DNA from: Gammaproteobacteria bacterium
GTDB taxonomy: Bacteria; Pseudomonadota; Gammaproteobacteria; Steroidobacterales; Steroidobacteraceae
Length of the DNA stretch: 35,305 nt
Assembly: GCA_025355165.1 (NCBI GenBank)
Contig: JANYAD010000137.1
Coordinates: forward strand, 1 to 35,305
Reading direction: 5' to 3'
Below are positions 1 to 35,305 of this stretch, one piece after another (the stretch's first letter is position 1; every line of letters begins with the position of its first letter). The notes beneath the pieces were generated by a model. It made no database searches. It was given only the letters and a program-made list of their open reading frames with translations, and was not told the DNA's origin. The position numbers were made by a program, and so were the translations under genes.

Positions 1-193
1 TTTATAAATAGGGGCTGTTAGCCGCCGCAGGAGGAGCGCCAGATATTTGCCAGCATCTCGAATTAGATGTGTGATCATGAATGGCTGATAGCGCAACTGA
101 ACGGGCGCATCGAATCCCGACAGTCGAGCGATGCTTAAGAGCGCTGCGCTGAGCCGGCGGCGGCGCGCTGCCTGTCGCGCTTCGGGGTAACTG

Positions 194-212
194 ACGCCCG
201 ACTCCCGGGCGC
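194..212 (-). terminator. Hairpin just after lolE; weak terminator candidate
   Basis: Five bases past the lolE stop there is an inverted repeat: arms at 194-200 and 206-212, six GC pairs plus one G-T pair, and a 5-base loop. No T-run follows in the minus direction, so this is not a classical intrinsic terminator. The rest of 1-216 holds nothing I can support: the only open frame there (2-214, minus) is arginine- and serine-rich with no recognisable domain, and I see no tRNA fold. Confidence 0.25.
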
Positions 213-216
213 AAGC

Positions 217-1467
217 TTAGTCGTTGCGTAAAGATTCAGCGGGAAGCAATCTTGCGGCGCGCACGGCCGGATACACAGTCGAGAGGCATGCAAGAATAAA
301 GGCGAAGCCGCAGATGCGAATCACGTCGGCGGCGCGAACGTGCGCCGGCAAATCGCTCATGAAGTACACGCGCGCATCGAGAAATTTGAAGCCGACGATG
401 GCCTCCAGTCCGTGCACCAGGTCCTGAAGATTCACCGCGAGCGCCACGCCGAAGCCCACGCCCACTGCGATGCCGAGCACGCCGATCAAGCTGCCCTGCA
501 CGATGAAGACCGACAAAATACTGGCGGGAGAGGAGCCAAAGGTGCGCAATATCGCGATGTCACGCCGCTTCTCCTTCACCACCATGACCATGGTGGATAC
601 GATGTTGAAAGCCGCCACTGCCACCATCAAGGAGAGGATCACGAACAGGATGCGCTTGGTAATTGCGATGGATCGAAAGAAATTCACGTGCTCGTTGGTC
701 CAATCCTGGACCTGCACCCCGCCGCCGATCGCCATCGCCGCGGTATGCGAAAGGCGCGGGGCGGCGTACATATCCGCCAGGTTCAGCCGAATGCCTGTAA
801 CCTCATCGCCCATGCGCAGCAATTTGCCCGCATCCTGCATCGCGACTATGGCGATTCGCCGGTCGTACTCGTACATGCCGACGGAAAGGAGACCGGCCAC
901 TTCGAAGGCGCGCATGCGCGGGATCACTCCAAGGGGCGTGACATCACCGAGTGCAACGATCAGCACGACGCGATCGCCGACTTTGACAGCCAATTCATCA
1001 GCCAATGCCTTACCCAAGATGACCCGGTAGCTGCCCGGGGACAGATCACTCAATCGGCCGCTCAGCAGATGCGGGCTTAAATCCACCACTCGCGCTTCCG
1101 ATTCCGCCTCGACACCGCGCAACAGCACGCCCGAAGATTTGTCCGCGTGGGTCATTAAACCCTGCTCTTCGATGTAAGGCGCCGCTGCGATGATGCCGGG
1201 GAAATTCTGCAGCTTCTTAAGATCGGCGCGCCAATTGGCCAGACTTCCCTCCACTCCGGAAATGGTCGCATGCGCGGTCAGGCTCAAGATGCGGGTGCGC
1301 AGCACTTCTTCGAAACCGTTCATCACCGAGAGCACCACGATCAGCACCGCAACACCGAGCGCCAAACCGACAATGGCAATTCCCGCAATCAATGATACGA
1401 AACCGCGCCGACGCGATGCGCGCAAGTAACGAACCCCCAAAAAAGCTTCATACCAATAGGTCTTCAT
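217..1467 (-). CDS. lolE: Lipoprotein-releasing ABC transporter permease LolE
   Basis: Inner-membrane permease of the LolCDE exporter, which extracts outer-membrane lipoproteins from the inner membrane and passes them to LolA. The 416-residue protein has the MacB/FtsX-type layout: an N-terminal membrane segment (about residues 22-48, ending in the family motif SVMNGFE), a large periplasmic domain, then three C-terminal membrane segments with the cytoplasmic motif DIAILRTFG. The N-terminal RRRGFVSLI resembles E. coli LolE, which is why I call this copy LolE. The frame stays open upstream to 1728, but ATG 1467 begins the conserved N-terminus and makes an ATGA overlap with the lolC stop (1464-1467), suggesting translational coupling. 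No lolD ATPase gene is visible in the window. Confidence 0.93.
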   Translation of the reverse strand: MKTYWYEAFLGVRYLRASRRRGFVSLIAGIAIVGLALGVAVLIVVLSVMNGFEEVLRTRILSLTAHATISGVEGSLANWRADLKKLQNFPGIIAAAPYIEEQGLMTHADKSSGVLLRGVEAESEARVVDLSPHLLSGRLSDLSPGSYRVILGKALADELAVKVGDRVVLIVALGDVTPLGVIPRMRAFEVAGLLSVGMYEYDRRIAIVAMQDAGKLLRMGDEVTGIRLNLADMYAAPRLSHTAAMAIGGGVQVQDWTNEHVNFFRSIAITKRILFVILSLMVAVAAFNIVSTMVMVVKEKRRDIAILRTFGSSPASILSVFIVQGSLIGVLGIAVGVGFGVALAVNLQDLVHGLEAIVGFKFLDARVYFMSDLPAHVRAADVIRICGFAFILACLSTVYPAVRAARLLPAESLRND

Positions 1468-2708
1468 TCGTAGCGCAGGGCCTCGGCGGGCTGGGTGCGC
1501 GCCGCCTGGAAAGCCGGATAAATGGTCGCCGTAAAGGTTAGGATCAAGGCAGCGAACGCAATCCTGACGACATCCGGAGCATGCAACTCGCTGGGGATGC
1601 CGGAGATGTAGTAGACGTCCGGGTCCATGATGTGAAAGCCGAAGTTTGATTCCAAGAAAGGCACGACCACATCGACGTTCAACGCCAGCGCAACGCCCAG
1701 GCCCACCCCGAGGGCTGTGCCGATCCATCCGATGAGCACACCTTGAGTCATGAACACGCCCAGTACGCCCCGCGGGCTCAAGCCTAGCGTGCGCAGGATG
1801 GCAATGTCGGTGCGCTTGTCGTTCACGACCATGACCAAGGTCGCCACGATGTTGAAGACCGCCACCGCCACAATGAGCATGAGGATCAGGCCCATCATGG
1901 TCTTCTCGATACGGATGGCGCGGAAATAAGCCTCATTTTCCTGAGTCCAATCCCGAACCTGCAGCGTCGAGTCCAATCGCGCAGCCGCAACGCGCGCCAA
2001 ATTCGGCGCGTCGAGTACGTCATCGAACTTGAGGCGGATACCGGTCGGACCTTCAAGGCCCCGCAACGCCTGTGCGTCGCTCAAATTGATCAAGGAAAGC
2101 ACACTGTCATGCTCCTGCAGGCCGACTTCAAATTCGCCAACCACCTCGAACTCCTGCAATCGCGGCGCGAAACCTGCGCCGCCGGCGCTTACGCCGGGGA
2201 TCATGACGATGACCGTGTCGCCGGCGCCCACTTGCAGTTGGTAGGCAAGCATGCGGCCCAATATGATCCGGTTCAAACCGGGTTTTAAGTCGCTTATGCG
2301 CCCCTCGCGCATGGCATCCCCGATGGACGAAACAGTCGGTTCCCGTTCCGGATCAATCCCGCGCACGATCGCCCCGCTCATCGAGGATTGGCGGCTGAGC
2401 ATGGCGTCGGTGTCCAGGAAGGGGGCCGCGCCCTGAAGTCCCGGTGAGCCCTGAAGGCGGTTTATTTGCGCCCGCCAGTCGGCGATGGGCACACCACCGG
2501 AAGTCAGGATCGCGTGCGCGGACAGACTGAGCAGGCGGCCGCGCAGCTCCGATTCGAAGCCATTCATCACGGAAAGCACGGTAATGAGGGCCGCGACGCC
2601 CACCGCTACGCCGAGCAACGATACCCAGGTAATAAAGGAGACGAAAAAGCTATGTTCCCGGGCCAGCGAATAACGCAGGCCCACGAAGACAGGCAGGGGT
2701 TGGAACAT
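1464..2708 (-). CDS. lolC: Lipoprotein-releasing ABC transporter permease LolC
   Basis: Partner permease of LolE in the lipoprotein exporter; in characterised systems LolC recruits LolA. It is 414 residues, normal for the family. The start (MFQP...VGLRY) resembles E. coli LolC (MYQP...IGLRY), followed by a first membrane helix and SVMNGFE, a periplasmic domain, and three C-terminal helices with DIAILRTLG. ATG 2708 is preceded by an AAAGG-type ribosome site about 10-12 bases upstream. First gene of a two-gene operon with lolE. The usual gammaproteobacterial order places lolD between or next to the permeases, but here the permeases are adjacent. Confidence 0.94.
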   Translation of the reverse strand: MFQPLPVFVGLRYSLAREHSFFVSFITWVSLLGVAVGVAALITVLSVMNGFESELRGRLLSLSAHAILTSGGVPIADWRAQINRLQGSPGLQGAAPFLDTDAMLSRQSSMSGAIVRGIDPEREPTVSSIGDAMREGRISDLKPGLNRIILGRMLAYQLQVGAGDTVIVMIPGVSAGGAGFAPRLQEFEVVGEFEVGLQEHDSVLSLINLSDAQALRGLEGPTGIRLKFDDVLDAPNLARVAAARLDSTLQVRDWTQENEAYFRAIRIEKTMMGLILMLIVAVAVFNIVATLVMVVNDKRTDIAILRTLGLSPRGVLGVFMTQGVLIGWIGTALGVGLGVALALNVDVVVPFLESNFGFHIMDPDVYYISGIPSELHAPDVVRIAFAALILTFTATIYPAFQAARTQPAEALRYE

Positions 2709-2737
2709 GCGCGGCGATTAACCTTTAGGCGGGCCCG

Positions 2738-2796
2738 AAAATGGCATCAGAGTGTTAAATGAGTCAAGTATTGCATCATGAGGGCAGTGGTATAGT
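2738..2796. promoter_or_regulatory. Divergent promoter region between lolC and the small secreted gene
   Basis: The 162-bp gap separates divergent genes. Toward the small gene (plus) there is an extended -10 candidate, TGG-TATAGT at 2788-2796, with a poor -35. Toward lolC (minus) there is a TTGACT -35 candidate (plus positions 2762-2767) and a weak CATTTT -10 (2738-2743) at 18-bp spacing. Both are read by eye and unverified. Confidence 0.35.
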
Positions 2797-2870
2797 TTAA
2801 GGGGCGCTTTGCATGCTATGTGGAAATTCTCAAAGTAATCATAGGATATCGGTAACATATGAGGTACGCC

Positions 2871-3146
2871 ATGAGGTATCGAATTCTGCTGCTGGCCGCG
2901 CTGCTCGCGGGCGGCCTCGCCGAAGCCGAGGTCATCACGGTCGATAACGGCATCGCCGTAAAGCAATCCGACGTTCCGACACCCACCCGCGGAATGACCA
3001 TGGACCAGGTGGCGGGCAAGTTCGGGGCGCCGGCACTGAAGACTCCGGCGGTCGGACAGCCGCCGATCTCTCGCTGGGAATACCCGGGATTTATCGTCTA
3101 TTTCGAGCATGACCATGTCATTCACAGCGTAGTCGTAAATTCTTAA
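2871..3146 (+). CDS. Small secreted/periplasmic protein of unknown function
   Basis: The product is 91 residues. It begins with a clear signal peptide (MRYR, a leucine/alanine-rich core, cleavage probably near GLAEA), followed by about 70 residues containing PTRGMTMDQVAGKFGAP and a tyrosine/phenylalanine-rich end (WEYPGFIVYFEHDHVIHSV). The MTMDQVxxxFG element is typical of small envelope proteins of the SmpA/BamE-like type; I infer that resemblance and no function is known. I chose ATG 2871 over ATG 2859 because GAGG at 2861-2864 sits six bases before it, while 2859 has only a distant AGGA. The strong terminator at 3201-3245 follows. Coding is supported by the signal peptide and the patterned mature region. 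Confidence 0.72.
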   Translation: MRYRILLLAALLAGGLAEAEVITVDNGIAVKQSDVPTPTRGMTMDQVAGKFGAPALKTPAVGQPPISRWEYPGFIVYFEHDHVIHSVVVNS

Positions 3147-3200
3147 AAGCAATTGACGCGTAACCTAGCCTAAGTTTCGCGTAACATCTTAATCTCTGGA

Positions 3201-3245
3201 CCCACCGCGATTTAATTCGCGGCGGGCGTTTTTTATTTTTTTTTT
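3201..3245 (+). terminator. Strong intrinsic terminator before mfd
   Basis: Stem arms at 3201-3210 and 3217-3226: ten positions with one A-C mismatch and a 6-base loop. They are followed by six T, one A and ten more T (3229-3245). It should end transcription of the small secreted gene. It finishes only seven bases before the mfd ATG, leaving no room for an mfd promoter between them. Confidence 0.85.
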
Positions 3246-3252
3246 AAATGCC

Positions 3253-6200
3253 ATGTCCCTACTCGCACCCGTACTTCCCAGCAACGATGGGCGCCCGACC
3301 AAATGGGGCAAACTTTATGGCGCCGCCCCGGCGTTGGCGATCGCCGAGGCGGCAATCAGGGCCGCTGGCCCGCTCATCGTGATCGCGCAAAATTCGCGCG
3401 AGGCGGAAACCTTGAGCGAAGAGGTTCGATTCTTTGCAGGGGCGGCGCTCAACGTCAGGGTATTTCCGGATTTGGAAACTCTGCCCTACGACAGCTTTTC
3501 CGCCCATCCCGATATCACTTCCGCGCGGCTCGCGACTCTGGCGGAACTACCCCGCGCCCGCCACGGGGTCTGGCTCATCGCCATCGACACCCTGCTGCAG
3601 CGCTTGGCGCCGCGCAGCTACATCGAGGGTTATTCCCTCAAGGTGCAGGTGAACGAGACGCTCGACCTGGAGGCCTTGCGTGTTCAACTGGCTTTGGCTG
3701 GCTACGCCAGCGTCACGCAGGTGGTCGCCCACGGCGAGTTTGCGGTGCGCGGCTCGCTGATCGATGTGTTTCCAATGGGTTCCGATACGCCGTACAGAAT
3801 CGATCTGCTGGACCGCGACGTCGACAGCATCCGGCGATTCGACCCTGATACTCAGCGTTCTCTGGACAAGCTGGACCGGATTCACATGCTGCCGGCGCGC
3901 GAAACTCCGCTCAACCCAGAGGCGGTACGCGAGTTCCGGCGCCGTTATCGCCTGCGCTTCACCGGAGATCTTTCGGAGCAGGCGATTTATCGGGACGTCA
4001 GCAACGGGCAGGCGCCGGGGGGCGTGGAATATTTCCTGCCGCTGTTCTTCGAGCGCACGTCGAATTTATTCGAGTACCTTCCGCCCAACAGCACGGTCGT
4101 CGACATCAACGCTGCCAGCAGCGCGGTCGAGGGCCTGTGGGAGGGGATCGTCGGACGACACGAGCAGTTGCGGCACGACCGCTACCGGCCCATTTTGGAT
4201 CCCGCGGAAATCTATGTCACTGCGACTGAGTTCGCGCACCTGTATGCGCCATGGCAGAAAGTTCAGCTGCAAACATTCGAGTGGCCACCCGAGACCGCCC
4301 CGCCCTTTCAAAATTTCTTGAGCGCCGCACCCGCATCGGTGCGCATCGAGGCGCGGGCCGAGCAGCCGGCCGCTGAACTGGTGTCGCATATCAACGCGAG
4401 CAGCGCCCGAATTTTGCTTGCGGCCGAATCGGCTGGCCGCCGCGAATTGATCTTGGACCTGCTGCGCAGCCGCGGCGTCCAGCCGAAAGTCTTCGACAGT
4501 TTCGCCGCTTTCCTGGCGAGCGGCCTCAAGCTTGGCATTACCGTCTCTTCCGCCGCGTCCGGTCTAACGCTCGAGTCTCCACCCTTGGAGATTCTCACCG
4601 AGTCGCAACTGTTCGGCGACCGTGCCCGGCAAGAGCGCCGGCGCCGACGAACCGAGCGCGATCCGGCAAAAATACTCAAGGAGTTGTCGGACCTGCGGGT
4701 CGGTGCACCGGTGGTGCACGAAACCTACGGGGTCGGCCGCTACGTCGGCTTGCAAACCATGGATATTGCCGGCTACACCGGCGAATTCCTTGTCCTTGAA
4801 TACGCTGATGGCGACAAGCTCTACGTGCCGGTCCAGTCGTTGCACTTGGTTTCTCGCTACACGGGAGCACCGGCGGAAACCGCCCCGCTGCATAAACTCG
4901 GCGGCGAGCAGTGGCAAAAGGCGCGCCGCAGGGCGGCTCAGCGCATCCGCGATGTGGCGGCGGAACTGTTGGATTTGTACTCGCGCCGAGCCGCCCGTCA
5001 AGGCACGCGCATGCTGGCGGGGGAAGCCGAATATCGGGCGTTCCAAGCTGGATTCCCTTTCGAGGAAACCGCCGATCAGGCAGCCGCCATTGAGCAAGTC
5101 ATTGCCGACCTCAAATCCGACAAGCCGATGGATCGGGTGATCTGCGGAGATGTGGGCTTCGGTAAAACCGAGGTGGCCTTGAGAGCGGCGTTCATCGCGG
5201 TGCAGGCAGGCAAGCAAGCAGCGGTTTTGGTGCCCACGACGTTGCTGGCGCAACAGCATTACACGACGTTCGTCGACCGGTTTGCCGACTGGCCGGTTCG
5301 GATCGAAAGCCTGTCGCGCTTTCGCACCAACAAGGAAGCCGCGGCGGTGATCGAGGGCACGGCCGCCGGCACCGTGGATATCGTCATCGCGACGCAAAGG
5401 CTGCTGCAGGGGAAAGTTCGCTTCAAGGACCTCGGATTGGTGGTGATCGATGAAGAGCACCGCTTTGGCGTGCGCGACAAAGAAAAATTGAAAGCTCTGC
5501 GCACCGAAGTGGACGTGCTCACCCTCACCGCAACTCCCATCCCGCGAACCCTCAATATGGCGATGGGGGGCTTGCGCGATTTGTCCCTGATTACCACGCC
5601 GCCGGCCGAACGCCTGGCGGTGAAAACTTTTGTACTCGAGTGGAACGAGACGGTGGTGCGCGAGGCGGCACTGCGCGAAATTCGCCGCGGCGGCCAGATT
5701 TACTACGTACACAACAGCATCGAGACCATTGAAAAAACGGCGCAAGCCATTCGCGAACTCGTGCCGGAAGCCACCGTCGCCGTCGGTCACGGTCAGATGC
5801 GCGAACGCGAACTGGAACAGCTAATGCTGGATTTTTACCATCGGCGCTTCAATGTGCTGGTGTGCACCACCATCATCGAGAGCGGAATCGATGTGCCGAC
5901 GGCCAATACCATCGTGATCGATCGCGCTGATCGATTTGGCCTGGCACAGATCCATCAGTTGAGGGGCCGAGTCGGACGCTCCCATCACCGTGCCTACGCT
6001 TACTTGATAACCCCGCCGCGCAAGGCCATGACTGCAGATGCCATCAAGCGCCTCGAAGCGCTCGAATCCTTGGAAGAGCTTGGTGCCGGCTTCACCCTTG
6101 CCACGCACGATCTGGAGATCCGCGGCGCCGGCGAATTGTTAGGCGACGAGCAAAGCGGGCAGATCCAGGAAATCGGTTATAACCTCTACATGGAACTTTT

Positions 6201-6696
6201 AGAGCGTGCGGTGACCGCGCTCAAGACCGGCAAACAGGCGGATCTCGAACGGCCCGCGGATGCCGGGCCTGAGGTCGAGCTGCACGTCCCCGTGCTCATT
6301 CCCGAGGACTATGTGCCTGACGTGCACTTGCGGCTCATGCTCTACAAGCGGATCGCGAGCACGCCCACCGCCGAAGAGCTCGATGAGCTGAAAGTCGAGA
6401 TGATCGACCGCTTTGGCCCGATACCCCCCTATGCCCAGTCCCTGTTCCGCGCCGCTTACCTCAAGATTCGCGCCGCCGCACTGGGCATTCGCAAGATCGA
6501 TGCGGGCGCCAGCAACGGCTACATCCTCTTCGAGCAGCAAAATAAGATCGATCCTAAATGCGTTCTGAAGCTTATCCAGGGTAAGCCCAAGGAATACCGC
6601 TTGGACGGACCGCTAAAGTTGCGCTTTGCCCACATCGCTCGGACCGAGGAAGCGCTATTTACTCGCGTCGAGCAACTCGTCGATCAACTGACGTAA
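3253..6696 (+). CDS. mfd: Transcription-repair coupling factor Mfd
   Basis: ATP-dependent translocase that removes stalled RNA polymerase at DNA lesions and recruits UvrA. The 1147-residue length is normal. In order: UvrB-homology module (about residues 15-340, with LPYDSFSAHPDI near 80), the RNA-polymerase-interacting CarD-like domain (about 481-580, VGAPVVHETYGVGRYVGL), RecG-like helicase lobes with Walker A GDVGFGKT (632-639), DEEH (733-736) and TATPIPRTL, then the C-terminal TRCF domain (about 1000-1110). ATG 3253 has no Shine-Dalgarno and lies seven bases after a terminator, but the N-terminus aligns with the family, so a later start is unlikely. Expression may depend on readthrough or on a promoter inside or ahead of the hairpin. 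It converges on the DUF1993 gene with six bases between stops. Confidence 0.97.
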   Translation: MSLLAPVLPSNDGRPTKWGKLYGAAPALAIAEAAIRAAGPLIVIAQNSREAETLSEEVRFFAGAALNVRVFPDLETLPYDSFSAHPDITSARLATLAELPRARHGVWLIAIDTLLQRLAPRSYIEGYSLKVQVNETLDLEALRVQLALAGYASVTQVVAHGEFAVRGSLIDVFPMGSDTPYRIDLLDRDVDSIRRFDPDTQRSLDKLDRIHMLPARETPLNPEAVREFRRRYRLRFTGDLSEQAIYRDVSNGQAPGGVEYFLPLFFERTSNLFEYLPPNSTVVDINAASSAVEGLWEGIVGRHEQLRHDRYRPILDPAEIYVTATEFAHLYAPWQKVQLQTFEWPPETAPPFQNFLSAAPASVRIEARAEQPAAELVSHINASSARILLAAESAGRRELILDLLRSRGVQPKVFDSFAAFLASGLKLGITVSSAASGLTLESPPLEILTESQLFGDRARQERRRRRTERDPAKILKELSDLRVGAPVVHETYGVGRYVGLQTMDIAGYTGEFLVLEYADGDKLYVPVQSLHLVSRYTGAPAETAPLHKLGGEQWQKARRRAAQRIRDVAAELLDLYSRRAARQGTRMLAGEAEYRAFQAGFPFEETADQAAAIEQVIADLKSDKPMDRVICGDVGFGKTEVALRAAFIAVQAGKQAAVLVPTTLLAQQHYTTFVDRFADWPVRIESLSRFRTNKEAAAVIEGTAAGTVDIVIATQRLLQGKVRFKDLGLVVIDEEHRFGVRDKEKLKALRTEVDVLTLTATPIPRTLNMAMGGLRDLSLITTPPAERLAVKTFVLEWNETVVREAALREIRRGGQIYYVHNSIETIEKTAQAIRELVPEATVAVGHGQMRERELEQLMLDFYHRRFNVLVCTTIIESGIDVPTANTIVIDRADRFGLAQIHQLRGRVGRSHHRAYAYLITPPRKAMTADAIKRLEALESLEELGAGFTLATHDLEIRGAGELLGDEQSGQIQEIGYNLYMELLERAVTALKTGKQADLERPADAGPEVELHVPVLIPEDYVPDVHLRLMLYKRIASTPTAEELDELKVEMIDRFGPIPPYAQSLFRAAYLKIRAAALGIRKIDAGASNGYILFEQQNKIDPKCVLKLIQGKPKEYRLDGPLKLRFAHIARTEEALFTRVEQLVDQLT

Positions 6697-6702
6697 TTTA
6701 CG

Positions 6703-7212
6703 TTACTGGATGTCGCCCAAAAAATCTCCTTTTCCGATTTCCACGCCGCTCTTGCGCAGTAACGCGTAAACAATGCTGGTATGAAAGTAGAAGTTCGGCA
6801 GCACGAAATCGTTGAGATAGCTGAGAGCCGTAAATTTCCAGGCACCGTTCGGAAACTTGATCTCGATTGGGCGGCTTTCCTCGCCCGACATCTTCTCAGC
6901 GGTAATCGTTTTCAGAAAGTCCACAGTCTTTGCAATGCGAGCTTTGAGTTCCGGTAACGTCGTTTCAGTATCTTCGTGCTTCGGAATGTCCACTGCGGCC
7001 AACCTACCCGCGGCCCCTTTGGCCGTATCGCATGCGATTTGCACCTGCCGACTCAAGGGATGCATGTCCGGATAAAGACGTGTCTGCGCCAGTACCGTGG
7101 GGTCGAGTTTTTTTGCCGCCGCGAAAGCGGCGGCTTTATCCAAAATCGCCGACATATTGCTCAATCCGCGCGTCAACGGCGGGATGGAAAAATCGTACAA
7201 GGACGTCGCCAT
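6703..7212 (-). CDS. DUF1993 family protein (DinB-like fold)
   Basis: 169 residues matching the DUF1993 family, whose members are small helical proteins related to the DinB/YfiT-like superfamily; the biochemical role is unknown. Family-like features are the start (ATSLYDFSIPPLTRGLSNM), LYPDMHPLSRQVQIACD in the first third, and FKFP-like and NFYFHTSIVYALLRKSGV elements at the end. The frame stays open to 7248, but ATG 7212 is preceded by AGGAG at eight bases and begins the conserved region. Monocistronic: convergent with mfd and divergent from the methyltransferase gene. Confidence 0.85.
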   Translation of the reverse strand: MATSLYDFSIPPLTRGLSNMSAILDKAAAFAAAKKLDPTVLAQTRLYPDMHPLSRQVQIACDTAKGAAGRLAAVDIPKHEDTETTLPELKARIAKTVDFLKTITAEKMSGEESRPIEIKFPNGAWKFTALSYLNDFVLPNFYFHTSIVYALLRKSGVEIGKGDFLGDIQ

Positions 7213-7268
7213 CAAATTGTCTCCTAGGGAGCTTTGAACGGGCGCCACTTTAGCTAAAGATCACTTGT

Positions 7269-7297
7269 TTGAATAGCGACGGCGCGGGTGCGATAAC
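7269..7297 (+). promoter_or_regulatory. Candidate promoter for the DUF938 methyltransferase
   Basis: TTGAAT (7269-7274) and GATAAC (7292-7297) are spaced 17 bp, each matching four of six consensus positions. Transcription would start near 7304, leaving a very short leader before ATG 7311. This argues against the upstream in-frame TTG at 7269, which would fall in the -35 box. Confidence 0.35.
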
Positions 7298-7310
7298 ATC
7301 GCCCCCACGT

Positions 7311-7937
7311 ATGCTTGCCTTCTCCGAAGCTTGTGAGCGAAACAAGGCTGCCATTCTGGCCATATTGCGCAGCGCCTTTGCCGATCGGTTGCAGGTGCTG
7401 GAAATCGGCAGCGGCACCGGTCAGCACGCGGTACATATTGCAGCGCAACTTCCTCATTTGACTTGGTATCCGACCGAGCGGTTGCCCTACCTTGATGACT
7501 TGACTGCGCGCGTCAAGCTCGAAGGGTCTCCTAATCTGCGCCAACCAACCATGCTCGACGTCAATCAAGCAGTGTGGCCGATTCGCCAGGTCGATGCAGT
7601 CTTCACCGCCAACACACTCCACATTATGGCTTGGAACGAGGTGAGGGCTTTATTCCGGGGCGTGGATGCCGTGTTATGCGCCGAGGGCACCCTGTGCGTC
7701 TACGGGCCGTTTCGCTACCAGGGCCGCCACACATCACAAAGCAATGAGGAGTTCGATGCCGTGCTCAAGGAGCGGGACCCGCTATCGGGGCTGCGCGATC
7801 TAGAACAAGTGACACTCTTGGCCACCGAGTGCGGCTTGAAGCTTGTGGCCGATCAAGACATGCCCGCGAATAATCGGCTGCTACGATTCCGAAGAGGCCC
7901 TGGCTCCTTAAGCTCGCCCCACGGCGGACAGCAGTGA
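7311..7937 (+). CDS. DUF938 family SAM-dependent methyltransferase-like protein
   Basis: A class I methyltransferase fold of the DUF938 family. It begins with the family pattern FSxACERNKxxIL, then motif I VLEIGSGTGQHA (near residue 30), HLTWYPTERL (acidic motif II region), a VDAVFTANTLHIMAW stretch typical of this family, and ends with DMPANNRLLRFRR. Substrate unknown. I use ATG 7311 (208 residues); an in-frame TTG at 7269 would add 14 residues but neither start has a good ribosome site and the family homology begins at 7311. The last 30 bases overlap the 3' end of the opposing DsbA-like gene, tail to tail. Confidence 0.85.
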   Translation: MLAFSEACERNKAAILAILRSAFADRLQVLEIGSGTGQHAVHIAAQLPHLTWYPTERLPYLDDLTARVKLEGSPNLRQPTMLDVNQAVWPIRQVDAVFTANTLHIMAWNEVRALFRGVDAVLCAEGTLCVYGPFRYQGRHTSQSNEEFDAVLKERDPLSGLRDLEQVTLLATECGLKLVADQDMPANNRLLRFRRGPGSLSSPHGGQQ

Positions 7938-8423
7938 GGCGCGCTCAAGAACGCCCTCGTATCGTTTGCCATTGATGAAAAAGGTCGGGGTGCCCGCCAC
8001 TCCGCTGCGCATTCCGCTCATGAAATCACGCTTCACCCTGGGGCGGAAGCGTCGCGCCTCAAGATCCGCATCGAAACGAGGAAGATCCAGCGCGAGTGCT
8101 CGTGCGAGTTGGTGCAGCAGATCAGATCCCAGATCCGGCTGATGCTCATAGATTGCATCGTGCATTCCCCAAAACTTGCCCTGTACGCCGGCCGCTTCCG
8201 CTGCTTCGGCGGCATATTGCGCGAAAGGATGCACGTCATTGAGCGGCATGTGGCGGAAGACGAAGCGCAATTGTGCACCCATAGACCTGGCAATCGACTT
8301 GATCATCGGATGCATGTCGGCGCAGTAGGGGCATTGGTAGTCACCGTACTCAAGCAGCGTGACTGGCGCATTTTCCGGTCCCAGCCAATGATCACTCTTC
8401 CCAACAGGAACGGTGAAATTCAT
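7908..8423 (-). CDS. DsbA-family thiol:disulfide oxidoreductase-like protein, cytosolic
   Basis: 171 residues with a DsbA/thioredoxin-4 fold: ITLLEYGDYQ-like strand and CPYC active site (Cys31 and Cys34), a helical insertion, and the cis-proline loop GTPTFFINGKRY near the C-terminus. I see no signal peptide from ATG 8423, so the protein should be cytosolic, unlike classical DsbA; this fits the FrnE/DSBA-like oxidoreductase group. The frame stays open to 8552, but ATG 8423 overlaps the asmA-like stop as ATGA (8420-8423), the usual sign of translational coupling. Confidence 0.85.
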   Translation of the reverse strand: MNFTVPVGKSDHWLGPENAPVTLLEYGDYQCPYCADMHPMIKSIARSMGAQLRFVFRHMPLNDVHPFAQYAAEAAEAAGVQGKFWGMHDAIYEHQPDLGSDLLHQLARALALDLPRFDADLEARRFRPRVKRDFMSGMRSGVAGTPTFFINGKRYEGVLERASLLSAVGRA

Positions 8424-10249
8424 GGCAGCAGGGACTCGCAGTCGGCATCTTTGGCGAGGCCGCGATCGATGAGCACCAACTTTGAATCGTGCCCCCGGAC
8501 TCCCACTGAGGGCTTCGCCAGCGTTCCGCCGATTACAACCGGCGCGCGCCATTGCAGGAAACGCGTCGCTTTAGGATAGCCGCGCAGCGCCAAATCGAGA
8601 GTCTCGGTTTCCATGTGCATAGAGCCTTCGCCGGTGATCAGGACAGGCTCGGTATCGATAACCAACTTCCTGGCGGTGAAGGTGCCGCCGTGAGCCTCGA
8701 AGTGGGCAATGCCGCAGCGCAGCGCCACCTCCTTTTGGCTCTTCGCGAGCAGCAAGCCTAACCCTTTGAGATCGAGTCCAGTCATTTCCGCCAGCGATTC
8801 GCGGATGACCCCGCTGCGCAGCGTAGCTACCATCGTCCCCTCGGCGCTCGCACCGAATTCGTGCACGGATTTTCCCTGGCCTGCCAGATTTGCTTGCACG
8901 GCGAGCGGCCCATCGAGCGCGGGCGGGCCGGCTTTTCTGCGCGCATATTGTCCCATTTGCAAACCGCCGATCTTAAGGTCCAAGCGCACAGCGGGATTTT
9001 CTTTGCGCGCGTCGATCTTCAGTTGTGCATCGAGCTTACCGCCCGCGATCTCCGCCAGCCACTGGGTTACCGATAGCACGCCTCGCTCTATCCTCGCTTT
9101 GGCCGCGACCGACGTCAGAACGATTCGACTGGCCTCAAAACGCCGCGCACGATATTTGATCGTTGCATCGGATGTGCGCAACGCTTGCGGACTGAAGCTC
9201 GCGTTCGATAGCAGCATGGGCTGCGCCGGCCCCACTTCGGGATCGCGGCCCGCGGCGCTCGCTCCGATATCCGCCAAACGCAGCAATTGAGAATTCAAGT
9301 CTGCATCAATATCCGATCGCCCGATCGAGCCTTTGACGGACACGGTGCCCCGAAGATCGCTTTGCCCGGAGGTGAAGACAAGGTCGCTGTACGTCGATGT
9401 CTCGCCGCGCCGCGTCAACTTGCCTAACAGGCGATAGCTGCCGGTGTCGATAAACGTCGCGCCCGTCAGATAGTAAAAGTCTTTCAGGTCCGCGCCGCTC
9501 GCTTCAAAGACGCCATCTAAATTATCCAAATCGAAAGATTTCAACAGGGTTCCCTTGCCTGATATATGCGACCCGCTCGAGCGCTCGTTGAAGATAAAGC
9601 CATAGGGCGTATTTGCACTAACCGTGCGAAGCGGGTCGCCGGTGATGTCAAAGTTCATCGGCCGGCCGTTTAGTTGCCCTTTCCCCTCGATTCGCAACGC
9701 TCCCGCAGCGCCGGTACCTATGAGCTCTTGAGCCGATACGGTGCCATCGAACTGCCGGTGGCGTAGCGCATCATCAAGAAACACCCGGGCGCCTGGCACG
9801 GAGAGCGAGTGCACAATCGGCAGGCCCACCGGCGGATTGTGGTCTGGATTTTTGAGCTGCCAATTGGCATGCCCCGTGGCGTCGCAGAAAAAATGCAGCG
9901 TCACCGCATCCATTTCCAAACTCTCGAAGCTCGAGGCCCAAGCGCGCCAGGGCGCCCTGAACACAGCCGTGAGCTTGCCGATCTCTGCCGCGGTGCCGGC
10001 AGGAGCCCAGTTCGGACTGCCTATCGTCACCCGTTCGGCGACAAGCCGCGGGTGCGACGAGAATATGTTCAGCCTCAGCGCCCCATCCACCCGGATCTCG
10101 CGCTCCGTGCTCCGGGCGATAAATCTCACCAGGGGCCCGGACAGATATCCCGCCTCGAGGGCGGCCCCGAGAACCAATCCAATACCGAGGACGGCGAGCA
10201 GCCCCCATCCGACCCACTTCAACCCGCGACGCAGCATCCCGACAATCAT
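8420..10249 (-). CDS. AsmA family envelope protein
   Basis: 609 residues, close to the length of E. coli AsmA. One N-terminal membrane anchor (about residues 12-35, LLAVLGIGLVLGAAL) is followed by a long periplasmic repeating-beta-groove region. The AsmA signature appears early: FIARSTEREIRVDGALRL, then GSPNWAPAGTAAEIGKL and the mixed beta C-terminal portion with GSMHMETETLDLALRGYPK. AsmA-like proteins are implicated in lipid handling between the membranes and outer-membrane homeostasis. No clear ribosome site precedes ATG 10249; an alternative ATG at 10237 is possible. Its stop overlaps the DsbA-like start. Divergent from the copper monooxygenase operon. Confidence 0.88.
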   Translation of the reverse strand: MIVGMLRRGLKWVGWGLLAVLGIGLVLGAALEAGYLSGPLVRFIARSTEREIRVDGALRLNIFSSHPRLVAERVTIGSPNWAPAGTAAEIGKLTAVFRAPWRAWASSFESLEMDAVTLHFFCDATGHANWQLKNPDHNPPVGLPIVHSLSVPGARVFLDDALRHRQFDGTVSAQELIGTGAAGALRIEGKGQLNGRPMNFDITGDPLRTVSANTPYGFIFNERSSGSHISGKGTLLKSFDLDNLDGVFEASGADLKDFYYLTGATFIDTGSYRLLGKLTRRGETSTYSDLVFTSGQSDLRGTVSVKGSIGRSDIDADLNSQLLRLADIGASAAGRDPEVGPAQPMLLSNASFSPQALRTSDATIKYRARRFEASRIVLTSVAAKARIERGVLSVTQWLAEIAGGKLDAQLKIDARKENPAVRLDLKIGGLQMGQYARRKAGPPALDGPLAVQANLAGQGKSVHEFGASAEGTMVATLRSGVIRESLAEMTGLDLKGLGLLLAKSQKEVALRCGIAHFEAHGGTFTARKLVIDTEPVLITGEGSMHMETETLDLALRGYPKATRFLQWRAPVVIGGTLAKPSVGVRGHDSKLVLIDRGLAKDADCESLLP

Positions 10250-10251
10250 GG

Positions 10252-10310
10252 CGCATTAACGCACGAAATGCGTGGCTTCTCGCGACAGCCCTTACATAGG
10301 GTGGCATAAT
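10252..10310 (+). promoter_or_regulatory. Candidate promoter and inverted repeat ahead of the redoxin operon
   Basis: GCGACA (10282-10287, last four bases matching the -35 consensus) and CATAAT (10305-10310, five of six) are spaced 17 bp. Upstream, the inverted repeat CGCATT / AATGCG (10252-10257 and 10267-10272, 9-base loop) lies between this promoter and the divergent asmA-like gene and could be a regulator site; the operon encodes its own TetR-type protein. Assignment is by eye. Confidence 0.4.
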
Positions 10311-10327
10311 CGCACCGAAACGTTGAT

Positions 10328-10342
10328 CCCGCGCTACGCGGG
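10328..10342 (+). other. GC hairpin in the 5' leader of the redoxin operon
   Basis: A perfect 6-bp stem, CCCGCG and CGCGGG, with a 3-base loop, lying about 20 bases past the candidate -10 box and 38 bases before the main ATG. It could affect mRNA stability or translation. No T-run follows, so it is not an obvious terminator. Confidence 0.4.
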
Positions 10343-10350
10343 CAAAAGCC

Positions 10351-10383
10351 ATGGCAAACCACTTGGGGACGGCTGACACATGA
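10351..10383 (+). CDS. Possible 10-codon leader peptide overlapping the redoxin-PHM start
   Basis: ATG 10351 opens a ten-codon frame (MANHLGTADT) whose TGA (10381-10383) overlaps the ATG of the next gene as ATGA. There is no strong ribosome site, so this may be chance. The exact stop/start overlap would allow translational coupling. Confidence 0.2.
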   Translation: MANHLGTADT

Positions 10384-12461
10384 AAAAGACTCGTACATCC
10401 GTTGCTGCTGCGTTAATGGCGGTCGCCGGCCTAAGCTACATGGGCTGGAGCGGCGCTACGGCCAATCTCGCGGCCAAAGTTCCTGTCGAGGTCGTGCAGC
10501 CCGTCACGGTAGATGACTTTCGCCTCTCCGATCAGAATTTGCACTCGCATGAGTTGCGTCAGCTAGGGGACGCCAGTGCGGTTGTGCTCATTACCCAGGC
10601 CAATAGCTGTCCCGTCAGCCGCAACACAAGCGCGGCCGTGAAAGCGCTACAGGAGCAATACGCCTCGAAGGGCGTCGAGTTTTTCATGCTGAATTCCACG
10701 CCGATAGACAAGCGTGAGGCGATCCTCGCGGAGGCAAAATCTTACGGCTACAGCCTGCCGATTTTGATGGACTCCAATCAATTGGTCGGAGAACAGCTGG
10801 GCGTAACTCGCTCGGCGGAAGCCATCGTCATTGATCCGAAGACTTGGAAAATTGTCTATCGCGGACCGATTGACGACAAAGTGACCTATGAGCGTCAAAA
10901 GGCTGCGGCCGAGCACACCTGGGTCAAGGACGCACTCGATGCGCAATTGGCGGGCAAGCCGGTTGCAGTTGCTCGGCAAGAAGCAGTTGGTTGTCTCGTA
11001 GACTTTCCGGAACGCGCCAAGATGGCCACGAGCAAGCCCACCTTCGTCAAAGATATTGCTCCCATGTTCGAAGGCAAGTGCGTATCGTGCCATGAGCCGG
11101 GCGGCATTGGCCCCATGCCCTTCACGAAGTTCGAAGAGATTGCCCCGTTTGCACCGATGATTCGCGAGATGATTCGTACGCAACGCATGCCACCATGGCG
11201 CGCGGACCCGAGTATCGGTCATTTCCTCGGCGACCGAAGCCTCTCGGCCACGCAGATCAAAACACTGGTGCACTGGGTCGAAGCGGGCGCACCGCGCGGC
11301 ACGGGTCCTGATCCCTTGGCCGCCAAGACCTTTACCGCGCCTGAATGGCCGCTGGGCAAGCCCGACCTAGTGCTGGACATTCCCGCGTACACAATACCGG
11401 CCAATGGCATCGTCGATTACCAGCGACCCTACGTTGTTAATCCTTTGAAGGAAGGAAAATGGCTGCGCGCCTCAACCATCAAGGTCGTGAATCGCCAGAC
11501 CGTGCATCACATTCTCACCGGCTACTTAGCCGAAGTCCCGGCACCCGGCCAAGTGGCTAACGAGAGCAAATGGGGAACTTCATTGGGCGGCTATGCGGTG
11601 GGCGCAGAGTCTTTCGAAGAGCCCGTCAACACCGGCGCGTATATACCCCCGGGCGGCGCCATCGGCTTCCAGGTTCACTACACGCCATACGGCCAGGAAG
11701 TCACCGAGCATTCGCAAATTGCACTGTATTTCCACAAGGATAAGCCGAAGTACGTGATGCGCAACTCGGTGGTGTTGAACGCCAACATCGTCATTCCGGC
11801 CAACACGGAAAGCACCGAATTGCAGGCTTACATCGATGTGCCGAAGGACATGATGCTGTACGGTGCCTTCCCGCACGCGCATTATCGCGGCGCATCCTCG
11901 CAGTTCTGGCTGATCGAGCCGGACGGCAAGAAAACCTTGCTCGTATCCCTGCCCCACTATGACTTCAACTGGCAGCGCGAATATAATTTTGTTCAGCCGG
12001 TCAAGGTGGCGGCGGGATCCAAACTGCTGGCGGTCTACACCTACGATAACTCGGTCAGAAATCCGGCAAACCCGGATCACAACCGCGTCGTGCCCTGGGG
12101 CGATCAATCCTTCGACGAAATGCTCTACACCGCATTCCATTACGAGTGGATCGGAGAGACCTCGGACAAGATGGACCAGTACAAGGCCTACGATAAGGAG
12201 ATGAACGACAACCGATTGTTCGGCATGCTCGATTCCAAAATGAACGGCAAGCTGGACTTGTCGGAATTGACCGGACCGATCGGCAAAGAGTTTGCCGCGA
12301 GCTTCGCCAAAATCGACACCGACCATGACGGCTTCATCGAGCCGAACGAATTAGCGGCAGCTCAAGCGTCCATGCAGAAGCGGCATCAGGCGCAGCAAGG
12401 CGCAGGATCTCCCGCTGCGACGGCGGCGCCGGCAGGCGACAAAACCGGAGGCGGTCAGTAG
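10380..12461 (+). CDS. Secreted redoxin / cytochrome c / PHM-like copper monooxygenase / EF-hand fusion
   Basis: A 693-residue exported protein with four modules. After a signal sequence (about residues 1-28) comes an AhpC/TSA-type redoxin with a single active-site-like cysteine, Cys77 in NSCPVSR, and another at Cys205. Next is a c-type cytochrome motif CVSCH (234-238) with GPMPF and a candidate axial Met270 in QRMPPW. Residues about 330-590 match the copper type II ascorbate-dependent monooxygenase (PHM/DBH) fold, with the expected ligands: His376-His377, His433 (QVHYTPYG), His499 and His501 (PHAHYRG), and Met581. The C-terminus has two EF-hand-like loops, 618-629 and the good DTDHDGFIEPNE at 646-657, then a low-complexity tail. 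The modules suggest periplasmic redox or hydroxylation chemistry with internal electron transfer; the substrate is unknown. First gene of a probable three-gene operon. Confidence 0.88.
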   Translation: MKKTRTSVAAALMAVAGLSYMGWSGATANLAAKVPVEVVQPVTVDDFRLSDQNLHSHELRQLGDASAVVLITQANSCPVSRNTSAAVKALQEQYASKGVEFFMLNSTPIDKREAILAEAKSYGYSLPILMDSNQLVGEQLGVTRSAEAIVIDPKTWKIVYRGPIDDKVTYERQKAAAEHTWVKDALDAQLAGKPVAVARQEAVGCLVDFPERAKMATSKPTFVKDIAPMFEGKCVSCHEPGGIGPMPFTKFEEIAPFAPMIREMIRTQRMPPWRADPSIGHFLGDRSLSATQIKTLVHWVEAGAPRGTGPDPLAAKTFTAPEWPLGKPDLVLDIPAYTIPANGIVDYQRPYVVNPLKEGKWLRASTIKVVNRQTVHHILTGYLAEVPAPGQVANESKWGTSLGGYAVGAESFEEPVNTGAYIPPGGAIGFQVHYTPYGQEVTEHSQIALYFHKDKPKYVMRNSVVLNANIVIPANTESTELQAYIDVPKDMMLYGAFPHAHYRGASSQFWLIEPDGKKTLLVSLPHYDFNWQREYNFVQPVKVAAGSKLLAVYTYDNSVRNPANPDHNRVVPWGDQSFDEMLYTAFHYEWIGETSDKMDQYKAYDKEMNDNRLFGMLDSKMNGKLDLSELTGPIGKEFAASFAKIDTDHDGFIEPNELAAAQASMQKRHQAQQGAGSPAATAAPAGDKTGGGQ

Positions 12462-12504
12462 CATCACCGCGCGGCCAGGAGCGTGTCTGAGTTCCTCTGA
12501 TTCG

Positions 12505-13125
12505 TTGAAGGGATCCGCGCGGGCCGTCGCAGCGGCTTTCATTCTGGTGTTGGGCATGTGCGCATTCTCCGGCGCGCGTGCCCAAGGACTGGCGCGCTTG
12601 CACATCGGTGCCCCCTCCCCGGCCTTCAGTGCACAGGGGGCTGATGGAAAGCTGCACCGGCTACGCGATTACGCCGGGAAAATCGTGCTGTTGGAATGGA
12701 CCAGTCCGGTATGCCCGTTCACGGCGGTTAAATACCAGAACGGCGCAATGCAGGCTTTGCAACGCTACGCTGCAGCGCACGGCATCGTTTGGCTTTCGAT
12801 CGACACGGCCGCACCGGATAAGGTCGGTTACCTAAGCGCCGTTGCCGCGCGTGCGCGTGTGGCTCAGATGGGAGCGATGATTACCGCGTTCCTATTCGAC
12901 GCGGACGGCAGCATCGCGCGCAGCTACGGCGCCAAAACGACGCCCAGTTTTTTCCTCCTCGATCGCAACGGCAAGCTGGCCTACCAGGGGGCAATGGACG
13001 AGCAAATCTTTGCCGATCAGGATACCGGACGCGAATACCTGAAAAGAGCACTGACGGACCTGCTCGCAGGCCGTCGTGTCGCGGATCCGGAAACTCAGCC
13101 CCGGGGCTGCGCGATAGAATACTGA
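12505..13125 (+). CDS. Secreted thioredoxin-fold redoxin (AhpC/TSA-like)
   Basis: About 206 residues with a signal peptide (KGSARAVAAAFILVLGMCAF, cleavage near GARA), then a redoxin domain: IGAPSPAF, LLEWTSPVCPFTAVKY with one conserved-type cysteine in CPF, and TPSFFLLDRNGKLAYQGAMD carrying the cis-proline. A final cysteine is near the C-terminus (RGCAIEY). It lacks the CxxC of thioredoxins. It parallels the N-terminal module of the preceding fusion and probably works with it in the periplasm. The start is uncertain: TTG 12505 keeps the signal peptide but has no ribosome site; an in-frame CTG at 12487 lies five bases after AGGAG. Six bases separate its stop from the TetR-type gene. Confidence 0.82.
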   Translation: MKGSARAVAAAFILVLGMCAFSGARAQGLARLHIGAPSPAFSAQGADGKLHRLRDYAGKIVLLEWTSPVCPFTAVKYQNGAMQALQRYAAAHGIVWLSIDTAAPDKVGYLSAVAARARVAQMGAMITAFLFDADGSIARSYGAKTTPSFFLLDRNGKLAYQGAMDEQIFADQDTGREYLKRALTDLLAGRRVADPETQPRGCAIEY

Positions 13126-13131
13126 GCGCAA

Positions 13132-14397
13132 ATGACAGTGGCCGGAAAAAACACAGCAGCTGCGCGGCGCTCTGATGCCGCGCGAAAATCCCGGCGCGAA
13201 CAGCTGCTTGATGAAGCCGCCCGGGAGCTGAACTCCAAGGGCATTTCCATGACATCCTTGACTGCCGTGGCTGACAAGCTGGGGTTTTCCCGTGCATCGC
13301 TCTATTACTACGTGGAAGATCGCGAGGACCTGATGTTTCAGGTGTACTTACGCTCATCCGAAATCATGGCTCGCCGCTTAGGGGAAGCGGCGCAATCTGC
13401 CGCCAGCGTTCTGCAGGTCGTCGGCAACTTTCTCAGCCTGACCTTGGATCCGAGGGAACCGGAACTCGCGGCCTTGAGCGAGATTGGGCTTTTGGATCAA
13501 GCGGCGCGCGAAACGGTGCTGGGCGTGTTCGAAGCGGTCGTCGCACGGCTTGCCAGTCTGCTTGAGGCGGGTGCAAGAGCAGGCGATATACGCCAATGCG
13601 ATTTTGCCATCGCCGCGCGGACCATTATCAGCATCATCCATTCGATCCCGCTGAACTCTCCCTTGGCTCTCGCGCTGCGGGTAACGCGGCGCGACATCAT
13701 TGCCGCGGCGAAAGACATATTGGCCAATGGCTGGGCTGCCGACAGAGCCGCAGAGGTGAACCCTCCCCCCATCGACTTCGGGCCGCTGCTGACACCTCCC
13801 GGGGGCCTTTTCGATCGCGTCGCCCAATTCGAGGCCAAGCGCGAAAAGATTCTCGCCGCAGCCTCGCAGCTTTTTAACCGGCGGGGTGCGGACACAACTT
13901 CCCTGGACGACATCGCTGCGGCGGTCGGGGCCACCAAGCGGACCCTATATCATTACGTGGGCGACAAACCCACCATTCTCTCCGCCTGCTACGCGCGTAC
14001 TCACCGGATCTTTTCGTTCATTCGCGAGCAAGCCGCCGCGCAGGGCGGCACAGCCGCGGACACCCTCATTGCCGTACTGCGCGCCAACTCGATATCGCAT
14101 CAGCGCGATGATATCGAGCCGCTGCGCTCCTCCACAGGCTACGACTCCTTGAGCGATGAGGAAAAGATTCTCGCTACCGAGCGCGGCAGAGTGTTGGTGC
14201 AGGCGTACCGTGCGCTTTGCAGGGAGGCGCATAGCGAGCGCTCCATGCGAGATGTGAACCGCGATTGCCTGTTGCTCTTCTTGCGCGGCGCCGGCAGCTG
14301 GCTCGCAAAGGGATTGGTCCGCGGGGATGATCAACGCAGAGCGCAGATCGCCGCGCAGATCGCCGAGCTGCTGCGCGTGGGTTTGAGGCCGCTTTAG
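13132..14397 (+). CDS. Tandem TetR-family transcriptional regulator with two DNA-binding domains
   Basis: A 421-residue chain made of two TetR units. The first TetR_N domain covers about residues 21-68 (SMTSLTAVADKLGFSRASLYYYVEDREDL), followed by a helical ligand-type domain to about 205. A proline-rich linker (210-225) leads to the second TetR_N domain at about 238-284 (ADTTSLDDIAAAVGATKRTLYHYVGDK) and a second helical domain. Ordinary TetR proteins are about 200 residues and bind as dimers, so this may act as a single-chain pseudo-dimer. Both recognition helices look intact and differ in sequence. Six bases downstream of the redoxin gene, it is likely the operon's own regulator. It converges on the GH39-like gene. 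Confidence 0.9.
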   Translation: MTVAGKNTAAARRSDAARKSRREQLLDEAARELNSKGISMTSLTAVADKLGFSRASLYYYVEDREDLMFQVYLRSSEIMARRLGEAAQSAASVLQVVGNFLSLTLDPREPELAALSEIGLLDQAARETVLGVFEAVVARLASLLEAGARAGDIRQCDFAIAARTIISIIHSIPLNSPLALALRVTRRDIIAAAKDILANGWAADRAAEVNPPPIDFGPLLTPPGGLFDRVAQFEAKREKILAAASQLFNRRGADTTSLDDIAAAVGATKRTLYHYVGDKPTILSACYARTHRIFSFIREQAAAQGGTAADTLIAVLRANSISHQRDDIEPLRSSTGYDSLSDEEKILATERGRVLVQAYRALCREAHSERSMRDVNRDCLLLFLRGAGSWLAKGLVRGDDQRRAQIAAQIAELLRVGLRPL

Positions 14398-14409
14398 GAG
14401 GCTATGAAC

Positions 14410-15762
14410 TTAATTCGCGCTGATCACGATCAATTCGACGCCGGGCGGCGCAAGCGGTGCCTGCAAATGCAGGCTGGGTCCCATTTGGACACGCTTGTCG
14501 AGCAGCGTGAAATTTGTGCGATCATCGATGCGGTAACGTTTTACCTGGTACTTGCCCGATGACGGCAGATTGATGGTGGCATCGTAGCCCGCGTTGTCGT
14601 GGTACTGCGGCGTGATCCGCTGAGGAAGGCCGGTGTCTGCATTTTTGCGCGGCAGGTAGGTCGGCGCGAGCTGATAATTGCTGATTAAAATTTGCACCAG
14701 CCGCCGATCTTGCGAGCGGCCCGCCGCCAAGGCGAATCCTACGTCATCGCCGCCGGCCGTTCTTATCAATATCGGCGTGCTTTTCAATGCGCCGAAGGCA
14801 GCGAGCGCGTGAGCCACTTCCTCCGGCATTCCCCGTGCATCCGCCGTTTGCGCATCGATGGGCCCGCCCAGCATGTAAATGAGCGCGCTGGTTACAAAAG
14901 CAGCGCGAGCAGCTTTTGACATGTCTTCCGTGGCAGGATCGATGTTCCACTCATCCAAGATGCTCTTGGTCGAACCGGCGCCATGGGCATCGAGTATCTG
15001 CCGAAGCTGCCGCGCGATCGAAACGAAAACGTAAGGATCGTTCGAATCCGCCGCAAAGCAATGCCAGGAAAAGAAATCCAGCGGCAGTCGATTGGCGTGC
15101 ACCACATCAATGAAATTTTCGCGATAGGCCCCGGCCAGCAACGGCTGCGCGAGCGCAGGTCCGCCGACAAGCGCTTCCTCATCCGCGCTCTGAATGGCGC
15201 GAGCGATCTTGTCGTAAAGCGCGTAGTAATCCACGGGCGTGCCGTTCCCAGAGCGCTTCGAATCCGGTTCATTGCCGATTTCCCAATAGCGCACGGCGTA
15301 CTTGAAGCCATTTCCCCAGCCCTTGTTGTAATGCAGTGCCATGTGGCGCGCAATTTGCGCGTATTTTTCAAGCTCCAATGGACTGTCGGCAGGCTCGCCC
15401 GCGAGCCGTAACAAGGGTTCGGCCCCCGCGGTTTTGATCGCGCCGATCAGCCGATCGGTTGGAGCAAAGTTATAGCTGTTCGGGTTGTCGGCTTCGGCAT
15501 TAATATTCGGGAAAATGCTGTCCGCACCCGGCCCGAGCGCGACGTCCAAGTGCACCAAGTCTATGTGTGCAGCCTTATAGAAGGCCGTGCCATCGACGGT
15601 GAAAGCTTGCACGCCGCTGAAGGGACGCAACGCTCCCACTGTGATCGCGGCATCGACGCTGATTTTTCGAAATATCGGCTCCTCGTCCGTTGCACAAACG
15701 GCACCGCTGAGCGCGGACATGATACTCGCCGCGATAGCGACGAGACTCGCTCGCGTAGGCAT
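14410..15762 (-). CDS. Secreted glycoside hydrolase, GH39-like (clan GH-A)
   Basis: 450 residues with a signal peptide (about 1-24, cleavage near VCAT). The body reads as a clan GH-A TIM barrel: the acid/base motif WEIGNEP (Glu165), SWHCF at 232-236, and a candidate nucleophile Glu271 in LDEWN. This pairing matches GH39, which includes beta-xylosidases and alpha-L-iduronidase-type enzymes. A small beta-rich C-terminal part follows (YQVKRYRIDD, then LQAPLAPPGVELIVI). The substrate cannot be told from sequence; it probably cleaves a glycoside in the periplasm. It is the last gene of the island's minus-strand run, 16 bases after the cyclase stop, and 12 bases from the converging TetR stop. Confidence 0.82.
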   Translation of the reverse strand: MPTRASLVAIAASIMSALSGAVCATDEEPIFRKISVDAAITVGALRPFSGVQAFTVDGTAFYKAAHIDLVHLDVALGPGADSIFPNINAEADNPNSYNFAPTDRLIGAIKTAGAEPLLRLAGEPADSPLELEKYAQIARHMALHYNKGWGNGFKYAVRYWEIGNEPDSKRSGNGTPVDYYALYDKIARAIQSADEEALVGGPALAQPLLAGAYRENFIDVVHANRLPLDFFSWHCFAADSNDPYVFVSIARQLRQILDAHGAGSTKSILDEWNIDPATEDMSKAARAAFVTSALIYMLGGPIDAQTADARGMPEEVAHALAAFGALKSTPILIRTAGGDDVGFALAAGRSQDRRLVQILISNYQLAPTYLPRKNADTGLPQRITPQYHDNAGYDATINLPSSGKYQVKRYRIDDRTNFTLLDKRVQMGPSLHLQAPLAPPGVELIVISAN

Positions 15763-15778
15763 CGTTCAGGCGTTCAGG

Positions 15779-16573
15779 TCAGCCGCCGCTCTGGGGTACG
15801 AGCGCCAATACTCGCAACGGACTGCCCGAGCCGTTCACTATTTTGAGCGGAGGCGCGATCACCACAGCGCCGGTCGGGGGCAGTTGGTCTAAGTTCGTGA
15901 GGCTAGCCAGACCGAATCGATTGGCGCCGTGCATGATGGTGTGGCAGGGAAACATTGGGTTGAACGTGGCCGCCTGGCCTGCGTCGGTGCCTACCGTCTC
16001 CACCCCGACACCCAGAATATCGCGCTCGCGCGCGAGAAAAGGCACGCACTCGGGATGAAAGCCCGGGGTGTGAGGTCCGTCCGCGCCAATATTGAGGAAA
16101 GACTCCCCCGGGCGTTTGGACCAATCGGTTCGAATCAGCACCCATGCGCGGCTGGGAATGCGGCCATGGCGCTTCTCCCAGTCCTCGACGATGGCCTGGG
16201 TAAGCAGAAAATCAGCGCTGCCGCGCACCTGCGCGGAGACATCGATGACACACGCAGGACCGATGAAGCGTTCGACGGGAATATTATGGGTCGCGTTATC
16301 CGGATAGTCCTTGCCGGTAACCCAATGGATGGGTGCATCGAAATGCGTGCCGGTATGCTCACCGCAACTGATGTTGTTCCAATACCAGGCCGGTCCGCGT
16401 GAGTCATAGCGCGAGATTTCTTCGAGCGCGAAGGGCTTCGATGGGGCAAATTGTTCCGGCAAGCGGATGGTTTGCGTTGCCGCCTCGAGCGCCACTGTCA
16501 GATCGACGACGCGAATGCCGCCGCGAACAATTCCTTCGACCAGTGCGGCAAGAGCTTGTGCATGAGTGGCCAT
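15779..16573 (-). CDS. Cyclase-family metal-dependent hydrolase (kynurenine-formamidase-like)
   Basis: 264 residues of the cyclase family (PF04199), which includes KynB formamidase, isatin hydrolase and some polyketide cyclases. The metal site is visible: HTGTHFDAPIH at residues 73-83, giving His73, His77 and Asp79 as ligands plus His83. RVVDLTVALE near the start and GVGVETVGTDAG in the C-terminal half are family elements. No signal peptide, so cytosolic. Reactions of this family are hydrolysis of amide, lactam or lactone bonds; no tryptophan 2,3-dioxygenase accompanies it, so I do not assign kynurenine metabolism. ATG 16573 has GAGA six bases upstream. It lies between the CDGSH-cupin and GH39-like genes and is probably cotranscribed. 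Confidence 0.87.
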   Translation of the reverse strand: MATHAQALAALVEGIVRGGIRVVDLTVALEAATQTIRLPEQFAPSKPFALEEISRYDSRGPAWYWNNISCGEHTGTHFDAPIHWVTGKDYPDNATHNIPVERFIGPACVIDVSAQVRGSADFLLTQAIVEDWEKRHGRIPSRAWVLIRTDWSKRPGESFLNIGADGPHTPGFHPECVPFLARERDILGVGVETVGTDAGQAATFNPMFPCHTIMHGANRFGLASLTNLDQLPPTGAVVIAPPLKIVNGSGSPLRVLALVPQSGG

Positions 16574-16600
16574 GTTATTTCTCGTTTTGGGCGAAGCGAT

Positions 16601-17656
16601 CTAGTAGTTGATGGACGGGTTGTCACCTGGATAAATCACCCCTACGATATCAAATCCGCCCGGCGTTGTGCATTGCACTGAATGAAGTTGCTTGCGCGGC
16701 AAAAACAGTACATCGCCCGCGGCCACGCGAGTCTTGGTATGCTGCGTCCATACCACGCCTTCCCCATTGAGAAATATCAACGCCTCTTCATACAAATGGC
16801 GATGCGGTTCCGCCTTGGACAGCGGGATGTTGCCGATGAACTGCGTGACGACCGATGAGCCATGTTCGCGGTTGACCAACATCTGATAATAGCGCTCGGC
16901 CATCTTGTGGCGCTGCAAGGGATCAATCAAGGCCATTCGCTGCGGAAACTGAGAATCAAAATTCACCGGCATCCGATCCATCCACGTCAGATCTTCGCTC
17001 CCCGGCCCGTTCGATATGAACAGCTTGATCGGCACATCGGCGCTATTGTGAATCCGGTAAGCTTCCTCAGGGCGCACATAAATACCGCTCAGCGGTTCGA
17101 CGGCGAAGCGGCGCCCGCCGATTTCTATCTCGCCCGTGCCTCCGGCAATGAACAGCACCGTATGACGGCCATCCGCCGCCAGCACGGGGGAGCTGCCCTG
17201 GCCAACCTCGGCATAGAACTGCGATTGGAACAGCGCGCCTAGGGCGGGCGTGACCACCTGACAGTAGCGCATGGTGCCGCGGGGTATCAATGTCGCCCGG
17301 GCGGTCGAGAACACATAGCAGTTACCGTCTAAGCGGATAACGGGGCCCGCGCCCGGGCCGAGGCTGACCACTTTACCGTTCTCAAAACTATCCGGGTCGT
17401 CCGTCAGATAACCACCTGGCAAGTTGCTATGGGCGCCATCGCAAAACGGTCTGTTCCCCGTCTGCTTGCAGCCGCAAAAAATCACGTCCTCATCGCGCTC
17501 GGCCTTGAATAACACCGGCAAAAAGGCGGTTCCCGCATGCGAACCATCACAGAAGGGCTGAGACTGGGAGCGTCCGCAGCTGCACCAAAGATAGCGCTTG
17601 CCCGCCTTGATTTCCCAATAATAGCCCTTGCGATTTGCAATGGTCGGGGCAGTCAC
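16601..17656 (-). CDS. CDGSH-CDGSH-bicupin fusion protein
   Basis: 351 residues. Two CDGSH iron-sulfur motifs open the protein: Cys25, Cys27, Cys36, His40 (CSCGRSQSQPFCDGSH) and Cys61, Cys63, Cys72, His76 (CGCKQTGNRPFCDGAH), each fitting the C-x-C...C-D-G-x-H pattern that binds one [2Fe-2S] cluster. Two cupin barrels follow. The first (about 120-215) lacks metal ligands. The second (about 265-345) has the complete motif His285, His287, Glu291 and His325, so it probably binds a divalent metal. A redox-active or cluster-regulated cupin enzyme (dioxygenase or isomerase) is inferred. The start is GTG 17656 with GGAG seven bases upstream. It follows the TonB receptor by 24 bases and precedes the cyclase by 27, so it belongs to the same operon. 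Confidence 0.88.
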   Translation of the reverse strand: MTAPTIANRKGYYWEIKAGKRYLWCSCGRSQSQPFCDGSHAGTAFLPVLFKAERDEDVIFCGCKQTGNRPFCDGAHSNLPGGYLTDDPDSFENGKVVSLGPGAGPVIRLDGNCYVFSTARATLIPRGTMRYCQVVTPALGALFQSQFYAEVGQGSSPVLAADGRHTVLFIAGGTGEIEIGGRRFAVEPLSGIYVRPEEAYRIHNSADVPIKLFISNGPGSEDLTWMDRMPVNFDSQFPQRMALIDPLQRHKMAERYYQMLVNREHGSSVVTQFIGNIPLSKAEPHRHLYEEALIFLNGEGVVWTQHTKTRVAAGDVLFLPRKQLHSVQCTTPGGFDIVGVIYPGDNPSINY

Positions 17657-17680
17657 GCAGACACTCCAAAGTCCTTACGA

Positions 17681-20038
17681 CTAAAAATTCCGATTTACAG
17701 TAATGCCGATCGTCCGCGGCCGCACGGTCAGCAACGCCTCAGGATCTTGCGAGGAGTTGATGGCCGACACTTGAGCCCGCTTGTTAGTCAGGTTACGGGC
17801 AAAGGCGGTAATGCTCCACAGGTTATTTTGCACACCCGTGCGCAAATTCACCAAGGTATAGGAGCTTAAAGGGATGTTGAACTGATTCGAGGCGAAATAA
17901 GACTCCACCGCACCGCGATAGTTGGCGTCCGCCGCCACCATGCCGTTCCACGCGGTGTTGATCGGCTGGGTGTAGTTCAGCCCTACATCAACCTGAAATT
18001 TCGGCACATTGGGAATGCTCTCGCCGGTCACGCCCAGGGTCGGGTTTGCCATTTTCTGCGCCATCGTCGCACCCTGGGTGAGATAGGCGTGCTGATAGGA
18101 ACCGGCGATGGTGGCTCTGAAGAATTCAATGGGGCGGGCCCCGATTTCGAATTCCACACCTTTGACTTTCGCAGTTCCTGCATTGCCGGTGTAATTGAAA
18201 GCGCCATCGGCGGTGGTCTCGTTGACCTGTATGTTGTTCCAGCGAATCAAGTACAAGTCGGCTTGGTAGTCGAACATGCCGCCGGCCAATCGACCCTTGG
18301 CGCCGAGTTCAAAGTTGATCAGCGTATCGGGCGAGAAGGACCGCGGGATCGGCTCAAAAGGCTCGCTGACGGCATTCAACCCGCCGCCGCGAAATCCCGT
18401 GGACACGGTTTCGTAAGCCAGGAGACCGTCGCTGACTTTGTAGCTGATGTTCTCCTTCCAGGTAACCTTATTGAATGTCTGCGACGGATCAGCGATCGGA
18501 CCGGGCTGTCCCGAAGGCGGGAAGCCGCCGAAAGGATGCGTCTGCTCCTGTACTCCCTCCAATTTTTCCGTGAAGTAACGCAACCCGCCGGTGGCGGTCA
18601 AGGCGTCGCTCAGTTTCCAGGTGACCTCCCCGAACCCTGCGTATTCGGTCGTGCTCCTATCATCGGTGCGGCCGAAGAATGTGTGACCGACGCCGGGAAA
18701 GTTCAACGCGTCTTGGGAATTTGCACGGCTGAAAGGGCCCGCCGGACGGCCTAAATCATCGGTGGTGATGACGTTCACGATCAGATTATTCGTTTCATAC
18801 TGCCGGTAAACGCCGGCGACAAAATTCACCGGAGAGTCGAGGGCGCTGGCATAGCGCAACTCGCTGGAGTTTAGGTTTCTGGTTTGGGGCTCCATGGATT
18901 CGGCCGGCACCGGCTCCCCGAAGGACACCAGAATCGGGGTTGAATCGAAATTGAAGTTCAGCTTGCGATTGTACTGATTGGTGGTTCCCGTCAGCGTGCC
19001 GCCGGCGAATTTATAGTCGAATTTCAAGCCGTACACCGACAGATTGTCGACCCAGGGGCTTTGGGTCACGTCGGTGTTGCACAAATCGCAGCCAAAGACC
19101 TTCGGGATGGGGTTGGCGCCGGTAACCGGATCGGGCGTCGTTCCCCACGAGGTAATGCCGGCGGGCGTATAGCGCGATGAGCCGTTCGAGGTTTCCCTCT
19201 GGCCGGTGTAGGAGGCCTCGATGTTCAAAGCGTCATTTGGCTGATAGCGCAGCGTGGCTCGCCCGCCTGCTACTTCGTCGTTATTGACACCCTTGATCAG
19301 ACCCACGCTGCCAACTCGGATCTGGTCGATGTAGCCGCCGTCTTTGCTTTGCCATCCCACCAGTCGCAAGGCAAGCATGCCGTCGATGAGTGGCAAATTG
19401 CCGGCGCCGTTGACATTGTAATTGCCGCTGCCGTGCGCAGTAGCCGACCCCTCGACGGAGAGATATCCGCCCATCGAATTCAACTCAGGAGCCTTCGGGA
19501 TGAAGCGGATGGTGCCGCTCATGGAACTCGCACCGTATAGGGTGCCCTGCGGCCCGCGCAACACCTCGATGCGCTCCAAATCATAAAGCCGAATATCCGA
19601 AGTGAAACCACCACCGTCATTGGCATTGGAGCCGCTGATCACCGCTTCGCCGTAGTACAAGCCGATCGTCGAGTCGCCGGTGGAGTTGATACCACGGATC
19701 ACGTATTTCTTATCGCCCGGACCCAGGTCCTGCACTGACAAACCTGGAATGTCCCCGGCGATGTCCATGAACTGAGAGTCGCCCGCGAGCTTCAGTGCAT
19801 CGCCGCTAATGGCTTGAATGGAGGTCGGGATGTCGAGCACGCGCTGGGTGTTTAGCTTGTTGGCGGTCACGACGACTTCGTCCAAACCTGCAGAATTGTT
19901 CGCAACCGCGGTCGCTGTCTGGCCCATAGCGCTCATCGGCAGCTGTATTAATGCGCCCGCGACGCCCACACCGAGCGCGAACATAGCGGCGGACATATCA
20001 AGCTTGCCGGTCAAATATCGCCTAATCGAACCTTTCAT
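17681..20038 (-). CDS. TonB-dependent outer-membrane receptor
   Basis: 785 residues. After a signal sequence (about 1-39) a TonB-box-like DEVVVTA lies at 53-59, then the plug (VLDIPTSIQAISGDAL, YVIRGINSTGD, LRGPQGTLYGASSMSGTIRF) and a long beta-barrel ending in aromatic Phe (GITVNRNF), the usual outer-membrane signal. An exposed loop near residue 316 has a CxxC pair (GCDLC). This SRPI-like plug type imports varied carbon or metal ligands in soil and aquatic proteobacteria, so substrate cannot be assigned. The frame opens at 20083, but ATG 20038 has AGGAG eight bases upstream and begins the signal peptide. A promoter with an internal palindrome lies just upstream, after the MarR gene. Confidence 0.93.
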   Translation of the reverse strand: MKGSIRRYLTGKLDMSAAMFALGVGVAGALIQLPMSAMGQTATAVANNSAGLDEVVVTANKLNTQRVLDIPTSIQAISGDALKLAGDSQFMDIAGDIPGLSVQDLGPGDKKYVIRGINSTGDSTIGLYYGEAVISGSNANDGGGFTSDIRLYDLERIEVLRGPQGTLYGASSMSGTIRFIPKAPELNSMGGYLSVEGSATAHGSGNYNVNGAGNLPLIDGMLALRLVGWQSKDGGYIDQIRVGSVGLIKGVNNDEVAGGRATLRYQPNDALNIEASYTGQRETSNGSSRYTPAGITSWGTTPDPVTGANPIPKVFGCDLCNTDVTQSPWVDNLSVYGLKFDYKFAGGTLTGTTNQYNRKLNFNFDSTPILVSFGEPVPAESMEPQTRNLNSSELRYASALDSPVNFVAGVYRQYETNNLIVNVITTDDLGRPAGPFSRANSQDALNFPGVGHTFFGRTDDRSTTEYAGFGEVTWKLSDALTATGGLRYFTEKLEGVQEQTHPFGGFPPSGQPGPIADPSQTFNKVTWKENISYKVSDGLLAYETVSTGFRGGGLNAVSEPFEPIPRSFSPDTLINFELGAKGRLAGGMFDYQADLYLIRWNNIQVNETTADGAFNYTGNAGTAKVKGVEFEIGARPIEFFRATIAGSYQHAYLTQGATMAQKMANPTLGVTGESIPNVPKFQVDVGLNYTQPINTAWNGMVAADANYRGAVESYFASNQFNIPLSSYTLVNLRTGVQNNLWSITAFARNLTNKRAQVSAINSSQDPEALLTVRPRTIGITVNRNF

Positions 20039-20064
20039 CCGCAATTCTCCTGTCAATTGAGCGA

Positions 20065-20093
20065 ATACAATATGAGTTATCATATGATATCAA
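20065..20093 (-). promoter_or_regulatory. Candidate promoter of the TonB receptor operon
   Basis: On the minus strand TTGATA (plus 20088-20093) and TTGTAT (plus 20065-20070) are spaced 17 bp. The -35 matches four of six positions and the -10 only three. The 12-bp palindrome described separately fills the upstream part of the spacer and overlaps the -35. Confidence 0.4.
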
Positions 20094-20106
20094 ATAAATG
20101 ACTCAT
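20072..20106. promoter_or_regulatory. Operator-like palindrome cluster, candidate MarR site
   Basis: A perfect 12-bp palindrome, TATCATATGATA (20078-20089), overlaps a second one, TGATATCA (20085-20092). Both are enclosed by the inverted pair ATGAGT (20072-20077) and ACTCAT (20101-20106). The site overlaps the candidate receptor promoter and lies 77 bases downstream of the MarR gene. Its TCATAT core recurs in the aminotransferase promoter at 23814-23833. Confidence 0.55.
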
Positions 20107-20182
20107 TGTTGCGCACGGCTTCGCAGAGCGCTTGCGCGGCGCCGGGCCTTTCGGTTCGGTGAAGGCGAGGACTCCCTGGACT

Positions 20183-20671
20183 TCATTCGCTCATATTGCG
20201 GCTGAGGCGCCGGATCAGAATAAATGCCGTGTCAATTTGCGTGGCGGACAACCCGGCCAGCAACCGTTGCTCACGCCGCCGCACGACCGTATTCAAAGAA
20301 TGGAACAGCGCCCGGCCCTTCTCCGTCAGGTACACCTCAACGCAGCGCGCGTCGTCCAGGCGCGGCGTCCGGCGAACCAGATTTTCCTTCTCCATGCGCA
20401 TAAGGGCACGGCTGAGCGCCGATTGCTGCACCATGGCGCGATCGATGATTTCCTTGATGGTGATGCCATCGCCCATGGACAGCACGGCGAGGATGCGCCA
20501 GCGGGTCACGTTGATCCCTTCACGCCTTAATTTCTCGACCAGATCGCCGTTCAGCTGATAGGCAAGCCGCGCAATGAGATGCGGCAGAAAATCGTCGAAC
20601 AAAGGCAGGTCTGCCGGGTTCAGCGCAGCGCTTTCCATGCTTGCGGGGCGTTTTTTCTTTCTTGTCGTCAT
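20183..20671 (-). CDS. MarR family transcriptional regulator
   Basis: 162 residues with the winged-helix MarR layout: N-terminal dimer helix (about 22-50), helix-turn-helix about 62-95 (ITIKEIIDRAMVQQSALSRALMRMEKENLV), the wing with RTPRLDDARCVEVYLTEKGRALF, and a C-terminal dimer helix. MarR proteins usually repress nearby genes and release DNA on binding a small, often aromatic, ligand. ATG 20671 overlaps the dehydratase stop as ATGA (20668-20671), so regulator and enzyme are probably translated together. It sits between the amino-acid enzyme genes and the receptor operon, and palindromes occur in the promoters of both units, which suggests it controls both and itself. Confidence 0.92.
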   Translation of the reverse strand: MTTRKKKRPASMESAALNPADLPLFDDFLPHLIARLAYQLNGDLVEKLRREGINVTRWRILAVLSMGDGITIKEIIDRAMVQQSALSRALMRMEKENLVRRTPRLDDARCVEVYLTEKGRALFHSLNTVVRRREQRLLAGLSATQIDTAFILIRRLSRNMSE

Positions 20672-21648
20672 GAGTCTAATAAAGGGCGTCGCGCGTCGAG
20701 GATGTGGCTCAATCGAGCAGGGTCAATGTTGCCTCCGGAGATTACACAGACGACGTTGCCGCTGCCAACCTGGCCCGACAGCGCCGCAGCCAGCGAAGCA
20801 GCGCCCGCCGCCTCTGCGATGAGGTGATGGCGGACTGCCAGCAGGCGAATGGCGGCGATAATTTGCGCAAGAGACACGCATGCCGGTTGATCGGCTACCT
20901 GCCGCAGCAAAGGCCACATATCTTGAAGCACCGTCGTGCTCCCCATGCCGTCGACGAAACTCTCAAGATGCGACACGGGGACGGGGTGGCCCGCACTGAG
21001 CGCCGCGGCCGCAGGCTGGGCGGCTTCTGACTCGACCACGACCATACGCACTGCCGGCTTGAGACGGCGCATGACTGAACCAATGCCGCATATTAGGCCG
21101 CCGCCCCCGAAGGGCACCGCCACCGCATCGCAGCTCGGCAGATCCTCGAGGATTTCCTCACCAATCGTCGCGTTGCCGGCGAGCACGGCCTGTTCCGCCA
21201 CAGGGTGGATGAACACGCCCTCTTCACCCGAGAGACGGCGGCTGGTCAGCACGTGCCACCATTGGTCAAACGGCAGAGGAATCACCTTCGCCCCCAGTTC
21301 CATGAGGGCGTCGATTTTGTTGCGCGCTGCGCCCTCGGGCACCACCAAGGTGGCGGGAATACCCAGCGCGCGCGCCGCAAAAGCAAGTCCTTGTCCAAAA
21401 TTTCCCGAGCTTGCACTCAGTACGCCTGCTTTAAGACGCGATGAATCGGTGGTTCTGACCGCGTTCACAGCGGCCCGAATTTTGAATGAGCCCCACGGCT
21501 GAAGATTTTCGAGCTTGAGGAAAATGTTGAGGTCGGGGAGATCGACATTCAATTTCAACAGCGGTGTTCGAAGCGCGACGCCGCGAATATTCTCGCGTGC
21601 AACGAGCACCTGCGCGGCGTCCGGCAGCGTCAGGGCGCTAGAAGTCAA
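20668..21648 (-). CDS. Fold-type-II PLP enzyme, threonine/hydroxy-amino-acid dehydratase-like (copy 1)
   Basis: 326 residues of the serine/threonine dehydratase group. The PLP lysine is Lys56 in GSFKIR; the substrate loop is SSGNFGQGL, the phosphate-binding loop FGGGGLICGI and the C-terminal end VISGGNID. No ACT domain, so it resembles catabolic dehydratases and EutB-type enzymes. It lies next to an ornithine-cyclodeaminase-like gene, the pairing seen for EutB-EutC in hydroxyectoine breakdown, but the rest of that pathway is absent. The start is TTG 21648, overlapping the upstream stop by 11 bases, with GCAGG close by; no ATG fits the family N-terminus. It shares several positions with the divergent copy at 23889-24857. 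Probable role: beta-elimination of a hydroxy-amino acid. Confidence 0.87.
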   Translation of the reverse strand: MTSSALTLPDAAQVLVARENIRGVALRTPLLKLNVDLPDLNIFLKLENLQPWGSFKIRAAVNAVRTTDSSRLKAGVLSASSGNFGQGLAFAARALGIPATLVVPEGAARNKIDALMELGAKVIPLPFDQWWHVLTSRRLSGEEGVFIHPVAEQAVLAGNATIGEEILEDLPSCDAVAVPFGGGGLICGIGSVMRRLKPAVRMVVVESEAAQPAAAALSAGHPVPVSHLESFVDGMGSTTVLQDMWPLLRQVADQPACVSLAQIIAAIRLLAVRHHLIAEAAGAASLAAALSGQVGSGNVVCVISGGNIDPARLSHILDARRPLLDS

Positions 21649-22621
21649 TTACCTGCCCTATGCCGGCAGCGCGGGCCTTTTCCAATATGTAGTGCGCTGA
21701 GGCGAGATCCTGCGGCGCAATGCCGAGAGATTTATAAATGGTTATGTCCAGAGGCGAGCATCGTCCTTGCTTCGATCCACTGGCCACCTCCCCGATCTCG
21801 CCCAAGATGTGCTCGGGGGTGATTGCCCCGGCTTTGAGCGCACTTAAGTATTCGCCGCCCTCGTTGTGGGTGGAGTTTCGGCAGTCGACGAAGAACCGCG
21901 CTTTCGCCACTGCTGTGGTATCGACTTCCGCGGCCGTGGCGATGCTCGAGCCGACCAGGTTCAAGTGAACACCCGGTCTTAACCAATCGCCCAGCACAAT
22001 CGGCTCGCGAGCCTTGGTGGTGGTACAAATAATATCGGCGCCATCAATGGCCGCGGCCGGCGTGGCTGCGGTTTCAATGGATAATCGATGTAGGGCGCCT
22101 TGCGTTTGCGCAAACTCTCGCGCCTTATCGGGGCGCCGGGCCCAAACGCGGACTCGTCGCAAAGGGCGCACGCTCAGCATCGCCTCCAGGTGACTACGGG
22201 CCTGCTCGCCGGCCCCCAGCAACGCCAGATCCCCGGCATCAGCCCGAGCCAGCAGCCGTGTCGCGAGGCCGCTCGCGGCAGCGGTGCGGATGGCGGTGAT
22301 TTGCGCGGCGTCCAGCAGCGCGATGGGCTGCCCGTGTTCGGCCTCGAACAGCACAACCAAGCCCAGGTGTGAGGAGTACAGCGGCGGTTTGTTGCGCGGA
22401 ATCAGGCTGATCAGCTTCACGCCAAAGCATTCCGGTTCGGCCAGATATCCCGGCATCACGCCCATCATTCCGCGATCGTCTGGCATGACCACGATCGATC
22501 GCAACGGCAGCACCACGCGCCCTTGCGACACTGCGATCATGGTTCTTTGCATCAAATCGATGCACTCGGCCATGGGCAGAAGTTGACGCACCTCCGCGCC
22601 GCGCAAGATGCGAATTTCCAT
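21638..22621 (-). CDS. Ornithine cyclodeaminase / mu-crystallin family oxidoreductase
   Basis: 327 residues of the OCD/mu-crystallin family, which uses NAD(P) for cyclising deamination or imine reduction. Family marks are VVLPLRSIVVMPDD near 36-50, GVKLISLIPRNKP, the Rossmann loop LALLGAGEQARSHLEAM, and ADIICTTTKAREPI followed by HLNLVGSS. Members include EutC, alanine dehydrogenase, ketimine reductase and iminosuccinate reductase (BhcD), so an imine-reducing step paired with the neighbouring dehydratase is plausible but unproven. ATG 22621 comes one base after the aminotransferase stop, and its own stop overlaps the dehydratase start, so the three genes are tightly coupled. Confidence 0.9.
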   Translation of the reverse strand: MEIRILRGAEVRQLLPMAECIDLMQRTMIAVSQGRVVLPLRSIVVMPDDRGMMGVMPGYLAEPECFGVKLISLIPRNKPPLYSSHLGLVVLFEAEHGQPIALLDAAQITAIRTAAASGLATRLLARADAGDLALLGAGEQARSHLEAMLSVRPLRRVRVWARRPDKAREFAQTQGALHRLSIETAATPAAAIDGADIICTTTKAREPIVLGDWLRPGVHLNLVGSSIATAAEVDTTAVAKARFFVDCRNSTHNEGGEYLSALKAGAITPEHILGEIGEVASGSKQGRCSPLDITIYKSLGIAPQDLASAHYILEKARAAGIGQVIDF

Positions 22622-22622
22622 G

Positions 22623-23774
22623 CTATCCGGGCCCGAAGGAGCCGCGCAGCGCTTTCATGGACGCCACGAAAGCCTCCACGTCGTCCTCATTGTTATAAAA
22701 ATGAAAACTTGCGCGGACATTATCGTCGCGGTGGGAGGTGACGATATCCAGCTTCATCAGCTCGGCAGCGAGCCGCGCAGCGTCGCGTGATGGCACGGCA
22801 ACGGTGGCGCCACGGCGCTCATCTTCGCGCGGCGTGATGCTCGGCCAGCCGATCTCCTCAAGCCTTTGCATACAGCGCCGGGTGAGCGCGTAGTTGCGTT
22901 TTTCGATGCCCGCCGCGCCGATCTTCAAGAGCATTTTCAATCCCGCCTCGGCGGCATAGCAGTTCACCACAGGCGGTGTCCCCGCTTCGAAGCGCCGCGC
23001 GCTCGCCGACGGGCGGTTCGCGGTGATGTCCATGGCGCCAATGTTTGACTGCGCAAACCATCCGCTATTGGTCGGCACCAGGGATTGCACACACGAGGCC
23101 TTGGCATAGAGGAACCCGATGCCCGCGGTGCCCAGCAAGTACTTCAGCATCCCGCCGACCGCAAAGTCGACATCGAGCGCTTTGACATCGATGTCGAGCG
23201 AACCCACCGATTGATAACAGTCGAGCAGCACCTTGGCTCCCTTGGCACGGGCAAGGCGCACGATACCGGGGATGTCGAGCTTTGCGCCATTGCGGAAGCA
23301 TACGTGCGTGATCGCGACCAGCTGTGTCTGTTCATCGATGAGATTTTCAAAAGCCTGCGCCGGGATGTAGCCGTCGGCGGCGCGCGGCACATGAACTACC
23401 CTCGCCCCCCGCGGTTCTTGCGCATGCCAGATTTGCGCGTTGGTGGGAAACTCAAAATCGCTGACCACCACCTTGTTGCGCGTGCCGGTGAACTGCAGAG
23501 CGCTCGCCAAGGAATTCAATCCAGCCGAAACGGACGCGGTGACGGCAATCTCATCCGGAAGGGCACGCAGCAGCGATGCCGTGAGATTGCGTACCGATTC
23601 ATTTTTCATCACCCATACGTCCCAGTTCGCTCCCACCAACAGGCGGTCCTCCATATAGGCATCGAATGCCTCTCTGACCTCGTTAGCGAGCGCACAATAA
23701 GAGCCGCTATTCAAATAGGTCTTTCGCTGCAGAACCGGAAATTCCTTGCGCAGCGCGTCGTAGTTTTGTTCCAT
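22623..23774 (-). CDS. Class V aminotransferase family PLP enzyme (cysteine desulfurase / isopenicillin-N-epimerase-like)
   Basis: 383 residues of fold-type-I PLP enzymes, class V. The Schiff-base lysine is Lys211 in VGGMLKYLLGTAGIGFLY; Asp185 and Gln188 (DCYQSVG) are the usual cofactor contacts and His157 stacks near the ring. The family covers aminotransferases, cysteine desulfurases, kynureninases and epimerases, and sequence alone does not choose among them. It lacks the desulfurase catalytic-loop cysteine in a recognisable context. Start: the frame opens at GTG 23804, but ATG 23774 begins the conserved region with AGGA ten bases upstream. First gene of the enzyme operon, read from a good promoter at 23813-23841. 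Confidence 0.88.
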   Translation of the reverse strand: MEQNYDALRKEFPVLQRKTYLNSGSYCALANEVREAFDAYMEDRLLVGANWDVWVMKNESVRNLTASLLRALPDEIAVTASVSAGLNSLASALQFTGTRNKVVVSDFEFPTNAQIWHAQEPRGARVVHVPRAADGYIPAQAFENLIDEQTQLVAITHVCFRNGAKLDIPGIVRLARAKGAKVLLDCYQSVGSLDIDVKALDVDFAVGGMLKYLLGTAGIGFLYAKASCVQSLVPTNSGWFAQSNIGAMDITANRPSASARRFEAGTPPVVNCYAAEAGLKMLLKIGAAGIEKRNYALTRRCMQRLEEIGWPSITPREDERRGATVAVPSRDAARLAAELMKLDIVTSHRDDNVRASFHFYNNEDDVEAFVASMKALRGSFGPG

Positions 23775-23812
23775 GTATAGGATTTCCTGTTGCAACAAGT
23801 GCACAAAAGAGA

Positions 23813-23841
23813 ATTATATGCACTGTCATATAAACATGCAA
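23813..23841 (-). promoter_or_regulatory. Promoter of the aminotransferase operon
   Basis: On the minus strand TTGCAT (plus 23836-23841) and a perfect TATAAT (plus 23813-23818) are spaced exactly 17 bp. It points at the aminotransferase ATG 38 bases downstream and is the best sigma-70 promoter I see in the window. Confidence 0.7.
23814..23833. promoter_or_regulatory. Inverted repeat operator in the divergent promoter region
   Basis: TTATATG (23814-23820) and CATATAA (23827-23833) form a perfect 7-bp inverted repeat around six bases. It covers the -10 box and most of the spacer of the aminotransferase promoter. On the plus strand it contains TATAAA (23829-23834), a possible -10 for the divergent dehydratase. 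The right half TGTCATATAA matches eight of ten positions of TATCATATGA in the receptor operator. Confidence 0.6.
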
Positions 23842-23888
23842 TTATACGGTGGCGCCGAGCCACGGCGTGACGGCGCGGAGAACGGCAT

Positions 23889-24857
23889 TTGCTCAACGTA
23901 GTAACACCCCCCGGTATGGGGCTGATCGAGGCGGCGCGCCATCGGCTCAACGGATTGAGCATTAACTCTCCCCTGCTCGCGTGCGCTCTGGCGCCGCCGG
24001 GCAAGACGCTTCGGCTAAAACTCGAAAATCTGCAACCTATCGGCTCCTTCAAGATCCGCCCGATCGCAAATGCCGTGCTTGCCAAGAACGCCGCGAGTTT
24101 GAAATCCGGCATTTACACCACCAGTTCGGGCAACAGCGCCCTCGGGGTGGCCTGGATGGCGCGCCGGCTCGGCATCGCTTCAACTGCGGTGGTGCCGGCC
24201 AATGCGCCGCAGGCGAAGCTTGAGAAATTGCGGCGGCTTGGCACTCGCATCGAAACTCGATCCAACGAAGCCTGGTGGCGTGCGATTCAGACCGGCGCGC
24301 TCGAGGAGCAAGAAGGAGTCTATATCGACGCGGTGCGCGATCCTGCCTCCCTGGCGGGAGATGCGACCATCGGAGTCGAGATTCTGGAGCAGTGGCCGGA
24401 TGTCGAAGGCATTTTGGTGCCGTTCGGCGGCGGCGGTCTCGTATGCGGGATCGCCAGCGCGGTGCGCGCGCTCAAGCCGGACGTCAAGATCATCGCCTGC
24501 GAACTGACCAGCGCACGGCCCTTAAGCTGCGCGTTAGCCGCCGGCACCCCTGTCGAGACCTCGCACGAGCCGGGCTTCGTGAGCGGCGTTGGATTCGGTT
24601 CGGTGCTGCCGGAAATGTGGCCGCTGGCGAGGGCGATGATCGATGAGGTCGTTACCGTCTCGCTCGCGCAAGTCGCCGCGGCCATCAAACTGCTGGCGGA
24701 AAATAATCGCATCGTTGCGGAAGGCGCCGGAGCGATCTCCGCGGCAGCGGCGCTGTGGGCGCAGTACACCCCGGCAAAGGTATGCGCGGTGATCTCCGGC
24801 GGTAACATCGACGCCGACATTCTCGCGGCGATTTTAAGGGGAGAGGTGCCGGTTTAA
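23889..24857 (+). CDS. Fold-type-II PLP enzyme, threonine dehydratase-like (copy 2)
   Basis: 322 residues, paralogous in appearance to the dehydratase at 20668-21648. PLP lysine Lys55 in GSFKIR, loop TSSGNSALGV, phosphate loop FGGGGLVCGI, and VISGGNIDADI at the end. Shared details between the copies include a WW pair (DQWWHVL / NEAWWRAI), ATIGxEILE and VSLAQxxAAI. The substrate loop differs (SSGNFGQG against SSGNSALG), which points to different substrates or stereochemistry. The start is TTG 23889 with GGAG eight bases upstream; ATG 23916 is the alternative. Divergent from the aminotransferase operon across the shared operator region and overlapping the permease stop by four bases tail to tail. 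Confidence 0.86.
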   Translation: MLNVVTPPGMGLIEAARHRLNGLSINSPLLACALAPPGKTLRLKLENLQPIGSFKIRPIANAVLAKNAASLKSGIYTTSSGNSALGVAWMARRLGIASTAVVPANAPQAKLEKLRRLGTRIETRSNEAWWRAIQTGALEEQEGVYIDAVRDPASLAGDATIGVEILEQWPDVEGILVPFGGGGLVCGIASAVRALKPDVKIIACELTSARPLSCALAAGTPVETSHEPGFVSGVGFGSVLPEMWPLARAMIDEVVTVSLAQVAAAIKLLAENNRIVAEGAGAISAAAALWAQYTPAKVCAVISGGNIDADILAAILRGEVPV

Positions 24858-26266
24858 CCGGCGTCGATCTTCATCGGGCCTGCCAAGGCAGCGGCGCTGC
24901 GTGCGCGTCGTGCCTTCAGGAAAAAATACACCACTGAAAGCATCAGCAGCCAGGGGATGCCGACGAGCCAGGAGATTTGCCATGTTTCCGTATCGAGTCC
25001 CATGGTGATGAGCACTGCGAAGAGCAGCAGCAAGCCGATAATTTGCACCATGGGAAATCCCGGGGTGCGCACCGGCAATTCTGCGAGCGTATGACGGCGC
25101 CTGAAGCTCAAGTGGCTGAGCAGGATGATGATCCAAACGATCATGGCGTCGAATAGAGCGATGCCGAATAGGTAGTTGTACGCAAGCGGCGTGAGCTTGG
25201 AGAGCCCGGCGGCCACCAGGATACAGGCACCGGATACGAGGATAGCCATGATCGGAGTGCCGTTCTTTCCTAGCCTGCCCAAGAATAGCGGCGCGTAGCC
25301 GCCCCGTGACAGGGAAAACAGCATCCGCGAGCACAGATACACATTGGTATTCATGCTCGAGAGCGCGGCGCTCAATACCACGAAGTTCATAATACCCGCT
25401 GCATGGCGAATGCCTGAATGCGCGAATATGCGCACGAAGGGGCTTTGGGTGACGAGGGTGGCGCCGGTCTCGGTCCAGGGCACGAAAGTGACGACGACGG
25501 TCAGTGCCAAGATATAAAACAGAAACAGCCGCAGCGCCATGCTCCTTAGCGCTGCGGGAATCGAACGCACCGGGTCCTTCGCTTCGCCGGAAGTGACGGC
25601 GATGACTTCGATGCCGTTGAACGACAGGATGCCCAGAATCACCGCCATCCACACGCCGCCGAATCCGTGCGGCATGAACCCGCCCGGAAGGCCGGTAAGA
25701 TTGTGCAAGCCTACCGGCGCAGTTCCCAGTCCGAAAATAGTGGCCGCACCCACGATGATGAAGATGACAATCGCCGACACCTTGATGAGCGCGAACCAGT
25801 ATTCGATAGAACCGAAATTATGCACCGATCGGGAATTGAAATAGAGCAGCGCGAAGGCGAATCCGAGCGACCACATCCACACCGCCGTGCCGGGGAAGTA
25901 GAAGGTCATATAGACCCCGGCCGCCACGGCTTCTGCGCCCACCGCGATGACTTGGCCCATCCAGTAAGAATAGCGGGCCACGATTCCAGCCCACGGATTC
26001 AAATAGATTTCCGCATAGGTACCGAAGGAGCCGGCCGTCGGATGCATCACCGCCATTTCCGACAAGCTGAAGACGATGGCCACGGCCGCCATCGCCGCGA
26101 TCGCATAGCTTAAAATCACCCCAGGGCCCGCATATCCTATCGCTACCCCGCTGCCCATGAATAAGCCGGTGCCTATCGCACCTCCCAAACCGATCATGAT
26201 GAGCTGCGGGCGGGTTAAATCCTTGTGCAGGCCGGCCTCGCGGCTGGCTATGGCGGATGCGTCCAA
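24854..26266 (-). CDS. APC superfamily amino-acid permease
   Basis: 470 residues, about 12 membrane segments, of the amino acid transporter family (GABA/lysine/aromatic permease type). The start DLTRPQLIMIGLGGAIGTGLFMGSG is the hallmark first helix; SFGTYAEIYLNPWAGIVARYSYWM and ILSFNGIEVIAVTSGEAKDP with RSIPAALRS are further family elements. It imports an amino acid across the inner membrane by proton symport; substrate unknown, though its neighbours suggest the compound handled by the island enzymes. The start is TTG 26266 with GAGG six bases upstream; no ATG suits. It ends against the convergent dehydratase with a 4-bp overlap. The 65 bases upstream to the GGDEF gene stop hold no clear promoter. 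Confidence 0.93.
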   Translation of the reverse strand: MDASAIASREAGLHKDLTRPQLIMIGLGGAIGTGLFMGSGVAIGYAGPGVILSYAIAAMAAVAIVFSLSEMAVMHPTAGSFGTYAEIYLNPWAGIVARYSYWMGQVIAVGAEAVAAGVYMTFYFPGTAVWMWSLGFAFALLYFNSRSVHNFGSIEYWFALIKVSAIVIFIIVGAATIFGLGTAPVGLHNLTGLPGGFMPHGFGGVWMAVILGILSFNGIEVIAVTSGEAKDPVRSIPAALRSMALRLFLFYILALTVVVTFVPWTETGATLVTQSPFVRIFAHSGIRHAAGIMNFVVLSAALSSMNTNVYLCSRMLFSLSRGGYAPLFLGRLGKNGTPIMAILVSGACILVAAGLSKLTPLAYNYLFGIALFDAMIVWIIILLSHLSFRRRHTLAELPVRTPGFPMVQIIGLLLLFAVLITMGLDTETWQISWLVGIPWLLMLSVVYFFLKARRARSAAALAGPMKIDAG

Positions 26267-26331
26267 TCGCGGCCTCGCTTTTAGGTGATTGATTCAGCTC
26301 AAGGGCGAGTCTATCACGCGAGAAACTGCGC

Positions 26332-27264
26332 TTAAGCGGCCTGATTGCGTCCGGATTTCTTCGCCAGCTGCAGCTGCTGCTGCGCTTTTTGCAGCAGCGT
26401 GGCCGGGCTGTCCTCAGCCGCGGGGATCGCGGCGCACACGCCCACGCTGATGCTGATATAGCGCAGCACGGCCGAGCGCGGGTGATGGATGCGAAGCTCT
26501 CTGACTCGCTCCGCCATCAGATGACCGACCGTCAAGGCTTGCTCATTGGTGATCCCGGGTGCAAAGGCAATCAAGCTGCCGCCGGCGATCCGCGCAGTCA
26601 CATCGGTGGAGCGGCGCAAGCATCCGGAAACCACGTGGGCGACGCGGCGGATGGCCGAATCGCCCGCAGCGCGACCAAAAGTCGTGTTGTAAAGATCCAG
26701 CGCATCGAGGTCGACGGCGAATACCGCGATGCTGCGTTGCTCGCGATGTGCAATGGCCCAATCCCGTTTCAATAATTCTTCGAGATAGGCGAGAGTGAAT
26801 AATCCGGTGAGCCTATCATCGCGAATGGCCATCGCGGTGGGCTGGTGTGCGCCGCTCAAGGAATCCTTGGTCCCTTTAGGATCGATGCGCAGGCGCTCCC
26901 CGGCATCGCGGTGATGACCGACGAAATGCGTGACGCAGCCGTCCGCATGGCGCAACGGCAACACGGTCATTTCATTCCAAAATAGCGAGCCGTCCTTGCG
27001 GTAATTGCGTAGCAGTACGCGGCAGGTTTCTCCGCGGCTCAAGGCATCGCGCAACCGATGGCGTGCATCTTGTTCTCGATCATCCGCTTGCAACAGACGT
27101 AAATTTCGGCCCTTGAGTTCGGCCGCCGCGTATCCCGTCAGCGCCTCGAAAGCGGGATTCGCATAGACCATGGGGTGGTCGCTACCTTGAGCATCGATCA
27201 GCACCACGCCCTCTGGAGAGGTCTCGACCAGGCGCCGGTATAGGTCTGCGTCAAACCCCGTCAT
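26332..27264 (-). CDS. LOV-like PAS / degenerate GGDEF domain protein
   Basis: 310 residues, no membrane segment. The N-terminal PAS (about 8-120) follows the LOV consensus: VYANPAFEALTGY, GRNLRLLQ (52-59) and NYRKDGSLFWNEM (87-99), then THFVGHHRD. The flavin-adduct cysteine of GRNCRFLQ is Leu55, and the flavin-contacting glutamine of FVGVQ is replaced by His118. The GGDEF domain (about 148-305) keeps DRLTGL and VDLDALDLYNTTFG, but aligned without gaps the signature reads AGGSL (227-231), lacking both acidic residues. The RxxD inhibitory site (218-221) is intact, at the normal distance. So it is probably not a cyclase or blue-light adduct former; it may be a c-di-GMP sensor. ATG 27264 has GGAGG upstream inside nagZ (14-bp overlap). 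Confidence 0.88.
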   Translation of the reverse strand: MTGFDADLYRRLVETSPEGVVLIDAQGSDHPMVYANPAFEALTGYAAAELKGRNLRLLQADDREQDARHRLRDALSRGETCRVLLRNYRKDGSLFWNEMTVLPLRHADGCVTHFVGHHRDAGERLRIDPKGTKDSLSGAHQPTAMAIRDDRLTGLFTLAYLEELLKRDWAIAHREQRSIAVFAVDLDALDLYNTTFGRAAGDSAIRRVAHVVSGCLRRSTDVTARIAGGSLIAFAPGITNEQALTVGHLMAERVRELRIHHPRSAVLRYISISVGVCAAIPAAEDSPATLLQKAQQQLQLAKKSGRNQAA

Positions 27265-28312
27265 GACTCCCCTCCGTCAGCACCAGAGGCGGTGTTGCCG
27301 AAAGATTTGCGATTAACATCACGGTTTGATGCCACTGCGCGTCCGCTCCAAGATTCACCGGGGCCTCACCTCGTGCCCTCATTCGTACCACCCGGGCCTG
27401 CGAGGCCGGCGAGCCTAAATCGGGCTCAAAGTGCTCAAGCACGGACTTTACCGCTTGTCTATTGTTGCAAATGGGCAGGACGTCGCAACCTGCAGCAAAT
27501 GCCAGTTCCGCCCGCTCAATAACGCTGCCGAAAGCCGCGGCGCCGGCCATGGTCAGGTCATCCGCGAACACACAGCCGTGGAAGCCGAGTTCACCGCGTA
27601 GCACGCCCTGGATCCACGGCTTTGAGAGGCTGGCCGGCAGGGTATCGAGCGTGGGGAACACCACGTGAGCGCCCATGATTCCGGCCACGTTGTTTTCAAT
27701 AAGAGGTCGATAAGGACGAATGTCGGGCTCCAAATCGACAAAATCTCGACGATCGACGGGCAGCGCAACGTGCGAGTCGGCAACCACCGCGCCGTGACCC
27801 GGAAAATGCTTGGCGACCGCGGCCATGCCGGCCTCGCGCATCCCCGCCATATAGGCCACGGCCAGCGCCGAAACCGTGTCCGGATCGCGGTGAAAAGCCC
27901 GATCACCGATGATTTCACTCACCCCGTAATCGATATCTACGCAAGGGGCAAAGCTGAAATCCACGCCCACCGCGCGCAGTTCACTGGCCATGAGCCAGCC
28001 AACGGACTGGGCCAGCTCCAACCCCTCGCGTCGGTCCTTCTCGTAGCGTCGGCCCAACAGCCTCGAGGCCGGTAACCGGGTAAAGCCTTCGCGAAAGCGC
28101 TGTACGCGGCCGCCTTCATGATCCACCGCGATCAATAAGGAAGGAGTGCGCAAAGCACGAATGGCGGATGTCAACGCGCTCAGCTGCCCTACATCACGGT
28201 AGTTGCGGCTGAACAGAATGACGCTGCCGACCAAGGGATGCGAAAGCATTCCGATATCCTCAGCCGTCAATTCGGTTCCCTCGATGTCAACCATCAACGG
28301 ACCCAAGCTCAT
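27251..28312 (-). CDS. nagZ: Beta-N-acetylhexosaminidase NagZ
   Basis: Cytosolic GH3 enzyme of cell-wall recycling, removing GlcNAc from anhydro-muropeptides and so producing the signals read by AmpR in species that have it. 353 residues, normal. Diagnostic elements: MVDIEGTELT at the start, DHEGGRVQRF (64-73), KHFPGHG (168-174, catalytic His173 loop) and the nucleophile Asp251 in FADDLTM. The frame is open to 28480, but ATG 28312 starts the conserved N-terminus and overlaps the rlmD stop as ATGA (28309-28312). The downstream LOV-like/GGDEF gene starts inside its 3' end, so the two are likely coexpressed. Confidence 0.96.
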   Translation of the reverse strand: MSLGPLMVDIEGTELTAEDIGMLSHPLVGSVILFSRNYRDVGQLSALTSAIRALRTPSLLIAVDHEGGRVQRFREGFTRLPASRLLGRRYEKDRREGLELAQSVGWLMASELRAVGVDFSFAPCVDIDYGVSEIIGDRAFHRDPDTVSALAVAYMAGMREAGMAAVAKHFPGHGAVVADSHVALPVDRRDFVDLEPDIRPYRPLIENNVAGIMGAHVVFPTLDTLPASLSKPWIQGVLRGELGFHGCVFADDLTMAGAAAFGSVIERAELAFAAGCDVLPICNNRQAVKSVLEHFEPDLGSPASQARVVRMRARGEAPVNLGADAQWHQTVMLIANLSATPPLVLTEGSHDGV

Positions 28313-29631
28313 ACGGGCCTCTCGAATACGGCAATCGATTCGACGTGCGTCGTATGCGGAAACATGTCCATCACCCCCGCTGCGGTCAATGTAAATCCAA
28401 GATCGGCGACTAAGATCCCGGCGTCGCGTGCCAAGCTGCCCGGATGGCAAGAAATATACACGACGCGGCGCGGTTGCCATTGCGCCATACGAGGCAACAG
28501 CTGAGCAGCGCCCGCCCGCGGCGGATCGAGCAGCACCAAGTCATAACGTTGCCCCGCCCACTCCCCCAAAGTATCGGGCTCAAATAAGTTCTCGAGAGCG
28601 AACTGCGCGTTATCGATACCGTTGTCCACGGCATTGGCGCGCGCTTTGGCCACGAGCAGCGCATCACCTTCCACGCCCAATACCCGGCCGGCTCTGCGCG
28701 CCAATGGCAGCGTGAAGTTGCCCAGTCCGCAGAAAAGATCGAGCACCGTGTCGTTCGCGGCAGGCTCAAGCAGCGTCATCGCCGCCTCCACCATGGAGAG
28801 GTTGATGCCGCGATTGACCTGGATAAAATCCACCGGTCCGAAGGCGATCCGCAACTTGCCGTCGTCCACCGCATAGCTCAACGGCGGATAGTCCGAGCGC
28901 ACGGGGCGCACCGTCTCCAAGCCGCCGGTCTGCAAAAAGATCTGCAGGCCGCGCTCCAGGCCGAAGGCCGATATTTTTTCCAGATCCGCGTTGGACGGCG
29001 CTTCCATCACGCGAAATACCAATGCGGTTTCGCCATCACCTGCGGCCAACTCCGCTTGCGGAACTTTATCCTTGATCGTCAGCGTTTCGGCGAGCGCAGC
29101 CAGCTCTTGTGGCAAGGTGGCGAGGGGAGCGGGCAGCACTTCGCAACGTTTGATATCCGCGATATACGGTTTCTCGCGCTCGCGGAAGCCGGCGAGCACT
29201 CTGCCCTTCTTGTGCACGTACTTGATTCCAAGCCGCGCGCGGCGGCGGTAGGCCCATTCATCGCCGCGCAGCGGCGCAAGCACGCGCGCGGGCTGAACGT
29301 GGCCGATGCGCTGCAAATTCTCGAGCAGCTGATCTTGCTTGGCCGACAGCTGCGCGGCGGCCGATAGGTGTTGCAGTGAGCAGCCGCCGCAAATGCCGAA
29401 ATGCGCACAGCGCGGGACCACTCGATCTGGTGAGGCCCGCAGCACATCGACCAGGCCGGCTTCGTCGAGCTGTCTGCGGCGCTTGAGGACGCGAAAGCGC
29501 ACGTGTTCGCCCGGCAAGGCACCCTCGATAAACACGGCCTTGCCAGCGAGGCGCGCAATCCCACGGCCATCGTGCGCGAGATCGACGATGTCCGCCTCCT
29601 CAACGGGACCTGGGTTTAGGTCTCGGGCCAC
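28309..29631 (-). CDS. rlmD: 23S rRNA (uracil-1939-C5) methyltransferase RlmD
   Basis: SAM-dependent m5U methyltransferase acting on 23S rRNA U1939. 440 residues: N-terminal TRAM domain (about 8-65), the four [4Fe-4S] cysteines Cys75, Cys81, Cys84 and Cys163, motif DLFCGLGNFTLPL (298-310) for SAM, LDPPRAG (368-374) and the catalytic Cys395 in ISCHPGSL. Complete and intact. The start is GTG 29631, overlapping the exonuclease stop by 16 bases; no ATG or strong ribosome site exists nearby, but the TRAM domain needs this start. Coupled to nagZ by ATGA. Confidence 0.95.
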   Translation of the reverse strand: MARDLNPGPVEEADIVDLAHDGRGIARLAGKAVFIEGALPGEHVRFRVLKRRRQLDEAGLVDVLRASPDRVVPRCAHFGICGGCSLQHLSAAAQLSAKQDQLLENLQRIGHVQPARVLAPLRGDEWAYRRRARLGIKYVHKKGRVLAGFREREKPYIADIKRCEVLPAPLATLPQELAALAETLTIKDKVPQAELAAGDGETALVFRVMEAPSNADLEKISAFGLERGLQIFLQTGGLETVRPVRSDYPPLSYAVDDGKLRIAFGPVDFIQVNRGINLSMVEAAMTLLEPAANDTVLDLFCGLGNFTLPLARRAGRVLGVEGDALLVAKARANAVDNGIDNAQFALENLFEPDTLGEWAGQRYDLVLLDPPRAGAAQLLPRMAQWQPRRVVYISCHPGSLARDAGILVADLGFTLTAAGVMDMFPHTTHVESIAVFERPV

Positions 29632-30389
29632 GCTGCGGCGAATTCTTTGAAGTGTGCGGCCCCGGCCTCGGCGAGAAACTTGCGCACGCGCGCAAGCTCG
29701 TGAACGTGTTGTTCCGCGCTCAAATGTCCGCGCACCAGCTCAAAGCGCAGGTAGATGAGATAGGTATTGAGCACGTCAGTTTCGCAGTAGTCGCGGATCC
29801 GCTGCAGTCCGCCTTGCAGGTAAGCCGGCCAGACATCGGCTCCGTTCATCCCCAATTTCCCCGGAAAACCGAGCAGCGAGGCAATATCCTGCAGGCTGGC
29901 GCGCCCGCGCCCCTGGAATCCCGACAAAATGTCCATCAAATCCATGTGCCGCCAATGAAATCGGCTCAAGTAATTGCTGTACCTGAAGCTCTGGTCGGAT
30001 TCTCCCAACTCCCAATAGCGCGCGGCCTGCACGCTGTGCAACAGACTGCGGTAGTGCAGCACCGGCAGGTCGAAGCCGGCTCCATTCCAGGAAACCAACT
30101 CCGGAGTGTACTTCTCCAGTCCATCGAAGAAGCGCTCGATGAGATGTTTCTCCGAGGAGCTCGCGTCTCCCAAACTCCACACTTTCAACGATTCTCGCGA
30201 ACGCATAACCACGGAAATGGCAACGATGCGCTGTTGTTCGTGCGACAAGAACTCGCTCCCCGTCTCCTGGCGGCGCTTGGTCACCATGATTTGCGCCACG
30301 TGCTCGTCGGATAAATCGCGCAGACCATAAAGGCGCCTGCCCAGATCGGTATCGGGTACGGTTTCGAGGTCGAATACCAATGTGTTCAA
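29616..30389 (-). CDS. Predicted 3'-5' exonuclease, PolB exonuclease-like (PF10108 type)
   Basis: 257 residues of the DEDDy exonuclease superfamily related to the proofreading domain of B-family polymerases. The catalytic set is visible: Asp7 and Glu9 (VFDLET), Asp107 (SWNGAGFDLPVL), and Tyr201 with Asp205 (YCETDVLNTY). The insertion RFHWRHMDLMDILSGFQGRGRASL is typical of this stand-alone family. No polymerase domain follows. The role is probably nucleic-acid processing or repair; no substrate is established. The start is TTG 30389, forming a TTGA overlap with the acpS stop (30386-30389). TTG is required since Asp7 lies so close to the start. Confidence 0.87.
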   Translation of the reverse strand: MNTLVFDLETVPDTDLGRRLYGLRDLSDEHVAQIMVTKRRQETGSEFLSHEQQRIVAISVVMRSRESLKVWSLGDASSSEKHLIERFFDGLEKYTPELVSWNGAGFDLPVLHYRSLLHSVQAARYWELGESDQSFRYSNYLSRFHWRHMDLMDILSGFQGRGRASLQDIASLLGFPGKLGMNGADVWPAYLQGGLQRIRDYCETDVLNTYLIYLRFELVRGHLSAEQHVHELARVRKFLAEAGAAHFKEFAAAWPET

Positions 30390-30775
30390 AGGGCGCTGCG
30401 CCTCATGAGAATCGCGACCGCCACGACCAAGCCGGCCTCGTCGGTCAAGGTCACGTGGCCCTCGCCGATTCCAAGCCCGTCGCGGACCTTGGCGCCTCGC
30501 GCCGAGTAAACGACTTCAGGCTTACCCCATGAATTTTGCACGATGCCGACGTCGCGGATCCACACGCCATGCGAAAAGCCGGTTCCCATGCCCTTGACGA
30601 TGGCTTCCTTAGCGGCAAATCTCATGGCGAGAAACCGCACGGGACGCGCCGTGTGTTCGAGCTGCGCACGCTCTTCCGGCAACAGCAGATGGCGGATGAA
30701 GCGTTCGCCATGTTTTTGAAACACCCGCTCGATGCGGTCAATCTGCAGCACATCGATGCCGATGCCGAAGATCAT
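30386..30775 (-). CDS. acpS: Holo-[acyl-carrier-protein] synthase AcpS
   Basis: Transfers 4'-phosphopantetheine from CoA to the acyl carrier protein, activating fatty-acid synthesis. 129 residues, normal. Metal and CoA contacts: Asp8 in GIGIDVL, and Glu57 in RFAAKEAIVKGMGTG. C-terminal HVTLTDEAGLVVAVAIL completes the fold. ATG 30775 lies four bases after the pdxJ stop. The pdxJ-acpS pairing is standard in gammaproteobacteria. Confidence 0.96.
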   Translation of the reverse strand: MIFGIGIDVLQIDRIERVFQKHGERFIRHLLLPEERAQLEHTARPVRFLAMRFAAKEAIVKGMGTGFSHGVWIRDVGIVQNSWGKPEVVYSARGAKVRDGLGIGEGHVTLTDEAGLVVAVAILMRRSAL

Positions 30776-30779
30776 GCGC

Positions 30780-31532
30780 TCACAAGCCGGCGCGGCCGCG
30801 ACGCATCAAGTCTTTCATGTCCCGCACGGCCTTGGACAAGCCATCGATAATGGAACGCGCGATGATCGCATGACCGATGTTCAGTTCGATGAGTTCGGGT
30901 AGCGCAGCAATCGGCTGGACGTTGTGATAATTGAGACCGTGTCCCGCGTTTACCGTCAATCCCAGCGAGGCGGCTGTCTTTGCAGCCTGTCGCAGCCGTT
31001 CAAACTCGCGGGCGCGCGCCGCGCCGACCGCATCGGCATAGGCTCCGGTGTGCAACTCAATAACCGGAGCGCCGGCCTGCCGGGCGGCTTCGATCTGTGC
31101 CCGATCCGGATCGATGAATAAGGACACGCGGATTCCTGCCCCGGCGAGCGCCGCGACGGCCTCGCCCACCCGTATGCATTGACCCGCGACATCGAGTCCG
31201 CCCTCGGTGGTCACTTCCTGGCGTGATTCCGGTACCAGGCAGGCATCCTGCGGTTTCACCGCAAGGGCGATGCGCACCATGTCATCGGTCACCGCCATTT
31301 CCAAATTCATGCGAGTCTGCAGCGCTTCGCGGATGGCGATAACATCCCGGTCCTGAATGTGGCGCCGGTCCTCGCGCAAGTGCAAAGTGATGCTGTCGGC
31401 CCCCGCCTCCTCGGCCAGCAGAGCCGCATGCAAGGGATCCGGGTAGCGGGCCCGACGCGCCTGGCGCAGCGTGGCCACATGATCGATGTTGACGCCAAGT
31501 GCAATGGCGCCGTGAAATACCGGTTCACTCAT
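30780..31532 (-). CDS. pdxJ: Pyridoxine 5'-phosphate synthase PdxJ
   Basis: Condenses 1-deoxyxylulose 5-phosphate with 3-amino-1-hydroxyacetone 1-phosphate to form pyridoxine 5'-phosphate, the last ring-forming step of DXP-dependent vitamin B6 synthesis. 250 residues: [13 protein letters not shown] (12-24), [11 protein letters not shown] (51-61), then ELHTGAYAD and [12 protein letters not shown] near the C-terminus, and [13 protein letters not shown] at the end. The frame stays open to 31736, but ATG 31532 begins the family sequence and overlaps the recO stop as ATGA (31529-31532). The accessory island here has three PLP enzymes, but nothing links their regulation. Confidence 0.96.
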
Positions 31533-32281
31533 GAGCCTTGCGCTCGCAGCGGCTCTCGATGACGCAGTGCCAGCATCACTTCGCGGGACTTCAAAGAGCG
31601 GCCGTCCAGACAAACATCGATGGCAGCCCGCAACACCCTTTTGGCATCTCGCAGCGAGCGTGCATCCTCGAAGGTCTCTGCCTGCAAATCGGCTAAGGAT
31701 TGGCCATAAATGGCCCCGGGAGCTTCGGCCACGCAAAGCTGAGGCCCGCTCTGAAGGGCGTAGCGGTAGTATTTGTGCTGTTCAACGGGCAAACCGTCGC
31801 CATCGGTGGTTAATTCCAAGCCATAACCTAACTCATTCAACAACCGTTTTTCGAAGCGGCGCAAGGTGGGTGCTTCGACCTCGCCAGCACACAGCGCTTG
31901 CATGCAGGAAGCATAGGAGAAAAAAATCTCCGGATGCGGATCGCGGCGCTCCGTCAGCTTCAAGAGCAATTCGTTCAAATAAAAGCCGCTCATCAGCCGC
32001 GCCGGGTGCAAGCTCGTCATAAAGCCATCGGCTTCCGCACTGACCAACTGACAGGCCTCGGATGTGCCTGACCAAGATACCAGCAGCCGCTGAAAGGGCC
32101 GCAACACGCCTTTAAACGCGGATTTGGGACCATTTGCGCCACGCGCGAATAGGGTGAGCCGTCCGTGCTCGCTGGTGAACACCTCCACGATCCGGCTGGT
32201 GTCACGATAGGCATACTGGTGCAGGACATAGGCTGGCGCCAGCCATACTCGACGCAACGAGCCCTTGCCCGCGTTCTTCAC
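31529..32281 (-). CDS. recO: DNA repair protein RecO
   Basis: Helps load RecA on SSB-coated single strands in RecF-pathway repair. 250 residues. N-terminal OB fold with [27 protein letters not shown], then helical domain with [19 protein letters not shown] and [17 protein letters not shown]; no clear zinc-finger cysteines, as is common in gammaproteobacteria. The frame opens at 32329 but GTG 32281 makes a GTGA overlap with the era stop (32278-32281) and leaves a short leader before the OB fold, so I prefer it; a TTG at 32254 is possible too. Confidence 0.92.
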
Positions 32282-33177
32282 AACGTGTCGAATCCAAATT
32301 GACGCAGTGCCATTTCGCTGTCGGCCCAATTCTCCTTGACCTTAACCCACAACTCCAAATGCACCGAGCGTTGCCACAAGTCGTTAAGCTCGATTCTCGC
32401 CAAGCGCCCGATCTCCTTCAAGCGCTCGCCTCCCTGGCCGATGACAATGGCTTTCTGACCGGCCCGCTCCACCCATATGACGGCATTGATCATGATTCGG
32501 TTGTCTTCATCAGCGAAGCGTTCGATTTGCACATTGATGCCGTAGGGCAGCTCTTCGCGCAGCTTCAAGGTCAGCTTTTCACGCACGATCTCGGCTGCAT
32601 GAAACGGCTCGTCGCGATCGGTCACGACGTCTGGGGCGAACAGCGGCGGGGAAATCGGCAGACGCGAACCGACCAGAGCCACCAACCGATCGAGATTATC
32701 CGATTCCGATGCCGAGATGGGAATGATTCCAGAGGCCGGCACGCGCTGCGTCATCTCTTCCAGGAAGGGCAGCATCTGGTCTTTGGGAAATACCCGGTCG
32801 ACCTTATTAACCACGAGGAACAGCGGTTGCTTCAAACCCCGCACTCGTTCCCACACCCACATGTCTTCATCCGTGAAACGCATCGCCTCGATGACGAACA
32901 GAATGACATCGGCATCCTGCGAGGAGGAAATCGCCACGCGGTTCATGTACTGGTTCATGACGCGCCGCGTCGATTCGTGTAAGCCCGGCGTGTCGACCAA
33001 CACCAGTTGAGCCCCCGGGCGGTTGACCAGCCCCAGAATCCGATGCCGGGTGGTCTGCGGTTTAGCGGTGACGATGCTCACTTTGCGCCCTACCAGGGCA
33101 TTCACCAGAGTAGATTTGCCGACGTTCGGGCGGCCCACGATGGCCACGTGGCCTGCGCGGAAATTGGGTTCGCTCAT
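32278..33177 (-). CDS. era: GTPase Era
   Basis: Essential GTPase that binds the 3' end of 16S rRNA and aids 30S maturation. 299 residues: G1 GRPNVGKST (15-23), effector loop QTTRHRI, G3 DTPG (62-65), G4 NKVD (about 124-127), G5 ISAS, then the C-terminal KH domain with IVIGQGGERLKEIG. ATG 33177 overlaps the rnc stop as ATGA (33174-33177), the usual rnc-era coupling. Confidence 0.98.
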   Translation of the reverse strand: MSEPNFRAGHVAIVGRPNVGKSTLVNALVGRKVSIVTAKPQTTRHRILGLVNRPGAQLVLVDTPGLHESTRRVMNQYMNRVAISSSQDADVILFVIEAMRFTDEDMWVWERVRGLKQPLFLVVNKVDRVFPKDQMLPFLEEMTQRVPASGIIPISASESDNLDRLVALVGSRLPISPPLFAPDVVTDRDEPFHAAEIVREKLTLKLREELPYGINVQIERFADEDNRIMINAVIWVERAGQKAIVIGQGGERLKEIGRLARIELNDLWQRSVHLELWVKVKENWADSEMALRQFGFDTL

Positions 33178-33884
33178 ATGTGCTCGCGTATTTCCACGGG
33201 CAGAAGATCAATGACTTTTGCCGCGGCCAATTGTTCTGCACGGCGGCGACTGGCGCCCTCGCCCACGGCGGCGATCTCGAAAATCGGCACTTCGCACGTC
33301 ACAGTAAAAGACTGCGCATGCGGATCGCCCCCCACCGCCGTCAATGTATAAACCGGCAAGGCGAGGCCGCGAGCCTGTAACACTTCCTGCAGCCGGGTCT
33401 TCGGATCCTTGAGCGCGTCTGCGGCGGGCAAATCCGACATCCTGGGGCCGAGGATACGGGCCACCGCGGCAGCTGCCGCATCGAATCCCGCATCTGAAAA
33501 TATAGCGCCCAGCATAGCCTCCAGCGCGTCTGCCAAAATGGAGGCCCGACGGAACCCGCCTGATTTCAATTCGCCTGGACCCAGACGCAGATATTCCCCC
33601 AATCCCAAATCGCCCGCAATCTGCGCCAGCGTCTCTCCGCTGACCAATGAGGCGCGCAGCCGCGACAAGGCACCTTCGTCGGCGAGCGGATGCGCTTGGT
33701 ACAGCAGCCGCGCCGCGGCGCAGTTGAGGATCGAGTCGCCCAGGAATTCGAGCCGTTCGTTGTGATCGGCACCGGCACTGCGATGAGTAAGAGCGGTGCG
33801 GCATAACGCAGGTGTTGCAAACACATGGCCGAACGAGCGTTCGACCCAGTTCGATAAGTCGTCGGGCAGGCCCAGCGGAATCAC
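33174..33884 (-). CDS. rnc: Ribonuclease III
   Basis: Double-strand-specific endoribonuclease for rRNA and mRNA processing. 236 residues: signature NERLEFLGDSIL (42-53) with metal ligands Glu46 and Asp50, second pair Asp119 and Glu122 (LADALEAMLGAIF), then a C-terminal double-stranded-RNA-binding domain (about 160-230). The start is GTG 33884, which forms a GTGA overlap with the DUF4845 stop (33881-33884). Confidence 0.97.
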   Translation of the reverse strand: MIPLGLPDDLSNWVERSFGHVFATPALCRTALTHRSAGADHNERLEFLGDSILNCAAARLLYQAHPLADEGALSRLRASLVSGETLAQIAGDLGLGEYLRLGPGELKSGGFRRASILADALEAMLGAIFSDAGFDAAAAAVARILGPRMSDLPAADALKDPKTRLQEVLQARGLALPVYTLTAVGGDPHAQSFTVTCEVPIFEIAAVGEGASRRRAEQLAAAKVIDLLPVEIREHI

Positions 33885-34243
33885 CGCACCTTCACTGTCT
33901 TGTCGAAGTGCACCGACAGTGAAACGTTTCCGGCATACGGCACGGTATCGTCGTAAGCAACATGCATCTGCACGCCGTCCTGATCCCGTGTGATCTCAAT
34001 GTCCTTCGCCTCGACATTGGTCGGGTCTTCAATGTTGAAGTGCCGATCGATCAATGCGCGGATGGCCCCAGGATCCGGGTTTTCGCCTTTGACCTCGGTG
34101 GCCACCGAGTCCATGGTTCGAGCGATCTTCATGTAGTTTAAATAGATCGGCAAAAGGCGGATACCTGCGTAAACCACCACGCCGGCCAATGCGAGAATGC
34201 AGAGCAAACCGATGAAAGTCATGCCGCGCTGGTGCTTTTGCAT
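33881..34243 (-). CDS. DUF4845 family membrane protein
   Basis: 120 residues. A short cytoplasmic start, QKHQRGMTFIG, resembling a pilin-like type III signal, then one membrane helix (about 12-32) and a small outside domain with YLNYMKIARTMDSV. The DUF4845 family is routinely found between lepB and rnc in gammaproteobacteria; its function is unknown. ATG 34243 has GGGAG six bases upstream. Coupled to rnc. Confidence 0.9.
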   Translation of the reverse strand: MQKHQRGMTFIGLLCILALAGVVVYAGIRLLPIYLNYMKIARTMDSVATEVKGENPDPGAIRALIDRHFNIEDPTNVEAKDIEITRDQDGVQMHVAYDDTVPYAGNVSLSVHFDKTVKVR

Positions 34244-34265
34244 AAAATCTCCCTAAAAGAGCCCC

Positions 34266-35285
34266 CTATTCAATCTTATTCCCTATTCTTCTCCAGAGAG
34301 GTCCGTCACGAGTATCAAGATTAAGCCAAATTCGGACCGCCTTCCCGACCAGATTCTGCTCCGGAACGAAGCCGGGAGCATCCGGTTCATCGAGCCAGCG
34401 GCTATCCTTGCTGTTATTGCGATTATCACCCATGAAGAAAAAGTGGCCCGGCGGCACCACCCATTCGCCCGTTTTCACGCTGCCGTTGGCAAACATGATC
34501 TGATGCCGCTTGGCATCGAGTTGCTCGAATGCCGTCGCCACGCCGGTGTAGTTCCAAAGATCCTGCTTCGGTCCGGTGTAGTTGGCGCCCCGGGTCTGTG
34601 CCACGGGCTTGCCGTTGACGTAGAGCTGATTGTTTTCATCGACCCGAATGCGGTCGCCCGGCAGCCCGACCAGCCGCTTGATGTAGTTGATTTTCGGATT
34701 GGGCGGCAGCCGGAACACGATCACATCGCCGCGCTGCGGAGTCGCCGTGGCGATCAGCAAGGTATTCGTAACCGGCAAGCGCAAGCCATAGGCGTACTTG
34801 CTGACAAAAATGAAATCTCCGTCGAACAGCGTCGGCATCATCGAATCCGACGGGATGCGGAAGGGCTCGAAAAGAAACGACCGGATCACCAGCACTAGAA
34901 TGATGACCGGGAAGAACGAGCGCGCATATTCGACCGCCAGAGGCTCGCGCACGCGATCGAGGGGAGTGCCGGCCGAGAGTGCTTGAGCGCGCCGCCGGCG
35001 CGCGAAGAGTGCCTGGTCGGCGCCCCATATGATCCCAGACACGGCCCCGACCACCACCAGCATCAGGCTGAAATCCACCGCCTCGTAACGAAATAGGCGC
35101 CATAACATGCCCACCGCCAGCCCGACCAGCGCGTAGCCCGCGAACTTCGGCAGCAGGGGCTCCTCGGCACTGGTGGCACCCGGATCGCGGCGCGGTCTTA
35201 AGAACCAACCGTCGATCAGAATGATCAGAACGCAGACCGCGCCCGCGCATAGAAGCCCTATGAAAATAACATCGCCATCATTCAC
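34266..35285 (-). CDS. lepB: Signal peptidase I LepB
   Basis: Membrane serine protease that cleaves signal peptides from exported proteins. 339 residues, with N-terminal membrane segments (about 6-25, 48-66 and 72-90) and a fourth near 122-138 before the catalytic domain. Catalytic Ser148 (IPSDSMMPTL) and Lys203 (YIKRLVGLPGD), and box E GDNRNNSKDSR near 290, are all intact. The extra N-terminal segments make it longer than the minimal enzyme but within the gammaproteobacterial range. The start is GTG 35285 with a G-rich ribosome site (GGGGGG) six bases upstream. The usual upstream partner lepA would lie beyond the window. Confidence 0.96.
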   Translation of the reverse strand: MNDGDVIFIGLLCAGAVCVLIILIDGWFLRPRRDPGATSAEEPLLPKFAGYALVGLAVGMLWRLFRYEAVDFSLMLVVVGAVSGIIWGADQALFARRRRAQALSAGTPLDRVREPLAVEYARSFFPVIILVLVIRSFLFEPFRIPSDSMMPTLFDGDFIFVSKYAYGLRLPVTNTLLIATATPQRGDVIVFRLPPNPKINYIKRLVGLPGDRIRVDENNQLYVNGKPVAQTRGANYTGPKQDLWNYTGVATAFEQLDAKRHQIMFANGSVKTGEWVVPPGHFFFMGDNRNNSKDSRWLDEPDAPGFVPEQNLVGKAVRIWLNLDTRDGPLWRRIGNKIE

Positions 35286-35305
35286 GAAATGCCCCCCAAA
35301 AAGTG

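Follow-up and report, generated by a model that had tools for sequence, protein, structure and literature searches.

Gene content of the island and its surroundings

The window analysed here, 35,305 nucleotides in all, corresponds to positions 1-35,305 of contig JANYAD010000137.1 (GCA_025355165.1) from a Steroidobacteraceae member deposited as Gammaproteobacteria bacterium, a soil-type bacterium. The ORF list of the window contained ten reading frames at 14410-26266, nine of them on the minus strand. All ten genes described there in a first-pass annotation were present, and profile searches bore out its family assignments. The features are as follows.

14410..15762, minus: GH39-family glycosidase with a signal-peptide-like N-terminus, as judged by eye (PF01229, 40 bits)
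15779..16573, minus: isatin hydrolase by signature, GLAS type, predicted to convert isatin to isatinate (PF04199; motifs and PDB match)
16601..17656, minus: CDGSH-bicupin with two CDGSH [2Fe-2S]-type motifs and two cupin domains (PF09360, PF07883)
17681..20083, minus: TonB-dependent outer-membrane receptor (PF00593, PF07715)
20183..20671, minus: MarR-family regulator (PF01047)
20668..21648, minus: PALP1, serine racemase/threonine dehydratase-like PLP enzyme, accessory (PF00291)
21638..22621, minus: OCD/mu-crystallin-family NAD(P)H reductase or dehydrogenase, accessory (PF02423)
22623..23804, minus: AT5, kynureninase-like class V PLP enzyme (KYNU_C above cut-off)
23889..24857, plus: PALP2, second dehydratase/racemase-like PLP enzyme, accessory (PF00291)
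24854..26266, minus: amino acid permease of the APC superfamily, for inner-membrane uptake (PF00324, 328 bits)

The GH39, isatin hydrolase, bicupin and receptor genes showed operon spacing, with 16, 27 and 24 bases between neighbours. The MarR and PALP1 genes overlapped by 4 bases and PALP1 and OCD by 11, with a single base separating OCD from AT5. PALP2 was divergent from AT5 across an 84-base gap and lay tail to tail with the permease gene (4-base overlap). As had been proposed, the surrounding genes looked ordinary on both sides: mfd (by eye), redoxin-type genes and a tandem-TetR regulator on the left, and a GGDEF protein, nagZ and rlmD (names by eye) on the right. No GC step was seen across the island (0.57-0.63 throughout), and ARAGORN found no tRNA genes in the window. 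In a congener (G010), identical flanks enclosed the permease, PALP2, AT5, OCD, PALP1, MarR, bicupin and isatin hydrolase genes together with an extra TDO-like gene, without the TonB receptor and GH39.

Signatures of the isatin hydrolase, CDGSH-bicupin and AT5

The PF04199 protein scored 350 bits against the isatin hydrolase structure 5nmp, compared with 30 bits for the best kynurenine formamidase, 4cog; it fell far below the TIGR03035 kynurenine formamidase cut-off (36.6 versus 223.05 bits). It carries the isatin hydrolase motifs defined in the accessible portion of PMC6117287, namely the Mn site HxG[TA]HxDxPxH (here HTGTHFDAPIH) and the GLAS/GLQC plus WxW pocket criterion (here GLAS and WYW). 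Among the 13 isatin hydrolase loci of our survey, all three motifs occurred in 11/11 long orthologue matches, the two shorter matches being left unscored. By these signatures, its assignment as an isatin hydrolase, predicted to convert isatin to isatinate, is well supported; the original label of PF04199 hydrolase was right as to family and can now be made specific.

In the CDGSH-bicupin, the C-x-C...C...H pattern occurs twice in all 46 aligned rows having a CDGSH domain (first His in 45/46). A 3His-1Glu site (H285, H287, E291, H325) was kept in 47/47 rows, and the first cupin contained no invariant His. We propose that this protein acts as an indole- or oxindole-ring oxygenase. Bicupin loci are also present in Pelagerythrobacter aerophilus Ery1 (L100) and Sphingomonas sp. 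dw_22 (L068).

AT5 exceeded the cut-off of the KYNU_C domain (32.4 versus 27 bits) and, in a profile alignment with kynureninase 1qz9, had the K-Y-L, SGWF and EPS segments in common. It scored below the kynureninase cut-off (TIGR01814, 95.5 versus 246.4 bits). The Tyr preceding the PLP lysine, which matters in kynureninase, was found in only 2/36 AT5 rows. The SufS cysteine desulfurase was rejected (TIGR01979, 153.7 versus 475.1 bits), the AT5 loop being shorter and the longer Cys-bearing loop of the SufS chains shown being absent. By sequence AT5 is not an aminotransferase; the initial label of PLP enzyme stands and can be refined to a kynureninase-like member of class V. We propose AT5 to be a side-chain C-C lyase.

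Conservation of the gene set across loci and genomes

The survey covered 80 CDGSH-bicupin loci, many of whose stretches end at contig ends. AT5 was in the same stretch in 36, the TonB receptor in 33 (at least 36% identity; relatives in 38), the permease in 32, a gene for an indolepyruvate-oxidoreductase-like beta subunit (IORb) in 20, the isatin hydrolase in 13 and a salicylyl-/2-aminobenzoyl-CoA-type hydroxylase in 8. AT5 or a kynureninase-family protein occurred in 47/80. An NSS transporter was present in 13 loci other than the 32 with the permease and never together with it; thus 45/80 loci had an amino acid transporter of one of two unrelated types. One such NSS transporter scored 286 bits against 4us3, which we take to be MhsT with tryptophan, and 131 bits against the next chains. 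MarR relatives were found in 8 loci (6 at 60% identity or more), TetR-type genes near the bicupin in 20, thioesterase relatives in 5 and caprolactamase-type lactamase subunits in 10; in some loci a kynureninase-family enzyme and such a lactamase replace AT5 and isatin hydrolase.

The idea that the island genes travel together holds for a core (bicupin, AT5, permease, TonB receptor, isatin hydrolase) recurring in Gamma- and Alphaproteobacteria. It does not hold for the other enzymes: PALP1 was found in 5, PALP2 in 4, OCD in 4 and GH39 in none of the 80 loci. At least five of the ten genes co-occurred in only 7/80 loci at 35% identity or more, indicating that the full set is local; in 27 stretches the bicupin was the only one of the ten. 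OCD, PALP1 and PALP2 are lineage-specific, and GH39 has been added to the operon locally. The best solved relatives were 5z3k, a 'glucosidase', for GH39 (199 bits), serine racemase 3hmk for PALP1 (166 bits), and threonine dehydratase 8y1j and serine racemase 5cvc for PALP2 (144 and 141 bits); the OCD protein was below the cut-off of all 13 NCBIfam families that it matched.

At the genome level, bicupin, isatin hydrolase and IORb coincided exactly in a related genus (15/15 versus 0/20). Among 74 genomes, 32 had both isatin hydrolase and IORb, 3 IORb only, none the hydrolase only and 39 neither. At the thresholds used, 5 bicupin-positive genomes were without IORb and 6 without isatin hydrolase. 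A PrnB-like heme gene was present in 30/32 AT5 genomes versus 4/42 others, and in the related genus both genes occurred in 18 genomes, AT5 only in 1, PrnB only in 2 and neither in 14. The phi coefficients were 0.84 for AT5 and PrnB-like, 0.82 for bicupin and isatin hydrolase, and 0.49 for AT5 and bicupin. In 4/7 AT5-positive, bicupin-negative genomes, the PrnB-like gene adjoined AT5 or was separated from it by one permease gene. Six genomes (G001, G007 with a weak AT5, G132, G141, G142, G146) had AT5 and a PrnB-like gene and, at the thresholds used, no isatin hydrolase, IORb or bicupin; the AT5 product need therefore not lead to isatin. Conversely, genus g26 included 8 genomes with bicupin and IORb, 7 of them also with isatin hydrolase, in which no AT5, PrnB-like gene, TDO or kynureninase was found above cut-off, so isatin must arise differently there.

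The window's own genome carries a PrnB-like gene (C190) and IORab (C94), an indolepyruvate-oxidoreductase-like TPP enzyme whose IORb scored 615 bits (cut-off 348) and whose IORa remained below the indolepyruvate ferredoxin oxidoreductase alpha cut-off (TIGR03336, 268.6 versus 650.9 bits). Isatin hydrolase and IORa lay on the same strand, 7-30 bases apart, in 8/10 loci having both. Contig C130 holds a hydroxylase-SDR-MarR-ECH run, whose hydroxylase exceeded the cut-off of NF006101 (1179.6 versus 1078 bits), a model named salicylyl-CoA 5-hydroxylase/oxidoreductase; its substrate may be 2-aminobenzoyl-CoA. Three loci (L071, L081, L106) unite the hydroxylase operon, isatin hydrolase-IORa-IORb, bicupin, receptor, permease and AT5 in one stretch, and L069 has the L071-type set up to the permease. 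A search of the loci with one AMP-binding pattern found no AMP-ligase signature in open frames above 350 codons of 15 lower-operon loci, whereas the one positive control (L141) matched. TDO (C76) and kynureninase (C148) are also encoded in the window's genome, so tryptophan probably has another route there.

A possible isatin route and its place among known pathways

Our working model, to which we give close to an even chance, is that the island serves the degradation of tryptophan or a different indolic amino acid, leading via isatin to 2-aminobenzoyl-CoA. The substrate would enter through the TonB receptor and then the permease. Its indole would be oxygenated by the PrnB-type heme enzyme, or by the TDO-like protein in G010, and AT5 would take off the side chain as a three-carbon fragment. 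Oxidation by the bicupin at C3 of the oxindole-type ring so formed would then give isatin, the least certain step, and the hydrolase, a strong family assignment, would open isatin to isatinate. Given how the operons are built and that no CoA ligase is visible, IORab would convert isatinate, a 2-oxo acid, directly to 2-aminobenzoyl-CoA. The ring would be finished by the C130 hydroxylase/reductase and beta-oxidation-type enzymes, while OCD and the two PALPs may act on isomers or on the by-product left from the amino acid. The presence of a PrnB-like gene within the stretch in only 5/80 bicupin loci counts against this scheme, as do genus g26 and the other genomes named above that do not fit it.

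The steps could also run in another order, with the bicupin oxidising the amino acid to dioxindolylalanine and AT5 releasing isatin and alanine by retro-aldol cleavage. Kynureninase performs retro-aldol chemistry, one lyase step would supply the hydrolase directly, and AT5 and bicupin share a stretch in 36/80 loci. We nevertheless regard this order as unlikely, since AT5 tracks the PrnB-like gene better than the bicupin, the bicupin tracks isatin hydrolase, and the six genomes listed above combine AT5 and PrnB-like genes without a bicupin. The enzymes might instead serve an indoleacetate (iad-like) or indole/oxindole pathway, the amino acid genes being incidental and IORab acting on indolepyruvate. 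In the accessible part of PMC9613470, iad loci have IOR-like subunits and pass through isatin; the thioesterase relatives would fit as well, and so would the g26 gene set, in which none of the lyases searched for was found. Such a pathway appears rather improbable given the two mutually exclusive transporter types, the frequency of AT5 or kynureninase-family proteins, the position of IORab behind isatin hydrolase in operons and the low IORa score.

By fold, three enzymes match an upper kynurenine pathway, in which the bicupin would yield N-formylkynurenine, the PF04199 protein would be the formamidase and AT5 the kynureninase, with anthranilate as product; in G021 the bicupin lies beside 3-HAO, kynureninase-type and FAD-monooxygenase genes. 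This variant would leave IORab without a role and show no visible ligase for aminobenzoyl-CoA. The PF04199 protein scores 36.6 versus 223 bits as an arylformamidase and yet carries isatin hydrolase signatures, and of the 74 genomes, the 21 that belong to the window's family and have a bicupin all possess TDO already, making the variant decidedly improbable. Least credible of all, and very improbable, is the order of reactions first suggested for a non-indolic substrate: removal of a sugar or cap, hydroxy-amino-acid elimination, imine reduction and transamination. The genes are there, GH39 lies 16 bases behind isatin hydrolase, and a Woeseiaceae locus (L066, same contig as L170) has two PALP genes near bicupin and AT5; against it stand the scarcity of GH39, OCD and both PALPs and the sequence of AT5. 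What survives of that account is the view of the genes as an accessory island that takes up and degrades a compound of the amino-acid type, not the reaction logic.

The isatin route from an indolic amino acid appears undescribed; consistent with the initial remark that no known pathway matches, none with the full gene set was found in the literature searched, as far as its accessible text goes. We suggest, more tentatively, an aerobic route for (oxidised) tryptophan of its own kind, through heme oxygenation, AT5-type cleavage, bicupin oxidation to isatin, isatinate and 2-aminobenzoyl-CoA, the bicupin being a new oxygenase type with iron-sulphur domains fused to a cupin iron site.

The dehydratase-like and OCD-like pair resembles the beta-hydroxyaspartate cycle and EutBC; both were rejected on scores (BhcA 24.7 versus 650 bits; BhcB 172.3 for PALP1 and 154 for PALP2 versus 550; BhcD 155.6 versus 500; hydroxyectoine EutB 210.6 for PALP1 and 193.1 for PALP2 versus 413; EutC 214.6 versus 471.65). 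According to the available sections of PMC9613470 and PMC12633357, the iad locus of Variovorax and Bradyrhizobium converts indole-3-acetate via isatin to anthranilate, its early steps having been revised in the latter, a 2025 preprint; it shares with our system the passage through isatin, an amidase labelled kynurenine formamidase, a MarR regulator and IOR-like subunits. Unlike iad, the island has amino acid transporters, AT5 and the bicupin, none of its ten genes encodes the Rieske oxygenase IadCDE, and the lower route is proposed to reach 2-aminobenzoyl-CoA. For anaerobic indoleacetate degradation, opening of 2-oxindoleacetate has been proposed as the role of IaaCE (PMC8453981, accessible part); its family provides the lactamase subunits of ten bicupin loci, which in other lineages may be a counterpart to isatin hydrolase, but is absent from the window's island.

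The aerobic 2-aminobenzoyl-CoA pathway finds a candidate parallel in the hydroxylase/reductase above the NF006101 cut-off and, in relatives, in SDR, enoyl-CoA hydratase, acyl-CoA dehydrogenase and RidA-type genes. It differs in that NF006101 is named for salicylyl-CoA and that isatin hydrolase and IORab are proposed in place of a ligase, whose signature was missing from the loci. With the kynurenine pathway the system shares a kynureninase-like PLP enzyme and a TDO/IDO-type heme oxygenase linked to it, whereas AT5 and the PF04199 protein score under the equivalog cut-offs and the genome encodes its TDO and kynureninase outside the island. Tryptophan degradation in bacteria is commonly depicted as passing via kynurenine, indole or indole-3-acetate. 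If our model is right, a further tryptophan route would reach 2-aminobenzoyl-CoA without a CoA ligase, the recurrent CDGSH-bicupin fusion would gain a first function, open to specific enzyme assays in strains such as Ery1 and dw_22, and isatin hydrolases would have a role beyond the degradation of auxin and indole.

Conservation of the island among bicupin loci

The first-pass annotation had placed ten genes between positions 14410 and 26266, and ORF and family searches bore this out. The window is one complete contig (35305 bases) of the 4.16-Mb assembly G000, and its GC content is flat, so composition shows no sign of recent foreign origin. The island and the genes preceding it are:

10380-12461 (+): fusion of a redoxin domain with a Cu2-monooxygenase-C-type domain and EF-hand motifs; a CxxCH was seen by eye
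12505-13125: second redoxin, after the fusion; both are kept in the congener G010
13132-14397 (+): 421-residue regulator with two tandem TetR N-terminal domains (PF00440, two stretches), 85% conserved in G010 at the same position
14410-26266: island of ten genes

We tentatively read the island as a catabolic cluster for tryptophan or another indolic amino acid, degraded via isatin; our confidence was set lower because the family of a hydroxylase assigned to the lower pathway is named for salicylyl-CoA.

Genome contigs were scanned with an alignment of the CDGSH-bicupin, and 80 of 86 relatives were kept. For seven of the 80 loci the contig is one that also belongs to a genome of the first relatives set, and some loci are duplicates (L170 of L066, L172 of L080, L176 of L065, L182 of L089 and L183 of L081). 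Neighbours were counted by tblastn of reference proteins against the loci; the counts are lower bounds, many stretches ending at contig ends. Matches at any identity overcount some families, and strict thresholds were used for the summary numbers.

Neighbours of the bicupin in 80 loci (number of loci with a match)
TonB receptor: 38 at any identity; 33 at >=36%
AT5 (kynureninase-like class V PLP enzyme): 36
Amino acid permease: 32
IORb (indolepyruvate-oxidoreductase-like subunit): 20
AT5b (second class V protein): 20
TetR: 20
IORa (indolepyruvate-oxidoreductase-like subunit): 17
Isatin hydrolase (PF04199 protein): 13
NSS transporter: 13
Amidohydrolase: 13
Secreted cyclase-like protein: 12
Kynureninase-family protein: 12
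Caprolactamase-type subunits: 10 each
SDR: 16 at any identity; 10 at >=40%
Hydroxylase: 10 at any identity; 8 at >=50%
Enoyl-CoA hydratase (ECH): 11 at any identity; 8 at >=60%
MarR: 8 at any identity; 6 by the stricter count
PALP1 (dehydratase/racemase-like PLP enzyme): 5
PrnB-like (heme-enzyme gene): 5
RidA-type: 4
PALP2 (dehydratase/racemase-like PLP enzyme): 4
OCD (OCD/mu-crystallin-family reductase): 4
GH39: 0

The island had been proposed to act as a unit, and this stood in part: at least five of the ten window genes co-occur in 7 of the 80 loci, and the bicupin occurs alone in 27. A common core of dehydratase and OCD genes was not borne out (PALP1 in 5, PALP2 in 4 and OCD in 4 of 80 loci), nor was the glycosidase as a part of the pathway, GH39 being absent from all 80 bicupin loci and thus dismissed as a pathway member. 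In the window the GH39 gene lies 16 bases behind the isatin hydrolase gene; by this spacing it may extend the pathway to a glycosylated substrate, in this species alone. PALP1 and PALP2 align with serine racemases and both have Ser at the position of racemase Ser84; by this alignment they may work as racemase or dehydratase on an isomer or a by-product. The beta-hydroxyaspartate cycle and hydroxyectoine EutBC were ruled out, the window proteins falling under the equivalog cut-offs.

The fullest arrangement is that of locus L081, which reads ACAD-ECH-MarR-SDR-hydroxylase, then isatin hydrolase-IORa-IORb, then TetR-bicupin-TonB receptor-permease-AT5-AT5b-cyclase2. L071 and L106 resemble it, as does L069 as far as the permease, where the stretch ends. 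Isatin hydrolase, IORab, bicupin and AT5 are also united in the loci of two environmental strains, Pelagerythrobacter aerophilus Ery1 (L100) and Sphingomonas sp. dw_22 (L068). Pairs of amidohydrolase-family genes were seen beside the bicupin in L065, L066, L068, L080, L091, L100, L174 and L175; these are perhaps peptidases or acylases freeing the amino acid.

Distribution of the genes across the order

Of the 311 genomes of the order, 37 carry the bicupin. These were compared with 37 of the 274 negatives, selection being by handle number within the positives' genera and family (13 from genus g1, 20 from g33 and 4 others); the positives G062, G076 and G058 are partial, the last without the CDGSH part. 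IORb was found in 32/37 bicupin-positive versus 3/37 negative genomes, isatin hydrolase in 31/37 versus 1/37, AT5 in 25/37 versus 7/37 and the PrnB-like gene in 25/37 versus 9/37, the Fisher values for such comparisons ignoring the relatedness of the genomes. The control, TDO, showed no positive association (23/37 versus 35/37) and was rejected as a bicupin partner. IORb is missing from five of the bicupin genomes (G074, G076, G058, G253 and G280).

The closest match to the distribution of AT5 was the PrnB-like heme family, present in 30 of 32 AT5 genomes and 4 of 42 others. Only G010 and G131 have AT5 without it; G010 has no PrnB-like gene, yet it has a full TDO elsewhere in the genome, and its island holds a TDO-like gene (L015, 11865-12656; 92 bits to Pfam TDO). 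G000 carries TDO and kynureninase outside the island. Across the 35 genomes of genus g33, isatin hydrolase and IORb follow the bicupin without exception (15 of 15 with it, 0 of 20 without); for AT5 and PrnB-like genes, 18 genomes have both, 14 have neither, 1 has AT5 only and 2 have the PrnB-like gene only. All eight genomes of genus g26 have bicupin and IORb, and seven have isatin hydrolase; AT5, PrnB-like, TDO and over-cut-off kynureninase were sought in these eight and none was found, which contradicts a requirement for AT5 or kynureninase in all bicupin genomes. Examples from g26 are L175 (G068) and L094 (G047), whose genomes carry both isatin hydrolase and IOR. Conversely, AT5 and PrnB-like genes were seen in six genomes where isatin hydrolase, IORb and bicupin gave no match at the thresholds used. 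From these patterns the genes look like two modules, one of heme oxygenase and AT5 and the other of bicupin, isatin hydrolase and IOR.

Among 60 relatives, a full-length bicupin (E <1e-90) was found in eight, and these eight all carry a full-length hydroxylase as well as IORb and isatin hydrolase. Genomes of this set without a full-length bicupin also gave matches: isatin hydrolase (E <1e-90) in G002, G014 and G015; hydroxylase (E <1e-250) in G002, G014, G015, G016, G020 and G022; and IORb (E <1e-50) in G002, G009, G015, G016 and G020. For G006 the IORb match was a fragment.

Isatin hydrolase, bicupin and the proposed lower pathway

The PF04199 protein scored 263-350 bits against isatin hydrolases of solved structure and 24-30 bits against bacterial kynurenine formamidases. 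A motif check found the Mn and GLAS motifs together with the WxW pocket, which PMC6117287 describes as isatin hydrolase signatures; on score and motifs together, kynurenine formamidase was rejected. A relative with a signal-peptide-like start, cyclase2, lies beside or near the bicupin in L030 (about 9006-9983) and 11 other loci. None of the 12 carries the Mn motif or GLAS/GLQC, and the Mn site reads HxGTQxGPPxH in nine.

Two C-x-C...C...H motifs are present in all 46 bicupin rows having that domain (one His in 45 of 46); a single complete 3His-1Glu cupin site is kept in 47 of 47 rows. The bicupin is predicted to be an oxygenase carrying its own redox domain. In L107 (Parvularculaceae MAG), from 10001 onward, two tandem CDGSH-bicupin matches are followed by IORa and IORb.

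Isatin hydrolase and IORa lie on the same strand, 7-30 bases apart, in 8 of the 10 loci having both. The G000 IORb scored 615 bits against a cut-off of 348 for the indolepyruvate-oxidoreductase-beta family, whereas IORa, at 269 bits, fell far under the 651 of true indolepyruvate oxidoreductase alpha; this suggests that the pair likely acts on a different 2-oxo acid. Isatin hydrolase would convert isatin to isatinate; as this product is an aryl 2-oxo acid, the IOR-type enzyme would then yield 2-aminobenzoyl-CoA. In G000, IORb-IORa lie on contig C94, and hydroxylase-SDR-MarR-ECH reach the contig end on C130. An AMP-binding pattern, which as a control found a frame in L141, had no match in open frames >350 codons of 15 lower-operon loci.

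AT5 and the proposed order of steps

AT5 fell below the cut-off of every one of the 24 NCBIfam families matched. In alignment to kynureninase 1qz9 (142.5 bits), its 36-row profile covers the PLP lysine, SGWF and EPS segments; the extended loop that the listed SufS-type chains have is absent from it. The best chain by score was 4w91 (156 bits), deposited as an aminotransferase. On cut-offs and loop together, an aminotransferase or cysteine desulfurase was rejected. The PLP lysine, the Tyr after it and GW are invariant in the 36 rows. Just before the lysine, 26 rows have Leu and only 2 have Tyr, which argues that the substrate is probably not kynurenine.

Formation of hydroxytryptophan is related to PF08933. 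The NSS transporter that replaces the permease scored 286 bits to 4us3, which is MhsT with tryptophan bound. According to PMC11904535 and PMC12921851, PrnB, MarE, TDO and IDO form one heme superfamily, MarE converts a methyltryptophan to a 2-oxindole, and a complex of PrnB with tryptophan is known. By these relations, the amino acid degraded would most likely be tryptophan or a close derivative. A caprolactamase-type lactamase occurs in ten other loci, nine of which also hold a kynureninase-family protein; AT5 and isatin hydrolase were each found in 0 of the ten, the absence of isatin hydrolase alone not being significant (p 0.2). IaaCE, of the same lactamase family, is proposed in PMC8453981 to open 2-oxindoleacetate. 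The replacement agrees with an indole lactam and an amino-acid side chain.

Our proposal is that heme oxygenation of a tryptophan-type amino acid would be followed by AT5, the bicupin and isatin hydrolase. The main rival on step order, in which the bicupin acts before AT5, lost rank after the PrnB-like gene search: AT5 is placed first, since some genomes have AT5 and PrnB-like genes but no bicupin or isatin hydrolase, and others have bicupin and isatin hydrolase but no AT5. Seven genomes are AT5-positive and bicupin-negative; in four of them AT5 has a PrnB-like gene close by, adjoining it in L162 and L168 and one permease gene off in L163 and L164. These four genomes were also without isatin hydrolase and IORb, and the AT5-like match of L168 is at 32%. 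An iad-like pathway is improbable; it gained slightly from the G000 lower-operon hydroxylase, which exceeds the cut-off of NF006101 (1179.6 versus 1078), a family named bifunctional salicylyl-CoA 5-hydroxylase/oxidoreductase. From gene setting and homology, we infer that this enzyme would instead act on 2-aminobenzoyl-CoA, as the proposed route has it.

Full-text searches, whose coverage left most subscription journals outside, returned no paper on a CDGSH-cupin protein, the one paper that mentions both CDGSH and cupin being on another subject according to its abstract, and in the literature within that scope we saw no tryptophan pathway uniting isatin hydrolase, a kynureninase-like enzyme and 2-aminobenzoyl-CoA. 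The set would belong with the known gene clusters that break down indolic compounds.
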